From positions 3,286,001 to 3,350,000 of the forward strand of contig NZ_CP068760.1 of NCBI RefSeq assembly GCF_016775705.1: DNA of 64,000 nucleotides, read 5' to 3'. Each line of letters starts with the position of its first letter. Position 1 is the first letter of the stretch. Below, piece by piece: positions 1 through 64,000 of the stretch. A program made the translations under genes and the position numbers. The stretch is from Chryseobacterium cucumeris. Lineage in GTDB: Bacteria; Bacteroidota; Bacteroidia; Flavobacteriales; Weeksellaceae. Under the pieces are notes generated by a model. That model saw nothing but the letters and a program-made list of their open reading frames with translations. It was not told where the DNA came from and did not search any database.

Positions 1-2852
1 GCCTGGGTGTAAGCACGTTCTAATGCTCTTACCTGACCTATCTGTCTTGGAGCGGTCAAGCCCAATGCTTTACCGTCACTGGATCCTCCAACGCCTTTAA
101 TTACTGAATAAATACGGTCTCCATCACGTACGGCATCCTCATATCTTTTTAAAACAAGGATGGCAATACCTTCTCCAAGAGCAATACCGTCTGCATCACT
201 GTCAAATGTAGCACATCTTCCTTTTTTGGATAGGGCATGCGTGCTGGAGAACATCAGATAATCGTTAATTCCATTGTGTAAGTCTGCCCCTCCGGCAAGA
301 ACCATATCAGATTTTCCTAATACAAGTTCCTGACATGCCAGATCAATGGCTGCCAAAGAAGAAGCACATGCTGCATCTACCGTAAAGTTTCTTCCGCCAA
401 GGTCTAATCTGTTCGTAATCCTACCTGCGATTACATTTGCCAGAATACCCGGGAAAGAATCTTCAGTCGTATGTGGGAAGGCTTCTTTTACTTCTTCATG
501 AAGTTCTCCGAAAACCTGCTTATAATATCCTCTGAAACTATAGCTGTTGGCAAGATCATTTCCTCCTTCAGCACCTATGATGACAGAAATGTTTTCTCTG
601 TTGATGTGTTTTTCTCCATATCCTGCATCTTCCATGGCACGCTTGGCAACCAATAAAGTTAACAGTTGAGTAGGTTCAATAGCGGCAAGAGATTGTGGTG
701 GAATACCGAATGCCAATGGATCGAAATCGATTTTAGGAATAAATCCTCCCCATTTGGAGTGGGATACATCCGGTCCGTCAGAATCCGGATGGTAGTATAA
801 TTCCTTATTCCATCTTTCATCGGGTACTTCAGTGACACTGTCTTTTCCAAGAATGATGTTTCTCCAGTACTCATCAAGGTTTTTAGCTCCCGGGAAAATA
901 CACTCCATTCCTACGATGGCGATGTCCAGCGGTTTTTCCGTAGAAACGGGTTCTTCCGGTAATGCCGCCTCCTGAATATGTTCGTAATTGTCTACAACGC
1001 TTTGATGAAGTGCTGCCAATGAGATCACACGGTTCTGCATGGTGGCTACCTGTCCAATCATATACATTCCCAAATCCAGCTGATCCTCTTTAGGAATATT
1101 GACAAGCTTATCACCCTGTCGTTCTATGCCTTTAGCAGCAATACGTAAACGGCCTACATTTAATTTTTCAAGCTGTTCCCAGACTTGTTTTTTATCCATT
1201 CCGGCAGCAAGAAGTTTTGCTTTTTCGGTATTGAAATGGTGGGCAAAAGCTGTATTTAAACAACGGGTTTCGTGTCCTGGAGCTGTTTCCAGCAAGACCG
1301 TATCTTTCGCCTGCATAGCCTGGGACTGAAATTCTTCCTGAATGGCTCCTGTCTGTACAGCTTCATGAGTATACAGATAGGCTGTACCCATCAATACCCC
1401 GATTTTTACTCCTCTTGCAGCCAACGGAGCTGTCATGATGGAAACAAATGCCGTTGAAAAGGCGTTATGAATTCCCCCTGCAAAAAATACACTGATGTTT
1501 TCAGGATGCTCTTCTTTTAAAATACGTTCAATTTGTTTTTCCCAAAGAACTGTGCTGGACAGAGGTCCTACGTGGCCTCCGCATTCACGTCCTTCAAAAA
1601 TAAAGTTTTTAGCTCCTTCTTTCAGGAAAATATCCAGAAGAGCGGGGGAAGGAACGTGTAAGAATGATTTTATTCCGGCTTTTTCAAATACTTTAGCCTG
1701 TGCGGGTCTTCCTCCTGCAATTAAAACTACCGGAGGTTTTGCTTCCAATATATAAGAGGTTTGCTCATCTCTTAATTCCTGAGGGGCAAATCCTAAAATT
1801 CCTACTCCCCATGTTTTTTCTCCGGCCAGCTTTTTGGTGTCCATTACCAGAGACTTTGCAGATTCTCCTTTCAATAAGGATAAAGCAACAAAAGGTAAAG
1901 CTCCGGCATCTGCTACCGCGTTGGCAAATGAAGGAACGTCACTCACACGGGTCATCGGGCCCTGAGCAATAGGATATTGCAGTCCCAGTTCCTGAGCTAA
2001 AGAGTTTCCTTTATCAATTACTTTGAGTGCTTTTGCCTGCTTCAGATGTCCGTACATGGCTTCTTTGAAACCGAAAATAAGTTTTTTCAGTGTTTTGAAG
2101 TCTTCATACAGATCTGTGGCCAGCGAAATGTCCTGTCCCATTGGAATGTAACAAGTGCTGAGATCCAGGCCTGTAAAATATTGTTTCAGATCTCCGGCAG
2201 TTGTATTCTCGGGTAAGGAAGGTGAGTTGGGTCTCACCAATACACGATGGTTGGCAATCACCTTAGTTTCTGTACCATTCAGTTTTGAGCATACTTCTTT
2301 GAGGTCCTGAGGAACTGAACTTTCGGGGAACAACGCTAGCTGGCTGTCCAGTACAATTCCTGTTGCTCCCAAAGCTTTTGTTGCCGCTGCGGTATGGAGA
2401 CCTATTCCTCCCTGTACCCACACCGGAATGCTCTGGATTTCTTTGATCACACGCTGGAATAATACAAACGTGGATTCATAGCCTACCCATCCGCCTGCTT
2501 CATTTCCTTTGATAATGATTCCTTCTGCTCCCGCCTGTTCAGCCTGTCTTGCTTCTTCCAGACTGGTTACCTGATAAACTGCAGGCAGCGCAGAGGGCTT
2601 AGACATTCCGAATGGAAGGATCGCAAATCTTACCTTTTCAGGAATTTGAAGAGAGACGAAGTTGTCTGCAGAAAAATAAATACCATAAGATGGTACGTCT
2701 ATCTGATCAAGTTGATGTAACGCTTCCTGTGCAGCCGTTATCTCATTTCCTAAACTTAAAACGGGAAATGCACCCGCCTGGTGTAGTCTGGATATAAGAG
2801 TAACGTCCGGCTTTTCAAAAGGCGTCAGTCCAATAATGGTTAAGTTTTTCAT
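1..2852 (-). CDS. Type I polyketide synthase-like protein: two NPD/FabK-like modules then ketosynthase (partial)
   Basis: Partial gene: the frame runs from an ATG at 2852 to the window edge with no stop, about 950 residues, so the C-terminal part lies outside. Residues 1 to about 600 hold two tandem TIM-barrel modules of the nitropropane-dioxygenase/FabK type, the class that serves as trans enoyl reductase (PfaD-like) in polyunsaturated fatty acid and polyketide synthases. The second module keeps the E-C-G-G-H motif (His427); in the first the same place reads E-A-G-G-W (Trp122), so it may be catalytically dead. From about residue 638 a ketosynthase begins (IAIVGMECIFPG) with active-site Cys829 in VDAACASS, the form seen in PUFA/PKS ketosynthases. 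Acyltransferase and carrier domains are expected beyond the window. The product is unknown. The stretch upstream carries a decayed copy of the 5' end. Confidence 0.85.
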   Translation of the reverse strand, partial: MKNLTIIGLTPFEKPDVTLISRLHQAGAFPVLSLGNEITAAQEALHQLDQIDVPSYGIYFSADNFVSLQIPEKVRFAILPFGMSKPSALPAVYQVTSLEEARQAEQAGAEGIIIKGNEAGGWVGYESTFVLFQRVIKEIQSIPVWVQGGIGLHTAAATKALGATGIVLDSQLALFPESSVPQDLKEVCSKLNGTETKVIANHRVLVRPNSPSLPENTTAGDLKQYFTGLDLSTCYIPMGQDISLATDLYEDFKTLKKLIFGFKEAMYGHLKQAKALKVIDKGNSLAQELGLQYPIAQGPMTRVSDVPSFANAVADAGALPFVALSLLKGESAKSLVMDTKKLAGEKTWGVGILGFAPQELRDEQTSYILEAKPPVVLIAGGRPAQAKVFEKAGIKSFLHVPSPALLDIFLKEGAKNFIFEGRECGGHVGPLSSTVLWEKQIERILKEEHPENISVFFAGGIHNAFSTAFVSIMTAPLAARGVKIGVLMGTAYLYTHEAVQTGAIQEEFQSQAMQAKDTVLLETAPGHETRCLNTAFAHHFNTEKAKLLAAGMDKKQVWEQLEKLNVGRLRIAAKGIERQGDKLVNIPKEDQLDLGMYMIGQVATMQNRVISLAALHQSVVDNYEHIQEAALPEEPVSTEKPLDIAIVGMECIFPGAKNLDEYWRNIILGKDSVTEVPDERWNKELYYHPDSDGPDVSHSKWGGFIPKIDFDPLAFGIPPQSLAAIEPTQLLTLLVAKRAMEDAGYGEKHINRENISVIIGAEGGNDLANSYSFRGYYKQVFGELHEEVKEAFPHTTEDSFPGILANVIAGRITNRLDLGGRNFTVDAACASSLAAIDLACQELVLGKSDMVLAGGADLHNGINDYLMFSSTHALSKKGRCATFDSDADGIALGEGIAILVLKRYEDAVRDGDRIYSVIKGVGGSSDGKALGLTAPRQIGQVRALERAYTQ

Positions 2853-2930
2853 GGCGTGATAATTATTGAATGATAGCAGAGATTCATAACAACATACTTT
2901 GCCTTTCGGTAATAAGGCAATTGCTTATCA

Positions 2931-3089
2931 TTATGATATAATAAAATTGGTTTTTGTTAGATCGTTAACGAATTGAATCGTTTTATGGTAATTATTCAAT
3001 GATCTATTGTTCTGGAATAGATTGCATAGTACAAGGTTAGAGTCCGGTTGTTCAAAGGGCATCAGCCTGATTTTGGTCAAGTTTTTCAT
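2931..3089 (-). pseudogene. Duplicated 5' stump of the neighbouring PKS-like gene
   Basis: A 52-codon frame on the minus strand starts MKNLTKIRLMPFEQPDSNL, against MKNLTIIGLTPFEKPDVTL for the intact gene 80 bases downstream. The DNA matches too over about 60 bases, and the short stretch upstream of each ATG (around 'ttcataacaa') is similar. After about 20 codons the likeness stops and the frame runs into AT-rich DNA. I read it as the leftover of a tandem duplication that included the start region. It could still be translated as a small leader, but nothing in it suggests a function of its own. Confidence 0.6.
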
Positions 3090-3626
3090 AGCATTTACGG
3101 TATTGGGATAGTTAATGTTATTTCATAACAAAACATCAATATCATTGGGATGTGCAATGATATTTTGTTATGATGAAATAAAAATAATAAAATTATATAA
3201 TATGCTTAATCATAAATGCAATTTGATAACTATTTTTTAATGAAAAAAGTGTAATTATTCAAATGCTATTAAAGTATATTTATTGTTTTATTATTCTTAG
3301 AAACGTGACGATACAATCTTAGTAATTTTAACTATAACTATTTATAGTTAAAAAAATGTTAAGCAAATATAGGAATAAAAAATAAAATATTTCAAAAACA
3401 AGAGATTTGTTTTGAGTAATATTACAAAAAAATAATATACAGTGATAAGAGTCGGAAAGTGTAAGAATCTCCTTTGTCAATCTGATAAATGGACAGTGCA
3501 AATTTATATAAAATTAATCAATATATTGTGATTTAATTTAAATTATTTATGAATTTTTCCTATCCTTTTGATAAAGAAATAGATAGGATATTTTAAGAAT
3601 AATTAATATATGTTTCCGAAATTCAT

Positions 3627-3661
3627 AAAAAAAACAGTAAGTGTTTGATATGCTTACTGTT
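3627..3661 (-). terminator. Intrinsic terminator downstream of the glutaminase gene
   Basis: Perfect 9-bp stem (AACAGTAAG / CTTACTGTT) with an 11-nt loop. On the minus strand it is followed by a run of eight T. It lies about 120 bases past the glutaminase stop. Confidence 0.7.
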
Positions 3662-3781
3662 TCTTATGTGTCGATTGTTGTTGTTTTTGTTAATAAGCCA
3701 TTGGCATGCTTTGTGGGATCATTGAAGTAAAATTCCTTTCAGTGAGCAGGATTGCAGGTGAGTTGTTGTTGGTTTAAAAAA

Positions 3782-4795
3782 CTAAAAGATACTTAATCCA
3801 TACTGTTTGGCCAGATCTAAAATCATATGATAGCCGGCCAGAGAATTTCCATGCTGGTCTAAAGCAGGACTGAAAACTCCGATTCCTATTTTTCCCGGAA
3901 CACTTACGGTAATTCCGCCTCCTACACCGGATTTGCTTGGCAGTCCTACCATTCTGGAATATTCACCGCTGAACTCATACATTCCGGCAGTCAGCATTTG
4001 TGATTCTATCAGTTTGGCCATATCGGCATTTTTAAAAGTGGTATCTCCGTCGAATCTTACGCACTGGTTGGCAAAGAAATAACCTATTTTAGCAAGATCC
4101 TCAGCGGTAAGTTCAATGGAACACTGCTTGAAATAGTTGTCCAGCTGGTCTTCATTTCCCGAAATCAGTCCGCTGTTTTTCATAATATAAAACATTCCAC
4201 GGTTGCGGTGTCCTGTTGATTTTTCAGATTCGTAAACTGATTTGTTGTAATCTATGGACGGGTTTTTGGTGATGTACCTTACCATATCCAGTATCTTCAG
4301 GAATGGTTTTTCTCCGTCACCGGAAATTAATGAAGTAGTAAGAATTGCCCCTGCATTCATCATAGGATTAAGCGGCTTTCCTGTAGTTTCAAGGTTGGAA
4401 AAATGGTTGAAAGGTTTGTCGGAACCGAAATATCCCATTTTATCAAAGATATTGGTTTCTCCTTTTTCATTGACAGCCACCATTAATGATATGATTTTGG
4501 AAATGCTCTGCATGGTGAATTTTTTATTGACATCTCCGGCATTGAATACTTTCCCATTTTTGTCTACCACTGAAAAGGCTATTGCTTTAGCATCCATTTT
4601 TCCCAGTTCAGGAATGTAATCGGCTACTTTTCCCTGGCTGTAATAAGCTCTGTTCTTCTCCAGGATACTGTTTAAGGTTTTGTCCGAAATGGTTGAGATA
4701 TCTGCGGTTTTCTGAGCATAAACAATTGTGTTTAAGGAAATAAAAGCTGCTGTACAGATTCCTTTGGCAGAAAATAAAAAGCTGTTGTTTTTCAT
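3782..4795 (-). CDS. glsA: Glutaminase A, exported
   Basis: Hydrolyses L-glutamine to glutamate and ammonia. The 337-residue protein matches the serine-dependent glutaminase family over its length: the S-I-S-K motif at residues 97-100 gives the catalytic serine/lysine pair (FTMQSISK), NAGAI follows at about 151, and KSGVGGG lies near residue 290. Unlike the usual cytoplasmic enzymes of about 310 residues, it begins with a Sec signal peptide ending in VYAQ at about 28, so it should act in the periplasm. The start at 4795 is supported by the signal peptide and by a TAnnTTTG box at 4842-4849. It stands alone with its own terminator. An exported glutaminase suggests use of extracellular glutamine as a nitrogen or carbon source. 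Confidence 0.92.
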   Translation of the reverse strand: MKNNSFLFSAKGICTAAFISLNTIVYAQKTADISTISDKTLNSILEKNRAYYSQGKVADYIPELGKMDAKAIAFSVVDKNGKVFNAGDVNKKFTMQSISKIISLMVAVNEKGETNIFDKMGYFGSDKPFNHFSNLETTGKPLNPMMNAGAILTTSLISGDGEKPFLKILDMVRYITKNPSIDYNKSVYESEKSTGHRNRGMFYIMKNSGLISGNEDQLDNYFKQCSIELTAEDLAKIGYFFANQCVRFDGDTTFKNADMAKLIESQMLTAGMYEFSGEYSRMVGLPSKSGVGGGITVSVPGKIGIGVFSPALDQHGNSLAGYHMILDLAKQYGLSIF

Positions 4796-4841
4796 AGGGA
4801 AGGTGTATTCAAATATAATGTTGATGATAAGCCTTAAAAAA

Positions 4842-4849
4842 CAAAGATA
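4842..4849 (-). promoter_or_regulatory. Bacteroidetes -7 box of glsA
   Basis: On the minus strand TATCTTTG fits the TAnnTTTG consensus, 47 bases before the start codon. No clear -33 box was seen. Confidence 0.5.
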
Positions 4850-5328
4850 AAGTATTTTAATCTTGTCAGCAATTCTCTTTATCGTGGTTATGAATATCGG
4901 TGCAGGTGGGTATAGGTGTCGCTAATAGAAGAAGATTAAATTGTCGGATTACATGAGAAATTTTTAAGAAAAGAAATGGATAAAAGTTTGTTGTTTTACC
5001 TGTTTTTATATGTGATTAATTTTAATTTAAATTATTGTTTTAAAGTAAAAAATTAATTTTATTTAATTTTTTGTTGTTTGTTTTGGTTTTTAATAAGCTA
5101 AAATGAATGATTTTATTCTATCAAAATGAGGTTAGAGCGCCTACATTGACCGTAGCATAAGGATTTTTTTACATAACTAATATGTTGGTGAAATAGCATA
5201 TAATCACGAATTTGTTTATATTGTTGAAATTCAGTTGTGAAATAATGTTATTTTTTCACGATTAAATGATTTTTGTATTATTATTTTTATTAATTTGACA
5301 AAAAATTAATAACACTTTTTTAATAACT
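4850..5328. other. AT-rich intergenic region between divergent genes
   Basis: About 480 bases with no credible frame. A near-consensus -7 box (TTAATTTG, 5290-5297) may drive the large gene starting at 5329. Nothing else recognised. Confidence 0.5.
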
Positions 5329-8300
5329 ATGAAAAACAACACCTACTTTGGCAGGCAGCACGTCTTCAGATGGCTCCTGCTATGTTGGCTTCTGGTACCC
5401 TGGGTACTGCAAGCACAAGCTCAAATTACATGGACCGAAGAGGTCGGTTGCCAGGAATTCCGTGGCGAAAAAGAAGGTCAGGTTCCTGACAACGGTATCG
5501 CCAGTTCCTACATCAATTCTGCGCAGTGCCTCCGCGTCTGCGAGAAATCGATAGACCCTGTCAAATATCTTGTTCAGGGATCCAACGTTTCTAATGTACA
5601 ATGGTCAGTTTCAGGAGGAACTGCCACAATTTCCGGAACCGGAAATACCCTGGCGTATGTTACGTGGGGTGCCGCTGGTAATGGATCTTTACAGGCTGTT
5701 ATCACATACAATGACGGAACTGTGGAAACACAGACCATCTGTATTGAAAAAATCAACAGACCTATTGCTAAGTTTGAATTGCTTAATCTGGATTACACGG
5801 TATGTAATAATACAACGGTGTATTTTGATAACCTTTCCGAACAAAACGGAGGGTCAGATATTGTCAATTATTTCTGGCAGTTCGGAGATGGAACTACTTC
5901 CACTTCCACAGCTTTTGAACCGTCTCATGTCTACACTAATCCCGGTAATTATACCATTCAGCTTACCGTAACCAATAAGTGCGGATGCCAGAGCAAGTAC
6001 AGAAAGGAAATCAAGGTAGTAAAATCTTATCCTGTACAGATCAATTGTGCTTCTGTAGTATGTGAAGGAAGTACTGAGAAATACAATGCTCAGGATGGGT
6101 GTAACAAAGGACAATGGAAAGTTATTGGTGGAAACATTATAAACAATAACGGTAACGAAATTGAAGTAGTTTGGGATCAGGTGGATCCTCTGGACGGTTT
6201 CGGGTATGTCATGTATATGTCTGAATGTGCCTGCCCTGAATGGACTACAGTTAAAATCCCAGTGATTTTAAAGAATGCAAAAGTTAAAGGACAGGATAAA
6301 GTATGCGCCGGAAAGCAATATACCTATTCTATTCCTCAATGGCCTACGACAAAAGTTAACTGGAATGTATCCGGGCCTGGAACAGGGCTGCTGGTTAATA
6401 CCCAGCAGAGAAATGAAATTGTTTTCTCGGCTACTCAGCCCGGAACATATCACCTTGAGGCCACCTACTACAATACTTTATTAGCTTGTGAAGGAAATGC
6501 CTCAATTGATATCACTGTTGAACAGCCTGTAACGATAAGCGGCGGTACGGATGAGATCTGTGCGGGAACAAGCCAGACATTTACAGCTACCCCTAATGTA
6601 CCTGTTATCTGGAAAGTAACTACCGGAGGCTCTACTGTGACTTCGGGAGTAGTATCCGGGCCATTCAGCTATACTTTTAACACCGCGGGAACCTATACTA
6701 TCGTTGCTGTGAAGCAAGGAGGAGATTGTGAAAGTAACCCAAGAATTATTAAGGTATTACCAATTCCGCAGCCCCCTACAGGAACTATTTCAGGTGAGAC
6801 AAAAGTATGTCCTGGAAAACCTTATGTGTATACCATCAGTTCAGTGGATCCGGGAATGGTTCCGGTTTGGAGTGTTACTAACGGAACAATCCAGGGTAGT
6901 AATGCAGGATCTTCTGTAACGGTTATCTTTAATACGGGTGCTTCATCCTATTCAGTATCTGCACAGAATAAATCGATGAGTAATGCAGGATGTCTTTCTG
7001 CTCCGATTTCGTTCAGTGTAGCGCCGTTAGACCTTAATACCATTACGGTTAATCCTAATCCGGGCGGACCTTTCTGTCCGAGCAGCACACAGACATTTAC
7101 TGCAAATCTGAACGGTATTGTTCCTGATTTTATGGAATGGACATTCGCAAGTCCTAACTTCGGAAGTGTTGTAGGAGGACAGGGTACCAGTAACATTACT
7201 GTCAACTTCAACGAAATCTCTACAACAAGCAGCACTATGCTGAACCTGAGAGTTGTAAAATGTGGAGTTACAAAAATCATCAGTGTTCCGGTATCTTTAT
7301 TACCGCTTCCTGTGGTAAGCTTCACAAATGTTGGAGGAATCTGTTTAGGTTCCAACCTTACATTCTCTGTTAATCAGGGATCAATCACTTCAGCAACGGG
7401 TGTAACTTTCACTTTTGCAAACGGAAATACCTATAATACCACTTATAATCCATCAGGAAATTACAGCTTCCCTAATAACGGATATATTCAAAACGGATCA
7501 GGAAGTAACGTTTCTCAAACGGTTACAGTAACTTATACAGGAACTAACGGATGTAACTATAAGCCTACTGCAAGCGCAAACTTTACAATCTATCCTGAAA
7601 CTATTATTACAGTTTCTCCGGTATATAATATCCTGGTATGTGATCCTACAACAATGACACCGTATACGCTTACGGCAAATAGTTCTACAGGACTTACCAA
7701 TATTACTTCCTGGCAGTGGTTCCAAAACAATTCACCTATATCAGGTGCTACAACCAACTCATACACCATAGGCGGTGCAGGTGCTTTTGGAACTTATAGA
7801 GTACAGGCTGTAGATATTAATGGTTGTGTGGTTTCTTCACAGAATATTAATGTGAGCCAGCTTTGCCCAAGCAGCGGAACTTGTAATACAGATCCTCAGA
7901 TCAACTTTACAGCTGCGTGGTCAGGTTGTAATACAATTTCAACATCAGGGTTAACGTATAACGGAACTCCTGATCAGATAGAATGGTCATCAGACAACGT
8001 ACTTACTTTAACTTCTCCTCAGGGACAGCCTACAGCAACGTATCAGACTACACTTGCAGGAGCACATATTGTTTTTGTACGTTTAAGATATGGTTCATGC
8101 TGGTACAGCAAAGCAGTAGAAGTAAGAAAGAACTACGAGCCTAAATTCAGTGTAAGCACGGTGTGCAGCGGAGGCGGATATAATGTGACTCTGTTTAACA
8201 GTTCTACTATATTTGAGATTAACCAGTCATCTATTACGTATACATTCACCAGCCCGGGTCAGCCAACTCAAACAGGACAGACGGCTACTTATAACAACCT

Positions 8301-10221
8301 TGCGCCAGGTACTTATACCTTCACCATGACAATGTCTGCGCCAGGGAAACCAGCGTGTACCACTACACAGACGATTACATTAGCTCCGGTTCCTAGTACC
8401 AGCTTCCTGGTTCCGGCATGGCTATGTGTACGTGAACCTATTACATTCACTGCACCGGGATACAACTCGGCTAATACCTACACATGGCTTTTTGATGGTA
8501 CAGCGTATGTAGCTTCGGGAGCAACTGCTACGGTTACCTATAATACAAGTGGTGCCAAGACAATACAGCTAAAAGTAACTACTCCTAACGGATGTGTATA
8601 TATTTCACCAATTGCAAACATTAGCGTGAATGAAGCTTCCATTGATGGTAATATTTCACCTGTTAACGTAGTTGCCTGTGCAGGATCTGTTCCTACACTT
8701 GTATTTAATGGTTCGGTAGGAACTGCCAGCCAGTATATCTGGATGAATGGTTCACAGCCGGTGCCTGGAGCTCCAAATTCAATGACATTCACGCCTACTC
8801 AGTCGGGAACTTACTGGCCGGTATTGGTATCACCTGATGGTTGTAAAACAAGCATCATGAGTACTAAACCTGCAACAGTAACGGTTAAAAATGCTCCATA
8901 TGTAAATATTTCTGGTAAAGCTACTATCTGTGCAGGATCTTCTACCATACTGACTGGTCTTGTAACAGATAATACATTAGAATACCAATGGAAGAAAGCA
9001 GGTTCAGTAGTTATACCATGGACTTCTGCTCCTTATCCGATCACTCTTAATACAGGATCATTAGCTGCAGGTACTTATGTTTATACTCTTGAGGTAAGAA
9101 CTCCGGGTACATCAGGATGTGTAAGCTCTAAAAACTTTACCCTTACGGTAAGTAATCCGCCATCATCTATTACGGCAACGTATAGTTTGGTAAGCTGCCA
9201 GCCTTATAAAATCCAGTTAACCGCATCAGGACCATCTACAGGAAATTATAACTGGAGTAATGGAATGTCTGGTCAGACAATTACAGTCAATGAAGGTGGT
9301 GTATTCCAGGTTACTTATACTGCGCCAAGCGGTTGTAAAGTATCCAGCTCTGTAGAAGTACCATTAAGCCTTGAAAGCCTGATGTGGGTATTCCCTACAG
9401 GATGCTATGATGAATGTCTTAGAGAGAAGAATTACATTATAGGACCAAAAGGGGTATTTGATCATCATGACTGGATGTTGTTCGGAAACAGTATTCAAAC
9501 CGGGAACAATAACTTTATCTTCCCGTTATATATCGGCTCTCCTGGTACATACCAATTACAGGTAAATCACTTAGGATGTCAGTATACATCAGGAACCATG
9601 AATTACTATCCAGGTAAAGATTGTGGATACGAAACAGATTGTAAGATTGAAGGAGATATTAAACCAATGAAGTGGGTAGGAGACCATTACTCTGTTTCTG
9701 GTATTATTCACAATGCCGGAGGACAGCCAATAAGTCTTAACGTTTCAAGTGTTAACGGATACGGAACTTATATTCCGTCTATTATTACCATTCCTGCAGG
9801 AGGGGTATATGATTTGAATGCTAATCCATTAGCTTTCTATCCAAATCCGAATTTCCAGGGCACAGACGAGGTTTTATTCTATAATGAGACATGTAAGTTT
9901 AGTACCAAAGCGGTAGATCCGGAATGGATAGGCATGAGAAGTGCATCAAGAAGTGTTACCGCTGCTGCTGTTTCTTCTCTGAAAATGATACCAAATCCTG
10001 CGAAGGAAAAAGTGAAAATCTCATACAATACAGGTAACGAAAAGTTACTGGCAAAACAGATTACAGTTTTTGATGCCATGGGCAATGTCAAATTCCGTAA
10101 AGAAGTGAAAGCGGCTTCCGGAGAGGTAGACGTGGAAGTTTCCAGCTGGCTGCAAGGCGTTTATATCGTTATTGTACAAACGGGAGACACATCATTACAA
10201 GGGAAACTAATTAAAAATTAG
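5329..10221 (+). CDS. Giant secreted Ig/PKD-repeat protein with T9SS sorting domain
   Basis: A 1630-residue exported protein. An N-terminal signal peptide ends near VLQAQAQ (about residue 32). One clear PKD domain lies at about 145-230 (F-W-Q-F-G-D-G-T, then H-V-Y-T-N-P-G-N-Y-T). Most of the rest is a string of Ig-like/PKD-like beta modules of about 80-100 residues, many opening with a cysteine in C-x-G-x motifs and rich in Thr, Ser, Gly and Asn. The last 75 residues are a type A T9SS C-terminal domain (MIPNPAKEKVKISY ... GVYIVIVQTGD ... GKLIKN), which directs passage through the outer membrane and anchoring or release at the surface. The function is probably adhesion or matrix, but no catalytic domain is visible. 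A terminator follows at 10234. Base composition is richer in GC than the defence genes. Confidence 0.88.
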   Translation: MKNNTYFGRQHVFRWLLLCWLLVPWVLQAQAQITWTEEVGCQEFRGEKEGQVPDNGIASSYINSAQCLRVCEKSIDPVKYLVQGSNVSNVQWSVSGGTATISGTGNTLAYVTWGAAGNGSLQAVITYNDGTVETQTICIEKINRPIAKFELLNLDYTVCNNTTVYFDNLSEQNGGSDIVNYFWQFGDGTTSTSTAFEPSHVYTNPGNYTIQLTVTNKCGCQSKYRKEIKVVKSYPVQINCASVVCEGSTEKYNAQDGCNKGQWKVIGGNIINNNGNEIEVVWDQVDPLDGFGYVMYMSECACPEWTTVKIPVILKNAKVKGQDKVCAGKQYTYSIPQWPTTKVNWNVSGPGTGLLVNTQQRNEIVFSATQPGTYHLEATYYNTLLACEGNASIDITVEQPVTISGGTDEICAGTSQTFTATPNVPVIWKVTTGGSTVTSGVVSGPFSYTFNTAGTYTIVAVKQGGDCESNPRIIKVLPIPQPPTGTISGETKVCPGKPYVYTISSVDPGMVPVWSVTNGTIQGSNAGSSVTVIFNTGASSYSVSAQNKSMSNAGCLSAPISFSVAPLDLNTITVNPNPGGPFCPSSTQTFTANLNGIVPDFMEWTFASPNFGSVVGGQGTSNITVNFNEISTTSSTMLNLRVVKCGVTKIISVPVSLLPLPVVSFTNVGGICLGSNLTFSVNQGSITSATGVTFTFANGNTYNTTYNPSGNYSFPNNGYIQNGSGSNVSQTVTVTYTGTNGCNYKPTASANFTIYPETIITVSPVYNILVCDPTTMTPYTLTANSSTGLTNITSWQWFQNNSPISGATTNSYTIGGAGAFGTYRVQAVDINGCVVSSQNINVSQLCPSSGTCNTDPQINFTAAWSGCNTISTSGLTYNGTPDQIEWSSDNVLTLTSPQGQPTATYQTTLAGAHIVFVRLRYGSCWYSKAVEVRKNYEPKFSVSTVCSGGGYNVTLFNSSTIFEINQSSITYTFTSPGQPTQTGQTATYNNLAPGTYTFTMTMSAPGKPACTTTQTITLAPVPSTSFLVPAWLCVREPITFTAPGYNSANTYTWLFDGTAYVASGATATVTYNTSGAKTIQLKVTTPNGCVYISPIANISVNEASIDGNISPVNVVACAGSVPTLVFNGSVGTASQYIWMNGSQPVPGAPNSMTFTPTQSGTYWPVLVSPDGCKTSIMSTKPATVTVKNAPYVNISGKATICAGSSTILTGLVTDNTLEYQWKKAGSVVIPWTSAPYPITLNTGSLAAGTYVYTLEVRTPGTSGCVSSKNFTLTVSNPPSSITATYSLVSCQPYKIQLTASGPSTGNYNWSNGMSGQTITVNEGGVFQVTYTAPSGCKVSSSVEVPLSLESLMWVFPTGCYDECLREKNYIIGPKGVFDHHDWMLFGNSIQTGNNNFIFPLYIGSPGTYQLQVNHLGCQYTSGTMNYYPGKDCGYETDCKIEGDIKPMKWVGDHYSVSGIIHNAGGQPISLNVSSVNGYGTYIPSIITIPAGGVYDLNANPLAFYPNPNFQGTDEVLFYNETCKFSTKAVDPEWIGMRSASRSVTAAAVSSLKMIPNPAKEKVKISYNTGNEKLLAKQITVFDAMGNVKFRKEVKAASGEVDVEVSSWLQGVYIVIVQTGDTSLQGKLIKN

Positions 10222-10233
10222 TGACTTATAAAT

Positions 10234-10263
10234 CAGTGTTCTCTTCGGAGAGCACTGTTTTTT
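10234..10263 (+). terminator. Intrinsic terminator after the giant T9SS gene
   Basis: A 10-bp stem (CAGTGTTCTC / GAGAGCACTG, one G-U pair) with a 4-nt loop, followed by six T. Confidence 0.8.
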
Positions 10264-10291
10264 ATAGTATGTGATAATTAAATGAATTTAT

Positions 10292-12154
10292 ATGATACAA
10301 CTAAAAAACAAGCTTTGGGGATTACTATTGATGTTGCCGGTATTATCTTTTAGCCAGACTTACCAGTGGCAATGGGCAAAACAGGCCGGCGGCCAATCCG
10401 GTTCTGCCGATCCGGGGTTTAATTACCAATTTGATGAATCTATACGGGATATTGTTGTAGATAACAATAACAACACCTATTATCTCGCAAGTGTATGGAA
10501 TGGAGGCCAGAATCTGAATGGGGTAGCTGTACCTAATTATGGACTACGTGATCTTATTTTGTTTGCTACGGATTGTCAGGGTAATGCACTGTGGTCTACC
10601 GTTATTGGCGGATCAGAAGATGGTGAAAATGCCTGGCATATTGAAGTGGATAATAATGGTGGTTTATATGTAATGGCTACTCTTTATAATAATTCTTACA
10701 GCGGCGATCCTACCGCTCTTCCTATGCATTTTGATGCTACTCACACCATGCCTTTGTATACCTATTATGATCAGACAGTAGAACCGGCGCATAAAGCGGC
10801 ATATCTGCTTAAATATAAAACTTCTGACGGAACATTGGATTGGAGTAAAGCTTTGCAGGGAGATGTCAGTTATCTCAGCAGACGCTGTGATGTTCAGATG
10901 ATGTATATGGATTCATCTAAAAATATTCATGCTGTGATGGGTTTCAGAGCAGGAAATCATTTAAATGGTTTAATTACCGTGCCTTCAACCTTCACTACCT
11001 CCTTTCAGTACTATCTGGTTAAATTCAACTATGATAACGGGAGTATGACACCTGCAACGCCACTTTTGCTTCCTATAAGCGGAGGACTGACTGCAGGAGG
11101 AACTGATGGTAAAGTAAATCTGCTGTACGATGAAAGCTTAAACAGATATTATCTGGCAGGAAAAAGAATGGTAGGAAACTACAGCAGTACTATGGAAAGT
11201 CTTTCGTACAATAATATTCCTTTTACAAAAAATGCCTATATACTTGCGTTTAACGGAAGTACCGGAGCTGAATTATGGAGAAAAGAATTTGACAATAGCT
11301 TACCGGCATTTATGGATGATGAAATTCATTCCGTAATCAAAGGTTCAGGTTCTTCAGATATTTATATTTCCGGACGTTATTTTTCAGGAACAGTTCCTAC
11401 CACTTTCGGAAACTATTCTTTTCCTGTACAAAATTATCAGGGACAGACTCCTTTTGTGATGAAGCTGAATGCTGATGGAGCTGTACAATGGGCAAAAGTT
11501 CCGGATGGACTTACAAGCTTTTCTGCGTACCGTTTCATGAAAGGAAAACTGGCACTGAACGGAAATGAACTGGCCTTCGCCAAAGGAAGCTGGAATGAGA
11601 TTTGGGGAAGCTTTTCAATGACACGTCCTAATTCAGATTTATCAGATCCTTTGCTGGTACGTTTCAATAAAGATACGGGTGCAGTAATTGGAACCGGAGA
11701 AATTCATAGTAATTTTCAGGTTCAGGATGAATTTACAGCCATTGCTGTAGATAAAGATGGAAACTATGTACTGGGAGGTCTTTTTCATGACCAGCTCTTT
11801 ACAGATTCCAATGATAATGTTAATACCATGACAGTAAATGTGACGGGAGGAAAATCCCAGTCTTTCATTACAAAATATTCCAAGTCAGCATGCAGCCAGA
11901 TGTCGGCAGAGGAAACAGCCGTACAGGCAGGAATTCAATTATTCCCGAATCCGGTTCAGGATGTGCTTACCATCAGGAGCAAAGAGCCTTTGGTATCTTA
12001 TGAAATCTTTGGAACTACGGGACAACTGTTAAAACAGGGAACTTTGAATATGATGCAGGAACAGATCGTATTATCTTCTCTTCAGACAGGAGTATATTAT
12101 ATTAAACTTAAAACAAAATCTTCAACAGTAACAGAAAAGATACTGAAGAAGTAA
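10292..12154 (+). CDS. Secreted beta-propeller-like protein with T9SS sorting domain
   Basis: A 620-residue exported protein with a signal peptide ending near SFSQ (about residue 22). The body has repeated stretches of the kind Y-L-V-K-F-N-Y-D-N-G, A-Y-I-L-A-F-N-G-S-T-G-A-E-L-W and F-V-M-K-L-N-A-D-G-A-V-Q-W-A-K, about 50-70 residues apart, as in SBBP/quinoprotein-like beta-propellers of Bacteroidetes cell-surface proteins. The last 75 residues are a type A T9SS domain (LFPNPVQDVLTI ... GVYYIKLKTKS ... KILKK). It follows the larger T9SS gene on the same strand but beyond a terminator, so it is probably separately transcribed or only partly read through. No enzymatic motif is visible. Confidence 0.85.
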   Translation: MIQLKNKLWGLLLMLPVLSFSQTYQWQWAKQAGGQSGSADPGFNYQFDESIRDIVVDNNNNTYYLASVWNGGQNLNGVAVPNYGLRDLILFATDCQGNALWSTVIGGSEDGENAWHIEVDNNGGLYVMATLYNNSYSGDPTALPMHFDATHTMPLYTYYDQTVEPAHKAAYLLKYKTSDGTLDWSKALQGDVSYLSRRCDVQMMYMDSSKNIHAVMGFRAGNHLNGLITVPSTFTTSFQYYLVKFNYDNGSMTPATPLLLPISGGLTAGGTDGKVNLLYDESLNRYYLAGKRMVGNYSSTMESLSYNNIPFTKNAYILAFNGSTGAELWRKEFDNSLPAFMDDEIHSVIKGSGSSDIYISGRYFSGTVPTTFGNYSFPVQNYQGQTPFVMKLNADGAVQWAKVPDGLTSFSAYRFMKGKLALNGNELAFAKGSWNEIWGSFSMTRPNSDLSDPLLVRFNKDTGAVIGTGEIHSNFQVQDEFTAIAVDKDGNYVLGGLFHDQLFTDSNDNVNTMTVNVTGGKSQSFITKYSKSACSQMSAEETAVQAGIQLFPNPVQDVLTIRSKEPLVSYEIFGTTGQLLKQGTLNMMQEQIVLSSLQTGVYYIKLKTKSSTVTEKILKK

Positions 12155-12190
12155 AAAACAAAACTGAAAATCAATAACCTTATATATAAA

Positions 12191-12220
12191 CAGCATTCTT
12201 TAAAAGGATGCTGTTTTTTT
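12191..12220 (+). terminator. Intrinsic terminator
   Basis: Stem CAGCATTCTT / AAGGATGCTG (one wobble), short loop, then a run of T, 36 bases past the preceding stop. Confidence 0.8.
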
Positions 12221-12254
12221 AGCCTTCACCTTATGCGATTGAGAACCTATTCCG

Positions 12255-12262
12255 TATTTTTG
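12255..12262 (+). promoter_or_regulatory. -7 box before the DUF1826-like gene
   Basis: TATTTTTG matches TAnnTTTG and sits inside the longer possible reading frame, about 37 bases before the ATG at 12299. It favours that ATG over the upstream one at 12233. Confidence 0.5.
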
Positions 12263-12298
12263 TGCAGAATTAAGCAGCTAAACTGTTTATTCCAACCT

Positions 12299-12997
12299 AT
12301 GAGCACTGCATTTTCCGGCCATGATCAAATTGAGGTGGTTTCTTCTTTTTCTGAACTTGTCAATACCCATTTTCAAGGCGTTATGAATGCCATTTGCTGG
12401 CATAGGAATTTAGTGGGTGACTTTAAAGAAATTGTCACAAAGCTTCAGCTGAAAGATGATATTACAGAAGTTTCCGGCGAAGATCTTTTAGCATTGGAAT
12501 TGTCAGAAGAGGGAAGTATGGCTAGAGAAATTATTTTAAATGACCTGCAGTTATTGACAGATTTCGGAGCTTCTCCGGTTCTTAATTTGCTTAAAAATTA
12601 TGAGCGGGACGAAGAACTTGGTTTTATTTCAACAGATGTATACTCTTATCATGTAGACCTTTCGCCTGTTGCAACAGATACTTTTCTATGCACTTATCAC
12701 GGAACAGCGAGTGATATCATCGCTAATGATCAGGTGGAACAGAAAATTTTAATTCCTGAAGTCCGGGAACAGCTCAAAAAATTACATAATGGCACTGAAG
12801 ACGAATTTGAAGACTTCCTGAAAGAGTATTTCTTTGATCTTCATTATCAGCCTAAGCCCGATGCAGAGCCTGTCAATTTAGGAATTGGCCATCTTTGGCG
12901 CATTGCAGTAGATCATCCTGAGCAATCCGCTTTGCCTTGTGTTCACAGGGCACCCGTGGAAAATGATGGTGAATACAGGCTTCTCCTGATTTGTTAA
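12299..12997 (+). CDS. DUF1826-like protein
   Basis: About 232 residues from the chosen start. The frame is open from an ATG at 12233, but that would place the promoter box inside the gene, and the extra 22 residues look non-coding. Stretches such as N-A-I-C-W-H-R-N-L, Y-H-V-D-L-S-P-V-A-T-D-T-F-L-C-T-Y-H-G-T, G-H-L-W-R-I-A-V-D-H-P and P-C-V-H-R-A-P-V resemble the DUF1826 family, which in Proteobacteria is often tied to zinc-responsive (Zur/COG0523) loci. No such neighbours are present here. Histidines and cysteines in these motifs could bind metal. No signal peptide or membrane segment. The family assignment is from recalled motifs only. Confidence 0.6.
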   Translation: MSTAFSGHDQIEVVSSFSELVNTHFQGVMNAICWHRNLVGDFKEIVTKLQLKDDITEVSGEDLLALELSEEGSMAREIILNDLQLLTDFGASPVLNLLKNYERDEELGFISTDVYSYHVDLSPVATDTFLCTYHGTASDIIANDQVEQKILIPEVREQLKKLHNGTEDEFEDFLKEYFFDLHYQPKPDAEPVNLGIGHLWRIAVDHPEQSALPCVHRAPVENDGEYRLLLIC

Positions 12998-13026
12998 TTC
13001 AATTTGCATCGAAATCATGAGGTCAT

Positions 13027-13058
13027 GAAAAATCCAACATCATCAGGATATTGGATTT
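13027..13058 (-). terminator. Probable terminator for the cysteine-pair protein gene
   Basis: Stem AAATCCAA / TTGGATTT with a 13-nt loop. On the minus strand it is followed by five T, about 55 bases after the stop at 13112. Confidence 0.45.
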
Positions 13059-13111
13059 CATCGTTGATAGACCGGGTTACATATCAGTTATTTATTTTCA
13101 GAAGATCAGCT

Positions 13112-14371
13112 TTACCATTTTATTTTTATTTTGGGAACGACTTTTTTTATTTCTTTGGCGACATTAGTTCCTGCTTTCCCAAGCTCGTTACTGATGTTTC
13201 TGACCACTTTTACCGCTTCATGATTTTTCCCGGGGCCGTATTGTAAATCATGAACAGTCGTATTCCATGTTTTGACGATATCGTTATTAGGACCAAACTG
13301 ACCTTTTAAAGCGTCTCCAATCTGGTTTAATCCTTTAACAATCGTATTATTTTTTCCGAAACATCCATTGTCACCACCAACTCCGTTTGTTAGACATTTA
13401 TTTAATTCTCGGTAGGTGAGTTGGCCTCCCGCACATCCTGCAAATGCATACGGCTGGCCTCCGGTGCTTACCGCACATTCCACGGCTATTTGAGCTTCCG
13501 TATTCAGATTAAGTTTACCTGCTCCATAACACACGGCAGTTCCCATAAAAGATATTTCACCACTGTTGGCCTGATCTTTAAAGCAGGAAACTAATTGCTT
13601 GAGTTCAGGATCATTGACTTTATCAGCGAAACAAAGAGGATACATTTCATAATTGCCGCCATATTCTTTATAGCACTTCAACATATCCTGAGTAATCTGC
13701 TTTTCTTTTGAACCTCCTAAAATACTGAGCATACAAAGGCTTTGTTCTTCCATGGTAGCAGAATTTTTGGCACATTTATAAATTTCAAGCTCTTTCTGTC
13801 CTGCCATATTCGTTACCATACAGTCCCCGAATTTCAACTGGTTTAAGGATCCGTCAAAATTCAAAGAATTTTTATAACAGTCCACGGCATTCTGCTCACT
13901 GGTCATCATGACATCCCCATAAGGTTTTTGCTCGTCAATAATCTGGGTGGGTAAAGGTCTTAATCCGTCAGCGGTTTCAATTCCTATCTGATGATCATAT
14001 GTAGGCTTTGGCAGATACATAACCGGCTGCGGAGGAACAGGAATATTGGAATAACCCACGACGCGGTATCCATATCTGTAATCTAATTCTATAATATTTT
14101 TATTAAAATCCAGAAAAAAAGCCTTTTGATAAGGAACGGCAGACGGTAAGCGCAGATAATTAATTCCGGTCTGATCATATACGGCCTGGCCTGCATTTCC
14201 CGGATTGCCATCCTGAACAATCACCCCTGTATTGTACATCGTAAAAGACTGACCATAAGTAGTCAAAAACATCTGCCCGATTGGATAAACCTGCGCAAAC
14301 ATTAGGGAACAGAAACTCATCAGTGAAATCAGCACACTTAAAATGGATAGTTTTTTAATAATTGCGTTCAT
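13112..14371 (-). CDS. Exported protein with repeated cysteine pairs, unknown function
   Basis: About 419 residues from the ATG at 14371, chosen because it starts a good signal peptide (MNAIIKKLSILSVLISL to MFAQ); the frame is open 16 codons further up. The N-terminal part (to about residue 190) is rich in Tyr and Pro with no recognised domain. A middle region then holds twelve cysteines in six successive pairs 10 to 19 residues apart (for example D-C-Y-K-N-S ... G-D-C, Y-K-C-A-K-N ... S-L-C, L-K-C-Y-K-E ... P-L-C), each unit about 30 residues, ending with a segment G-G-Q-L-T-Y-R-E-L-N-K-C. The pattern suggests helical repeats cross-linked by disulfides in the periplasm or outside. A Lys/Val-rich tail closes the protein. 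I do not recognise a family. Confidence 0.7.
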   Translation of the reverse strand: MNAIIKKLSILSVLISLMSFCSLMFAQVYPIGQMFLTTYGQSFTMYNTGVIVQDGNPGNAGQAVYDQTGINYLRLPSAVPYQKAFFLDFNKNIIELDYRYGYRVVGYSNIPVPPQPVMYLPKPTYDHQIGIETADGLRPLPTQIIDEQKPYGDVMMTSEQNAVDCYKNSLNFDGSLNQLKFGDCMVTNMAGQKELEIYKCAKNSATMEEQSLCMLSILGGSKEKQITQDMLKCYKEYGGNYEMYPLCFADKVNDPELKQLVSCFKDQANSGEISFMGTAVCYGAGKLNLNTEAQIAVECAVSTGGQPYAFAGCAGGQLTYRELNKCLTNGVGGDNGCFGKNNTIVKGLNQIGDALKGQFGPNNDIVKTWNTTVHDLQYGPGKNHEAVKVVRNISNELGKAGTNVAKEIKKVVPKIKIKW

Positions 14372-14574
14372 GATACTTATTTTTGATAAAGGTACTCCTG
14401 CAGACCGATACCAAAACATTACCCTTTTTCGCTATTTTTGAAGTCTGTATACAAAGCTTCCTGATTTTAGAGATCGGACGTTTCAGGAAAGCAGCAGATG
14501 GGCTGGGTTTGGATGCATATATAAAGATTGCTTTCCCCAATCCTTGCTCATATTAATTTTTAATACTCAATCTT

Positions 14575-14949
14575 ATGAATACAATTTTACAAATAATACT
14601 TCTTACCATTATATTTTCAAATTCAATATTTTTAATGTTGGAAAAAAATATATCGTCCTTTAAAATATTTAAATTAAGTTGGATTATCGCATTAATAGAT
14701 ATTTTAGTAATCTTATTCTTTTTTGAACTAAAGCAATCTATTATTCTTTATATTACCTTTACATCAATTATTGTTGTATTTACTTTAGGACTAAGAAGTT
14801 TTGTAAATACTTATACTGCTAATACGTTGCAAAATCATGATAATAAAAAACGATTGGTCAATTTCTTCGCCTATTTTTTACTCTTCTTTTTAGTGATGCT
14901 TACAATTGGTGTTATGAAAAATCTTTTATTTGATTCTCCTTTAGAATAA
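14575..14949 (+). CDS. Small four-helix membrane protein, unknown
   Basis: 124 residues, about four hydrophobic helices (residues 3-22, 30-50, 56-78 and 98-117), with a short charged loop K-K-R between the third and fourth. The gene is very AT-rich, like the qat genes and unlike the T9SS genes to the left. It sits between a conserved chromosomal region and the Qat operon, on the opposite strand, and just outside the inverted-repeat element at 15001. No family recognised; it may be cargo of the same insertion. Confidence 0.55.
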   Translation: MNTILQIILLTIIFSNSIFLMLEKNISSFKIFKLSWIIALIDILVILFFFELKQSIILYITFTSIIVVFTLGLRSFVNTYTANTLQNHDNKKRLVNFFAYFLLFFLVMLTIGVMKNLLFDSPLE

Positions 14950-15000
14950 ATGGTTTAGAATTATGATATGAAGTATATCCCACTAAGGGAATTTTCTCTT

Positions 15001-15084
15001 GCTTCGCAAAGTCTCCTGACTTTGGAGCAATAGTAAAGTTTTTCTTTTGTAATATCCTCCAAAGTCAGGATAATTCGGAGAGCA
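15001..15084. repeat. Inverted-repeat element, left flank of the qat region
   Basis: Contains a perfect 14-bp inverted repeat (TCCTGACTTTGGAG at 15014-15027 and its complement at 15057-15070) within the non-coding stretch 14950-15318. The left half, from GCTTCGCAAAGTCTCC onward, matches about 34 of 40 bases of the sequence at 20706-20745 on the other side of the qat genes. The rest of 14950-15318 shows nothing recognisable. Confidence 0.65.
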
Positions 15085-15318
15085 GGTGTTATAGATCTTA
15101 ACTTGCTAATCATATAAATAGCAAGATAATTTCTCTTCCGGATTTAGTGAATTCTAATCTCAAATTCAAATTCCAAACCTTATGAACTGTTAAAGTTTTA
15201 ATGGTTAATTGATATTCCATAAACCCAAATTTGTAAATATTTTTATACTAAATATTGTTTTAATTACGAAACTTTACTTCCTTTAATAATTGTTGTAAAT
15301 TTAAAATTCAGACAATAA

Positions 15319-16047
15319 CTATTTAATTTGAGAGAGTACATTATTAAAATTTGAACGAATTATTTTTTGAACTTCATCTTCATTTAACTTCCATTCTTTA
15401 GAAAAATAAGTTATTACAGAGCCTACTTGTCCAGGTTTTATTGGCAAATTGTTCTCAATAATGAAAGGGCCATCAGTTTCGGTTAATACAAGGTTTTGAG
15501 GTATTTTATCGATTATTTTTTTTCCTGAAGCAGATTTAATCATTGCAGGATTTATTGAGAAATAGTAGCCAGACTGCACAATTTCATCTATCAAATTCAA
15601 TCCTCCCGAATACCAATGAAAGATCGCATTTCTAATTTTGTACTTCTTCAACAATTCTAAAACTTCTTTTTCAGCTCGTCTTGAATGTATACTTAAAATT
15701 TTTTTCTGACTTGCAATTGTATTTAATATCTTTTCAAAAATTTCTACCTGCAATTGTTTTGTACCAATGCCTTCCAAAGAAAAATCCAATCCTACTTCTC
15801 CTATGTATGAAGTTCTTGAAAGGTTTTTCAAAAATTTTGGAAACTCTTTTTTATGGTGTTCAGCATATAGTGGATGCATTCCTAAAGCTTGCCTAACTTT
15901 TACTTTATTTTGGAAAAAGGGATAACCTTTCTCGAAATGACTTGGTAAGTTTGTCATTGATAATATAGGAAAGCCCTCTTTTTCACATGCATCAAGAATA
16001 TCAATAGGTTTAGGGTATAAATCAATATGACAATGAGTATCAATCAT
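15319..16047 (-). CDS. qatD: QatD, TatD-family nuclease of the Qat defence system
   Basis: 242 residues, a full-length TatD-like metal-dependent DNase/hydrolase: M-I-D-T-H-C-H-I-D at the start gives the HxH metal site, then G-E-V-G-L-D-F (about 81), S-I-H-S-R-R-A (about 120), I-F-H-W-Y-S-G-G and L-T-E-T-D-G-P-F. It is the last gene of a four-gene operon, with its start overlapping the end of the QueC-like gene by 8 bases. This order (KAP ATPase, unknown protein, QueC-like, TatD-like) is that of the QatABCD anti-phage system, in which QatD is needed for protection. The TatD fold alone would also fit a housekeeping DNase; the operon decides it. Confidence 0.93.
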   Translation of the reverse strand: MIDTHCHIDLYPKPIDILDACEKEGFPILSMTNLPSHFEKGYPFFQNKVKVRQALGMHPLYAEHHKKEFPKFLKNLSRTSYIGEVGLDFSLEGIGTKQLQVEIFEKILNTIASQKKILSIHSRRAEKEVLELLKKYKIRNAIFHWYSGGLNLIDEIVQSGYYFSINPAMIKSASGKKIIDKIPQNLVLTETDGPFIIENNLPIKPGQVGSVITYFSKEWKLNEDEVQKIIRSNFNNVLSQIK

Positions 16048-17365
16048 TTAATCCTGCTTTTAATTTAACTTCGTCATCACCTGTAATATTAACCCATCGT
16101 CTAAGCTCTTCTCTTGTTCTCCATACAACATCAACATATTCATATAGTTTAGAAAGGTTTTTAACACCATTCACGATTAACTCTTGCTTTATGTCTTCTT
16201 TTGTAAGTTCTCGGTTTAAGAAGTCTAAACAGGCACCTACATCTTGTGTTTTTTTCTTTAGAAATGGTGCTAAAGAATTTATTGAATTACCATAAGACGT
16301 TTCATCACTAATTGTCGTCAAGGATGCTTGTCTATACACACACGGCATGCAAATCCCACAGTGAGTTGCTGTTGGTTCTTCCCAATGGGCTCTATGTCCA
16401 CGTTTTCCACAAGAATTTGACAGTGTTACCAAATTAACAAGATTAGTTTGATCTTCACAAGAGGCAACCATTTCTCCTTTAGTTTTGAACTCATAAGGAT
16501 TATGAATAGAAGTTGTTATGGACAAACTATTCCAAATTGATAGCACTGTTTCAATTACAAAAGGATGAGTTGTTCTTGTACTACAAGAAGTCCTTCTTGA
16601 AGCACTAAGTGGATAATTTAATGAAACTGAACCATTTTCAGGAACAATAATACAGCTCGTATCAGTAGCTTGAGCTGCTAATAAAGCAAGACCAATAAAT
16701 AAAAGTGATCTACTCCTAAAGGTAGTCTCTTTAGTCACATTAGTACTATCCATTGTTACTCTAATAGATGGAATATGTACAAACCTATCAGGATACATTT
16801 CTTCCATCTCGAGAATTATTCCTTTCTGATCTCCCTTAGGACCATGCATTTGTTTATCATAATGTGAAACAAATAATACTTTACCATTGGTTGATTTTAG
16901 AAAGTCCAGAGCACCTATTAATGAATCTAAACCTCCTGATAGTAAATTTACTTGCTCAAATGAAACTAAATATTCATGATCTAAATCTTTATAAGGTAGT
17001 TGGAGATTAACTATTCTGAAAGATACATCCCAGTAATCTCCAGTCAAAAATGATAGTAATTTATTTAAATGATCTTTATTGGCATTCCATTTAGCTATAT
17101 CATGAACTGGAAAACTTACCTTAAGCTCTCTTGACCACCCATCTACAGAATTTTGTTTCCTTGCTACAAATCTATCTATTCCATATACTGAAGCACTAAT
17201 TGTAAAAAAATCTAAAATTTCCTTTTTAACAAGATTTGCAAATGGAAGCAGAGGCTTAAAATCAATGTTAAGCACCGAATTTCCCCCATCATTATCACTA
17301 ATGTTTATTATGCCAGCACCAGAAGCTGTATCATATAATAACTTTTCAACTTTAATTTGTTTCAT
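16040..17365 (-). CDS. qatC: QatC, QueC-like PP-loop protein of the Qat system
   Basis: 441 residues. A PP-loop ATP-pyrophosphatase motif L-L-S-G-G-L-D-S lies at about residue 140, as in QueC, the preQ0 synthase of 7-deazaguanine synthesis. A zinc-binding set of four cysteines follows at about 325-350 (S-C-G-K-R-G-H ... H-C-G-I-C-M-P-C). It is longer than QueC (about 220 residues): there is an N-terminal extension of about 130 residues and a C-terminal helical part. In Qat systems this protein is essential; whether it makes a deazapurine-type modification of DNA or protein is open. It overlaps qatB by 14 bases and qatD by 8, so translation is coupled. Confidence 0.93.
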   Translation of the reverse strand: MKQIKVEKLLYDTASGAGIINISDNDGGNSVLNIDFKPLLPFANLVKKEILDFFTISASVYGIDRFVARKQNSVDGWSRELKVSFPVHDIAKWNANKDHLNKLLSFLTGDYWDVSFRIVNLQLPYKDLDHEYLVSFEQVNLLSGGLDSLIGALDFLKSTNGKVLFVSHYDKQMHGPKGDQKGIILEMEEMYPDRFVHIPSIRVTMDSTNVTKETTFRSRSLLFIGLALLAAQATDTSCIIVPENGSVSLNYPLSASRRTSCSTRTTHPFVIETVLSIWNSLSITTSIHNPYEFKTKGEMVASCEDQTNLVNLVTLSNSCGKRGHRAHWEEPTATHCGICMPCVYRQASLTTISDETSYGNSINSLAPFLKKKTQDVGACLDFLNRELTKEDIKQELIVNGVKNLSKLYEYVDVVWRTREELRRWVNITGDDEVKLKAGLND

Positions 17366-18173
17366 TACAAATGATTTTTATTATTGAATCAAAGATTTTT
17401 TCGATTTCTATATTTCCTGCATTTCCTCTCCAGTCAATCCTTTCTATTGGTCTTTGAGTATTTAAAACTCTTACTTGTCCAAGAATGTCATCTTTGATTA
17501 TTTTATAAGTTTCTTTAGCATTCTCAATACCTTTTTGTTGTTGAATCTTTTCTTCAAATCTTTGAGATAAATGCTCAAAAATATAGATTCCCCAAAATTT
17601 GCAAAGCAAGTCGGATAAACCTTTTCCCTCAACATACTCTTGAACAAGTTCTTCAAATTTTAGCAAATCGTTTCCTGTCAATTCTGCAAGTTCCTTCATT
17701 ATTTCGCAAGAAGCATTATTAGCTGCGGTCTCATCCATTCCTTCATTTGTTTCAGAACAAAATACAAGAAGGAAATCCAAAACTTCTTGAAATGTCTTTC
17801 CTTGCAATGATCCAAAACCAATGTCAGTTAAGGTTTGTTGTAAACCAGTATTTCCAACTCTAGAAAAGAAATTGGCAATTTTACTAGCAGATCTAATTCC
17901 AGCTCTACCTATCGAAGAAGATCGACCACTAGTAATATTTGCTCTACCTCCGCCTGATTTAACAAGATTCCTATATGCAGACCTTAAGTGATTATTTCTT
18001 TTATCAATTATTCTACTATATTGTCTTGCTTGATCTTCAGGATTAATATTTTCATTATCTTCCAATTCTATTTCTCTCTCAATTGTTTTAGAAATATTAG
18101 TAATTGAAACATTTAAACTACCCCAATTTGGTTCACCGGATACACCAGGTGTCATTCTTTGTGTTGTACCCAT
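17352..18173 (-). CDS. qatB: QatB, Qat system protein of unknown function
   Basis: 273 residues with no catalytic motif. The opening M-G-T-T-Q-R-M-T-P-G-V-S-G-E-P-N-W-G-S-L is of the low-complexity Gly/Ser/Thr kind, followed by a basic Gly/Ser-rich stretch (S-G-G-G-R-A-N-I-T-S-G-R-S-S-S) and a helical C-terminal half. The start codon overlaps the qatA stop (TAATG), so A and B are coupled. Assigned by position between the KAP ATPase and the QueC-like gene, and by general likeness to QatB proteins. No signal peptide. Confidence 0.88.
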   Translation of the reverse strand: MGTTQRMTPGVSGEPNWGSLNVSITNISKTIEREIELEDNENINPEDQARQYSRIIDKRNNHLRSAYRNLVKSGGGRANITSGRSSSIGRAGIRSASKIANFFSRVGNTGLQQTLTDIGFGSLQGKTFQEVLDFLLVFCSETNEGMDETAANNASCEIMKELAELTGNDLLKFEELVQEYVEGKGLSDLLCKFWGIYIFEHLSQRFEEKIQQQKGIENAKETYKIIKDDILGQVRVLNTQRPIERIDWRGNAGNIEIEKIFDSIIKIICNETN

Positions 18174-20053
18174 TATTTTTTAGAATTTAATGCGTTATAA
18201 ATTTGAGATGTTTTTTCAAACATACTATATAAAGATTTTATATTTGCATTTTTACCTTCAGCCAATGTAAAATCGTTACGAAGACTAAATGGTATCTTCT
18301 TATTGTCAGTTTTTTTAATGGCTCTGCCATACGATTCAATTACACCAGCCACATTTTGCACCATCATTTCAATAAATACTTTATGAATACTAGCATTTTC
18401 AGGATATTTAATTAGTTCCTTTTCAAGTAATGATAATAAGGTTTCATTGTCATTAGCATTAAGTTTTCCAATAACTTCTTGTGAAATGTCTTTTACTAAT
18501 ATACTTCCGGAACCATGATTAATTAATTTTTTGGTCAAGGTTCTAATATGCTGTGGTATTAATGAAGCGCCGCTAATTGTAGTGGAAAGTTGATCTCTCG
18601 AAATCCAATAATAATCTCTTAAATCAACGTTTGAAAGTTTAGGTTCAGTATTTAGCCATTTTATTACCTTTTCAGAAGCCCACTCTGATCTATATTGTTT
18701 TTTAATATCTTCTATTTTTTCTTCCCCTGCTAATATTTCAAGATCAATAAGTTGTTTTGGCTCCCCTTTTTGTAAAGATTGCCAATTATATATTTCTCTG
18801 AATAAGCTCGTTTCAGCATATTCTAATATCATGAGTTTAGCGAGAATGTCTGTTTTAAAGTCAGTTAACTTTGCGACCTTAACAAGTCTGTCCCTTAATG
18901 TAAAGGTGTTTAAAAATCTTTTTATTTGACGAGGATTACCTTTTAGTCCCTCCGTAATAATAGGTGATAGAGAAGCTATTAAAGATACACTTTCAATTAA
19001 TTCTTTTTTTTGTTCTTCATTAACTAAATCCTGAATATCTCCTAAACCAAAAACATCATATCTATTGTCTCTTCTATTTTCCACAAAAGCATCAATTACT
19101 TTTTGAAAATCATTTCCCATAGCTTTTTTACAGAAAAGCATAGTCAAATAAGTTTCAACTTCATTATCAGTTAGTTTAGGTAAATAATATGGTATTTGGA
19201 TGAGTTTTTCCAAGTAATCACTGACAATACGTTTATTTCTACTATCGGGGTCGTCAGCTTTTTCAATATTGTCAGTTTTATAACGATGTTCAATCGCATG
19301 CCTTACTATTCTTGGGTCAGCACCAATTACAAAAGCTGTTTTGTCAACATTTAAGAATAATTTAATAGCTTCTAGATTTTCTATGAGTCTATCAGGTGTA
19401 CACCTATCTAAATCATCGATAATCACAACAAGTTTCTTGATCTCTGATTTATCTATCATTTCTTTGAAGTCATCCCGGAATTCTCTAACAATTGTTACGT
19501 CTTCATCTTCATTCTTTTTAATTATATCTTTTAAAAACTCTTCAGCCCCATCTCCCTTCAGTTTCTCAGCTAGATCTTTAGGTTTAAGTTGAGAAAATTC
19601 ATTTAATAAAAATGGTAATAAAGAGGCTCCACCTGTTAAGTATGCTGCTGCTCCAGGAATAATAACTTTTTTGAAACTCAATCCTAATAAACGCATCCAT
19701 TTAACAGATTTAAAAAGTTTTATTGTTTCATCCTTTACCTTATTTCCAATAGTTTTATGTTTAGCAAATTTTTCAATGATAGATTCTAATAACGCAGCTT
19801 TAGCATCATCGTATCCTTCAAATACCCATCCATTAAAATATAGTACTAAGGTTTCATCTTTAAACCCATCTTTAGCATCTCCTGTTAATTCTTTTTCTAC
19901 AATTTTTAGAATGCTTGATTTTCCACTTCCCCAATCTCCAAATACCCCAATCGTTACTGGTAAAACTTTATCATCTTTGATTACATCAACCAGTAAGTCT
20001 GCATGTACTTTAAATCCCAAAAGATCTTCTGATGTTTCATTATCTGCCCACAT
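18173..20053 (-). CDS. qatA: QatA, KAP-family P-loop ATPase of the Qat system
   Basis: 626 residues. Walker A is G-D-W-G-S-G-K-S at 39-46 and Walker B is V-V-I-I-D-D-L-D-R with Asp213/214; the D-D-h-D-R form is the signature of KAP NTPases. A hydrophobic stretch at about 115-145 (V-I-I-P-G-A-A-A-Y-L-T-G-G) may insert in a membrane, as is usual in the KAP family between Walker A and B. The opening W-A-D-N-E-T-S-E-D-L-L-G-F is typical. It is the first gene of qatABCD, followed without a gap by qatB. The operon is AT-rich compared with the flanking mnmE. QatA is thought to power the system; its trigger is unknown. Confidence 0.94.
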   Translation of the reverse strand: MWADNETSEDLLGFKVHADLLVDVIKDDKVLPVTIGVFGDWGSGKSSILKIVEKELTGDAKDGFKDETLVLYFNGWVFEGYDDAKAALLESIIEKFAKHKTIGNKVKDETIKLFKSVKWMRLLGLSFKKVIIPGAAAYLTGGASLLPFLLNEFSQLKPKDLAEKLKGDGAEEFLKDIIKKNEDEDVTIVREFRDDFKEMIDKSEIKKLVVIIDDLDRCTPDRLIENLEAIKLFLNVDKTAFVIGADPRIVRHAIEHRYKTDNIEKADDPDSRNKRIVSDYLEKLIQIPYYLPKLTDNEVETYLTMLFCKKAMGNDFQKVIDAFVENRRDNRYDVFGLGDIQDLVNEEQKKELIESVSLIASLSPIITEGLKGNPRQIKRFLNTFTLRDRLVKVAKLTDFKTDILAKLMILEYAETSLFREIYNWQSLQKGEPKQLIDLEILAGEEKIEDIKKQYRSEWASEKVIKWLNTEPKLSNVDLRDYYWISRDQLSTTISGASLIPQHIRTLTKKLINHGSGSILVKDISQEVIGKLNANDNETLLSLLEKELIKYPENASIHKVFIEMMVQNVAGVIESYGRAIKKTDNKKIPFSLRNDFTLAEGKNANIKSLYSMFEKTSQIYNALNSKK

Positions 20054-20476
20054 ATTATTGTTTAGCTTTTATTGATTTTTTTACGATAAACACTTCATTT
20101 AAAATTATCTCTATAATGAAAATTACTTCCACTATAGACTTTAAAAATAAATACCAAATGATATTCAATTGATTATAAAATAGATTAGAATTACTGGCTT
20201 GGTTTCCAGTTATGTTACGATAGTCTTCGAACTATATGCCAAGAAATGGTATAATTTAGTTTCATAATATTGAAAGTTTAATTTTGACGATCCAAAATTT
20301 TGAATTGCCTATTTTCACGGGTAGTAGTTTGCTACTAATTTATACAAAATAAATTAATTAAATTTAATAAACATTACGGCTTCCCGTAAATAAATTTACT
20401 TTACTATATTTTCAAAGAGGACTAAAATATCCAGCTTCCTGAATTCTTGAAAAAAGGTTGAACGATATTATAATTT
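20054..20476. other. AT-rich leader and intergenic region upstream of qatA
   Basis: About 420 bases with no credible gene. It should hold the qat promoter on the minus strand, but I see no clear TAnnTTTG box. Small hairpins are visible: ATAGT / ACTAT around 20221-20236, and TAGTAG / CTACTA around 20321-20337. Confidence 0.4.
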
Positions 20477-20695
20477 TTAAATATCTATATCATCAAATAT
20501 ATTTCTTAGAGTATTTTTAAATGATTTTTCTTCTATTGAATTTAATACTCTTTCTGGTTTTATCGGTTTTTCAAAATCGTTTTCTTCAATCCAGTTTTTA
20601 GCCAATTCTATCTCCTTCTCAATCATTTCACAAATGGGTTTCTCTTCATTATATTCTTCTAAAAGAATATTCATTCTCTCAAAAAAATCCTCCAT
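20477..20695 (-). CDS. Small acidic protein, unknown, beside the Qat operon
   Basis: 72 residues, mostly charged helices (E-Y-N-E-E-K-P-I-C-E-M-I-E-K-E-I-E-L-A-K-N-W), acidic overall. No motif recognised. It points the same way as qatA but is separated by 420 bases. Its start lies 11 bases inside the right-hand repeat element (20706-20757), so it may be an end fragment of a larger gene cut by the event that placed the repeat. It could also be an accessory protein of the island. Confidence 0.4.
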   Translation of the reverse strand: MEDFFERMNILLEEYNEEKPICEMIEKEIELAKNWIEENDFEKPIKPERVLNSIEEKSFKNTLRNIFDDIDI

Positions 20696-20705
20696 ATGTT
20701 CCCCC

Positions 20706-20757
20706 GCTCCGCAAAGTCTCCAGACTTTGAGGCATTAATAAAGCTCCAAAGCTCAGA
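20706..20757. repeat. Inverted-repeat element, right flank of the qat region
   Basis: GCTCCGCAAAGTCTCC onward matches the left-flank element at 15001 with about six differences in 40 bases. It has its own weaker arms (TCTCCAGACTTTGAGG and CTCCAAAGCTCAGA). The two copies bracket 5.7 kb holding qatABCD and one small frame. Confidence 0.6.
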
Positions 20758-20783
20758 AACCACGAACAGGGACTTCAATAAAC

Positions 20784-20810
20784 AAAAAAACAGCCTCAAA
20801 AAAGGCTGTT
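20784..20810 (-). terminator. Intrinsic terminator of mnmE
   Basis: Stem AACAGCCT / AGGCTGTT with a 6-nt A-rich loop. On the minus strand it is followed by a run of seven T. Confidence 0.8.
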
Positions 20811-20857
20811 TTATATTTCGAATTCAAAATTCTTAAAATATGATAAAGAAGATTGGG

Positions 20858-22243
20858 TTATTTCCCAATACAAAACTTAGAAAAAATATTCCCCAGCACC
20901 TCATCATTGGTCACCTCTCCGGATATTTCTCCAAGATGTTCCAGGGCATTTCTAAGCTCATAAGCCAGTAATTCCGTAGAGATCTGGAAAGAGATCGCTT
21001 CTTTTACTTTATGAACCGCATCCATGGATTTTCTTAAGGCTTCAAAGTGTCGTTGATTGGTGATCACAACATTATTTTCTTCAGTTTTCAAATGTTCCAC
21101 ATACGAAGAAAGCTCATTTTTCAGATCCTGAATATTTTGATTTTCAACCGCTGAGATTTTGATAAAATCAAAATCGTGAGAAATGGCGTTTCTGAAAATA
21201 TCTTCTACCGTTTCGTATTTTGTGGGAATTACTTCGTCAATTTTTGTTGCGCAGATAATCAGCTTCAGATCTTCTCTTAACAAAGATTGAATCATTTCAA
21301 TATCTTCAGAAAAATCCTCGGTAGCAGCATCTGCCAGATACACCAGAATATTGGCGTTTTCTACTTTTTCTTTGGCTTTCTTTACCCCGATTGCTTCAAT
21401 TTCATCTACCGTTTCACGAAGTCCGGCAGTGTCAATTAACCGGAAAGCATGACCTTTAATATGAAGAACTTCCTCAATGGTATCTCTCGTTGTTCCGGCA
21501 ATATTACTCACAATCGCTCTTTCTTCCTTCAAAAGGGAGTTCAGCAGCGTAGACTTTCCAGCGTTCGGTTTTCCAATGATGGCAACCGCAGTTCCGTTTT
21601 TAATGGCATTTCCGTATTGGAAACTTTCAATCAACGAATTTAATTTGACTTCAATTTTATCCAGTAATCCGCTTAGGGCACTTCTGTCTGCAAATTCCAC
21701 ATCTTCTTCTGCAAAATCAAGTTCCAGTTCAATTAAGGAAACGAAATTTAAAAGGTCAGTCCTCAATACAGAGATTTCATTGGTGATTCCTCCTTTCAGC
21801 TGGTTGATGGCTACTTTTCTCGAAGCTTCATTTTCAGAGGCGATGACATCAGCAATCGCTTCTGCCTGAGAAAGGTCAATTCTGCCATTGATAAAAGCAC
21901 GAAGGGTAAATTCCCCTGCTTTAGCCATTCTTGCCCCGTTTTTGATCAGGGTTTCAAGAATACGTTTTCCGATATGCGGAGAGCCGTGAAAAGCAATCTC
22001 CACAGAATTCTCAGTGGTGAAACTTTTCGGAGCCAGGAAAATAGAAAGCATCACCTCATCAATAGCTTCCTCCTCATCCATAAAATAACCGTAATGAATG
22101 GTATGAGATTTCTGTTTTTCCAGATTTTTGGCCGGAAAACTTTTCTGAACCACAGATAAAGCTTCATTTCCTGAAACACGGATGATGCCTAAAGCACCTA
22201 TTCCATTGGCCGTAGCCAGTGCACATATCGTATCGTTATTCAT
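20858..22243 (-). CDS. mnmE: tRNA modification GTPase MnmE (TrmE)
   Basis: 461 residues, full length. With MnmG it modifies the wobble uridine (xnm5U) of certain tRNAs. N-terminal formyl-THF-binding domain at about 1-120 (T-I-C-A-L-A-T-A-N-G-I-G-A-L-G-I-I-R). The G domain begins at about 215: G1 G-K-P-N-A-G-K-S, G3 D-T-A-G-L-R-E and G4 T-K-I-D are all visible. The last four residues C-I-G-K contain the invariant catalytic cysteine. A -7 box (22248-22255) ends only four bases before the ATG, so the transcript may be leaderless. It has an intrinsic terminator and is part of the fixed chromosome to the right of the Qat island. Confidence 0.97.
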   Translation of the reverse strand: MNNDTICALATANGIGALGIIRVSGNEALSVVQKSFPAKNLEKQKSHTIHYGYFMDEEEAIDEVMLSIFLAPKSFTTENSVEIAFHGSPHIGKRILETLIKNGARMAKAGEFTLRAFINGRIDLSQAEAIADVIASENEASRKVAINQLKGGITNEISVLRTDLLNFVSLIELELDFAEEDVEFADRSALSGLLDKIEVKLNSLIESFQYGNAIKNGTAVAIIGKPNAGKSTLLNSLLKEERAIVSNIAGTTRDTIEEVLHIKGHAFRLIDTAGLRETVDEIEAIGVKKAKEKVENANILVYLADAATEDFSEDIEMIQSLLREDLKLIICATKIDEVIPTKYETVEDIFRNAISHDFDFIKISAVENQNIQDLKNELSSYVEHLKTEENNVVITNQRHFEALRKSMDAVHKVKEAISFQISTELLAYELRNALEHLGEISGEVTNDEVLGNIFSKFCIGK

Positions 22244-22247
22244 GCTG

Positions 22248-22255
22248 CAAATTTA
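22248..22255 (-). promoter_or_regulatory. -7 box directly before mnmE
   Basis: TAAATTTG on the minus strand matches TAnnTTTG; only four bases separate it from the ATG, which implies a start of transcription at or inside the start codon. Confidence 0.45.
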
Positions 22256-22683
22256 CGGTTTTTAATGTGAATTTGAATGGACGTCTGTTATTCAGATTAT
22301 CTATTGTTGTATTCAGTTAAAAACAGCTAAGGTTAAAAAAGGCTATGTTTTGAGGATGTGTTTGTATGAAAGATGTATTTGCTATATCAATAAATGCCTA
22401 ATTATTTCTATTAAACATGTAAAGAAAATACCATTTGAAATATAAAATCCAGAAAATAATTCTGTTGAATATAGGTGCGATGTGAAGAGTGTAATTTGTT
22501 GTGGTGTAACAATTATAAGTGTTTTTTGATAGCCTTGGCAGTCATATATAGTGTTTAAATATCATATAAAAACGAAAAAATTAAACAGTTGTTTGGTATG
22601 TTAATTGTTGTTAGTGGGGTCGATGATGTTGAAAATTTAAATATTTTTTATTTAAATAATAATAATTTGTTAAAGTATTATAA
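22256..22683. other. AT-rich intergenic region between mnmE and an exported-protein gene
   Basis: About 430 bases, no credible frame. The run just before 22684 (repeated AATAAT, then TTTGTT) is likely promoter DNA of the next gene. Nothing else recognised. Confidence 0.45.
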
Positions 22684-23742
22684 ATGTGTATGAATAACCT
22701 ATTTTTTTTAAATATTAATAAAAAATTATCTTTTTTATTAATGTTCGTCTTCAGTACAACGGCTTATGCCCAGTGTATTCCTTACACCGGACAGGCGCTC
22801 ACAAGCGGAAATACCTATTGTCTTAACGGAACCCTCAGTGTAACTACCAATATCAGCATCCCGAACGGAGCAACCCTTATCATTCAATCCGGACAATTGC
22901 AATCCAATAGTATCCAGGTCGATGGAGTGTTGGAAATTGGTGATGGTGCAAGTGTTAAATCCACAGGAACAGTGAAAGTAGGAACTTTCGGATCTCAGAA
23001 GAATTCAAAAATTACATTAGGAGCGAAATCCTTTCTATCCCTTGTAGGATCAGTGATTCAGGAAGATCCGTCATTTGGTGGTTTTTATCCCGGAACAACG
23101 TCAGTTATTGAAATGGGAACAAGCAGTGTGGTAGAGATTTGCGGAACATTTACCCAACAGTCTACCACCTATCCTTCTGTTGAATATGTAGGTATTTCTA
23201 CCGGGAGAGCGTACTGTATTGCAAAAGCAGACGTAAGTGGCGGAGGAGGAGCTTCCATCATCAGTGATGACAGTCAGATCGTAGCTATTGTCATGGGATC
23301 CGTAATAGGACTAGGAATGGGGAATTCCAGTTTCTGTGGACCAAATGCAACAAAAGCAATGTGTCCCTCTCTTTGGCCTGAAGGATTGTCTGAAGCTAAA
23401 ACAAGTTGTGGAAATGCACCCCTGATTATTGATGAGATCGATGGATTTTGTACAAAACCCGGCATTTCAGGAACCCCTGACGGATATACAAAATTCGGAA
23501 TTACCGTACAGCAGAAAAGCGATTCGTGGCCTGAAAATATTCCTAATGGATTTCTGGCTATGGAATCAAAAAATAAAGGTTTTGTGATTACCAGAGTTCA
23601 GCATGTAAGCCAGACGCCACAGCCCGGAGATGCCATCGCAGAACCGAAAGAAGGAATGCTTCTGTATGATATTCAGGATAAATGTGTGAAGCTTTATAAC
23701 GGAACTGAGTGGAACTGTGTACAAAGAAGCTGTAATGATTAA
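22684..23742 (+). CDS. Exported protein with C-terminal Y-N-G-x-x-W module
   Basis: 352 residues. A signal peptide ends near TTAYAQ (about 29); a second ATG two codons in is an equally possible start. Residues 35-150 look like a short right-handed beta-helix or adhesin-like repeat (L-N-G-T-L-S-V-T-T-N-I-S-I-P-N-G-A-T-L). The C-terminal segment E-G-M-L-L-Y-D-I-Q-D-K-C-V-K-L-Y-N-G-T-E-W-N-C is a motif shared with the protein encoded just downstream and common in flavobacterial surface proteins. No T9SS domain. It forms a two-gene operon with 23760-24275 (17-base gap). Function unknown. Confidence 0.7.
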   Translation: MCMNNLFFLNINKKLSFLLMFVFSTTAYAQCIPYTGQALTSGNTYCLNGTLSVTTNISIPNGATLIIQSGQLQSNSIQVDGVLEIGDGASVKSTGTVKVGTFGSQKNSKITLGAKSFLSLVGSVIQEDPSFGGFYPGTTSVIEMGTSSVVEICGTFTQQSTTYPSVEYVGISTGRAYCIAKADVSGGGGASIISDDSQIVAIVMGSVIGLGMGNSSFCGPNATKAMCPSLWPEGLSEAKTSCGNAPLIIDEIDGFCTKPGISGTPDGYTKFGITVQQKSDSWPENIPNGFLAMESKNKGFVITRVQHVSQTPQPGDAIAEPKEGMLLYDIQDKCVKLYNGTEWNCVQRSCND

Positions 23743-23759
23743 TCTAACCGATAAATAGT

Positions 23760-24275
23760 ATGAAAAATATAAGAAATATAAGTATAGCAGTTGCTTTAAT
23801 CGTTTTCAATTCAGTTTTTGCGCAAGTAGCGATTGGTAAACAGACTGTAGATGGAAACAGTACTATATTAGATTTTGATAATACATCAGGAAATACAAAA
23901 GGTTTAATTCTTCCCGCTACCTCAGGATTTCCTGCAGGATCTCTGGTGAACGGAACATTCATCTTTGATGTAACAGATAATAAAGTGAAGGTCTACGAAA
24001 ATGATGCGTGGAAATCCTTGTCAGATACCGGAAGTTCAAGTGCAATTGCTGCTAATAATTCTGCTGAAATAGGGAAGGGAGTGATTATGGGTGAAGCTAC
24101 AAGTTCTGCTGATGGCGTATTGGTGCTGGAATCTCAGAATAAAGCGATGATTCTTCCTCAGATAGCCACGCCGCATCTTAATGTAAAAAATCCATATCCG
24201 GGAATGATGTGCTATGATACAACCAGTAAAACACTGGCGGTATTTGATGGCTCAGTCTGGAATTACTGGAAATAA
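23760..24275 (+). CDS. Small exported protein with C-terminal Y-D/W module
   Basis: 171 residues with a signal peptide ending at V-F-A-Q (about 21). The mature part contains two copies of a short module: F-I-F-D-V-T-D-N-K-V-K-V-Y-E-N-D-A-W-K at about 66-84, and G-M-M-C-Y-D-T-T-S-K-T-L-A-V-F-D-G-S-V-W near the end. The same module ends the upstream protein. Lies 17 bases after that gene, so the two are co-transcribed, and ends at a bidirectional terminator. Function unknown; a structural or surface role is a guess. Confidence 0.65.
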   Translation: MKNIRNISIAVALIVFNSVFAQVAIGKQTVDGNSTILDFDNTSGNTKGLILPATSGFPAGSLVNGTFIFDVTDNKVKVYENDAWKSLSDTGSSSAIAANNSAEIGKGVIMGEATSSADGVLVLESQNKAMILPQIATPHLNVKNPYPGMMCYDTTSKTLAVFDGSVWNYWK

Positions 24276-24310
24276 ACAATAAGCTAATCCGGAATATTCC
24301 GTTGAAAAGA

Positions 24311-24345
24311 AAAAAGCAGCCATGTACAATACGCGGCTGCTTTTT
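24311..24345. terminator. Bidirectional terminator between convergent genes
   Basis: An 11-bp stem (AAAAAGCAGCC / GGCTGCTTTTT) with a 13-nt loop and A/T tracts on both sides; it serves both the exported-protein operon and the Lrp-type gene. Confidence 0.85.
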
Positions 24346-24348
24346 AGC

Positions 24349-24819
24349 TTAAATAATCTGCACACTTTCCTTAATGCTGTTCATGACAAAAATGCTCTTC
24401 GTCTGGCCGATTCCTTCAATTTCTGATAATTTGTTCACGAAAAACTCATGAAATTCATCCATATTGGGAGCAAGGATCTTCAGCATAAAGTCAAAATCAC
24501 CGCTGATATTGTAAAATTCTACCACTTCCTTCAATCTGCCCACTTCCTCAATGAATTTTCCCGCAGTTTTCTTGTTGTGAACATTTAAAGCGATCATACA
24601 GATCACCATCATTCCTTTATTAACCTTTTTACGGTCAACCACAGCAGTATACTCTTTAATGATTCCCTGTTTTTCCATACGTTTGATACGCTCATGCGTA
24701 GGAGTAGGACTCAGATTGATTCTTGCCGAAATATCACGGACACTCATCTTTGCGTCTTTCTGAAGCAGACGGAGAATGGATAAGTCTTTTTCATCGGGAA
24801 TATAATTTTCAGTTGCCAT
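24349..24819 (-). CDS. Lrp/AsnC-family transcriptional regulator
   Basis: 156 residues. N-terminal helix-turn-helix at about 10-60 (D-L-S-I-L-R-L-L-Q-K-D-A-K-M-S-V-R-D-I-S-A-R) and a C-terminal RAM/AsnC ligand-binding domain at about 70-150 (G-D-F-D-F-M-L-K-I-L). Family members sense amino acids and control transport or catabolism. It is divergent from an MFS exporter; between them lies a near-perfect palindrome at 24870-24890, a likely binding site for autoregulation and control of the transporter. Which amino acid it senses cannot be told. Confidence 0.92.
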   Translation of the reverse strand: MATENYIPDEKDLSILRLLQKDAKMSVRDISARINLSPTPTHERIKRMEKQGIIKEYTAVVDRKKVNKGMMVICMIALNVHNKKTAGKFIEEVGRLKEVVEFYNISGDFDFMLKILAPNMDEFHEFFVNKLSEIEGIGQTKSIFVMNSIKESVQII

Positions 24820-24869
24820 TTTGTTCTGTTTTTATAGGTTTTTTATAGTGTATCAGATGTTTTGTTCTT

Positions 24870-24890
24870 TTGAATATTTTAAATATTCAA
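24870..24890. promoter_or_regulatory. Palindromic operator between the Lrp-type gene and the MFS gene
   Basis: Core GAATATTTTAAATATTC, extended by TT before and AA after, is a perfect inverted repeat around a single central base. It lies 51 bases from the regulator start and 72 from the transporter start, the usual place for an Lrp-family site. Confidence 0.55.
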
Positions 24891-24938
24891 TATTGTTCCA
24901 AATTTAAGGTTAAATTTTCAAATACGTTCTGTTAATTT

Positions 24939-24946
24939 TAATTTTG
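24939..24946 (+). promoter_or_regulatory. -7 box of the MFS gene
   Basis: TAATTTTG, matching TAnnTTTG, 16 bases before the ATG at 24962. Confidence 0.5.
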
Positions 24947-24961
24947 CAGGAAATTTGAAAC

Positions 24962-26350
24962 ATGGATACAAGGAAGAATGTAATATTAATTTTAGCATCG
25001 GTAGGAACATTTGTAGAGGCGTTGGATATTGCCATTATTAATTTGACCATTCCTTCTATTCAGCAGCAGTTTCAGATTGGAGCAGAGACGGTTCAGTGGC
25101 TGCAGACACTTTATGTATTGTTCTTTGGCGGATTTCTGATCATTGGAGGAAAGCTTTCAGATCAGATCGGAAGAAAAAAAATGTTTTTATGGGGAGCGCT
25201 GATTTTTATGCTGACTTCGTTAGGAGCCGGACTATCTCAGAACTTTGAAGTGCTGGCGGTATTCCGTGCTTTACAGGGACTGGGAGCAGCATTGGTAATG
25301 CCTTCTGCACTGTCTATCGTGACCAATACTTTCAGAGGAGAGCAGGAGAGAAACCGTGCCATCGGAATTTTCAGTTCATTTGCTGCCATTGGTTCAGGAA
25401 GTGGTCTTTCAGTAGGAGGAATCATCAGTACTTACCTGAGCTGGCATTGGGTTTTCCTCATCAATGTTCCTATTCTTTTGATCACATTGGTGCTGTCGTA
25501 CTATTATCTGCCAACCGATGAAAAAAGCGAAACCGCTCAGAAAACAGATATGGTTTCAGGAATATTGATGGTGTTTGGATTGCTAAGCCTGACTTACGGA
25601 ACACATGAATTGGTTCACATCAAAGAACAGCCTTTCCTGGTAACAGGTTCTTTAATACTCGCTTTAGTACTTCTTGTTATGGTGTACTATCGTTTAAAAT
25701 CCGTTGCAGAGCCATTGGTAGATTTAAAACTGTTTAAACACAGATCTTTAGTAGTTTCCAATGCTGTATTCTTTACTCTGGGAGCATTTTTTATCGGATT
25801 TTTATTCCTGATTTCACTGATGCTTCAGAAAGATATGGGCTACAGCGCTGCTTCCGCAGGGTTAATGCTTGTTCCGTTCAGTATTCTGTCAGCGTTAACC
25901 GCTAAATTCATTTTGCCGTATGTATCCAAACGTCTCAGCTCATCTCAAATGGGTGTTTTGGGATGGTTGTTTATGCTTGCCGGTGGTTTGCTGCTCTTAA
26001 TTTCTGTATATGCAGGACATCCGCTGACTATGGTTTTGTTTGGAGCGGCATGTATTTCAGGAATAGGAATGACGTTCTGTTTTACCGCACTTTCAGTAAT
26101 GGGAATTCAGGATGTTGAGCCGGCACATTACGGATTGGCATCAAGTTTGAGCTCTACAAGTTACTTTTTGGGAGCAGGAATCGGATTGTCGTTTATGACC
26201 TTAATGAGCCAGATCTTTCCGTCAGAACTTTCTGTGGGAAGCCTGAATCTGATTATTTTGATCAGTTACGCTTTACTGGCTCTAGGAATGTTATTTTATT
26301 TTATATTGAAAAGCATAAAAGTGAAGCAGGCAGAAGTAGCCGTTTCATAA
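24962..26350 (+). CDS. MFS drug/metabolite exporter, DHA2-like
   Basis: 462 residues with about 14 hydrophobic segments, as in the DHA2 (EmrB/QacA) branch of the major facilitator superfamily. The MFS motif A between helices 2 and 3 is present (G-G-K-L-S-D-Q-I-G-R-K), and the motif C-like G-S-G-S-G-L-S-V-G-G lies in helix 5. Antiport of drugs, acids or amino acids against protons across the inner membrane is expected. Divergent from an Lrp-type regulator, which suggests amino-acid-linked export, though this is inference. A terminator follows at 26387-26420. Confidence 0.9.
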   Translation: MDTRKNVILILASVGTFVEALDIAIINLTIPSIQQQFQIGAETVQWLQTLYVLFFGGFLIIGGKLSDQIGRKKMFLWGALIFMLTSLGAGLSQNFEVLAVFRALQGLGAALVMPSALSIVTNTFRGEQERNRAIGIFSSFAAIGSGSGLSVGGIISTYLSWHWVFLINVPILLITLVLSYYYLPTDEKSETAQKTDMVSGILMVFGLLSLTYGTHELVHIKEQPFLVTGSLILALVLLVMVYYRLKSVAEPLVDLKLFKHRSLVVSNAVFFTLGAFFIGFLFLISLMLQKDMGYSAASAGLMLVPFSILSALTAKFILPYVSKRLSSSQMGVLGWLFMLAGGLLLLISVYAGHPLTMVLFGAACISGIGMTFCFTALSVMGIQDVEPAHYGLASSLSSTSYFLGAGIGLSFMTLMSQIFPSELSVGSLNLIILISYALLALGMLFYFILKSIKVKQAEVAVS

Positions 26351-26386
26351 CGAGCAGCCTTAAAAATACACAAACTATATGACGAA

Positions 26387-26420
26387 AGAATCGGTGCTTA
26401 GGGGCCGGTTCTTTTTTTTT
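26387..26420 (+). terminator. Intrinsic terminator of the MFS gene
   Basis: Stem AGAATCGG / CCGGTTCT (one wobble) with a 10-nt loop, then nine T. It lies downstream of a possible ATG at 26379, which argues against that start for the next gene. Confidence 0.75.
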
Positions 26421-26447
26421 GATTTTTGCTATTCTGCTTTCCTTTAT

Positions 26448-26455
26448 TACCTTTG
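26448..26455 (+). promoter_or_regulatory. -7 box of the metallophosphoesterase gene
   Basis: TACCTTTG, matching TAnnTTTG, 17 bases before the ATG at 26472. Confidence 0.55.
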
Positions 26456-26471
26456 CTGTTTACTATATATC

Positions 26472-27218
26472 ATGAAAATACAGGTTATCAGCGATCTTCA
26501 CCGGGAATTTGGGAGTACAGAATTATATTTTGATCATGCTGATATAATTGTGCTGGCAGGAGATGTCAATCTGGGAACCAAAGGAATTGAATGGATAAAA
26601 GAAACTATATCCGATAAACCTGTCATCTATGTTTTGGGCAATCATGAATATTATAAAGGCTCATATCCGAAAACACTTCACAAGATTAAAGAAGCAGCCC
26701 TGGGTTCCAATGTTTATGTGCTGGAAAATTCATTTATAGACATTGAAGGTATTCGTTTTCATGGAGCCACTTTATGGACGGATTTTTCCATCTTTGGAAA
26801 TCCTGTTCAGTACGGAATGCTTTGTCAATCTAAGATGAATGACTATAAAATGATCAGAAGAGATCCTTCCTATTCGAAAATGAGAACATTGGATACCTTT
26901 AAAATTCATCAGCTTTCAAAACAATGGCTAAAAGAAAGTCTTGAAGACTCAAAAGGACTTGAAAATATTGTCGTTACCCATCATGCACCCAGCATACAGT
27001 CAGTTCCAGAACATTACAAAAATGATCCTTTAACAGCGGCCTATGCTTCTGATCTGGAAGATTTCATCAAAGAATATCAGCCTCTGTACTGGATTCACGG
27101 GCATATTCATACTCCCGTAAGATATAAGATCGGAGAAACGGAAATTATCTGTAATCCTCATGGTTATATTGATGAAAAATATAATGGATATGATAAGGAG
27201 CTGATGATTGTTGTTTAA
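26472..27218 (+). CDS. Calcineurin-like metallophosphoesterase
   Basis: 248 residues from the ATG at 26472 (a further upstream ATG would lie across the MFS terminator). The metal-site motifs are in order: I-S-D-L-H-R-E at 5-11, A-G-D-V-N-L-G at about 31 (GDxx), G-N-H-E-Y-Y (GNHE), V-T-H-H-A-P and H-G-H-I-H. These are the five blocks of the calcineurin-like phosphoesterase fold, with two metal ions. The substrate cannot be told; relatives act on nucleotides, nucleic acids or phosphoproteins. No signal peptide. A stand-alone gene with its own promoter. Confidence 0.9.
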   Translation: MKIQVISDLHREFGSTELYFDHADIIVLAGDVNLGTKGIEWIKETISDKPVIYVLGNHEYYKGSYPKTLHKIKEAALGSNVYVLENSFIDIEGIRFHGATLWTDFSIFGNPVQYGMLCQSKMNDYKMIRRDPSYSKMRTLDTFKIHQLSKQWLKESLEDSKGLENIVVTHHAPSIQSVPEHYKNDPLTAAYASDLEDFIKEYQPLYWIHGHIHTPVRYKIGETEIICNPHGYIDEKYNGYDKELMIVV

Positions 27219-27328
27219 AAATAGAAGTAAAATTTCCGCAGGATTTTTTTTAATGTCTTAAAATGATAAAGTAAAATTGAATCAGCTTCGTCTGTAATGA
27301 TGAAGCAGGTTTTTAATCCATTATCATT

Positions 27329-27880
27329 ATGAAGACAACTATACAGGAGGGGATTATTCTCATTCCGGATTTCAGCGGATTTACTGAATTTGTGTTCAAT
27401 ACAAAATTGTATACAGGCGAGTATATTGTACGGCAATTACTGTCGACACTCATTGATGTGAACGATCAGTATTTTGAAATTTCCGAGATTGAGGGAGATG
27501 CCATTTTATTTTACCGTTATGATGAAAATCCGTCTTACCAGAGTATTTCAACAATGCTGTGGAAGATGCGAACTGCTTTCAACAGGAAAATAGAAGAGTT
27601 AAGTAAAAGTTTAAGTACCAAAATTGATCTGGCTCTCAAGTTTATTGTTCATTACGGATCTTTTTCACAGTACAATATCGGAAACTTCAGAAAATTATAT
27701 GGAAAAACAATCGTGGAGGCTCATCAGCTTCTGAAAAACGGAGTCGCTGAACAGCCTTCTTATGCACTTTTCAGTAATTCTTTTCTGGAAAGCAGCAGGA
27801 ATAAAGAATCCGGTTTTAATAAAGATCCGCTTCGTCTGCCTGAAGTTGGTGTTATTCATTACTTTGAAAGTGTAAACTAG
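27329..27880 (+). CDS. DUF2652 protein, cyclase-like fold
   Basis: 183 residues. I-L-I-P-D-F-S-G-F-T-E-F near the start, E-I-E-G-D-A-I-L-F-Y at about 52-61 and K-L-Y-G-K-T-I-V-E-A-H-Q-L-L-K-N at about 123-138 are the hallmarks of DUF2652. The layout copies class III nucleotide cyclases (an Asp-Φ-x-G-F-[ST] strand, then G-D, then an Ala/His helix), but the second metal aspartate and the usual purine-specifying residues are not obvious. It may be a degenerate or ligand-binding relative. Followed by a strong terminator at 27927. Confidence 0.75.
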   Translation: MKTTIQEGIILIPDFSGFTEFVFNTKLYTGEYIVRQLLSTLIDVNDQYFEISEIEGDAILFYRYDENPSYQSISTMLWKMRTAFNRKIEELSKSLSTKIDLALKFIVHYGSFSQYNIGNFRKLYGKTIVEAHQLLKNGVAEQPSYALFSNSFLESSRNKESGFNKDPLRLPEVGVIHYFESVN

Positions 27881-27926
27881 CATATATTTTTTAATAGTAA
27901 TCCTTGTCAATTTGCTATTGCTAACG

Positions 27927-27950
27927 GCCCGGGTGAGATCCGGGCTTTTT
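27927..27950 (+). terminator. Intrinsic terminator
   Basis: Stem GCCCGG / CCGGGC with a 7-nt loop, then five T. Confidence 0.8.
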
Positions 27951-28196
27951 GCTTGTCAAATTGTTGGAATTAAAATAAATTTTCAATTTCGTATAAATAC
28001 TGTTTTTTAAGAATATTTATAATGGAAGTGAGTTTTATTGGTTTGATTTATTGAAAAATTTACATCGTTTTTAAATTTATGTTTATGTTTTAATTGTTAT
28101 ATGCTTGAAAATTAAATAATTATTTTGCTTTTTTTTACTTTTTAATGTAACATATTAATGAAGATAGTGGTCTTATAGAAAAAACTATAATTTCAC
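27951..28196. other. AT-rich upstream region of the outer-membrane barrel gene
   Basis: No frame and no clear promoter box; the T-rich run at 28120-28145 is the only conspicuous feature. Confidence 0.4.
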
Positions 28197-30383
28197 ATGA
28201 AAATACTATTATTTCCCATAGCAATATTAGCAGGCGTATCAGCAATGGCCCAACAAGCTCCAGCTCCGGCTGCCAACGATACTGTAAAAGGAAATGCAAA
28301 AGAAATAGAAGCGGTTACTCTGGTTGCCAGAAAGCCAACCGTAGAATCTAAAGTAGACAGAACTGTATTTAATGTAGCGAATAGTGCAATTCTGGCGGGA
28401 AATACAACATGGGATGTGCTGAGAATGACTCCTCTGGTAAGTATTGATAACAATGATGAGGTAAAAGCTGAGGGACAATTGGTTACCGTATATATCAATG
28501 ATAGGAAATCTGTTTTTACAGGTAAGGAGCTCAAGGAATATCTTAAAACAATTCCTGCCGATAACCTGATGAAAATTGAAGTGATCACCAGCCCGTCTTC
28601 CCGTTATGAAACTTCCGGTTCCGTAATCAATATTGTCCTTAAAAAAAGGGATGATGAAGGATTAAAAGGAAGCATATCTCTCAACAACAGACAAAGTACC
28701 AAAAACTCGCAATACACGAATTTCAACCTGAACTACCATAAGAAAAAGTTTACCCAAACCCTTATAGGAGGTTATAATAACGGAACTTATGTACAGACGA
28801 ATCAGACATGGGATAACCGCTATGCGGAAAATAAACTGACACAGTTTAATCTGAAAAATGTAATGAGAAATGAAAGCCCTTCTGTTTCTTCCACTTCGGA
28901 GTTTGAAATTAATGATAAAAATAACTTCGGGCTTGTACTGGAATATTCACAAAACAGGAATTTTCATACTGCAGAATCTGATGGGGCCACTACAAAAGAC
29001 GGAGATCCGGGAGAATCTTTCCTTCAGAACCAAAACAACTGGGGATTCAGCCGTAATCTGGGGACTAATGCTTTCTACAAATATTATGATAAAGAAAAGA
29101 ACAGAATCTTAGATATTAATTTAGGAACCAATTATTCCAGTGATAATAATGATAATCTGATCGACAAGCAAATTACTAAGCAAGGGGTGATAACCCATCA
29201 GCAGCTGGGCGTTATCAGTAGCAATCAGATGCGTAATTATTATCTGAAAGTTGATTATACACAACCTTTTGGTAAATCGGGTGGCACCATGGAAGTAGGA
29301 GGGAAGACCGAAATAAACAACCATGTTATTCCTAACAGCCTGTATGGATTCAGCATTGATAATGCCATCCCGGAATTCGCTAATCTTTCCCGCAATGACA
29401 GATTCCATTATGAAGATCATCTGAGCTCCTTATATGCCAATTACAGCAAGACATTTTTTGAAAAACTGGAAACCAGAGTCGGAATCCGTTACGAATATAT
29501 TGATTATAAAGTAAGACAGGATGTAGCAGGTACGGAAAGAAGGGATTCTTACGGCTCTTTTCTTCCCAACTTATTGCTGAAATATAGTTTTTCAGAGAAA
29601 TTTGACCTGAGTCTTACCTACAACCGAAGCATTTGGAGACCCTGGTATTCTGAATTTAATCCCTTCCTTATGCCTGAAATTAACGGAACGTATTCCAGAG
29701 GAAACCTTTATCTGAATCCTAACCCGAATGACAGGCTTTATCTGAAGTTCGGAATTCTGAAAAAGTACTTTATCTCTGCAAGATATATGCACACGAATCA
29801 GGATTACTGGACGACTTACGTAACGGAAAATGGCAGAACAGTTTCATTGCCGGGGAACTTTGATGGAAAGGTTGAAAAATACTACCTATTTGCCAATACC
29901 AATCAGAATTTCCTGAAAAATAAACTGAATGTGAATGCCGGATTTGGATGGTACTACATTAATAATAAGGATTTTAACGAGAAGAATAAATTGGGAGCTA
30001 AGGATTATATCAGCTATTGGGGAGCCTCAGCGAATATATCTTATACTAATCTGTTTAATAAAAACATTAATGTAAGTGCATGGATGGAACTTGCCAATCA
30101 GAATAACGGTAACTCATATGCCAACAATACCAATGTTTTCCATAATATTTCAGTGACTAAAATATTCCCGAAAACCCAGATGGAGCTGAGCATGCAGCTG
30201 ATGAACATCTTTAAAAGGCCTTATGGCGATAACACAACATACAGCGCGGACGGAACTTTCAGAGAGTACTCAAAATGGGACTGGTATGGAGTTTCTCTTA
30301 CTTTTGTAAAGCGTTTTGGAAACCAGAAGGTAAAGGAGAATACAAAAACCGACGTAGAGAAAAACGGCGGCGGCGGAAAATAA
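28197..30383 (+). CDS. TonB-dependent-receptor-like outer-membrane beta-barrel protein
   Basis: 728 residues. A signal peptide ends at A-M-A-Q (about 19). A plug-like domain at about 50-155 (D-V-L-R-M-T-P-L-V-S-I-D, V-T-V-Y-I-N-D-R-K-S, S-S-R-Y-E-T-S-G-S-V-I-N-I-V-L-K) is followed by a barrel of the OMP_b-brl_3 type. The usual N-terminal carboxypeptidase-regulatory-like domain of Bacteroidetes receptors is missing, and no SusD-like partner lies beside it, so a polysaccharide SusCD pair is unlikely. The tail after the barrel is Lys/Gly-rich (ending G-G-G-G-K). Substrate unknown; metal or small peptide uptake are possibilities. Confidence 0.85.
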   Translation: MKILLFPIAILAGVSAMAQQAPAPAANDTVKGNAKEIEAVTLVARKPTVESKVDRTVFNVANSAILAGNTTWDVLRMTPLVSIDNNDEVKAEGQLVTVYINDRKSVFTGKELKEYLKTIPADNLMKIEVITSPSSRYETSGSVINIVLKKRDDEGLKGSISLNNRQSTKNSQYTNFNLNYHKKKFTQTLIGGYNNGTYVQTNQTWDNRYAENKLTQFNLKNVMRNESPSVSSTSEFEINDKNNFGLVLEYSQNRNFHTAESDGATTKDGDPGESFLQNQNNWGFSRNLGTNAFYKYYDKEKNRILDINLGTNYSSDNNDNLIDKQITKQGVITHQQLGVISSNQMRNYYLKVDYTQPFGKSGGTMEVGGKTEINNHVIPNSLYGFSIDNAIPEFANLSRNDRFHYEDHLSSLYANYSKTFFEKLETRVGIRYEYIDYKVRQDVAGTERRDSYGSFLPNLLLKYSFSEKFDLSLTYNRSIWRPWYSEFNPFLMPEINGTYSRGNLYLNPNPNDRLYLKFGILKKYFISARYMHTNQDYWTTYVTENGRTVSLPGNFDGKVEKYYLFANTNQNFLKNKLNVNAGFGWYYINNKDFNEKNKLGAKDYISYWGASANISYTNLFNKNINVSAWMELANQNNGNSYANNTNVFHNISVTKIFPKTQMELSMQLMNIFKRPYGDNTTYSADGTFREYSKWDWYGVSLTFVKRFGNQKVKENTKTDVEKNGGGGK

Positions 30384-30409
30384 TTCAGGATTTGTTAGAT
30401 ATAATGAAA

Positions 30410-30438
30410 GCAGGTTTCCAATTGGGAATCTGCTTTTT
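30410..30438 (+). terminator. Intrinsic terminator of the barrel gene
   Basis: Stem GCAGGTTTCC / GGGAATCTGC with a 4-nt loop, then five T. Confidence 0.75.
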
Positions 30439-30541
30439 ATTTCTGGCTGGAAGCTGGAAGCTAGAAGCTAGAAGCACTGAGGTACGTCCTTGATTGTCTA
30501 TAAAAATCTGTGAAATCTCTGTAATCTTTGGGAGAAAAATT

Positions 30542-30573
30542 AAAAAAAACAGATCCCAATCCGGAATCTGTTT
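30542..30573 (-). terminator. Intrinsic terminator of bglX
   Basis: Stem AAACAGATCC against GGAATCTGTTT; on the minus strand it is followed by a long T run. Confidence 0.7.
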
Positions 30574-30617
30574 GCATTCTATCAAATAATTATAAATAGA
30601 GTTTATACTCAGTTTTT

Positions 30618-32882
30618 CTATTTAAGAGTAAATTTCACTTTGGTTTTAATGGCATCTGAAGAATTTCCAATAAGAGCTTCAAAGTCTCCGGGCTCAGCTA
30701 CCCAATCGTGTTTTTGAGCATCAAAATAACTTAAAGCCGTTTTATCAATGGTGAAAGTCACTTCTTTCTGTTCTCCCGGATTCAGGTATATTTTTTCAAA
30801 ACCTTTCAATTCTTTTGCAGGGCGTGGAACAGAAGATTTTAAATCACTGATATAAAGCTGCGCCACTTCAGCACCTGCCTTTTTACCTGTATTTTTAACG
30901 GTTACTGTAAATGTGATTTTACCATCCTGTGAAATAGTAGTCTGGTCTGCTTTTGCTTTTCCGAATTCAAAAGTAGTGTAGCTCAAACCATGCCCGAAGC
31001 TGAACAGTGGTTTTATATTTTTGGTATCATGCCAGCGATACCCTACAAAAATGCTTTCGTTGTACGTAATATTGATAGGATTTTTCTGGTCTTTTCCTTT
31101 TCCTGCAGCTAACTCATCTTTCTGCCCCGGATATTCTCCAAGCTGGTGTGCTGCATTGTCTTCAAGTTTTACCGGAAATGTAAACGGAAGTTTTCCTGAT
31201 GGGTTGGCATCTCCTGCTAAAATGGCTGCAATAGAATTTCCGGCCTCGGATCCAAGATACCAGGCTTGTACAACCGTTGGAACTTCTTTGATCCACGGCA
31301 TGGCCACTGCATTTCCGGAAACTAAAACCACAGCAAGGTTTTTGTTCGCTTTGGCCAGAGCAGAGATGATTTGATCCTGATTGTAAGGCAGTCCATAGCT
31401 TTTTCTGTCGTTTCCTTCACTGTCCTGGAAGTCCGCTTTGTTCAGTCCGCCTACGAAAATGACGTAATCTGATTTTTTTGCCAATTCTATGGCTTCATTC
31501 AATAATTCAGCCTCAGATCGGGTGTCTTTTAAATCCTGTCCGGATTTTACTCCGTTATATTCTCCTCCGATATCTCCTACATAGCCTCTTGCGTACTGTA
31601 CATCAGCCTGTTTTCCGAATCTGGATTTGATTCCGTCTAAAGGAAGTGTTTCATATTTCACTTTTAAAGATGAAGAACCACCGCCAACAGTCATTATTTT
31701 GATGGCATTTTCACCAATAACCGCTATTTTTTTAGCCTTATTAAGATCAATCGGAAGAATATTCCCCTGATTTTTCAATAAAACAATTCCTTCTTCTCCG
31801 ATTTCTTTGGCAATGGCTTTATGCTCTTCAGAAGCAATATTTCCGAAAGGCTTGTTGCGGTTCATCGTTGTTTTGTAGGCAAGACGAAGTAATCTTGTTA
31901 CTTTGTCATCCAATTCTTTAGTTCCTACTTTTCCTGCTTTAATCAAATCAAGGTAAGGCTTTGCCAGATAATAATTGTCATAGGCATTTTTAGTTCCTGC
32001 AGAAAGTCCGTTGGTCCATGAGCCGAATTCAAGATCAAGACCATTGTGGATAGCTTGTTCTGTATTGTTTACAGCACCCCAGTCGGATACCACTACGCCT
32101 TTATAATTCCATTCTTTCTTTAAAATATCATTTAAAAGATATTGATTCTGGCTGGCATACTGGCCTTTATACATGTCGTAAGCTCCCATGATCGTCCACG
32201 AATCACCTTCTGTTACCGCTGCTTTAAAGGCAGGAAGGTAAATTTCATACAATGCTCTGTCATCCACATTCACATTGCTTGTATGACGGAACATTTCCTG
32301 ATTGTTCAGAGCAAAATGTTTTACAGAAGTTGCCACTCCGTTAGATTGCACACCTTTAATATAAGGAACCACCATCTTGGATGTCAGATAAGGATCTTCA
32401 CCCATGTATTCAAAATTTCTGCCGTTTAGTGGAGTTCTGTAAATATTAACTCCAGGTCCCAGAAGAATATCTTTTTTTCTGTAGCGGGCTTCTTCACCCA
32501 ATGCTTTCCCATAGTTCCATGACATTTTTTTGTTCCAGGTTGCGGATAAAGCAGTCAGGGCAGGGTAGGCGATAATAGAATCGTTGGTCCATCCGGCCTG
32601 ATCCCATTCGTCCCACATTACTTCAGGACGAACCCCGTGCGGGCCATCTGTAGTCCAGAATTCAGGAATTCCCAATCTCGGAACACCCGGTGAACTGAAT
32701 TTGGACTGTGCGTGAAGCATAGCCACTTTTTCTTCCAGGGTCATTCTTGATAGTGCATCCTGAATGCGCTGTTCAACAGGTTTGGATTCATCCAGATAAA
32801 CAGGAATGGTAGTATTAGTCTGAGCCATATAAGAAGCAGAAATAAAGGTGAATAAACTTATAATGACGGTTTTCTTTAACAT
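30618..32882 (-). CDS. bglX: Glycoside hydrolase family 3 beta-glucosidase, exported
   Basis: 754 residues, full length for BglX. A signal peptide ends near S-Y-M-A-Q (about 20). The family 3 N-terminal barrel contains V-K-H-F-A-L-N-N-Q-E (the KHF motif) and the nucleophile Asp267 in V-V-V-S-D-W-G. The alpha/beta sandwich domain follows (G-E-E-G-I-V-L-L-K-N), and a fibronectin-III-like domain closes the protein (F-G-H-G-L-S-Y-T-T-F-E). Removes terminal beta-glucose from oligosaccharides in the periplasm. Single gene with its own promoter box (32907-32914) and terminator. Confidence 0.95.
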   Translation of the reverse strand: MLKKTVIISLFTFISASYMAQTNTTIPVYLDESKPVEQRIQDALSRMTLEEKVAMLHAQSKFSSPGVPRLGIPEFWTTDGPHGVRPEVMWDEWDQAGWTNDSIIAYPALTALSATWNKKMSWNYGKALGEEARYRKKDILLGPGVNIYRTPLNGRNFEYMGEDPYLTSKMVVPYIKGVQSNGVATSVKHFALNNQEMFRHTSNVNVDDRALYEIYLPAFKAAVTEGDSWTIMGAYDMYKGQYASQNQYLLNDILKKEWNYKGVVVSDWGAVNNTEQAIHNGLDLEFGSWTNGLSAGTKNAYDNYYLAKPYLDLIKAGKVGTKELDDKVTRLLRLAYKTTMNRNKPFGNIASEEHKAIAKEIGEEGIVLLKNQGNILPIDLNKAKKIAVIGENAIKIMTVGGGSSSLKVKYETLPLDGIKSRFGKQADVQYARGYVGDIGGEYNGVKSGQDLKDTRSEAELLNEAIELAKKSDYVIFVGGLNKADFQDSEGNDRKSYGLPYNQDQIISALAKANKNLAVVLVSGNAVAMPWIKEVPTVVQAWYLGSEAGNSIAAILAGDANPSGKLPFTFPVKLEDNAAHQLGEYPGQKDELAAGKGKDQKNPINITYNESIFVGYRWHDTKNIKPLFSFGHGLSYTTFEFGKAKADQTTISQDGKITFTVTVKNTGKKAGAEVAQLYISDLKSSVPRPAKELKGFEKIYLNPGEQKEVTFTIDKTALSYFDAQKHDWVAEPGDFEALIGNSSDAIKTKVKFTLK

Positions 32883-32906
32883 AATGCCTTACTATTTGAT
32901 TAAAAA

Positions 32907-32914
32907 CAAAAATA
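32907..32914 (-). promoter_or_regulatory. -7 box of bglX
   Basis: TATTTTTG on the minus strand, 25 bases before the start codon. Confidence 0.5.
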
Positions 32915-32962
32915 GAGAAAATTTTTATTATCTCAAATTGAGAAAATAAAAAATTGATAAAT

Positions 32963-32991
32963 AAAAAAACTGCCTGATTATTTGCAGACAG
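32963..32991 (-). terminator. Terminator in the metQ-bglX gap
   Basis: Stem CTGTCTG / CAGGCAG (one wobble) on the minus strand, then seven T. It lies about 340 bases past the metQ stop and would end the methionine operon before bglX. Confidence 0.55.
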
Positions 32992-33165
32992 CTTATTATT
33001 AAATATTGTATTTGTAAATGCGGAAAACTGAAGAGAAGTTGATGTTGAGACATCAAAGTGAAAAGGCTGAAAGCAAAATTGCAAAATGGTAAAAGACGAA
33101 TGAAGCTACTCTCATATACTTTCATTCAACACCTCGAATCTTACAACACTCCTAGCACAGTGTTT

Positions 33166-33233
33166 AGATTCCTATGGAATGATAAGGCGGACGTATAGGT
33201 ATAGCATGTAGTTTGTTCATTCCGAAGGAATCT
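33166..33233. repeat. Dispersed 67-nt inverted repeat, copy a
   Basis: Left arm AGATTCCTATGGAATGA, right arm TCATTCCGAAGGAATCT. One of seven copies in the window (see 40811, 42720, 43954, 55858, 57775, 63195). Confidence 0.75.
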
Positions 33234-33328
33234 ACACTCAAACCCTCTTACTCTCCAACCCGAAAACTCGTATCCCGAATCCACTCTCACAACTCTAATA
33301 CTCTAATACTCTCAAACTCTCCAACTCA
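33234..33328. repeat. Pyrimidine-rich low-complexity tract
   Basis: Repeated units of the kind ACTCTCAAACTCTAATACT. Similar tracts, in one strand sense or the other, recur at 34195, 38817, 42607 and 63102. Confidence 0.55.
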
Positions 33329-34138
33329 TCAATCCCATCCTTTCACAGCACCTCCTTTGAAGATTTCCTTAGCTTTCTTTTCCACTTCCGGAGACTGATA
33401 GGCTTTTACAAAGTTTTTTACTTTCTGGCTGTTTTTATTATCCTGTCTGGCGACTACCACATTCACATAAGGAGAATCTTTATCTTCCACAAGAATACCT
33501 TGCTTTTCCTGATCCAGACCTGCCTGTGCTGCAAAATTATTATTAATTACCCCCACAACAACATCTCTGTCATCCAAAACTCTTGGAATCTGAGCACCTT
33601 CGATCTCCATGATTTTCAGTTGTTTCGGGTTTTTTGTAATATCTGTTACTTTGGGAAGAAGTCCCACACCATCTTTCAATTTCAGCAAACCACTTTTTTG
33701 CAGAAGCAGTAAAGAACGTCCTCCGTTGGTAGGATCATTGGGAATAACAATCGTGTTGCCTTCCTGTAATTCACCAACGTTTTTAATTTTTTTTGAATAG
33801 GCTACAATAGGATACACAAATGTATTGCCTACAGGAGCAAGGTTATAACCTCTCTGCTTGGACTGTTCCGTTAAATAAGGAATATGCTGGAAGGCATTGG
33901 CATCAATATCCCCGTTAGTCAGGGCTTCATTGGGAACTACATAATCGTTGAAAGGGATCAGTTCCACTTCAAGATTGTACTTATCTTTAGCCACTTTTTT
34001 AGCTACTTCAGCAATTTCCTGCTCTGGGCCATACGTGATCCCTACACGGATAAAGTTCGGATCATCCTTTCTTCCCGAACAGGCACTGAACAGCAATATT
34101 CCGGCGGCCACTAAACCAAAAATCTTTATTTTTTTCAT
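33329..34138 (-). CDS. metQ: Methionine ABC transporter substrate-binding lipoprotein
   Basis: 269 residues. A lipoprotein signal ends in L-F-S-A-C with the lipid-bearing Cys20. The NlpA/MetQ fold is recognised from I-R-V-G-I-T-Y-G-P-E-Q-E-I, N-A-F-Q-H-I-P-Y-L and I-P-N-D-P-T-N-G-G-R-S. Captures methionine in the periplasm and hands it to MetI/MetN. Last gene of the operon EamA-metN-metI-metQ, 124 bases after metI with a pyrimidine-rich tract in the gap. Control is likely to come from the Met-codon leader at 36985-37175. Confidence 0.95.
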   Translation of the reverse strand: MKKIKIFGLVAAGILLFSACSGRKDDPNFIRVGITYGPEQEIAEVAKKVAKDKYNLEVELIPFNDYVVPNEALTNGDIDANAFQHIPYLTEQSKQRGYNLAPVGNTFVYPIVAYSKKIKNVGELQEGNTIVIPNDPTNGGRSLLLLQKSGLLKLKDGVGLLPKVTDITKNPKQLKIMEIEGAQIPRVLDDRDVVVGVINNNFAAQAGLDQEKQGILVEDKDSPYVNVVVARQDNKNSQKVKNFVKAYQSPEVEKKAKEIFKGGAVKGWD

Positions 34139-34194
34139 TCTATTTTTTTATTTAAATACTATTGAAGCAAAAGAGTAAAAAATGATCTCATTCA

Positions 34195-34258
34195 TCCCCG
34201 TATCCCGAAACTCGCACCCCGGATCTCAAACACTCCTACTCTCAAACACTCTCACCCA
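34195..34258. repeat. Pyrimidine-rich tract between metI and metQ
   Basis: Segments such as CCGTATCCCGAAACTCGCAC and ACTCCTACTCTCAAACACTC lie inside the operon, so they are transcribed in the metI-metQ gap. Confidence 0.5.
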
Positions 34259-34262
34259 AAAA

Positions 34263-34919
34263 CTACCTGTGATCAAATCTTTTTGACAATCTGTCGCCCA
34301 TAAACTGGATGATGAAAACCAAAAGAACAAGCAGAATCAAAACGGTATTCATAATTACAATATCATATCCGATATATCCGTACTGGTAACCCACCTGTCC
34401 AAGTCCGCCAGCTCCTACAGCACCACCCATTGCAGAGTAACCTACTAAGGTGATCAAAGTGATGGTTGCATTATTGATTAATGAAGGAAGTGCTTCAGGA
34501 AGCAAAACTTTTCTGATAATCTGTAATGGAGAAGCTCCCAAAGCTCTTGCCGTCTCTATAAGGCCGTGTGGAACCTCAATAAGGCTGTTCTCTACAAGTC
34601 TTGCAATAAAAGGGGCAGCTCCCACACTTAGAGGAACCAAAGCGGCATTTACTCCAATAGAAGTTCCTGCAAGAATTCTTGTGAAAGGAATCATCCATAC
34701 AATCAGAATAATGAAGGGAATGGCACGGAAAATATTAACCAGAATAGATAATCCTCTATGGTAGGTGGTATTTTCCAGCAGTTGTCCTTTTCTGGTTAAA
34801 AATAACATGATTCCTACCGGAAGTCCAAGTACAAATCCAAAGAATCCGGATAAAAATGTCATGTAAACCGTTTCCCAGGTTCCTTTTGCCAAAAGGGCAA
34901 TTACCGTATCACTAAGCAT
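34263..34919 (-). CDS. metI: Methionine ABC transporter permease
   Basis: 218 residues with five membrane helices, the size and shape of MetI. The ABC-permease loop near E-T-A-R-A-L-G-A-S-P-L-Q-I-I-R-K-V-L-L-P-E-A is the EAA motif that meets MetN. The start overlaps the end of metN by 8 bases, so the two are translated together. Inner-membrane channel of the methionine importer. Confidence 0.95.
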   Translation of the reverse strand: MLSDTVIALLAKGTWETVYMTFLSGFFGFVLGLPVGIMLFLTRKGQLLENTTYHRGLSILVNIFRAIPFIILIVWMIPFTRILAGTSIGVNAALVPLSVGAAPFIARLVENSLIEVPHGLIETARALGASPLQIIRKVLLPEALPSLINNATITLITLVGYSAMGGAVGAGGLGQVGYQYGYIGYDIVIMNTVLILLVLLVFIIQFMGDRLSKRFDHR

Positions 34920-35940
34920 ATCCTTTTACTGTATTTTGAATTTTATTTTGGTTGAAATAATAGATCGCCTGCTGGTTTTCTTCAGTCTCACCCTGAAGCT
35001 GTAAAAGTAGTTTACCGAAATTGGAATTTCCAAAATATTCTACATCTGCCTTTAACAATTTATAAGGGATTTTATATTGGCTGTATAGTGTTGAAAGAAT
35101 CTGTTCAACACTGATGTTTTCGTTAAGTTCTATTTCGACCAGCGGAAATAAACCTTCTTTTGGTTCTTTCTGCAGTCTGCTGCTGAGTTCCTGTGGCAGA
35201 GTCATGATGTCTGAATTGATGAACTGGCGGATGATCGGGTGTTCTTTATCCGAAATAATCTCGCTTAAAGTTCCTTTTGTTAATAATTTTCCTTTGTCGA
35301 TCACAGCAACGTGGTTGCAGACCGATTTGATGACTTCCATTTCGTGGGTAATTAAAAGGATGGTAATTCCCAGTCTCTGATTGATATCTCTTAAAAGCTG
35401 CAGAATAGACTGTGTTGTTGCCGGATCCAGTGCGCTGGTTGCTTCATCACAAAGCAGAAGGTGAGGATCATTGGCCAGAGCCCTTGCTATCGCGACTCTC
35501 TGTTTCTGTCCTCCGGAAAGGCTTTTTGGATAATCATTGGCTTTATCTTCAAGGCCTACGATCTTCAGGAGTTCGTTTACTTTTCTGTTGATTTCGTCCT
35601 TGCTGGTATGATCCAGTTCCAGAGGAAGCGCTACATTATCAAAAACAGTTCTTGAAGAAAGAAGATTGAAATGCTGGAAGATCATTCCGATTTTTTTACG
35701 CTCCTCAGCCAGTTGTTGGGAACTGAGCTTTGTGAAATCCTTTCCATTAATAATAATTTGTCCTTCATCCGGTCTTTCCAATAGATTTACGGTACGGATC
35801 AGCGTACTTTTTCCTGCACCTGAAAAACCGATAATTCCTACGATATCTCCTTTATCTATAGTAAGACTTACCTTATCCAGTGCTTTGAAAGACTGTTTTT
35901 TCTGATGAAATGTTTTTGATATGTTTCTGATTTCTATCAT
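34912..35940 (-). CDS. metN: Methionine ABC transporter ATPase
   Basis: 342 residues. Walker A G-F-S-G-A-G-K-S-T-L (about 38), signature L-S-G-G-Q-K-Q-R-V-A-I-A-R-A-L (about 142) and Walker B L-L-L-C-D-E-A-T-S-A-L are all intact. The C-terminal 80 residues are a NIL domain, which in MetN binds methionine and shuts transport when the cell is replete. Begins 18 bases after the EamA gene, so both belong to one transcript. Confidence 0.96.
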   Translation of the reverse strand: MIEIRNISKTFHQKKQSFKALDKVSLTIDKGDIVGIIGFSGAGKSTLIRTVNLLERPDEGQIIINGKDFTKLSSQQLAEERKKIGMIFQHFNLLSSRTVFDNVALPLELDHTSKDEINRKVNELLKIVGLEDKANDYPKSLSGGQKQRVAIARALANDPHLLLCDEATSALDPATTQSILQLLRDINQRLGITILLITHEMEVIKSVCNHVAVIDKGKLLTKGTLSEIISDKEHPIIRQFINSDIMTLPQELSSRLQKEPKEGLFPLVEIELNENISVEQILSTLYSQYKIPYKLLKADVEYFGNSNFGKLLLQLQGETEENQQAIYYFNQNKIQNTVKGYA

Positions 35941-35958
35941 TCTGATTTTATATACTTT

Positions 35959-36954
35959 TTAAATAGGCTGATATCTTCTGCCCGTTCTGTTTAAAAATCT
36001 CCTTACTCTTCTGATTTTGACCTTGGCCCGTTTTGAAAGTCTGAAATACTTGGTGACATTGGTTAGAAGTACTCCCAGCAATATGATGAATAAACCATAC
36101 AGCTGACCTCCATTGATGCTTTGGTGGGCAACAATCCAGCCTGCAATCACGGTTACAATAGGATTGATGTAGGTATGGGTGCTTACCAAAGCAGCGGGTT
36201 TTACGGACAGAAGCCAAATGTACGACAAATAAGCGACTATCGATCCAAAGAAGATCAAAAATAGAACCCCAAACCATGCCGATAATGGAACCGCAGAAAC
36301 TGAAAAATCAGTCCATTCTCTTCTGAAAAAGGCGATAATGAAAGAGGCTAATCCCGCTACGATAAGCTGTTGGGCAATATTCATAAACGTAGATTGGGAA
36401 GCCGGATTTTTCTTTGAATATAATGAACCCAATACCCAGGCAATGGAGCTTAGTCCTAATACCACAAACGCAGTAATACGCAGGTTTCCATCTGCCAATG
36501 CATGGGCATTAGAATTTACACTGCCCTTTAAAAACATAATCAGCCCTACGAAACCGATAATCAATCCTATCGGAATGAATTTATCCGAAAAATAATATTT
36601 CCAGTTTTTCTTATCGATAGCAATGAACCAAAATGGTCCTGTTGCAATAGAAATGGCCGCCTCAGAAGCCGTTACATACTGTTCTCCCCAGGCAACAAGC
36701 CCGGTTCCTCCGGTAAGAATAAGAATACCGGTTATGGCATTTTTCTTCCAGTTGATCAGAGAATTTGCTTTTTCCCCTTTAGAGAGAAGATAGCTTATCA
36801 TCAGAATTCCGGCAACCAGAAATCTTAACCCCGAAAGAATGAATGGCGGAAATCCTTTTAAGCCAAATGAAATAGCTAAAAACGTAATTCCCCATATCAC
36901 ATAGATGTTTGTAAACGCCAATGGAATTAACCATTTGTTTTTAGAATTGCTCAT
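35959..36954 (-). CDS. EamA/DMT-family permease, first gene of the methionine operon
   Basis: About 331 residues from the ATG at 36954 (the frame is open 16 codons further, across the attenuator hairpin, which makes the upstream start unlikely). Ten hydrophobic helices in two EamA halves. Members move amino acids or other metabolites. Its place directly in front of metN with an 18-base gap and behind a Met-rich leader suggests a methionine-related substrate. The short basic tail (R-R-V-R-R-F-L-N-R-T-G-R-R) is unusual. Confidence 0.85.
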   Translation of the reverse strand: MSNSKNKWLIPLAFTNIYVIWGITFLAISFGLKGFPPFILSGLRFLVAGILMISYLLSKGEKANSLINWKKNAITGILILTGGTGLVAWGEQYVTASEAAISIATGPFWFIAIDKKNWKYYFSDKFIPIGLIIGFVGLIMFLKGSVNSNAHALADGNLRITAFVVLGLSSIAWVLGSLYSKKNPASQSTFMNIAQQLIVAGLASFIIAFFRREWTDFSVSAVPLSAWFGVLFLIFFGSIVAYLSYIWLLSVKPAALVSTHTYINPIVTVIAGWIVAHQSINGGQLYGLFIILLGVLLTNVTKYFRLSKRAKVKIRRVRRFLNRTGRRYQPI

Positions 36955-36984
36955 TTTTATGTTTTTAATGTTGTTGTGTTCAAT

Positions 36985-37016
36985 GAAAAAAGGCTCTACC
37001 ACGTGGTAAAGCCTTT
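36985..37016 (-). terminator. Attenuator terminator in the leader of the methionine operon
   Basis: On the minus strand the arms AAAGGCTTTACCAC and GTGGTAGAGCCTTT pair over all 14 positions (one U-G), followed by six T, ending about 30 bases before the EamA start codon. The same DNA read on the plus strand has a C-A mismatch, so it is built for minus-strand RNA. It lies between promoter and first gene. Confidence 0.8.
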
Positions 37017-37042
37017 GAAAATATATCTAAATAAAAGTAAGG

Positions 37043-37141
37043 TCAACCACAGTATTCTTGATGTATAGGCATACACATATCCTTCATCATATTTTTGATG
37101 TTATGTTTCTTAATTGAATTATATTTTAATTCTGCCTTCAT
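37043..37141 (-). CDS. Met-codon-rich leader peptide
   Basis: A 32-codon frame starting at 37141, about 20 nt after the predicted transcription start, and ending 27 bases before the attenuator hairpin. Its second half reads K-N-M-M-K-D-M-C-M-P-I-H-Q-E-Y-C-G: four Met codons within seven positions, plus the initial Met. Such a density next to a terminator and in front of a methionine transport operon is what a leader peptide for ribosome-stalling attenuation looks like. The codon for the final Gly (GGT, within TGTGGT) can pair with ACCAC in the 5' arm of the hairpin, a possible antiterminator. Too short to judge by codon use. Confidence 0.6.
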   Translation of the reverse strand: MKAELKYNSIKKHNIKNMMKDMCMPIHQEYCG

Positions 37142-37167
37142 TTTGTCTTATTTCCTGAATACGTTTG

Positions 37168-37175
37168 CAAATATA
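37168..37175 (-). promoter_or_regulatory. -7 box of the methionine operon leader
   Basis: TATATTTG on the minus strand matches TAnnTTTG exactly. It places transcription start near 37160, giving a leader of about 205 nt before the EamA gene. Confidence 0.6.
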
Positions 37176-37460
37176 TAATATAATTTTTATTAGTCCACTA
37201 AAAAAGTAGGCTTTTTGAATATTAAATTATTGTTAATGGATTAACTATATTTAATTCAGTGTTTTATGTGTTTTTATTTTTTGATTATTTTAAAGTGTTT
37301 ATCGATTTTTTATGCTTTTTAATTCAAATACTATAGAAATTGACCGGTAATTGGGGTTGTAGAAAACATAAAATAAACTGAATTTTTTGAGAATTGTGTA
37401 AAGGCTGGTTGTGGGATGTTTAAAAAATGATTTAAATGTGTTTCCGAAAAGAGGGTTTTG

Positions 37461-37482
37461 CATTTATTAAACTAGTTAAATG
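37461..37482. promoter_or_regulatory. Shared palindromic operator, detox operon 1
   Basis: Core TTTATTAAACTAGTTAAA, bounded by CA and TG. The identical 22 bases recur at 44167-44188 before the pirin operon. In both cases the site starts exactly 42 bases before the -7 box, and the flanking bases just downstream (CAGG-TTTC) are also alike. Confidence 0.75.
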
Positions 37483-37502
37483 CACAGGATTTCTGTTCAC
37501 TG

Positions 37503-37510
37503 TAATTTAG
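37503..37510 (+). promoter_or_regulatory. -7 box of detox operon 1
   Basis: TAATTTAG, one base off TAnnTTTG, 18 bases before the ATG at 37528. Confidence 0.45.
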
Positions 37511-37527
37511 CATCAAAATTAAAAGAC

Positions 37528-38460
37528 ATGGACAATAGAATTTTAGGTCTGCATCATATTACTGCTATTGCAGACAACGCCAAAAGAAATTTAGATTTTT
37601 ATACCAAAGTTTTAGGCGTAAGACTGGTAAAGAAAACTGTAAATTTTGATGATCCGGGAACGTATCATTTTTATTTCGGAAATGAAAACGGAACTCCGGG
37701 AACCATTCTTACATTCTTTCCGTGGGAAGGAATAGGAAAAGGAACCAATGGAAGCGGAATGGCTACTCATATCGGATATTCTGTACCGAAAGGAAGTCTT
37801 GACTTTTGGAAAAACCATTTACAAAACCTTAATGTAACCACGGAAGAAGGCGAAATATTCGGAGAAAAGATGATTTCTTTTAAAGATCCGGACGGACTTC
37901 AGTTACAGTTAATAGAACCATTAGTTGAAGACAACAGAAAAGTATGGACCACGGATGATATCAAAGATGAAAATGCATTAAAAGGTTTTCACAATGTCAC
38001 TCTAACCTTAAAAAAAGCAGATCCTACCATTAAAGTTCTGACCGATATTTTAGGATATGATTTGCAGAAACAGGAGGGAGAAAGATACAGATTAGCAACT
38101 GATGCTATTGATACCGCTAATATTGTTGATATTATTGAAAATGACACCATTTCGGCAGGTAGAAATGCAGCTGGAACCAATCACCATATTGCATTCAGAG
38201 TAAAAGATGATAATGTTTTGATGGAATATCGTGAGAAAGCCTTATCCGCAGGACTAAGCATCACACCAAAAATCAACAGAGATTATTTCTACTCACTGTA
38301 CTTCCGTGAGCCGGGTGGAGTTTTATTTGAAATTGCAACCGATAATCCTGGATTCACTGTAGATGAGCCTTTGGAAGAGTTGGGAACCAACCTTAAACTT
38401 CCTGTTCAATACCAAGGAATGCGTGAGAAAATAGAAGGAGTATTGCCGAACTTATCATAG
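37528..38460 (+). CDS. Ring-cleaving dioxygenase-like VOC protein (MhqO/MhqE type)
   Basis: 310 residues from the ATG at 37528, chosen over 37480 because that one lies inside the promoter. Two vicinal-oxygen-chelate repeats: L-G-L-H-H-I-T-A-I at 5 and L-V-K-K-T-V-N-F-D in the first, N-H-H-I-A-F and L-F-E-I-A-T-D-N-P-G-F in the second. His and Glu of these motifs form the metal site. Relatives in Bacillus (MhqO, MhqE) are induced by quinones and protect against them. First gene of an operon with a GNAT protein, a second VOC enzyme and an esterase. Controlled from the shared palindrome. Confidence 0.85.
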   Translation: MDNRILGLHHITAIADNAKRNLDFYTKVLGVRLVKKTVNFDDPGTYHFYFGNENGTPGTILTFFPWEGIGKGTNGSGMATHIGYSVPKGSLDFWKNHLQNLNVTTEEGEIFGEKMISFKDPDGLQLQLIEPLVEDNRKVWTTDDIKDENALKGFHNVTLTLKKADPTIKVLTDILGYDLQKQEGERYRLATDAIDTANIVDIIENDTISAGRNAAGTNHHIAFRVKDDNVLMEYREKALSAGLSITPKINRDYFYSLYFREPGGVLFEIATDNPGFTVDEPLEELGTNLKLPVQYQGMREKIEGVLPNLS

Positions 38461-38519
38461 GTCATCGGTCAGAACTTATAAAGATGCTAATTTTGAATTA
38501 ACAATTAAAAACAAGAAAA

Positions 38520-38816
38520 ATGGAAAGAACAGAAATAGTTTTAGAAGGAAGAAAAGGAGAGATTCAGCTTTTCTCAGACGATCATAAAGCAGGTAAAATG
38601 GACATATCAGTTATAGGAAAAAAACTGACCGTTTACCATACCGAAGTAAATCCGGAATATGAAGGAAAAGGCTTTGCCAAAATCTTACTGGAAAGACTGG
38701 TTTCCTACGCAAGAGAAAATGATTTGAAAATTCTACCGCTATGTCCTTATGTTCACGCTCAGTTCAAACGTCATCCGGAAGAATATAATGATGTATGGTT
38801 GAAGGAAGAACTGTAG
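38520..38816 (+). CDS. Small GNAT-type N-acetyltransferase (YjdJ-like)
   Basis: 98 residues, the short Gcn5-related form. The acetyl-CoA loop E-Y-E-G-K-G-F-A-K-I-L-L-E-R-L is clear, and the C-terminal C-P-Y-V-H-A-Q-F-K-R-H-P-E-E-Y is typical of the group. Substrate unknown. It sits 60 bases after the first dioxygenase-like gene and is followed by a long purine-rich tract before the second; co-transcription with both is likely. Confidence 0.85.
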   Translation: MERTEIVLEGRKGEIQLFSDDHKAGKMDISVIGKKLTVYHTEVNPEYEGKGFAKILLERLVSYARENDLKILPLCPYVHAQFKRHPEEYNDVWLKEEL

Positions 38817-39002
38817 GGAGTTTGAGATGCGGGATGCGGGTTTTCGAGATTCGAGATTCGAGTTTCAGGATACGGGTTTTTGAGATTCGAGTTTGAGAGT
38901 CTGAGGGGAAGAGGGTTTGAGAATCTTGAGCTAAAAACAGAAGATGAATAAAGTTATTCTCGAACTTATCAACTCGAATCCCGAACCCCGAAATCTCGCC
39001 TC
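38817..39002. repeat. Purine-rich tract and facing pyrimidine-rich tract, imperfect long hairpin
   Basis: 38817-38935 is a run of units such as GATTCGAGTTTGAGAG and GCGGGTTTTCGAG. 38968-39002 holds the opposite sense (CTCGAATCCCGAACCCCG). The two can pair imperfectly within the transcript between the GNAT gene and the next VOC gene. Confidence 0.55.
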
Positions 39003-39034
39003 CATTATAATAACCAATTAACAATTTTATCACA

Positions 39035-39988
39035 ATGAAACTTATCACAGGATTGCATCACGTTACGGCAATTACCGGCAATGCACAGGAAAATATAGAT
39101 TTTTATACCGGAGTTTTGGGGCTTCGATTGGTCAAAAAAACAGTCAATTTTGATTATTCAGATGTTTATCATTTTTATTTCGGTGACGAGTACGGAACAC
39201 CTGGAACGATTATGACTACTTTTCCCTATGGTAAAGATCTGATCAATGGCAGACATGGAAAAGGAATGCTTAACACCACTGCTTTTTCAGTTTCTATAGA
39301 TGCCCTGGATTATTGGATGAACCGTCTGGAACAGTTTAATATTCCCTTCAAACAGCCGCAGCAAAGATTTTCTGATGAAGTTTTCATTTATCTTGAAGAT
39401 TTTGACGGACTGGGATTGGAATTGGTTTTTAATGATAAAGACGAAAGAAAAGGTTATTATAATGGTTATATTCCAAAATATTATGCCATCAAAGGGATTC
39501 ATCATGTGGAAATCTGGCAGGATGCTTATGAAAGAACAGCAGCACTTCTGACCACCCAGATGGATCATAAAGTGATCAAAGAAAGCCCTGACCGATTGAG
39601 ACTGGGAACAGAAAATATGCCGGGGAAATATGTAGATCTGCTTTCTACCCCAAATGCTTTAAAAGGTTTAGCAGGAAGAGGTACCGTTCATCATGTGGCT
39701 TTTGCTACTCCCGACGCAGAGTCCCAGCTGGAAATGGTAAAGAGACTCAACACATACGGATTGGAGCATACCGAAGTGAAAGACAGAAAATATTTTACTT
39801 CCGTATATTTTAAAGAACCGGGAGGCGTTTTGTTTGAAATAGCAACTTCAGGCCCAGGGTTCGACGTGGATGAAGAAGCTGCATTTTTAGGTGAAGATCT
39901 GCAATTGCCGCTACAGTTTGAAAAAAGAAGAGAACGTTTGAAAGAAGTTCTTCCCAAAATCGATTATCCAACAGAAAAATTCAGATAG
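39035..39988 (+). CDS. Second ring-cleaving dioxygenase-like VOC protein
   Basis: 317 residues, clearly a paralogue of the product of 37528-38460: G-L-H-H-V-T-A-I-T-G-N-A-Q-E-N-I-D-F-Y and L-V-K-K-T-V-N-F-D are shared, with the second repeat keeping V-H-H-V-A-F and L-F-E-I-A-T-S-G-P-G-F. The metal-binding His, His and Glu appear intact. The two probably take different aromatic or quinone substrates. Followed after 5 bases by an esterase gene. Confidence 0.85.
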   Translation: MKLITGLHHVTAITGNAQENIDFYTGVLGLRLVKKTVNFDYSDVYHFYFGDEYGTPGTIMTTFPYGKDLINGRHGKGMLNTTAFSVSIDALDYWMNRLEQFNIPFKQPQQRFSDEVFIYLEDFDGLGLELVFNDKDERKGYYNGYIPKYYAIKGIHHVEIWQDAYERTAALLTTQMDHKVIKESPDRLRLGTENMPGKYVDLLSTPNALKGLAGRGTVHHVAFATPDAESQLEMVKRLNTYGLEHTEVKDRKYFTSVYFKEPGGVLFEIATSGPGFDVDEEAAFLGEDLQLPLQFEKRRERLKEVLPKIDYPTEKFR

Positions 39989-39993
39989 AAATA

Positions 39994-40614
39994 ATGAGTC
40001 ATACTTTAAATATAAAAACAGCAGGAATACCCTTAAATCAGGCGGAAAAAGCTTTGATCATGATTCACGGACGCGGAGGAAGTGCTCAGGATATTCTGAG
40101 TTTATCCCAGCATTTGAATGTAAAAGACTATGCACTTCTAGCCCCACAGGCTTTGAATCACAGCTGGTATCCTTTTTCATTTATAGCTCCGGTGGAACAA
40201 AACGAACCGTGGTTATCATCAGCTCTTGAAATGGTTGAAGAAACGGTAAAAGCGGTTGTCAATTCAGGAATAAAACCTGAAAATATATACTTTTTCGGAT
40301 TTTCCCAGGGAGCCTGTCTTACCCTTGAATTTTTAGCCCGTAATGCTCAGAAGTTCGGTGGAGCGGCAGCTATTATTGGTGGCGTGATTGGAGATAAAAT
40401 CAACCGTGAAAATTATAAAGGTGATTTTGCAGGGACTCCGGTTTTCCTGGGAACCAGCAATCCTGATTTTCATGTTCCGGTAGAAAGAGTATATGCTACA
40501 GCTAATATTTTAAGAGAAATGAATGCGGAGGTAACAGAAAAAGTATATGCCAATTTTGGACATTCTATTAACGAAGAAGAAATTGAAATAGCGAATTCAG
40601 TTATATTTAAATAG
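39994..40614 (+). CDS. Phospholipase/carboxylesterase-family alpha/beta hydrolase (MhqD-like)
   Basis: 206 residues. The nucleophile elbow G-F-S-Q-G-A lies at about residue 105; D in S-N-P-D-F-H-V-P and H in F-G-H-S-I complete the triad; the oxyanion region is I-H-G-R-G-G-S. This is the size and pattern of MhqD/YodD, which in Bacillus is coded beside the dioxygenase MhqE. Five bases separate it from the preceding VOC gene, so translation is likely coupled. Cytoplasmic. Its substrate is unknown. Confidence 0.85.
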   Translation: MSHTLNIKTAGIPLNQAEKALIMIHGRGGSAQDILSLSQHLNVKDYALLAPQALNHSWYPFSFIAPVEQNEPWLSSALEMVEETVKAVVNSGIKPENIYFFGFSQGACLTLEFLARNAQKFGGAAAIIGGVIGDKINRENYKGDFAGTPVFLGTSNPDFHVPVERVYATANILREMNAEVTEKVYANFGHSINEEEIEIANSVIFK

Positions 40615-40617
40615 TTT

Positions 40618-40780
40618 AACCACAAAAGTCACAAAAGATTTGATAAGTAAATATCGAGCGCTTAAAAAGAACACTTAAGTTTTATAAAAATCTTTGATTT
40701 TTCTCTCATGTGATCTTTATATTGTATATTATTAAACTTTACAAACATTTTAAAACAAAAACTTTGTGACTTTTGTGGTT
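40618..40780. repeat. 163-nt inverted-repeat element
   Basis: Ends in ACCACAAAAGTCACAAAAG and its complement ACTTTGTGACTTTTGTGGT (arms of about 19 bases). The middle is AT-rich with no frame. It lies directly after the esterase stop. A similar left end (AGCCACAAAAGTTTT) occurs at 47690. Confidence 0.55.
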
Positions 40781-40810
40781 ATTACATTTTTAAGTAACCT
40801 AGTGAAGTGG

Positions 40811-40877
40811 AGATTCCTACGGAATGGCAAAGTATGAGGATTAACTATCCATACAGATTGTCACTCCGTAGGAGTCT
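40811..40877. repeat. Dispersed 67-nt inverted repeat, copy b
   Basis: Left arm AGATTCCTACGGAATG, right arm CACTCCGTAGGAGTCT. The rest of 40781-40995 contains two copies of GGCTTTAGCCC-type hairpins (40904-40921 and 40944-40957) before the antiporter gene. Confidence 0.75.
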
Positions 40878-40995
40878 CAATAAATAAATTAACATTCAAT
40901 AGCGGTGGGCTTTAGCCCGCCTTTAAAAAAATAAATTTACCACTGGCTTTAGCCCAAACATAAATGATCAGAATCTGAAATCTAACTTCAAAAAC

Positions 40996-42606
40996 ATGCA
41001 CGAACAATTACTTTTAATATTAGGACTTTTATTACTTGTTATGCTGCTGGTCATGCTGGCACAACGGATCAAAATTGCCTATCCTATCTTTCTGGTACTT
41101 GCCGGATTGGGGATCAGCCTTATTCCCGGAGTCCCTGTTTTAAAGCTGGATCCGGAGATTATATTTCTGATTTTCTTACCACCTCTTTTATACGAAGCAG
41201 CCTGGTACACTTCATGGAATGATTTCTGGAAATGGAAACGTCCCATCAGCTTGTTGGCATTTGGTTTGGTATTTCTTACATCTTTGGTTGTTGCTTACAC
41301 TTCACAAATGCTGATTCCGGGATTTACGCTGGCTTTAGGCTTTTTATTGGGAGGAATTGTTTCGCCACCGGATGCAGTAGCAGCCACAACAGTTTTAAAA
41401 GGATTAAAAGTACCGAAACGTACCCTCGCTATACTGGAAGGAGAAAGTCTGATTAATGATGCCTCTTCACTGATCGTTTTCAGGTTTGCTCTGGCCGCTG
41501 TAATGACGGGTGCTTTCTCAATGCATGAAGCTACAGGACAGTTTTTTCTGGTAGCAGGAATGGGAATTGTCGTAGGAATTGCCGGAGCACATATTTTTTA
41601 TGCCATTCACCGTTTTTTACCTACAACACCTGCTATTGATGCGGCACTTACCGTAATGACGCCATATATTTTATTTCTTTCTGCAGAACATTTTCATTTT
41701 TCGGGAGTGATGGCGGTAGTGAGCGGAGGATTGTTTATGTCTTTCCGTGCTCATGAGATTTTCAAAACCGGAACTACGAGAATCAATATGACAGGAGTCT
41801 GGAACACCCTGATTTTTGTGATGAATGCTTTGGTTTTTGTATTAATAGGTCTTGAACTTCCTGATATAATCAATGGATTGGGTGAAATTTCAGTAATGGA
41901 AGGTATCAAATATGGTTTGGTTATAAGTTTGATTGTCATTGTGGTACGTCTTTTATGGATCTATCCCGTAGCTCATCTTCCAAGATGGTTCAGTGAAAAA
42001 GCCCGTCGTGATCCGAGTCCGGGATGGAAAAACCCCTTGATTATAGGATGGGCAGGAATGAGAGGAGTGGTCTCACTGGCAACAGCACTGTCCATTCCGG
42101 TTATGATGAATTCGCAGGCTGAATTTCCTATGAGAAATCTGATCATTTTTATCACATTTGTCGTCATTTTTGTGACATTAGTGTTTCAGGGACTTACCCT
42201 GCCCTTGATCATTAAATTAACCAAAATAGGGGAGATCGATCATATTTTGCCTTCTCACGAACAGCAGGCCGGGATTCAGATGAGACTGGATAAGCTTGCT
42301 GTACATAGGCTTGATAACGAATACAATGAGGTGTTGAACAGCAATAGTCTCCTTGAAAATCTTAAAAATACGCTGGAAAGTGATATCAAACTTCACCAGA
42401 ATCATCTCAATTCTATTGAAATGTGTACCAACAGGCAAAACGATATGGCCGAATATCATAAAGTGATGATGGATATATTTGCCTTACAGAGAAAAGAACT
42501 CTTTAAAATGAAACGCGAAAAACTTTTCAGTGATGACGAGATTCGAAAAGCAGAATCACAACTGGATCTGAATGAATTAAAAATTACAGGAAATAAACAT
42601 TTGTAG
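40996..42606 (+). CDS. Na+/H+ antiporter, CPA1 family
   Basis: 536 residues. Twelve or thirteen hydrophobic helices in the first 410 residues, then a cytoplasmic, charged and partly coiled-coil tail of about 120. The exchanger core is intact: S-P-P-D-A-V-A-A at about 131 and E-S-L-I-N-D-A-S-S-L at about 152, which carry the transport aspartates. Exchanges sodium (or potassium) for protons across the inner membrane. Its own transcription unit, preceded by dispersed repeats and followed by a purine-rich tract. Confidence 0.93.
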   Translation: MHEQLLLILGLLLLVMLLVMLAQRIKIAYPIFLVLAGLGISLIPGVPVLKLDPEIIFLIFLPPLLYEAAWYTSWNDFWKWKRPISLLAFGLVFLTSLVVAYTSQMLIPGFTLALGFLLGGIVSPPDAVAATTVLKGLKVPKRTLAILEGESLINDASSLIVFRFALAAVMTGAFSMHEATGQFFLVAGMGIVVGIAGAHIFYAIHRFLPTTPAIDAALTVMTPYILFLSAEHFHFSGVMAVVSGGLFMSFRAHEIFKTGTTRINMTGVWNTLIFVMNALVFVLIGLELPDIINGLGEISVMEGIKYGLVISLIVIVVRLLWIYPVAHLPRWFSEKARRDPSPGWKNPLIIGWAGMRGVVSLATALSIPVMMNSQAEFPMRNLIIFITFVVIFVTLVFQGLTLPLIIKLTKIGEIDHILPSHEQQAGIQMRLDKLAVHRLDNEYNEVLNSNSLLENLKNTLESDIKLHQNHLNSIEMCTNRQNDMAEYHKVMMDIFALQRKELFKMKREKLFSDDEIRKAESQLDLNELKITGNKHL

Positions 42607-42690
42607 CGGGTTTCGGGTTTGAGGGTAAGAGAGTGGGTGCGAGGTTTCGAGGTTTTGGATACGAGTGGGAGAGTATGAGGATGGGTGCGT
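42607..42690. repeat. Purine-rich low-complexity tract
   Basis: Units such as GAGGGTAAGAGAGTGGGTG and GAGGTTTCGAGGTTTT, beginning at the stop of the antiporter gene. Confidence 0.5.
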
Positions 42691-42719
42691 TTGAAATTAT
42701 AAGAGTGTAAATTATTACA

Positions 42720-42780
42720 GACAGAATGAACAAACTAAGCCCTTTATCTATTTTACACTATATCATTCCGCAGAAATCCA
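42720..42780. repeat. Dispersed 67-nt inverted repeat, copy h (decayed)
   Basis: The right arm TCATTCCGCAGAAATCC is clear; the left arm is reduced to ACAGAATGA. The spacer keeps the ACAAACTAAG type sequence of other copies. Confidence 0.5.
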
Positions 42781-42861
42781 AATCGTCATTTTACCCTTCA
42801 AGTAAACAATATAAACATTAAACTCTGAACCTTGAACTTTAAACTTTAAACATTGAACAAC

Positions 42862-43173
42862 ATGAAAACATTACATTTTTTAGTGATTGGAAAGAACCAG
42901 GAAATTCTGGATACTTTAAAAAGAATTATCGAAAATAATGAGGGCTGGACAGCAGAGATACAAAATGATGAAAATTTCTGCTATGAATACATAAAGGAAA
43001 ATACGGTGGACATTGTCCTTTTAAGCTCCGGCTTAGAAGATGATTTTGAGAAAGATATAAAAATATTTTGTGCCGGTTTGGATAAGGATGTTAAAGTAAT
43101 CGATCATTATGGAGGAGGAAGTGGACTTTTAAAGAACGAAGTTTACAGTCTTTTTCCTAATTTGCAGGGGTAA
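42862..43173 (+). CDS. Receiver-like protein lacking the phosphoacceptor site
   Basis: 103 residues from the ATG at 42862. The alternating strands and helices (H-F-L-V-I-G-K-N-Q-E-I-L-D-T-L-K-R-I-I, V-D-I-V-L-L-S-S-G, V-K-V-I-D-H-Y-G-G) resemble a response-regulator receiver fold, but the acidic pair of strand 1 reads I-G-K-N and the phosphorylated aspartate of strand 3 is replaced in L-L-S-S-G. It may be a pseudo-receiver. Ten bases before a Crp/Fnr regulator gene, with which it is probably co-transcribed. Function unknown. Confidence 0.6.
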   Translation: MKTLHFLVIGKNQEILDTLKRIIENNEGWTAEIQNDENFCYEYIKENTVDIVLLSSGLEDDFEKDIKIFCAGLDKDVKVIDHYGGGSGLLKNEVYSLFPNLQG

Positions 43174-43183
43174 ACTCTGCATT

Positions 43184-43768
43184 ATGTTCGAAAACATCAT
43201 CAAAAATATTACGCGATTTATTTCAATCACTCCCGAAGAAGAAAAAACTTTTACAGACCTGCTTGTCTGTCAGTCGTTTCCTAAAAAAACAGTTTTACTG
43301 AGAGAAGGAGAGATTTGCCAGTTTGAAGGGTATATTCATAAAGGATGTGTGAGAATGTATTGTTTGGATGATAATGGTTCCGAAGTAACGTTACTGTTTG
43401 CCATCGAAGATTGGTGGATCAGTGATATTGCATCATTTCATGAACAGAAGCCTTCTAAGGTTTTTATCGAAACACTGGAAGACTCGGAAATCTATATGTT
43501 GAATACTACAACAAAAGAAAAACTGCTGCAGGAAGTTCCCAAATTTGAAAGAGTTTTCAGAATGCTGGTTCAGAGGAACCTGGCAACCCTGCAAAGCCGA
43601 CTGGTGAATACCATTTCCAAGACTGCATCCGACAGATACCTTGAATTCATCAAAGTATACCCTTCCATCCCGCAAAGAGTAGCACAATACTACATTGCTT
43701 CTTACCTTGGGGTTTCAAAAGAATTTGTAAGCACCATTAGGAAGCGTCTTGCTTCAAAGGAGAAATAA
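43184..43768 (+). CDS. Crp/Fnr-family transcriptional regulator
   Basis: 194 residues. A cyclic-nucleotide-binding-like beta domain spans about 25-115 (F-P-K-K-T-V-L-L-R-E-G-E-I-C-Q-F), followed by a long helix and a C-terminal helix-turn-helix at about 165-190 (I-A-S-Y-L-G-V-S-K-E-F-V-S-T-I-R-K-R). The cAMP contact residues are not obvious, nor are the FNR iron-sulfur cysteines, so the signal is unknown. Target genes cannot be told; it lies between the two detox operons but nothing ties it to the shared palindrome. Confidence 0.88.
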   Translation: MFENIIKNITRFISITPEEEKTFTDLLVCQSFPKKTVLLREGEICQFEGYIHKGCVRMYCLDDNGSEVTLLFAIEDWWISDIASFHEQKPSKVFIETLEDSEIYMLNTTTKEKLLQEVPKFERVFRMLVQRNLATLQSRLVNTISKTASDRYLEFIKVYPSIPQRVAQYYIASYLGVSKEFVSTIRKRLASKEK

Positions 43769-43851
43769 ATCTTAGTTTTTTATACTTGCAGATTGCAGAG
43801 ATTTGCATGGGTTTTATAGGTGTGAATATTTCTGTGAAATTATAGTCACCC

Positions 43852-44022
43852 ATTTTATCGGAGATAAAATCCTTGCGCCTTAAAAATATTTAGCTTAAAA
43901 AACAACTCGCGTCTTTGCGTTTTCCAATTATTTTTTTGCTTATCATTCCTACAGAGGTTCCTAAGGAATGACACAGTTGAAATAACGGTCTTACCCACAC
44001 AGTTTGTCATTCCGTAGAATCT
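43852..44022. repeat. Composite dispersed element, copy c (hairpin, GCGCCTT/TTTGCG block, 67-nt inverted repeat)
   Basis: Begins with the perfect hairpin ATTTTATCGGAGATAAAAT, continues through GCGCCTTAAAAATATTTAG and GTCTTTGCGTTTTCCAA, and ends in the 67-nt inverted repeat (43954-44022). The same order occurs at 55777-55927 and 57687-57841. Confidence 0.7.
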
Positions 44023-44123
44023 AAATAGAGTTATTCTTTAAAATATTATATCAAATTAAATAGTTCCTAAGAGTAAAAAGACTTTTACACTTTCCAAAAA
44101 ATAACAATCCATTATAGTTATAC

Positions 44124-44157
44124 TGCCGAATACAAAAGTATCCGGCATTTTTTTTTG
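44124..44157 (+). terminator. Intrinsic terminator before the pirin operon
   Basis: Stem TGCCGAATAC / GTATCCGGCA (one mismatch) with a 4-nt loop, then ten T. Probably ends the Crp/Fnr transcript and insulates the operator 10 bases further on. Confidence 0.75.
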
Positions 44158-44166
44158 CTTCAAAGT

Positions 44167-44188
44167 CATTTATTAAACTAGTTAAATG
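44167..44188. promoter_or_regulatory. Shared palindromic operator, detox operon 2
   Basis: Identical over 22 bases to 37461-37482 (core TTTATTAAACTAGTTAAA). It starts 42 bases before the -7 box, covering the -33 region, where a repressor would block polymerase. Confidence 0.75.
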
Positions 44189-44208
44189 TGCAGGGTTTCC
44201 GGTCTCTC

Positions 44209-44216
44209 TAAATTTG
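44209..44216 (+). promoter_or_regulatory. -7 box of detox operon 2
   Basis: TAAATTTG, a full match to TAnnTTTG, 33 bases before the ATG at 44249. Confidence 0.6.
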
Positions 44217-44248
44217 TCCTATCAAACAAGAACAAATAACAATCTGAT

Positions 44249-45124
44249 ATGGACAGAAAAGATTTTTTAAAGAAAGGATTATTGGGAACAGGAATGTTTG
44301 TAGCATCAGCTTCTTTGGCCAGTGCTATGAAAAATGATATCGATGAGATCGAACCACTAGAACCGATCGGATACAATCATCTTCCCAATACAGAATCAAA
44401 AATAAAAGAAAACTCTGTGATTCACAGAGCTGATACAAGAGGGAAGGCAGATCACGGATGGCTGTTGAGCCAGCACACTTTCAGTTTTGCCAATTATTAT
44501 AATCCTGAAAGAATGCACTTTGGAGTATTGAGAGTCCTGAATGATGATAAAGTGGAAGCAGGAAGAGGTTTCGGAACCCACCCTCACGACAATATGGAAA
44601 TCATCAGTATTCCTTTGGAAGGTGACCTTGAACACAAAGACAGCATGGGAAATACAGCGGTGATCAGAAGCGGAGATATTCAGGTCATGAGTGCAGGAAC
44701 AGGAATTATGCACAGCGAATTCAACAAAAACAGTGATAAACTTGTAAAATTCCTTCAGATCTGGATTTATCCGAAAAAAAGAAATGTGACGCCGAGATAT
44801 GATCAGATTACATTAGATAAAACCAAAGGTCATAATCAATTTCAACAGATTCTTTCCCCCAATGCAGATGACGAAGGTGTATGGATCCATCAGGACGCAT
44901 GGTTTCATCTGGGAACTTTTGAGGAGAATAAAGAAACACAGTATCAAATCAGAAAAAAAGGAAACGGAGTCTATGCTTTTATTTTGAAGGGAAGCGCAGA
45001 AATAGGCGGTGAGATTATAGAAGAACGAGATGGATTCGGAGTCTGGGATATTCAGGAAATTACGATCAAAACCCTTCAGGAAGGTACAGAAATCCTTTTA
45101 ATGGAAGTACCGATGACACTATAA
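44249..45124 (+). CDS. Pirin-family protein with export signal
   Basis: 291 residues. Pirin bicupin: the metal ligands are in H-P-H-D-N-M-E at about 111-117 and G-I-M-H-S-E-F at about 152-158, the His-His-His-Glu set of pirins, some of which are quercetin dioxygenases. Pirins are usually cytoplasmic; here the first 30 residues (D-R-K-D-F-L-K-K-G-L-L-G-T-G-M-F-V-A-S-A-S-L-A-S-A) look like a signal of the Tat kind, with R-K in place of R-R. First gene of the operon running to 50691. Export is an inference from this signal. Confidence 0.88.
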   Translation: MDRKDFLKKGLLGTGMFVASASLASAMKNDIDEIEPLEPIGYNHLPNTESKIKENSVIHRADTRGKADHGWLLSQHTFSFANYYNPERMHFGVLRVLNDDKVEAGRGFGTHPHDNMEIISIPLEGDLEHKDSMGNTAVIRSGDIQVMSAGTGIMHSEFNKNSDKLVKFLQIWIYPKKRNVTPRYDQITLDKTKGHNQFQQILSPNADDEGVWIHQDAWFHLGTFEENKETQYQIRKKGNGVYAFILKGSAEIGGEIIEERDGFGVWDIQEITIKTLQEGTEILLMEVPMTL

Positions 45125-45164
45125 AAATTAAACAAAAATAACAACTCTTAAATTTTAAATTATT

Positions 45165-45854
45165 ATGAAAAAATTAATCCTATCATTTGCAGCTGGTTTA
45201 TTATCATTAACTGCATCAGCTCAAAACCCTGGAAAATCATTATTAAATCCTACCAATCACGCCGTAGTACTCATCGACCACGAAGGTCAAATGGCTTTTG
45301 CAACCAAAAGCATCAGCATGGAAGAGTTAAGAAACAATGTGGCACTGGTTGCAGGTGGATCAAAAATATTCAATGTTCCTACAGTAGTAACAACGGTGGC
45401 AGAAAAGTCATTCAGCGGACCTGTTTTCCCGGAAATTTCAGAAGTATATCCGCAAGCAACCAGTGGATATGTAGACAGAACTACCATGAATACATGGGAA
45501 GACGTTAATGCCCATAAAGCCATTACAGGAAAAAATAAAAAGAAACTGGTTTTCGCAGGATTATGGACAAGTGTATGTATCGTAGGACCTGTATTATCAG
45601 CGATTGACGAAGGTTACGATGTATATGTAGTAACAGATGCTTCTGGGGATATTTCTAAAGAAGCGCACGATCAGTCAATCACCCGTATGGTTCAGGCAGG
45701 AGCACATCCTATCACTTCTGTTCAGTATGTATTGGAACTGCAGAGAGACTGGGCTAGAAAAGAAACATACAAACCGGTTAATGATCTGATGAAAAAACAT
45801 GGTGGAGCTTATGGTATTGGAATTCAGTATGCTCAGGAAATGTTAAAACACTAA
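45165..45854 (+). CDS. YcaC-like isochorismatase-family hydrolase, exported
   Basis: 229 residues with a Sec signal ending T-A-S-A-Q (residue 20). The rest follows the YcaC branch of the cysteine hydrolase/isochorismatase fold: V-V-L-I-D-H-E-G-Q-M with catalytic Asp38, and A-G-L-W-T-S-V-C-I-V-G-P with nucleophile Cys138, then V-V-T-D-A-S-G-D. The basic residue of the triad could not be fixed (Lys81 or Arg105). Family members hydrolyse amides or related bonds. 40 bases after pirin and 58 before the amidohydrolase, so one transcript. Confidence 0.88.
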   Translation: MKKLILSFAAGLLSLTASAQNPGKSLLNPTNHAVVLIDHEGQMAFATKSISMEELRNNVALVAGGSKIFNVPTVVTTVAEKSFSGPVFPEISEVYPQATSGYVDRTTMNTWEDVNAHKAITGKNKKKLVFAGLWTSVCIVGPVLSAIDEGYDVYVVTDASGDISKEAHDQSITRMVQAGAHPITSVQYVLELQRDWARKETYKPVNDLMKKHGGAYGIGIQYAQEMLKH

Positions 45855-45912
45855 TGGGACTGTTTCGGCAGGCTGAAAGCCTGCCGAAACCTTCAAACTT
45901 AAAATTGAAATT

Positions 45913-47685
45913 ATGAAACTACTGAATATATTTACCCTTTCCACAGTTTTGGCAGCAGGAATTCTGAATGCTCAGAAAGCAGACATGATCATTACCAATG
46001 GGAAGATTACCACAATGGATGATAAGAATCCTGAAGTACAGGCTGTGGCCATCAAAGACCATAAAATCTTACAGGTAGGAACCAATGCCCAGATTTTAAA
46101 ATTAAAAAATGGCAATACAAAAGTCATTGATGCTAAAAGAAACAGAGTGATTCCAGGCTTATTTGACAGCCATTTGCATGTAATCAGAGGAGGACGATTT
46201 TACAATACCGAACTTCGTTGGGATGGTGTGAAATCATTAAAAAGAGCATTGGAAATGCTGAAAGAACAGGCTCAGAGAACACCGAAGGGACAATGGGTAA
46301 GAGTCATCGGAGGCTGGAATGAATATCAGTTTGAAGAAAAAAGACTTCCCACACTGGCTGAAATTAATGAAGCTACGGGAAATGTGCCTACTTTCATCAT
46401 GTATCTCTATGGAAAAGCCTGGCTGAACAAAGCCGGATTAAAAGAACTGAATATCAATGGAGATACCCCAAACCCTGCTCAAGGTTTAATTGAAAAAGAC
46501 AATAACGGAGATCCTACAGGATTATTGGTGGCAGAACCGAATGCATTTATTCTTTATTCAACATTAGCGAAACTGCCGGAACTGAAAGAAGAAGAAAAAG
46601 TAAATTCTACCCTTCAATACATGACGGAACTGAACAGATTGGGAGTGACTGCAGTAATGGACGCAGGTGGAGGATTCCAGAATTTTCCGGATGACTACGG
46701 AACAACAGATCAGCTGAACAAACAGGGGAAAATTACCGTTCGACTTCCTTACTATTTATTTGCCCAGAAAAAAGGATCTGAGCTTGCCGATTATACCAAA
46801 TGGATTGGAATGGTAGAAATTGACGACCATGGTCACAATGATTTTAATGAAATCGATTATCATGTCAACGGTGGAGGGGAAAACCTCGTATCAGACGGAG
46901 CCGACTTTGAAAACTTTCTTTTCCCAAGACCCGAACTTCCGGCTACGATGGAAAAAAACATGAAAGACGTAGTAAGTCTTCTGGTAAAAAACAAATGGCC
47001 TTTCAGAATTCATGCAACCTATAATGAAAGTATCACCAGATTTTTAAATGTCATTGAAGAAGTAAACAAAGAAACTCCTTTGAACGGATTAGTATGGTTT
47101 ATCGACCACGCAGAAACCGTTACCGAAGATAATATGAAAAGAATCAAAGCGTTGGGCGGAGGAATTGCAGTACAGCACAGAATGGCGTATCAGGGAGAAA
47201 GTTTCATCCACAGATATGGTAAAAAACCGGCTTTAGCATCTCCTCCAGTGAAAAAAATGCTGGAAATGGGAATTCCTGTAGGATTGGGAACAGACGGAAC
47301 CAGAGTGGCAAGTTATAACCCATGGGTAGCTTTATACTGGATCACCACAGGAAAAACAATAGGAGGAACTCAGGTAATGGGCAAAGAAAATACGCTGGAC
47401 AGAAAAACGGCTTTATCACTTTCTACTTATGGCGGATACGAACTCATCAAAGACTATCAGAAAGGAAAAATACAGAAAGGATACTTTGCAGATCTTACCA
47501 TTCTGGATAAAGATTATTTCACAGTCAATGATGAAGACATCAAAAACATTACCTCAAAACTGACGATCGTAGATGGGAAAGTAGTGTACGGAGATGAAAC
47601 CTACAAAACAGAAGCACCCGCACGACTTCCAGTCATCCCGGACTGGTCACCTGTAAAATATTACGGAGGCTATCAGACAAAATAA
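45913..47685 (+). CDS. YtcJ-like amidohydrolase, exported
   Basis: 590 residues. Signal peptide ends near G-I-L-N-A-Q (about 21). Amidohydrolase-superfamily barrel of the YtcJ/metal-dependent type: F-D-S-H-L-H-V at about 86-92 gives the HxH metal site, R-I-H-A-T-Y-N at about 362, W-F-I-D-H-A-E-T at about 395 and G-L-G-T-D-G-T-R at about 457 carry the later His and Asp ligands. Substrate unknown; hydrolysis of amides or N-formyl groups is usual. Together with the preceding genes it makes a set of periplasmic hydrolases. Confidence 0.9.
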   Translation: MKLLNIFTLSTVLAAGILNAQKADMIITNGKITTMDDKNPEVQAVAIKDHKILQVGTNAQILKLKNGNTKVIDAKRNRVIPGLFDSHLHVIRGGRFYNTELRWDGVKSLKRALEMLKEQAQRTPKGQWVRVIGGWNEYQFEEKRLPTLAEINEATGNVPTFIMYLYGKAWLNKAGLKELNINGDTPNPAQGLIEKDNNGDPTGLLVAEPNAFILYSTLAKLPELKEEEKVNSTLQYMTELNRLGVTAVMDAGGGFQNFPDDYGTTDQLNKQGKITVRLPYYLFAQKKGSELADYTKWIGMVEIDDHGHNDFNEIDYHVNGGGENLVSDGADFENFLFPRPELPATMEKNMKDVVSLLVKNKWPFRIHATYNESITRFLNVIEEVNKETPLNGLVWFIDHAETVTEDNMKRIKALGGGIAVQHRMAYQGESFIHRYGKKPALASPPVKKMLEMGIPVGLGTDGTRVASYNPWVALYWITTGKTIGGTQVMGKENTLDRKTALSLSTYGGYELIKDYQKGKIQKGYFADLTILDKDYFTVNDEDIKNITSKLTIVDGKVVYGDETYKTEAPARLPVIPDWSPVKYYGGYQTK

Positions 47686-47728
47686 TTTTTTAGCCACAAA
47701 AGTTTTTAATTATTCAAGTATCAACCAA

Positions 47729-47812
47729 CGTTCCAACTGAAGGGGTAAAAATCCCTCCCTTGGAGGGTGGCAAAAATTCAAAGAATTATTGACGGGGTGG
47801 TTTTACACTCAA
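47729..47812. repeat. Third dispersed repeat, copy 1
   Basis: Contains TCCAACTGAA, then GGGTGGCAAAAATTCAAAG, then TTGACGGGGTGGTTTTAC. A second copy is at 55977-56053 and the last part recurs at 57850-57873. Confidence 0.6.
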
Positions 47813-47908
47813 AGCTATCAACAGTATTAAATACCCCCAATCATCCGTGTCAATCCGTGTAATCTGCGGTTAAAAAAACAAAAATCATTTTAAAAATTCA
47901 TTCCAATC

Positions 47909-48340
47909 ATGAAAAAGTTAATCCATATCATCACCAATACCAATCCGGGAAGAAAATTAACCGATGCTGCACTTTTAGTCTTCAGAGTTTTCCTTTCCGT
48001 AGAATTAATCGTAGCCCACGGATTAAAAAAAATAGGAGTAGGTGTTTCAGAAGCAGAGCAGGTTCCGAACCCGCTGCACCTTCCGGAAGCATTCAACAGT
48101 CTTTTTGCTGATGCAGCCAATCTGGTATTTCCGGTATTTGTGATCTTTGGTTTTTTCACAAGAATTGCAGTGCTGCCAATTTTAGCGGTGACGCTTACAG
48201 GATACTTTATTCTCCATTGGAATGATGCTTTACTGGTAAAAGACACTCCTTTTATGTACAGCTTGTGTTATCTGTTTTTACTGTTTATGGGAGCTGGAAG
48301 ATATTCTGTGGATCATTATTTAACAAAGAAATCATCATGA
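47909..48340 (+). CDS. DoxX-family membrane protein
   Basis: 143 residues with four hydrophobic helices (residues about 20-38, 70-88, 90-108 and 115-133), the DoxX pattern (F-R-V-F-L-S-V-E-L-I-V-A-H-G-L-K-K-I). DoxX-type MhqP is coded with the dioxygenase MhqO in the quinone regulon of Bacillus, and DoxX relatives in other bacteria take part in redox defence. Here it is the fourth gene of the pirin operon; its stop overlaps the next start (ATGA). Confidence 0.85.
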   Translation: MKKLIHIITNTNPGRKLTDAALLVFRVFLSVELIVAHGLKKIGVGVSEAEQVPNPLHLPEAFNSLFADAANLVFPVFVIFGFFTRIAVLPILAVTLTGYFILHWNDALLVKDTPFMYSLCYLFLLFMGAGRYSVDHYLTKKSS

Positions 48341-49704
48341 AAAAACTGATTGCCATTGTACTGTTGCTGCAGATTTTTATTCCACTTCAAATTTCTGCCC
48401 AGTTCAAGCTGATGAGGTTTGATGAAGATTATGCTTCCTATAAAGACTCTGCAAAAACTTTTTACAACTCCATCAAATACATACCTATTGCAGAAAAAAG
48501 CAACCATTATCTTTCATTGGGGGGAGAAGCAAGACTGGAATTTGTAGATTTTAATAACGAAGATTGGGGAAGAATGGGAATTGGAAGCAATCCTTTTCTG
48601 ATTCAAAGATACAGTGTACATGCAGATCTGCATCTGGGCTCAAGAGTAAGAATTTTCGGACAGGTGAGAAGTGCATGGGAAAATGGAAGAAAGAACGGTC
48701 CGAGACCTATTGACGAAGATCATTTGAATATTCAGAATCTTTTCATTGATGTTGATATTTTGAAAAATGATAAAGAAAAGTTGACCGTACGTGCCGGAAG
48801 ACAGGAACTTGATTATGGAAGCGGAAGACTGATCTCAGTAAGAGAAGGTCCGAATTTAAGACTCTATTTTGATGGATTAAAATTCATGTACAAAAGAGGG
48901 AACTTCAGATCTGATGCCTTTATGATGGCCGCCAGTGAAATCAATCCAGGAGCATTCGATAACAAATCTTCAAAATCAATCAACCTCTGGGGAAGTTACA
49001 ACACATGGATTATTCCCAGAAGCGGAAATCTGGAGCTCTATTATCTCGGGATTCACAGAAAGGATGTACGTTTTGAAGACGGGCTTTCCGATGAGAACAG
49101 ACATACTTTTGGCGGAAGATTCTGGAAATATGGAGGAGGTTTTATTTACAATTTCGAAGCAGCCTACCAGTTTGGTAATTTTAATAAAGGAAATATCAGC
49201 GCATGGACGGCTTCTGCAGACATCGGATATATGTTTGAAAATGTAAAAGGAAAACCGACCATCAACCTTAGAAACGATTATATTTCAGGAGACAGCAATA
49301 AAGGAGATGGAACATTGGGAACATTCAATCCATTGTATCCGAAAGGAGGTTATTTTGGATTTAATCCTCAGATTGGTCCGGTGAATTTAATTGATATCCA
49401 TCCCTATGCAACGATTGATTTAGGTAAAAAAATAACGGTGCAGGCAGACGTAGTTTTCAACTGGAGATATTCTATCCAGGACGGGATTTACAGACCCAGC
49501 GGAACACTAAACCTGGCGTCTTCCAACTCAAAAAAGAGATACATCGGAACCGCATTTTTAGGAAGTTTCAATTATAAGATCAATCCATTTTTAACCTTTA
49601 ATACAGGAATACAGTATTTCAATACCGGAGCTTTCATTAACGATGTAATCGACAACCACAAAGACGGACTCTTCATCAATTCCAGAATTGTATTTAAATT
49701 TTAA
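48337..49704 (+). CDS. Alginate-export-type outer-membrane porin
   Basis: About 455 residues from the ATG at 48337, which starts a good Sec signal (M-K-K-L-I-A-I-V-L-L to I-S-A-Q) and overlaps the DoxX stop. The mature part looks like a single-chain beta-barrel of the alginate_exp type: S-L-G-G-E-A-R-L-E-F, V-R-A-G-R-Q-E-L-D-Y-G-S-G-R-L-I-S-V-R-E-G-P-N-L-R, and a C-terminal strand ending in F-K-F. These barrels pass small organic anions or sugars. In this operon it may let the substrate of the periplasmic hydrolases in. Confidence 0.85.
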   Translation: MKKLIAIVLLLQIFIPLQISAQFKLMRFDEDYASYKDSAKTFYNSIKYIPIAEKSNHYLSLGGEARLEFVDFNNEDWGRMGIGSNPFLIQRYSVHADLHLGSRVRIFGQVRSAWENGRKNGPRPIDEDHLNIQNLFIDVDILKNDKEKLTVRAGRQELDYGSGRLISVREGPNLRLYFDGLKFMYKRGNFRSDAFMMAASEINPGAFDNKSSKSINLWGSYNTWIIPRSGNLELYYLGIHRKDVRFEDGLSDENRHTFGGRFWKYGGGFIYNFEAAYQFGNFNKGNISAWTASADIGYMFENVKGKPTINLRNDYISGDSNKGDGTLGTFNPLYPKGGYFGFNPQIGPVNLIDIHPYATIDLGKKITVQADVVFNWRYSIQDGIYRPSGTLNLASSNSKKRYIGTAFLGSFNYKINPFLTFNTGIQYFNTGAFINDVIDNHKDGLFINSRIVFKF

Positions 49705-49847
49705 AAAAACACAGGGAATTTGAAAATTTGAAAATGAGATAATTTGAAAATAAATTAAACAATTATCCCACATCAATGCACCTTTCCATCACAGAAACTA
49801 CCTTTGAAAAACAAATAAAAATAGCCGGAGCGAAGCGACTCGCGCCT

Positions 49848-49902
49848 TAACAACATAAACCTTAAAAAAACTTTGCGTCCTTGCGTTATTCCAACAAACA
49901 AA
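49848..49902. repeat. Partial copy of the composite element
   Basis: Keeps only the middle block: GCGCCTTAACAAC, CCTTAAAAAAACTTTGCG and TGCGTTATTCCAAC. Neither hairpin nor inverted repeat is present. Confidence 0.5.
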
Positions 49903-49962
49903 AATTAAACCCCGCAACAAAAATAACCCGCACCTCGAAACAAACAACAAAAAATAAATCAC

Positions 49963-50691
49963 ATGAAAAATACATTAAAACACTCACTGATAATTGCAGC
50001 TTTAGCATTATCTACCTTAAACTTTGCACAAACTACAACCACAGCTCCTGCAAAAACAACAGCCATCGGAACTTCCAAAACCTGGGGAACCGTAGACGGA
50101 ATTTCCATGATAGGATTGGTACAGGGCCCATCGTCTGCTGACGCCCAGCTTCAGGTAGCTTGTGTTTTCGAATATACAGAAGGTGATATTTTCAGTCCTC
50201 AGGCATTACCCGCTAAATTGAACGGATTGGTTCACCTGGATGAGGCTTTAAAAGGAGAACTGACCAACCTTAGAAAAACAGGACAGTTTCAGGGACATTC
50301 CTTGGAAACGATTTTAATTACGCCTCCTGCAGGATCGATGTCTGCAAAGAAATTATTGCTGATCGGTTTAGGTGACCGTAATAAATTTACTCCTGATTTA
50401 ATGACTTCCGTAGGCGAAGTGGCAGCCCGTCAAGCTATGAGATTAGGCGTTACCAATTTTGCATTCGCCAGCGATCTGAAAGACGCCGGAATAGATTCTC
50501 CAACTGCTTTGGTAGCGGGAAATGTAGTAAGAGGAATTGTACATGCCAACCGTTCTGAAAATTACCTGAAAGAACACAAATTATCTACCACCAAAAAATT
50601 AGAAAAAGTATATCTTCTGGCTGGTCCTGCCTTCTTTGAAACTGCAGGCGGAGGAATTTCCGATGCTATCTCAGAAGTAAAAAAGAAATAA
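49963..50691 (+). CDS. Exported M17 (leucyl aminopeptidase) N-terminal domain protein without catalytic domain
   Basis: 242 residues with a signal peptide ending N-F-A-Q (about 23). The body (G-Q-F-Q-G-H-S-L-E-T, K-K-L-L-L-I-G-L-G-D-R-N-K-F, A-R-Q-A-M-R-L-G-V) matches the N-terminal macro-like domain of M17 aminopeptidases, which are about 480 residues. The metal-binding catalytic half is absent, and the frame ends cleanly at a stop with a terminator at 50721. So it is not an active M17 peptidase; it may be a binding domain used on its own. Last gene of the second detox operon. Confidence 0.8.
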   Translation: MKNTLKHSLIIAALALSTLNFAQTTTTAPAKTTAIGTSKTWGTVDGISMIGLVQGPSSADAQLQVACVFEYTEGDIFSPQALPAKLNGLVHLDEALKGELTNLRKTGQFQGHSLETILITPPAGSMSAKKLLLIGLGDRNKFTPDLMTSVGEVAARQAMRLGVTNFAFASDLKDAGIDSPTALVAGNVVRGIVHANRSENYLKEHKLSTTKKLEKVYLLAGPAFFETAGGGISDAISEVKKK

Positions 50692-50720
50692 TGAACTAGT
50701 TTCATTACATTGTTGATCCG

Positions 50721-50746
50721 GCCTCCTTTTTATAAGGGGGCTTTTT
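50721..50746 (+). terminator. Intrinsic terminator of detox operon 2
   Basis: Stem GCCTCC / GGGGGC (one wobble), 9-nt loop, five T. Confidence 0.7.
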
Positions 50747-50748
50747 GT

Positions 50749-50756
50749 TAGATTTG
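50749..50756 (+). promoter_or_regulatory. -7 box of the solitary KAP ATPase gene
   Basis: TAGATTTG, matching TAnnTTTG, immediately after the terminator and 20 bases before the ATG at 50777. Confidence 0.55.
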
Positions 50757-50776
50757 TAAAAAGCATAAAACTACTT

Positions 50777-53353
50777 ATGAAAATAAATCAATTACTAAAT
50801 AATATTTTTTCTTTCCTTATAGGATTGGGCATATTAATTATACTTACACCTTTCATAGAGGGTTTTTTAGATAAATCAATTGATAGCTTTAAATTTGATA
50901 AAATAAATGAGTCAGTTCTGTTAGACGTTATATTGTTATTAGCTTTATGTTTATATACATCGATTTGTGTTAGTAAATGGAAAGAGCATGTGCCTAATAA
51001 TATAACAACATATTTTTTTCTTTCGATAATCATATTTTATACTTATGAAAGATATTTTAATGAACATTATGATTTTCTAAATTTCAAAATACATAATTCG
51101 TTATTCTATTTTGATATTATTTTTCCAATTGTTATATTATATCTAGGAAATTATTTGAAGTTTTTTGCAGAAGAATTCTTTAGTATAAAAAAGAATATAC
51201 TTTACGAAGATTCTCCAATTAAAGATGAAAAAGACAATGAATTAGGGCCAGGATTTTCCAAAACAGTAAAAAAGATTGAAACTATAGTTAATGAAAATAA
51301 CTTTGTGACTTCCTATACTATTGGAATTAATAGTGAATGGGGTGGAGGAAAATCTACTGTTTTAGCAATGTTAAAAAAAAGATTTGAAGATAATCAAAAT
51401 GTAGCTATTATAGATTTTAATCCATGGATGGGATTTGATGAAAAAGTATTTGTAAAAGATTTTTTTAATTCACTTTCAGAAGCATTAACAGAAAATAATA
51501 TCTCATCTGATATATCTCATTATTCAGAGGAGTTAATTAATGTCACAGATAATTCTCTTTTAAAATCAATAAAAGCTATTTTTTTTAGAGAAAAATCTTT
51601 AGAAAATCATTTTAATAATATTAATGAGAAAATAAAATTATTAAATAAAAAATTAATTATTGTTGTTGATGATATAGACAGGTTAGATAAGGAGGAAGTA
51701 TTTCAACTATTAAAATTAATACGAAATACAGCAAACTTTTCTAATACATTTTTTATTGTGGCATATGATAGAGAGTATATAATAAGTAGTATAAGTGGTG
51801 TAAATGAATATTTAGCTGTTAACTATTTAGATAAAATAATCAATACGGAACTTACATTGCCATATTATGATAGAAATATTCTTAAAGAAATTTTTAAAAA
51901 TAAACTTATTGAGAAAATAGGTGAAGAATATAGAATTAGAGTGACTTACGCTTTAGATATGGGAATGGGATATTCTCAAACTTTCGATAATAATGAGAAT
52001 ATATTAAATGACTTTACTATTTGGATTTCTAATATTCGACAAATAAAAAAAATGATTAATTCTATTTATATTAATTTCAATGGCTTTTTTAATGAAATCA
52101 ATTTTACAGATTTAATTTATTTAGAATTATTGAAATTGCATCATCCTTATTTATATAAATCAATCTATAATAAAAAAGATATAATATTCAGGGAGACAAA
52201 AGGGAAACTCTATCTTGAAAAGATTAACAAAGATCCGGAAGAAGGTATGGATAATACAGTATTTGGTAGGATTTTAAAAGATTACTGTAATGGTCGTAAA
52301 ATAGGAGATAATGATAAAGAGTCAATTTATTCAATCTTTACTAATTTATTTTCAATTTATAAAAATAATATGATGATAAATCTAGATAGAGGAAATGATT
52401 TAGATGAAAAGCTTTCCATTTCATATTCTTCTAAATTTGAAAGATACTTTGCTCAATATATATTTCGAGGAAATATTTCCGAGAATGACTTTAACGTTTT
52501 ATTAAATATTGGAGAAAACGAAAGAAGAAAAATGGTTATAGATTTAATAGATAATGGTAAAGAAAAGGATCTTAAATTTAGATTTTTAACAGATTTCTCA
52601 TATAAAAATAAACAAGAATTCGAAAATACAATTAAAACTATTTTACAGTTAGTAAATACAAACTCACGAATTAATCCAGAATATAAAATTGGATATGAAG
52701 AAAGGAAATTTAAATATAAGATTCAAGAATATTCAGGAAATGAAAAATTTGTAAATTTATATGAATCAAAAGAAGAGCTCAAACAATTTATTAATGGAGT
52801 TTTTTTAGAGGCTGAATATCCTTATTTATTTGAATCATCAGTATTAAGGGATATTAATTTAAATCTTTATAAAGGTAGTACAATATTCTCATTAAATAAT
52901 AAAGAAATTAATATTCTTCTAAAAAGCTATTTTATGACATATTTATATTTTACTGAATATTTTGATTCTAATTTTTTCCATTTACTTATAAATTGTAAAA
53001 AAATTATGTATTCAGGTAATCGGTCAAAATATAATCGAAAAATAAGATTAGATAATGATATTAAGGACATTATAATTGAGAAATTAGAAGATGATAATAA
53101 TTCTTTGTTTTATATGAAATCTCTTATAGATTACGAATATGATAACATTGTAGGTATAAGAAAAGAATCTATAATAGAAATATTTGATTCAATGGAAAAT
53201 TTTGAAAAATTAATTTTAATGAAAATTGATGAAAATGCTTTAGATGCTAAAAAAGAATTTAAATATTTTTATTATAATGTGAGAGCTTATAATTGGAAAG
53301 CTATTAATTATGATTTTAAGTTTTTCGATTTTTCTGAAGGATATGTACTATGA
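50777..53353 (+). CDS. Membrane-anchored KAP-family P-loop ATPase, solitary, candidate defence gene
   Basis: 858 residues. Four hydrophobic helices lie at about 7-28, 50-66, 77-92 and 110-130, so the N-terminus is membrane-bound. The ATPase follows: Walker A ends in W-G-G-G-K-S (Lys192), Walker B is I-I-V-V-D-D-I-D-R (Asp298/299) with the D-D-h-D-R signature of KAP NTPases. The 450 C-terminal residues are charged, Asn/Lys/Ile-rich and match nothing I know; this is the likely sensor or effector. The gene is far more AT-rich than its neighbours, has its own promoter and stands between a finished operon and topB, the picture of a late insertion. It is only distantly like QatA and has no partner genes. 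Known KAP proteins include phage-exclusion factors, so a defence role is plausible but unproven. Confidence 0.8.
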   Translation: MKINQLLNNIFSFLIGLGILIILTPFIEGFLDKSIDSFKFDKINESVLLDVILLLALCLYTSICVSKWKEHVPNNITTYFFLSIIIFYTYERYFNEHYDFLNFKIHNSLFYFDIIFPIVILYLGNYLKFFAEEFFSIKKNILYEDSPIKDEKDNELGPGFSKTVKKIETIVNENNFVTSYTIGINSEWGGGKSTVLAMLKKRFEDNQNVAIIDFNPWMGFDEKVFVKDFFNSLSEALTENNISSDISHYSEELINVTDNSLLKSIKAIFFREKSLENHFNNINEKIKLLNKKLIIVVDDIDRLDKEEVFQLLKLIRNTANFSNTFFIVAYDREYIISSISGVNEYLAVNYLDKIINTELTLPYYDRNILKEIFKNKLIEKIGEEYRIRVTYALDMGMGYSQTFDNNENILNDFTIWISNIRQIKKMINSIYINFNGFFNEINFTDLIYLELLKLHHPYLYKSIYNKKDIIFRETKGKLYLEKINKDPEEGMDNTVFGRILKDYCNGRKIGDNDKESIYSIFTNLFSIYKNNMMINLDRGNDLDEKLSISYSSKFERYFAQYIFRGNISENDFNVLLNIGENERRKMVIDLIDNGKEKDLKFRFLTDFSYKNKQEFENTIKTILQLVNTNSRINPEYKIGYEERKFKYKIQEYSGNEKFVNLYESKEELKQFINGVFLEAEYPYLFESSVLRDINLNLYKGSTIFSLNNKEINILLKSYFMTYLYFTEYFDSNFFHLLINCKKIMYSGNRSKYNRKIRLDNDIKDIIIEKLEDDNNSLFYMKSLIDYEYDNIVGIRKESIIEIFDSMENFEKLILMKIDENALDAKKEFKYFYYNVRAYNWKAINYDFKFFDFSEGYVL

Positions 53354-53475
53354 TTTTTTGTGTAATTTGTATAAATCGATATTATTTTTAGAGGTTACAA
53401 TTTATATTTCAATAGTAACTTTTCTCAAGTCAAAAAAAATCCCGATTTTTGCACTCCTTCAATAAACCCGAGTTC

Positions 53476-55602
53476 ATGAAATTATGTATTGCCGAGAAAC
53501 CCAGTGTTGCAAGAGATATCGCCAAAGTATTGGGCGCTACCACGCCTAAACAAGGCTATATGGAAGGAAACGGCTATTGCGTAACATGGACGTTCGGACA
53601 CCTTTGTACTTTAAAAGAACCTCACGACTACGGTCCGCAGTTCAAATCCTGGAACCTTTTTTCACTGCCGATTATTCCCAGCAGCTTTGGAATCAAGCTG
53701 ATCCCGAATAAAGGTGTTGAAAATCAGTTTAAAATCATTGAAAGATTGGTCGAAGAATGTGATGAGGTCATTAACTGTGGGGATGCCGGGCAGGAGGGAG
53801 AACTCATTCAGCGTTGGGTATTGCAGAAAGCAAAGTGCAACAAACCGGTTCAGCGTTTATGGATTTCTTCACTAACGGAAGATGCTATTAAAGAAGGATT
53901 TGCAAGCTTAAAACCTGCAGAGGATTATAAAAATCTGTATCTGGCCGGAAATGCCAGAGCCATAGGAGATTGGTTGTTAGGGATTAATGCAACTAGACTT
54001 TTTACGAAAAAATTTGGGGGAAATAAAGCAGTTCTTTCCATTGGAAGAGTGCAAACTCCTACATTGGCGATGCTTGTGCAGCGTCAGAAAGAAATCGATG
54101 CCTTTACCACAGAAGAATATTGGGAACTGAAAACCAAATACCGTGACGTGATTTTCAATGCGGCCATTGACCGTTTAAAAACATTGGAACGTGCTGAGAA
54201 AGGACTGGAATACCTTAAAGTCAATCCATTTGAGATCGTTTCTTTCGAAATTAAAGAAGGAAAAGAAAAAAATCCACGACTTTTCGATTTGACCGGACTT
54301 CAGGTGGAAGCCAATAAAAAATATGGTTATTCGGCGGAAAATACGTTGAATTATGTGCAAAGTCTTTACGAAAAGAAGCACGTAACTTATCCCCGTGTTG
54401 ATACCACCTACTTATCAGACAGTTTATATCCGAAAATTGCAGGAATTCTTCAGAAAATGTATCCGTATCAGGATCTGATTGCTCCGTTGCTGGAAGCTCC
54501 GATTCCAAAATCAAAGGCGGTTTTCGACGATACAAAAGTAACCGATCACCATGCGATCATTCCTACGGAAATTCCGCCTTCTCAGAATCTGAGCAGGGAA
54601 GAAAAACTGATTTATGATCTGATTGCAAAACGTTTTATAGCAGTATTCTATCCGGAATGTAAAATTTCCAATACTTTGGTAGAAGGAAAAGTAGGAACCA
54701 TTCCTTTCAAAACCAGCGGAAGACAGGTTCTTGAAGCAGGATGGCGAGCAGTTTACGCCAAAGAACCTAAAGAAGAAACCACCGATAAGGAAAAAGAAAA
54801 GGAGGAAGAACAAACCATCCCTGAATTTACTGTAGGAGAAACCGGACCCCACGATCCGATGATCCACCAGGGGAAAACGACGCCTCCAAAACCTTACACC
54901 GAAGCAACACTGCTGAGAGCGATGGAAACTGCCGGAAAACAGGTTGAAGATGAAGAATTGCGTGAAATGCTGAAAAACAACGGGATCGGAAGACCATCCA
55001 CGCGTGCCAACATCATCGAAACCCTTTTCAAAAGAAAATACATCGAGAAGAAAAGAAAAAATCTGATCGCTACCCAAACCGGAATCCAGCTGATCGATAC
55101 CATTGAAGATGAGCTGTTAAAAAGCCCGGAACTGACCGGAGAATGGGAATCCAAACTTCGTAAAATTGAAAAAGGAGAGTATGAAGCTAATCTTTTCAAA
55201 GAAGAACTGATTCAGATGGTGACAGAACTTACGGAGAAAGTGGTGTATGGAAAAGGAAAAGTGATTACCCTTCAGGAAGAAGAAAAAGAAGAAGTAAAAG
55301 AGAAGAAAAAAAGAGAACCTGCACAGAAAAAAGAACTGCAGTCCTGGGAAGAAACGAAATGCCCAAAATGCAAAGAACATAACCTGATCAAAGGAAAAAC
55401 CGCTGTAGGCTGCTCCGATTTCAAAAACTGCGGTTTTAAAATTACGTTCGAAATCTTCGGCAAGAAACTATCCGACAAACAACTTTTAGATTTGGTATTA
55501 AAAGGAAAAACTTCAAAATTAAAAGGCTTCTCTACCCACCCGGAAGCAATCACAGAAGGTGTTTTGACTTTAAGTGATGATTTCCAGGTACAATTGAGCT
55601 AA
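53476..55602 (+). CDS. topB: DNA topoisomerase III
   Basis: 708 residues from the ATG at 53476 (an upstream ATG at 53449 adds nine unlikely residues). TOPRIM domain at the start (K-L-C-I-A-E-K-P-S-V-A-R-D-I-A), G-D-A-G-Q-E-G-E at about 103 (acidic metal site), and the catalytic Tyr305 in V-T-Y-P-R-V-D-T. A Cys-rich zinc element is at the C-terminus (C-P-K-C ... G-C-S-D-F-K-N-C-G). Relaxes and decatenates single-strand-bearing DNA; works with RecQ in other bacteria. Also common on mobile elements of Bacteroidetes, but this one looks like the chromosomal copy. Confidence 0.93.
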   Translation: MKLCIAEKPSVARDIAKVLGATTPKQGYMEGNGYCVTWTFGHLCTLKEPHDYGPQFKSWNLFSLPIIPSSFGIKLIPNKGVENQFKIIERLVEECDEVINCGDAGQEGELIQRWVLQKAKCNKPVQRLWISSLTEDAIKEGFASLKPAEDYKNLYLAGNARAIGDWLLGINATRLFTKKFGGNKAVLSIGRVQTPTLAMLVQRQKEIDAFTTEEYWELKTKYRDVIFNAAIDRLKTLERAEKGLEYLKVNPFEIVSFEIKEGKEKNPRLFDLTGLQVEANKKYGYSAENTLNYVQSLYEKKHVTYPRVDTTYLSDSLYPKIAGILQKMYPYQDLIAPLLEAPIPKSKAVFDDTKVTDHHAIIPTEIPPSQNLSREEKLIYDLIAKRFIAVFYPECKISNTLVEGKVGTIPFKTSGRQVLEAGWRAVYAKEPKEETTDKEKEKEEEQTIPEFTVGETGPHDPMIHQGKTTPPKPYTEATLLRAMETAGKQVEDEELREMLKNNGIGRPSTRANIIETLFKRKYIEKKRKNLIATQTGIQLIDTIEDELLKSPELTGEWESKLRKIEKGEYEANLFKEELIQMVTELTEKVVYGKGKVITLQEEEKEEVKEKKKREPAQKKELQSWEETKCPKCKEHNLIKGKTAVGCSDFKNCGFKITFEIFGKKLSDKQLLDLVLKGKTSKLKGFSTHPEAITEGVLTLSDDFQVQLS

Positions 55603-55668
55603 TCAATAGTATACTTAATCTAAATTATCAGCTACCATTTGGAAAGAATAAACTAACTGGAATTATCA

Positions 55669-55696
55669 GGTGGAGAATACGGATTCGAACCCGTGA
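55669..55696 (-). other. tRNA-like 3' fragment
   Basis: On the minus strand the bases read CACGGGTTCGAATCCGT then ATTCTCCACC: a T-loop core GTTCGAATC, a T-stem with one base missing, and an acceptor end with CCACC. Only 28 bases are tRNA-like and no D or anticodon arm lies upstream, so it is a remnant, as left by an integrase at a tRNA 3' end. A tmRNA 3' end is an alternative. Confidence 0.5.
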
Positions 55697-55776
55697 TTTT
55701 TCAATACCTGATTAAGCGTATCGGTTATTTTATATCGGGATTCCTGCACTTTTCTAGATATCATTCAGCAATAACC

Positions 55777-55927
55777 ATTTTATCGGAGATAAAATCTTAG
55801 CGCCTTAAAAATATTTAGTATGGAAAGAACTTGTGTCTTTGCGTTTTCCAACCCATCTAGATTCCTATGGAATGACTAGGTGTACGGATAAACTAAGCGT
55901 TGTATTTGTTATTCCACAGGAATCCAA
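55777..55927. repeat. Composite dispersed element, copy d
   Basis: Hairpin ATTTTATCGGAGATAAAAT at 55777-55795, middle block with GCGCCTTAAAAATATTTAG and TTTGCGTTTTCCAACCC, then the 67-nt inverted repeat from 55858 (AGATTCCTATGGAATGA to ATTCCACAGGAATCC). Confidence 0.7.
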
Positions 55928-55976
55928 TCTTATTCTTTTCTGCACAATCACAAGCCTTATCCTAGATATCAATACT

Positions 55977-56053
55977 CCAACTGAATATGTAAAAATTCCC
56001 ATCTTCCCGAGGGTGGCAAAAATTCAAAGAATTTTTGACGGACTGGTGTTACA
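55977..56053. repeat. Third dispersed repeat, copy 2
   Basis: TCCAACTGAA, GAGGGTGGCAAAAATTCAA and TTGACGGACTGGTGTTAC correspond to 47729-47812. Confidence 0.6.
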
Positions 56054-56073
56054 GTTTCTCGAATAACCTGTCA

Positions 56074-56565
56074 TCATGAAATGCCAACATTCTCCCTTTT
56101 CTGTTTGATAAACTGAAAAACAGATCCAACAATAAAAAGCAGAAGAATAACAAGAAGAGTCTGCCCGATGATGGGATCTTTGATATCTTTAGCCAAAGGA
56201 TGTCCAATCGGAACCCGTGTGAAAGTCTCATTGATAGTAGGAACTAATGAAAGAAAAAAGCTGAATGACAACAGGAAATTCTCAAAATACCGGGCTTTCT
56301 TACTTTCTTTTTTATTGGAAAAAAGAAAATAGGCCACAGTGATCAAAACAAGGATAAATAATGAGAACACATGTCCTGCATTAAAACCTCCGTTTTTGGA
56401 GATACCTAATGCTGTAAGTGAAGTGACGGCCGTCGCATAAAAATAGACTTTTCCTGACGGCTTAGCCAGATTGATTTTACCATATCTGATAAATCCTATC
56501 ACTGCGCCAACAACAGCTGTTACGCCAATAATAGTGTGAAAAATTCCTAAACCTGATAGATTCAT
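56074..56565 (-). CDS. DUF2306-like membrane protein
   Basis: 163 residues with four or five hydrophobic helices: about 5-24, 40-57 (Y-A-T-A-V-T-S-L-T-A-L-G), 63-83 (H-V-F-S-L-F-I-L-V-L-I), 96-112 and 138-156. The layout, with small polar loops containing F-N-A-G-H, resembles the DUF2306 family, but I am not certain. Convergent-side neighbours are dispersed repeats; 190 bases upstream on the same strand lies an AraC-type regulator, which may control it. Function unknown. Confidence 0.6.
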   Translation of the reverse strand: MNLSGLGIFHTIIGVTAVVGAVIGFIRYGKINLAKPSGKVYFYATAVTSLTALGISKNGGFNAGHVFSLFILVLITVAYFLFSNKKESKKARYFENFLLSFSFFLSLVPTINETFTRVPIGHPLAKDIKDPIIGQTLLVILLLFIVGSVFQFIKQKRENVGIS

Positions 56566-56758
56566 ATTGATTGTATTTTAAAATTGATACTTATAAGCTG
56601 CAGGTATATTACTGTTCCCTGTAACTGACGGTACAAATTTGCGATAGAAATACAGAAATGATTTTGTGATTTAGTTCAAGAATTTGGGATTTTGGTTCAA
56701 AAAAGAACTCCTTATCAAAACAGGAAATACATTTATAATCTTTAAAAAGGTACGATTA

Positions 56759-57610
56759 TCATCCTTTCCGTTCCTGGCGGTAATTGGAGGGCGTTATATG
56801 AAATTTATCGCTGAAGTTTTTGGTAAAAGTGGCCAGATCGTTGAATCCGCATTCGAATGCGATATCGGTAATGCGTTCGTCGGATATTAAAAGTAATTCG
56901 GCGGCTTTTTCCAGTTTTTTGGTTCTTATATAATTGGCGGGGGTATCATTGTAAAGTTTTGCAAATTCTCTTTTGAAAGATGATACACTTAAATTGCTTT
57001 GCTCAGCAAGCTGTTCGATTGTTAGCTGTGAAAATAAATTCGCTTCAATGATTTGCTTAAAAGAATAAGTGGTGGGAGAGAAAAGCTGTGACAGGATCAG
57101 CTGAACGGCCTTAGCATTCTGTGACTGAGCCAACAGCAAAATGATTTCCTTGAGTTTTAGAACCAATATATCTTCATTAACGAGGGAAGGGTTTTCAAAA
57201 TAAAAAAGCAGCCCTTCTACATACTTCTGAATCAGAAAGTCATTGTTTATTTTCTCATTGGATTTATTCGAAACGATATCGGAAGGTTTTTGCAGTAATA
57301 AAGGCAATTCTCTGTCATAGATTTTTTTCAGGATGTCAGGATAGAACGTAACGATCACAATCTCACAATGATCTTCTGACGCTGAGTTCTGAATATGTTT
57401 TCCGGAGCTGATACAGTTCAGAAAAAGAGAATAATTTGCAGAAACATCAAACTCCTGTTCCTCTGTTTTGTACTGAAACTCACCTTTAAGCACATACAGA
57501 AAGCAGGCTTGCTCCGAAACCGGAAAATCATACCTGAAGGACCCTGATATATCAATTTTCTGTATCAGGGTTTTCCCAAATAATTCGTGTTTTTTGTAAT
57601 CATTCAGCAT
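56759..57610 (-). CDS. AraC-family transcriptional regulator
   Basis: 283 residues. N-terminal half is a cupin-like sensor domain (F-P-V-S-E-Q-A-C-F-L-Y-V-L-K-G-E-F). The C-terminal 100 residues are the double helix-turn-helix: I-E-Q-L-A-E-Q-S-N-L-S-V-S-S-F-K-R-E-F and I-T-D-I-A-F-E-C-G-F-N-D-L-A-T-F-T-K-N-F. Co-directed with the downstream membrane protein gene, a likely target. Inducer unknown. Confidence 0.92.
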   Translation of the reverse strand: MLNDYKKHELFGKTLIQKIDISGSFRYDFPVSEQACFLYVLKGEFQYKTEEQEFDVSANYSLFLNCISSGKHIQNSASEDHCEIVIVTFYPDILKKIYDRELPLLLQKPSDIVSNKSNEKINNDFLIQKYVEGLLFYFENPSLVNEDILVLKLKEIILLLAQSQNAKAVQLILSQLFSPTTYSFKQIIEANLFSQLTIEQLAEQSNLSVSSFKREFAKLYNDTPANYIRTKKLEKAAELLLISDERITDIAFECGFNDLATFTKNFSDKFHITPSNYRQERKG

Positions 57611-57686
57611 AATGGAGTACGTGAGTTTTTGAATTCAATAATAGGAAAGTTAAATAAATTTTTTTGTAAATGTAAAGCAATACTAT

Positions 57687-57841
57687 ATTTTATCGGAGAT
57701 AAAATCTTAACGCCTCAAAAACAGATAGTTTGGCGACAATTGGCGACTTTGCGTTTTCCAACCCGTCTATCCAGAGATTCTTACGAAATGACATTATGTA
57801 CGAATAAACTAAACGTCGTAAATTTCATTCCGAAGAAATCC
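57687..57841. repeat. Composite dispersed element, copy e
   Basis: Hairpin ATTTTATCGGAGATAAAAT at 57687-57705, block ACGCCTCAAAAACAGATAG and TTTGCGTTTTCCAACCC, inverted repeat from 57775 (AGATTCTTACGAAATGAC to TCATTCCGAAGAAATCC). It ends just before two truncated genes. Confidence 0.7.
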
Positions 57842-57869
57842 GGCCTTACACTTTTTTTGACAGGTGGTT

Positions 57870-57968
57870 TTACCGGAATAACTTCTCATACCAGCCATCC
57901 ACATCGCTTTTAATCTCCTCATGATGCTTACATAAAATCATAGCCAGCTCCAGCTCAGATCTCTCAGA
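57870..57968 (-). pseudogene. Possible 3' stump of an unknown gene
   Basis: The last 30 residues of a minus-strand frame ([28 protein letters not shown], then stop) look like a real protein end, while upstream the frame is antisense to the GMC stump. No family recognised. It may be a coincidence. Confidence 0.25.
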
Positions 57969-58334
57969 TTGATAAGGATTCTTTCTGAAGAATCCGATCT
58001 GGAAGCCCTTTATCAATGCGTTGAAATATGCCGTGAAATGGGAAAAACAAAAGAGGAAGTGATAGATCATATCAAAAAATCATGTTCCACCTATCATCAT
58101 ATGACCGGAACCTGTAAAATGGGAGTCGACAGCCTTTCTGTAGTAGATCCGAGACTGAAAGTATACGGAATAAAAGGATTAAGGGTAGCTGACGCATCCA
58201 TCATGCCGGATGTGGTTTCCGGAAATACCAACGCACCTACCATTATGATTGGTGAAAAAGCAGCCGATATGATCAGAGAAGATCATCATATGAAAGCGTC
58301 AGGTTCATCCGAAAAGTTATCGTTTGTTGTGTAA
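57936..58334 (+). pseudogene. C-terminal stump of a GMC oxidoreductase
   Basis: The frame from about 57969 (no ATG; TTG at 57969) gives about 120 residues matching the end of GMC flavoprotein oxidoreductases: [12 protein letters not shown] with the catalytic His region, [23 protein letters not shown] and [20 protein letters not shown] complete enzyme has about 550 residues, so the FAD-binding N-terminal three quarters are gone. The break lies about 100 bases after a dispersed element. The gene's own terminator is still present at 58358. Confidence 0.85.
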
Positions 58335-58357
58335 GAAGGGTATAAAACCTTGAAAAG

Positions 58358-58388
58358 AAGCCGTTTCATGTTTATGGAGCGGCTTTTT
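58358..58388 (+). terminator. Intrinsic terminator of the GMC remnant
   Basis: Stem AAGCCG / CGGCTT with a 16-nt loop, then T run. Confidence 0.6.
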
Positions 58389-58433
58389 AATGAAAAATTG
58401 AAAGATCATTGAGATCAAAAACTTTATAGCGCT

Positions 58434-58441
58434 TACCTTTG
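58434..58441 (+). promoter_or_regulatory. -7 box of the thioesterase gene
   Basis: TACCTTTG, matching TAnnTTTG, 16 bases before the ATG at 58457. Confidence 0.55.
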
Positions 58442-58456
58442 TTTAAAATAAAATTC

Positions 58457-58879
58457 ATGACACCAGAAAAAAAGAAACTCATTACAGACAGCTTCAGCCG
58501 CTCGGAAACCTTGAAATTCTATAAAGCAGAACTGCTGGTAGTAGAAACTGATTTTATATCGATGAAGATCCCTAAGATGGAAATGATGACCCGAAAAGCA
58601 GGAATGTTCAATGGCGCAATGATCGCCTCTCTGGTGGATGTTTCATCAGGATATGCCGCTGTGAGCCACTATCCGGAAGATTGTTATGTAGTGACCGTTG
58701 AATTGAAAGTGAACTACCTTCGTCCGGCAATGGGTGATGCTTTGATTTCAAAATCCTATGTCATTAAAGGGGGTGGAAAAATTGTTGTGGTGAGAACGGA
58801 AATCTATGTCCAGACCGAAGGTTCTGCTTCTGAAAGTCATGTGGCGACCTCATTAGTTACCATGATGAAAATAAAATAA
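58457..58879 (+). CDS. PaaI/hotdog-fold thioesterase
   Basis: 140 residues from the ATG at 58457 (the frame is open slightly further up, across the promoter box). Hotdog fold of the PaaI group: M-F-N-G-A-M-I-A-S-L-V-D-V-S-S-G-Y-A-A at about 45-65 holds the Asn/Asp catalytic region, then V-E-L-K-V-N-Y-L-R-P and the final strand V-V-V-R-T-E-I-Y-V-Q. Hydrolyses acyl-CoA thioesters; substrate unknown. Single gene. Confidence 0.88.
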   Translation: MTPEKKKLITDSFSRSETLKFYKAELLVVETDFISMKIPKMEMMTRKAGMFNGAMIASLVDVSSGYAAVSHYPEDCYVVTVELKVNYLRPAMGDALISKSYVIKGGGKIVVVRTEIYVQTEGSASESHVATSLVTMMKIK

Positions 58880-58996
58880 GAATTTAAAGGGAATAAAAGC
58901 TGGAATATTCCTTCAATAAAGGGTTTCAAAGCATTTTTTTTCCGGAATGGAATGGCTTTTGCTCAACAAACCCCATAAACATTAAAAAATATCACA

Positions 58997-59341
58997 ATGA
59001 ACTTAATTATCCGACTTTTTATTACAGCAATTGTTGCTTATCTTTTAACTAAAATTTTACCGGGAGTGCAGTTTGAAGGATTTTCTTCAGCCATCATCTT
59101 TGCGATTGTACTTGGGGTTCTTAACATATTTGTAAAGCCAATTTTAAGTCTGTTTGGCCTTCCGCTGACTATTCTTACCTTAGGATTCTTTGCGCTGGTA
59201 ATTAATGCCGCAATAGTCCTGATTGCAGACTATTTCATAGACAGTATGGTTGTAGATGGGTTCTGGTGGGCATTTATCTTCAGTATATTATTATCAATCG
59301 TAACTTCTCTGGCGAATTCAATGTTCTCAGATGGAGATTAA
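58997..59341 (+). CDS. Phage-holin-family (PF04020/YvlD-like) membrane protein
   Basis: 114 residues, four hydrophobic helices. L-P-G-V-Q-F-E-G-F, G-V-L-N-I-F-V-K-P-I-L and L-P-L-T-I-L-T-L-G-F-F are the conserved blocks of the YvlD/PF04020 family. Despite the family nickname it is a host envelope protein, not evidence of a phage. Ends at a bidirectional terminator. Confidence 0.88.
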   Translation: MNLIIRLFITAIVAYLLTKILPGVQFEGFSSAIIFAIVLGVLNIFVKPILSLFGLPLTILTLGFFALVINAAIVLIADYFIDSMVVDGFWWAFIFSILLSIVTSLANSMFSDGD

Positions 59342-59363
59342 TTAAAATCATAAAGATCAAAAA

Positions 59364-59397
59364 AGAAATCCGCTCAACGAGCGGATTTCTTTATTTT
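59364..59397. terminator. Bidirectional terminator between convergent genes
   Basis: Stem AGAAATCCGCT / AGCGGATTTCT with a 5-nt loop and T/A tracts on both sides; its right edge reaches the stop of the T9SS gene. Confidence 0.8.
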
Positions 59398-60257
59398 TTA
59401 ATGAACTTCAGTAACACGAGGTCTCCTTTCGAATCTTTAAGCTTTAAAAAGTAATTTCCTGAAATAAGCTGACTAATTAAAATTTCTTTCATAAACTGAT
59501 CTTTTAAAATCACCCTTCCATTCACATCTATAATCTCATATTCGTTGAAGTTCCGGTCAGTATTTACTTTTAAAATATCTGAAACAGGGTTCGGATAAAC
59601 TTTGATTAAAACGCTTTTATTTTTAGAGACTGATTCATTAGATGCTAAAAATAAACATGAAGGCGGAGTGGTTATTACCCCATCTGTAAAATCATAATAC
59701 AAAGTACTTCCCATCGGAATCAGATTGGTACTGACGGTAGCAGGAATATTCTCAAATAGAGTACAGTTATTAAAACGGACATTGGCACTTTCAAAATCTC
59801 TCGTAGTCTTATACCATGATTCACATCCGGCAGGTTGCATTACAACTCCGGGCCAGAATGTATCGATTGCAAATCCGTCTATAGAATTGGGACTGACCAT
59901 ATCAACCATTACACAGCTTCCTGATGCCCATGTGGAAGGTGCTTTAAAATAAATAGCAGCAGTAGGAATACTTCCTGTGTAATACTTTTTACTGATTACA
60001 GGAGACGAACTTCCTTGTCCGTTAACAAGAAATGCCTTGATCTCTTTATTCTGATCAATAGAAATCTGCACATTATTTACGGCAGAGGAAGAACTAATCG
60101 TCGGAGTGCTTCCGTCAGTGGTATAATAAATAGTCCCGTTTCCATTAATAGTGACCTGATAAGGATTATAATAATGATTGGGAAAAGGACTCATCGTAAG
60201 CTGTGAAAAAAAAAATGAGGACACACAAAGTGAAGAAAAAAGTATAAATTTTTTCAT
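59391..60257 (-). CDS. T9SS cargo with chitobiase-C-like and starch-binding-like modules
   Basis: 288 residues. Signal peptide ends F-F-F-S-Q (about 19). Residues 30-90 are a CHB_HEX_C_1 (chitobiase C-terminal) module: G-N-G-T-I-Y-Y-T-T-D-G-S-T-P-T. Residues 95-205 resemble a CBM26-type starch-binding module (A-I-Y-F-K-A-P-S-T-W, then W-P-G-V-V-M-Q). The last 75 are a type A T9SS domain (V-Y-P-N-P-V-S-D-I-L-K-V to L-L-K-F-I-K-K). No catalytic domain, so it binds rather than cuts, probably at the cell surface. Confidence 0.82.
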   Translation of the reverse strand: MKKFILFSSLCVSSFFFSQLTMSPFPNHYYNPYQVTINGNGTIYYTTDGSTPTISSSSAVNNVQISIDQNKEIKAFLVNGQGSSSPVISKKYYTGSIPTAAIYFKAPSTWASGSCVMVDMVSPNSIDGFAIDTFWPGVVMQPAGCESWYKTTRDFESANVRFNNCTLFENIPATVSTNLIPMGSTLYYDFTDGVITTPPSCLFLASNESVSKNKSVLIKVYPNPVSDILKVNTDRNFNEYEIIDVNGRVILKDQFMKEILISQLISGNYFLKLKDSKGDLVLLKFIKK

Positions 60258-60379
60258 ATTAAATGGGTATTAGTTTAGTTTTTTGTAAAACTAATAAAAT
60301 TTTTGCCATACATAAATCAATTATTTTTCAACTTTAAAAACTTAATGTTAATTCTTTCGTCCGTTTTTATTTTAAATAT

Positions 60380-60387
60380 TAACTTTG
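60380..60387 (+). promoter_or_regulatory. -7 box of the S9 peptidase gene
   Basis: TAACTTTG, matching TAnnTTTG, 75 bases before the ATG at 60463. Confidence 0.5.
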
Positions 60388-60462
60388 GCAATCTTTGAAT
60401 TTAATAAAAGGATGTAGGAAATCAACTGATTTTGTACATCCGTTAAAAATGAATATCAACAT

Positions 60463-62457
60463 ATGAAACTTAAGTACAGCCTGCTGGCTTTGGCAGCTCC
60501 GCTTTTAATGAATGCACAACAAGTAATGACGCCTGAAATTCTTTGGACTTTGAAAAAAGTTGGGGTACAGGCAGTTTCACCAGATCAGGGTTCTCTTATC
60601 TATAAAGTAGGGCAGGTAGACCTGAAAACAGAGAAAACGAAAAATGAAAACTATTTTCTGAATGTTCTTAATAACCAGTCTTCCAAAATCGATTTCGGGA
60701 AAAAAGCCCTTATTCAGTGGGATAAAAACGGAATCTATGCTCAGGAAGGAGATAAAATCTATCTTTCTAAAGATGCCGGAAAAACCTGGACAGAATTTTA
60801 TACCATTGGTGAAGCAGATAATATCGTAATTTCTCCTGACGGAAAGAAAATTGCTTTCAGCAAGCAGGTATTGGTAGAAAAAGTAATGGGGAAAGATAAA
60901 TTCAGCGATACTCCTAAAACAACGGCTCAGGTATACACAGACCTGAATCACAGACACTGGGATTATTTCAATGAAGGAAAATATAACCATGTATTTGTAG
61001 TGAATACAGCCGATAAAGTAGAAGGAGCGAAAGATCTTCTGGAAGGAAAAACCTGGGATTCTCCGCAAAGACCTTTCGGTGGTGCTGAAGATTTTATCTG
61101 GAGCCCGGATTCTGCACAGCTTTTATATGTTACCAAACCTAAAAGTGGTAAAGAATATGCTACAAGTACCAATACCGATATCTTTGCTTATGATCTGGCA
61201 TCAGGTACTACCAAAAACCTTACAGAATCCAACAAAGGATATGATGTAAACCCAAAATTCAGCCCGGACGGAAAATCTCTGATCTGGCAGAGTATGGCCA
61301 GAGATGGATATGAAGCAGATAAAAATGATGTGAAAATCCTGGATTGGAAGTCAGGGAAGACCACTAACCTTACCTCAGGCTGGGATGAAAGTGTTTCAGG
61401 AGACGTTCTTTGGGGAGCAGATTCAAAAACGATCTACTTCACAGCGGCATTCAGAGGTACAAAACAGCTTTTCTCGCTGGATTCAAAATCAGCAAAAGTA
61501 CAGCAAATCACTAAAGGAGATTTTGACGTAAACGAAATCTTTACAGACAATAAAACTTCACTTTTAGTAGGAAGAACAGACGTAAACCATGCTACAGAAT
61601 TATTCTCTGTAAACGTTAAGAATGGAGAAATGAAGCAGGTAACTGAAGCGAACAAGGAAACTTATGCTAAGCTGGCTCAGGGGAAATCTGAACTTAAAAT
61701 GGTGAAAACTTCAGATGGTAAAGAAATGGGAGTTTGGTTCCACTATCCACCGAACTTTGACCCGAACAAAAAATATCCGACTCTGGTATATTGCCAGGGA
61801 GGCCCACAGTCTGCACTTACTCAGTATTTCAGTGTAAGATGGAACTTTGCTTTAATGACAGCTAATGATTATATCGTGGTAGCTCCGAATAGAAGAGGTA
61901 TGCCGGGCTGGGGAACAAAATGGAATGAAGAAATTTCAAAAGACTGGGGCGGACAGCCAATGAGAGATTATCTGGCAGCCACAGATTTTGCGAAAACTTT
62001 ACCATATGTGGACGGTGACAGGGTAGCAGCTGTAGGAGCTAGTTACGGAGGATACAGTGTATTTATGCTGGCCGGAATCCATGAGAACAGATTCAAAACA
62101 TTTATAGCTCATGATGGTTTATTTGATATGAAATCATGGTATCTGACTACCGAAGAACTATGGTTTGCCAACTGGGATCTTGGTTCTCCATGGGAAAAAC
62201 CACTTCCAAAAGCGTACACAGAATTCAATCCAAGCAATTTTGTAGAAAAATGGAACAAACCTATTATGATTGTTCAGGGAGGAATCGATTTCCGTGTTCC
62301 CTACGAGCAGGGTCAGGAAGCTTTCCAGGCTGCAAAATTAAGAGGATTAAAATCTAAACTGGTGTACTTCCCGAACGAAAACCACTGGGTACTTCATCCA
62401 CAAAACGGATTGGTATGGCAGAGAGAATTCTTTGACTGGCTGAAGGAAACTTTGTAG
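60463..62457 (+). CDS. S9-family peptidase (dipeptidyl/acylaminoacyl peptidase-like), exported
   Basis: 664 residues. Signal peptide ends near L-M-N-A-Q (about 19). Residues 30-400 are a beta-propeller (repeated W-S-P-D-S-A-Q-L-L-Y, F-S-P-D-G-K-S-L-I-W). The prolyl-oligopeptidase catalytic domain follows: Ser527 in G-A-S-Y-G-G-Y, Asp609 in G-G-I-D-F-R-V-P and His641 in N-E-N-H-W-V-L. Cleaves peptides in the periplasm, probably dipeptides or oligopeptides from the N-terminus. Single gene. Confidence 0.93.
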   Translation: MKLKYSLLALAAPLLMNAQQVMTPEILWTLKKVGVQAVSPDQGSLIYKVGQVDLKTEKTKNENYFLNVLNNQSSKIDFGKKALIQWDKNGIYAQEGDKIYLSKDAGKTWTEFYTIGEADNIVISPDGKKIAFSKQVLVEKVMGKDKFSDTPKTTAQVYTDLNHRHWDYFNEGKYNHVFVVNTADKVEGAKDLLEGKTWDSPQRPFGGAEDFIWSPDSAQLLYVTKPKSGKEYATSTNTDIFAYDLASGTTKNLTESNKGYDVNPKFSPDGKSLIWQSMARDGYEADKNDVKILDWKSGKTTNLTSGWDESVSGDVLWGADSKTIYFTAAFRGTKQLFSLDSKSAKVQQITKGDFDVNEIFTDNKTSLLVGRTDVNHATELFSVNVKNGEMKQVTEANKETYAKLAQGKSELKMVKTSDGKEMGVWFHYPPNFDPNKKYPTLVYCQGGPQSALTQYFSVRWNFALMTANDYIVVAPNRRGMPGWGTKWNEEISKDWGGQPMRDYLAATDFAKTLPYVDGDRVAAVGASYGGYSVFMLAGIHENRFKTFIAHDGLFDMKSWYLTTEELWFANWDLGSPWEKPLPKAYTEFNPSNFVEKWNKPIMIVQGGIDFRVPYEQGQEAFQAAKLRGLKSKLVYFPNENHWVLHPQNGLVWQREFFDWLKETL

Positions 62458-62482
62458 ACAAACAATATAAAATATCAATAGA

Positions 62483-62507
62483 AACGGGCTTTAGCCCGTT
62501 TTTTTAA
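62483..62507 (+). terminator. Intrinsic terminator of the S9 peptidase gene
   Basis: Stem AACGGGCT / AGCCCGTT with a 2-nt apex, then seven T. The same GGGCTTTAGCCC core occurs at 40904-40921. Confidence 0.8.
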
Positions 62508-62596
62508 TTAAAAAAACAATGACTTTAGCCAAAACCTCAATAACTTCCTTCTTCAGGCTCCCGGTTTCCTGCCTAATTAAAATAAATTAAATCTTT

Positions 62597-62604
62597 ATAT
62601 TTGA
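62597..62604 (+). promoter_or_regulatory. -7 box directly before the DNA glycosylase gene
   Basis: TATATTTG ends two bases before the ATG at 62607, implying a leaderless transcript or a later start. Confidence 0.45.
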
Positions 62605-62606
62605 AT

Positions 62607-63101
62607 ATGCAAAAGCGTATTTCTTCATTTCCACCCATTATTGACGCTCAGTCTGAAATTCTGATTTTAGGATCAATTCCCGGAGTGAAATCACTGGAAA
62701 AACAGCAGTATTATGCCCATCCGCAAAATAAATTCTGGAAAATCATTTTTGAATTGCTGAACGAACAATTTACTGATGATTACACACAAAGAATTGAAAC
62801 GATAAAGAAACATCATATTGCCCTGTGGGATGTCATTGATTCCTGCGAGAGAAAAGGAAGTCTGGATTCTGAAATCAGGAATGAAGAAGCCAATCAGATT
62901 GCAGAACTGTTAGAAGAACATCCGAACATCCAAGCTATTTTCTGCAACGGCGGAAAGTCATACAAGAACTTACAGAAACTGCTCGGGAAAGATTATAAGC
63001 TGCCCGTTTTTTTATTGCCTTCTACCAGCCCGCTTCATACGGTTTCTTTTGAAAAGAAGCTGGAAGAGTGGAAAAGAATTTTGGAATTTTTGGGTGATTA
63101 G
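62607..63101 (+). CDS. DNA-deoxyinosine glycosylase (uracil-DNA glycosylase superfamily, family 6)
   Basis: 164 residues. Motif 1 reads I-L-G-S-I-P-G-V-K-S-L near residue 24, followed by Y-Y-A-H-P-Q-N-K-F-W, as in hypoxanthine-DNA glycosylases; motif 2 is L-P-S-T-S-P-L-H-T-V-S-F near 140. Removes hypoxanthine (deaminated adenine) from DNA at the start of base-excision repair. The ATG at 62607 is preferred to the TTG six bases earlier. Single gene. The purine-rich tract follows at once. Confidence 0.88.
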   Translation: MQKRISSFPPIIDAQSEILILGSIPGVKSLEKQQYYAHPQNKFWKIIFELLNEQFTDDYTQRIETIKKHHIALWDVIDSCERKGSLDSEIRNEEANQIAELLEEHPNIQAIFCNGGKSYKNLQKLLGKDYKLPVFLLPSTSPLHTVSFEKKLEEWKRILEFLGD

Positions 63102-63187
63102 GAGTTCTGGAATTCGAGGTGCGGGATTCGGGATATTGACTGGGAGAGTTTGAGAGTTTGGGAATGAGAGGGTTTGAGAGGGAGAAG
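63102..63187. repeat. Purine-rich low-complexity tract
   Basis: Units such as GAGAGTTTGAGAGTTTGGG and GAGAGGGTTTGAGAGGGAG, facing a pyrimidine-rich stretch at 63281-63317. Confidence 0.5.
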
Positions 63188-63194
63188 ATAAAGC

Positions 63195-63263
63195 TAGATT
63201 CTTACGGAATGGACAACTGGGACGCTTTATTTATCCGTACACTTTGTCTTTCAGTAGGAATCT
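63195..63263. repeat. Dispersed 67-nt inverted repeat, copy f (reverse sense)
   Basis: Left arm TAGATTCTTACGGAATGG, right arm CAGTAGGAATCT. The spacer holds the complement of the GTACGGATAAA sequence of copies d and e, so this copy is inverted. Confidence 0.7.
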
Positions 63264-63285
63264 ATATACTTTATAAACCCAGCCC

Positions 63286-64000
63286 TCAAACCCTCAAACT
63301 CTCCGACTCTCCACCAGCTCCCAGATATTCTCTCAATCCTTTCAACAGTTCCAATTGATTTTTAGTTCTGTCCAGATTGTGTTCAGGATGCGCGATAGAA
63401 TAATAGGTACTCCCATTCAGATAATCGGTTAAGAAACGAAGTTCCTGAATATAAATGGCGACCTGTGCTGCATAATCGAGATTCTCAGTTTCCAGCGGTG
63501 TCAGTTTTTCTTTTAAATGAAATAAAAATCCTTCTTTTACGACTTTATACATTTCAGGGTTGAAATTATCTATGGCACTTCCATCATCTTCCTGGGTGGT
63601 ATTGGTATACGACTGGATCATCGTTCCAAAATCATATAAAATGGTAGAAATCATTATGGTATCCAGATCAATCACAGCCAGCGGCTTATGATTCTGATCA
63701 AAGAGAATATTACTGATCTTTACATCTGCATGAATAATTCTTTTTGGGATCTGATTGTTTTTCTCCATTTCAATCCATCGGTCCGGCAAGGATAAAAGCT
63801 GGTTGGTGATTTCAATTTCAGCCCGGGCATTTTCTTTTAAATGAGGATCTGCATTTTTGAGTGAGTTTTTATAATCTGCAACCCTCTTCTCAAAATTGAG
63901 GAAATTGGGAAGAGAATCTTCAATGGCAGCCAGTCTTTCAGTATTTACCGTATTGAGAAAATAACTGAAGGTTTTAGCAGCATCAAAAGCCGTCTGCAAA
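63286..64000 (-). CDS. Aminoglycoside/choline-kinase-like phosphotransferase (partial)
   Basis: The 3' 237 codons of a gene whose start lies beyond the window. Kinase motifs are in the right order: I-I-H-A-D-V-K-I-S-N-I-L-F-D (catalytic loop HxDxxxxN) at about 89-102 of the visible part and A-V-I-D-L-D-T (metal loop) 14 residues later. The lost part should hold the ATP-binding lobe. Relatives include N-acetylhexosamine 1-kinases and choline kinases; substrate cannot be fixed. The last ten or so residues (G-A-G-G-E-S-E-S-L-R-V) are encoded by the pyrimidine-rich tract of the neighbouring repeat, so the C-terminus may have been extended by it. Confidence 0.8.
   Translation of the reverse strand, partial: LQTAFDAAKTFSYFLNTVNTERLAAIEDSLPNFLNFEKRVADYKNSLKNADPHLKENARAEIEITNQLLSLPDRWIEMEKNNQIPKRIIHADVKISNILFDQNHKPLAVIDLDTIMISTILYDFGTMIQSYTNTTQEDDGSAIDNFNPEMYKVVKEGFLFHLKEKLTPLETENLDYAAQVAIYIQELRFLTDYLNGSTYYSIAHPEHNLDRTKNQLELLKGLREYLGAGGESESLRV

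Follow-up and report, generated by a model that had tools for sequence, protein, structure and literature searches.

A 22-bp sequence that occurs twice in the window, the 64,000-nt stretch of the Chryseobacterium cucumeris genome analysed here, is very probably the binding site of a Crp-like regulator encoded inside the same stretch (CRPL, 43184–43768), which would activate two detoxification operons from a class II position. A CRPL dimer would bind a CTAG-centred near-palindrome at −41.5 and, once bound, would recruit RNA polymerase to the two promoters, each with a −7 box and neither with a −33 TTTG box. Both operons would thereby be switched on; in relatives, other promoters would respond too, in cis and in trans. 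We infer that CRPL binds DNA, that it activates rather than represses, and that it responds not to cAMP but to an electrophile or (hydro)quinone. The analysis yields a candidate regulator gene, an exact site, a promoter geometry and a list of genes from several families, and all are testable by gel shift and one deletion.

Two operons share an identical site at a fixed distance from the −7 box

The features of the region, all on the + strand, are as follows.

37461..37482, +, predicted activator site 1, centred between 37473 and 37474 (−41.5), identical to site 2
37485..37488, +, CAGG element of site 1 (−30 to −27)
37503..37510, +, −7 box of operon 1, TAATTTAG, starting 42 bases after the start of site 1
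37528..38460, +, VOC1, MhqO-like ring-cleaving dioxygenase (PF00903; 3oaj MhqO, E 1.3e-84)
38520..38816, +, small GNAT-type acetyltransferase (PF14542)
39035..39988, +, VOC2, second VOC-superfamily protein (PF00903)
39994..40614, +, carboxylesterase/phospholipase, distantly MhqD-like (PF02230)
40996..42606, +, Na+/H+ antiporter-like protein (PF00999)
42862..43173, +, conserved orphan, 103 aa, directly 5′ of the regulator, without a Pfam match
43184..43768, +, Crp-like regulator (CRPL), 194 aa, candidate activator of both operons (PF00027; Foldseek; co-occurrence)
44167..44188, +, predicted activator site 2, centred between 44179 and 44180 (−41.5)
44191..44194, +, CAGG element of site 2 (−30 to −27), from the sequence
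44209..44216, +, −7 box of operon 2, TAAATTTG, starting 42 bases after the start of site 2
44249..45124, +, pirin/quercetinase-type bicupin (PIR; PF02678, PF17954)
45165..45854, +, isochorismatase-family hydrolase (ISO), YcaC-like (PF00857; NCBIfam YcaC 140 bits, below the cut-off of 310)
45913..47685, +, amidohydrolase family 3 protein (PF07969)
47909..48340, +, DoxX-family membrane protein (PF07681)
48340..49704, +, alginate-export-type outer membrane protein, porin-like (PF13372), order kept in the operon of relatives
49963..50691, +, peptidase M17 N-terminal domain protein (PF02789), kept in the operon of relatives

The sequence CATTTATTAAACTAGTTAAATG is identical letter for letter at both places, and identity stops at both ends of the 22 bp. 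The initial annotation had noted this repeat and the start of each copy 42 bases before its −7 box, and both observations hold. It had also called the site palindromic, which is right when the site is centred on CT|AG: ATTAAACT|AGTTAAAT, as read from the sequence, pairs at seven of eight positions. The composition of the window predicts ~0.001 identical 22-mer pairs, and the seven other repeated 22-mers all come from dispersed elements. In a shuffle test confined to the window and allowing up to three mismatches, 7 of 100 shuffles gave at least two matches, which makes the two matches less striking. A genome-wide search, proposed earlier as a check, found the 18-base core exactly twice in 4,813,364 bases, once with one mismatch and three times with two, and not at many unrelated places. 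None of these four mismatched copies (one on the minus strand) has TAnnTTTG at the right distance; the third match, at 2342651 with one mismatch, lacks a suitably spaced −7 box and is treated as chance. The repeat is not a local accident, because the exact 18-mer is present in 83 of 148 genomes of the genus, with at least two copies in 66 of those 83; the reversed pattern gave one match in all 148.

Promoter geometry was compared among 167 distinct promoters. Strict TAnnTTTG lies at one single offset in 124 of them and at no other offset in ~100 bases, and the looser TAnnTT occupies the same offset in 164; no TTTG occupies the position of a −33 box. CAGG at −30 to −27 accompanies 59 sites (CAG, 113) and turns up at most once at each of the other offsets between +6 and +30. 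Upstream flanks are weakly conserved, and the 18-mer is nearly invariant. In an excerpt of PMC9723704, 5′-end data from F. psychrophilum place the −7 box of flavobacteria between −12 and −5, and the site centre therefore falls at −41.5; transcription would start at about 37515 and 44221. With the box position borrowed in this way, the predicted centre is the position of a class II activator.

The gene content recalls the MhqR quinone response, as noted before: among solved structures VOC1 comes closest to MhqO of B. subtilis (3oaj), and third in rank is 4huz, a dichlorohydroquinone dioxygenase. PIR matches quercetin 2,3-dioxygenase (6uts) and YhhW (1tq5; E 1.6e-62). The esterase scores 31.9 bits against the NCBIfam MhqD equivalog model, whose cut-off is 325. 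The predicted targets comprise MhqO-like dioxygenase, pirin, isochorismatase (preceded by its own copy of the site in some relatives, 18 of the 167 sites) and RidA, and in other genomes YceI, nitroreductase and pentose-phosphate genes. This set fits electrophile or quinone stress, and a quinone/electrophile signal is plausible as the putative inducer of both operons. Whether the regulator shares a transcript with operon 1 is uncertain, as a 382-bp gap holds a 43-nt inverted repeat.

The candidate regulator is a Crp-like protein

The N-terminal part of CRPL is a beta roll of the cyclic-nucleotide-binding type (PF00027, E 1.4e-10, above the cut-off); no HTH model of Pfam matches the protein. Foldseek matches of the structural model include 3dn7, CRP, FNR and NtcA, aligned over 139–140 columns to 3dn7 and 183–208 to the other three, and 3dn7 is the closest solved structure both by sequence (E 3e-53) and by fold. 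In the C-terminal part, where Crp/Fnr proteins carry an HTH DNA-binding domain behind a long dimerisation helix, helices are modelled at residues 120–145, 148–158, 168–175 and 179–192, with a block pLDDT of only 53–67 from residue 131 on. CRP contacts cAMP through G71, E72 and R82; the aligned positions of CRPL are not conserved in a profile alignment judged by eye, which argues against cAMP control. Cys45 and Cys55 were considered as a thiol switch. Each is present in 90 of 90 orthologue rows at ≥67% identity, and in 13 and 14 of 14 rows, respectively, at 48–58%; they do not discriminate, because relatives further removed often have them too (6/9 and 4/9), and this form of sensing was set aside. 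An in-frame TAG is flagged in three orthologues (G057, G105 and G130); of G105 and G130, one carries it as the penultimate codon and the other is open over the matched stretch. The 103-aa orphan is a conserved neighbour of the regulator in many loci.

The window has 52 non-overlapping ORFs that reach 80 aa; a Pfam scan of 51 of them identified only two transcription factors besides CRPL: an AraC protein (56759–57610), >12 kb from the nearest site, and an Lrp/AsnC protein (24349–24819), 12.6 kb away. The HTH of the latter also passes the Pfam MarR model (26.6 versus 24.6 bits) and is the sole match to that model among the scanned ORFs.

Gene and site occur together across the genus

Among 148 genus genomes, 83 carry the CRPL gene and the exact site, one the gene only, none the site only and 64 neither. 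The exact site thus accompanies the gene in 83 of 84 genomes and is found in 0 of 64 without it. The exception, G104, has a one-mismatch copy 72 bases 3′ of the gene. Gene and site mostly lie in one cluster, so this co-occurrence is partly co-inheritance, and its Fisher p-value carries no correction for phylogeny. Four genomes hold an exact site in trans: the PIR promoter has one at a distance of 254 kb from the gene in G021 and of 233 kb in G064, ISO has one 1.33 Mb away in G053, and in the draft genome G110 the site before VOC1 is on a different contig. One-mismatch copies, one each in 11 of the 64 gene-less genomes, are taken as chance because the reversed pattern turns up about as often. 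At 6 of 80 gene loci, the examined locus DNA has no site with at most one mismatch.

Three genomes that keep PIR and have neither the gene nor the exact site (G039, G046 and G067) were considered as natural knockouts. By eye, a single deletion seems to account for G046 and G067, leaving remnants of the gene start and the right half-site; in G039 the orphan and PIR lie 5 bases apart. Regulator and PIR site seem to have been lost together in one deletion, and the three were rejected as independent losses. In three further loci (L038, L041 and L054) another gene separates regulator and PIR; in L041 it is LuxR-type by Pfam.

Recognition helix and site change together

In other families, relatives of CRPL (48–58% identical) are paired with TT[GA]nnCTAnTTCAATG, the spacing being unchanged and the gene behind it in most cases a pirin. 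All eight relatives found in two other families (48–57% identity) have a related motif just downstream of the gene, again at the same spacing (seven exact, one with one mismatch; reversed control, 0). Across 395 genomes of the class, a pattern built after some of the loci it finds had been seen gave nine matches, eight of them at pirin, YceI or VOC1 promoters, versus three for the reversed control. The matches include three genomes of two families outside the pattern design; in one of these three, G651, two pirin promoters with the pattern lie on contigs other than the gene's. The match in G532, a genome that itself encodes a weaker relative of CRPL (39%), is a chance match. As far as sequences can tell, the pairing of protein and site recurs in several Bacteroidota families, and changes in the recognition helix accompany changes in the site.

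The same Chryseobacterium genome encodes a CRPL paralogue with the site TTTGAACTAGTTCAAA at the same spacing. Helix SKEFVSTIR goes with TTA/AAA and HEFLSKIR with TTG/CAA; this co-variation stands at 90 of 90 rows against 14 of 14 for orthologues and 23 of 23 against 0 of 7 for paralogues. It is about an even call whether these proteins form a Bacteroidota family of Crp-like activators with a readable code on a CTAG core at −41.5, Lys184 of the recognition helix going with TTG...CAA and Thr184 (with Lys179 and Val182) with TTA...AAA. The two paralogues' sites would then be separate, as if insulated, the detox regulator having moved its helix and all its promoters together away from its sister. 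With such a code, TTAAACTAGTTAAA would be recognised by CRPL alone and TTGAACTAGTTCAA by its paralogue alone. A genome that holds two paralogues whose helices and sites co-vary raises the question of how duplicated regulators become insulated, which can be tested directly with natural proteins.

Alternative explanations

Detoxification genes are frequently controlled by repressors, and CRPL might bind the site and repress, blocking RNA polymerase at the upstream promoter edge for as long as no electrophile releases it. A second Crp-like protein from Bacteroidota, BT4338, is reported both to activate and to repress (PMC6989115, in excerpt). We consider repression by CRPL improbable: a centre at −41.5, a constant distance from the −7 box and the lack of a −33 TTTG box make an activator-dependent geometry, and repression would not require the distance to be constant.

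The initial annotation ascribed both operons to one factor, which is probably correct. It suggested that this factor is a repressor, perhaps of MarR or TetR type, encoded outside the window. The gene set does resemble the MhqR regulon, yet MhqR has its operator between −6 and +12 (excerpt of PMC6798810), whereas the site here is centred at −41.5; no MarR or TetR gene was found near the sites among the scanned ORFs, and both the co-occurrence in 83 of 84 genomes and the helix co-variation point to CRPL, inside the window, as the best candidate. Such a repressor is very unlikely, and on site position, co-occurrence and co-variation it was rejected as the main explanation. Least credible of all is a duplicated promoter segment kept by descent without a dedicated regulator. 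Sites 1 and 2 are somewhat alike beyond the site itself (CAGG, −7 region); against this, flanks are weakly conserved around a nearly invariant 18-mer in 167 promoters, separate promoters keep the site 0.2–1.3 Mb away, and diverged site forms persist in other families.

Comparison with known systems

Class II activation by CRPL would resemble that at CRP/FNR-dependent promoters of E. coli, where the −41.5 geometry and the activation mode are established. The Crp-like fold and a roughly palindromic site at −41.5 are common to both; here the promoter has a flavobacterial −7 box instead of a −10 element, a CTAG core instead of TGTGA/TTGAT, and an extra CAGG element, and nothing in these data points to cAMP or Fe-S control. 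To our knowledge, detoxification regulators in Bacteroidota are largely undescribed. Among the papers listed by a literature search, with subscription journals mostly outside its coverage, none describes this regulon or motif as far as title and start of abstract tell. The structure 3dn7, similar in sequence and fold, is a Cytophaga hutchinsonii cyclic nucleotide binding regulatory protein by its molecule name.

BT4338, the master regulator of Bacteroides thetaiotaomicron, is likewise Crp-like, has a site of 22 bp that precedes a putative −7 box, and is argued not to sense cAMP; its site (wwwTATGTTnTAnAACATAwww), carbohydrate genes and 834 bound locations differ from the few detox promoters here (excerpt of PMC6989115). 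The MhqR regulon of Bacillus and Staphylococcus also joins dioxygenase and carboxylesterase genes under one regulator, a MarR repressor with its operator at −6 to +12 (PMC6798810, in part) rather than a Crp-like protein at −41.5; pirin, isochorismatase and RidA are additional here.

The predicted regulator and its site

Elements of the two operons and of the stretch between them:
37461-37482, site 1, 22-bp copy before operon 1, whose first gene (VOC1) encodes a ring-cleaving dioxygenase
42862-43173, gene for a 103-aa orphan protein
43184-43768, Crp-like gene (CRPL), proposed activator of both operons
44167-44188, site 2, 22-bp copy before operon 2, whose first gene (PIR) encodes a quercetinase-type pirin

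As the initial annotation described, the start of each copy precedes a TAnnTTTG-like box by 42 bases; sequence identity ends at the edges of the copies, and the directly flanking bases differ. The whole genome contains two exact copies of the 18-base core, one copy with a single mismatch and three with two mismatches; a correctly spaced -7 box is found only at the two window copies. The exact core is present in 83 of 148 Chryseobacterium genomes, 66 of which carry two or more copies, and the core with at most one mismatch in 95; the reversed exact pattern matches once in the 148.

The gene between the two operons codes for a protein of 194 aa that contains a domain of the cNMP-binding type. 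Its structural model (mean pLDDT 72.8, low in the HTH part) matches 3dn7, CRP, FNR, and NtcA in Foldseek. Its sensor domain supports membership in the Crp/Fnr superfamily, while the HTH part is a putative DNA-binding domain; cAMP is unlikely to be the signal. The 103-aa protein accompanies the regulator and has no Pfam match; a distant relative (36-38%) lies near a pirin gene in another family.

Orthologues of the Crp-like gene, defined by at least 67% identity with a clear gap to paralogues at 46% or less, occur in 84 of the 148 genomes. The exact site accompanies 83 of them, and the exception, G104, has a one-mismatch copy instead. The 64 genomes that lack an orthologue all lack the exact site, and 11 of them contain one copy with one mismatch; Fisher's test gives p 1e-41, without correction for phylogeny. 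As a predictor of the site, PIR (81% or more) performs worse, with four gene-only and two site-only genomes, and VOC1 is weaker still (0 and 14). Loci around relatives of the Crp-like gene (80 loci, 1,566,560 bases) contain 122 exact copies and 22 with one mismatch. Of these loci, 74 have one or more copies with no more than one mismatch; the reversed pattern is absent from all 80 even with two mismatches allowed. Sites remote from the regulator gene in G021, G064, and G053, and on another contig of the draft genome G110, speak for a predicted regulator that acts in trans. One-mismatch copies lie 93 bases before the orphan-regulator pair in one locus (L044) and about 290 bases before the regulator in another (L187), which suggests autoregulation in these two loci.

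Promoter geometry

Removal of duplicates from the loci fetched to that point left 167 distinct sites (142 exact, 25 with one mismatch), most of which precede PIR or VOC1.

Genes behind the 167 distinct sites
PIR, 72
VOC1, 61
Isochorismatase, 18
RidA-type gene (PF01042), 10
Antiporter, 2
103-aa orphan, 1
Crp-like gene, 1
Others, 2

A strict TAnnTTTG begins exactly 22 bases past the end of the 18-mer in 124 of the 167 promoters and at no other offset within about 100 bases in any of them; the looser TAnnTT occupies the same offset in 164. Mapping of 5' ends in F. psychrophilum (PMC9723704) places the -7 box at -12 to -5, which puts the center of the site at -41.5. TTTG is absent from the place expected for a -33 box. 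Between -30 and -27, 113 of the 167 promoters carry a CAG element, which extends to CAGG in 59, versus 0-1 at other offsets; CAGG recurs in six of eight paralogue promoters and three of 12 promoters examined from other families. This element may be contacted by RNA polymerase, and we know of no flavobacterial promoter element that resembles it.

Judged from sequence, the regulon is predicted to work like a class II Crp/Fnr-dependent regulon. Within the phylum, the closest system described so far is, to our knowledge, BT4338 (PMC6989115), which differs from the Chryseobacterium regulon in both site and genes. The initial annotation had proposed an MhqR-like response to quinones or other electrophiles under a repressor, perhaps of MarR or TetR type, encoded outside the window. 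Among solved structures, VOC1 is closest to MhqO (3oaj), with a further match to a dichlorohydroquinone dioxygenase (4huz), and PIR is closest to the quercetinase-type YhhW. The position of the site and the predicted type of regulator differ from those of MhqR (PMC6798810), and an MhqR system is very unlikely. None of the papers listed in literature searches describes this Crp-like regulon.

Downstream of PIR, 6 of 40 fetched regions (L044, L047, L048, L052, L055, and L185) carry genes for Gnd, Zwf, and Pgl, the complete enzyme set of the oxidative pentose-phosphate branch (Pfam assignments from L048), which would link NADPH supply to this response. Partner genes elsewhere encode YceI and nitroreductase. 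Together with the structural matches of VOC1 and PIR, these partners point to a putative stress response to electrophiles or quinones, with NADPH supplied alongside.

Proposed regulator and site in other families

Searching 296 genomes of the order (E <= 1e-55) yielded eight Crp-like genes (48-57%) in two other families. In all eight loci the gene is closely followed by the motif TTG-N2-CTA-[GCT]-TTCAATG (seven exact, one with one mismatch; reversed control 0), and the -7 box has the same spacing as in Chryseobacterium. Pirin is the next gene in seven of the eight; behind it comes a gene for YceI (assigned by Pfam in L176) or for a nitroreductase (assigned by Pfam in L182). A pattern derived from these eight motifs and the Chryseobacterium site gave nine matches in seven of 395 genomes of the class, against three for the reversed control; for families already seen, this pattern is not blind. 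Eight of the nine mark promoters whose genes encode pirin, VOC1, or YceI. Matches in G640, G651, and G540 come from two families absent from the pattern design, and all three genomes encode the Crp-like protein (E 4.8e-95, 2.6e-93, and 3.8e-78, respectively); in G651 the regulator gene and two pirin promoters are on different contigs. The ninth match, in G532, falls within an apparent efflux-pump ORF and was taken as chance; this genome has a weaker relative of the Crp-like gene (E 1.9e-60, 39%).

Putative recognition helix and the second module

The putative recognition helix reads SKEFVSTIR in 90/90 orthologue rows at 67% or more, with sites of the form TTA...AAA, and [AP]EFLSK[IV]R in 14/14 rows at 48-58%, with sites TT[GA]...CAA; rows are not all distinct loci, and the 14 include three duplicates. 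Base-contacting residues of CRP are Arg180, Glu181, and Arg185, with which regulator residues 179, 180, and 184 align (helix aligned by eye).

Outside the window, the same genome holds a second module, an isochorismatase gene plus a paralogue of the regulator (C1:1329845-1331474, L231). The paralogue (42%; C1:1329845-1330408) adjoins this further isochorismatase-type gene, and the module's site is a perfect palindrome, TTTGAACTAGTTCAAA, with TAATTTTG at the same spacing as in the promoters of operons 1 and 2. Its promoter pattern with up to one mismatch occurs in 69/148 genomes (reversed control 0). Among the matches listed, 44 of 52 paralogue genes have the pattern within 4 kb, and 28 of 72 pattern places are away from any listed paralogue, 26 of these in genomes for which none is listed. 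Thirty paralogue loci were fetched for comparison of helix and site: nine chosen before the site search (seven with helix and site, two with neither), all eight without a nearby site (two overlapping with the nine; seven with another helix, one with a changed core), and 14 plus the genome's own chosen for having the site. The site accompanies helix HEFLSKIR in 23/23 loci (22 exact, one single core change) and other helices in 0/7. The putative helix-site code is a correlation over few independent changes, which holds both between families and between paralogues of one genome.

Other features of the window

An inverted repeat with 43-nt arms (40600-40798) lies between the esterase and antiporter genes and may terminate operon 1 ahead of the regulator gene or represent a small mobile element. 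Dispersed repeats occur at 43850, 55775, and 57687 and at 47763 and 56009, one being the palindrome ATTTTATCGGAGATAAAAT. Two KAP-family P-loop NTPases (PF07693) are encoded at 18173-20053 and 50777-53353, one directly behind operon 2.
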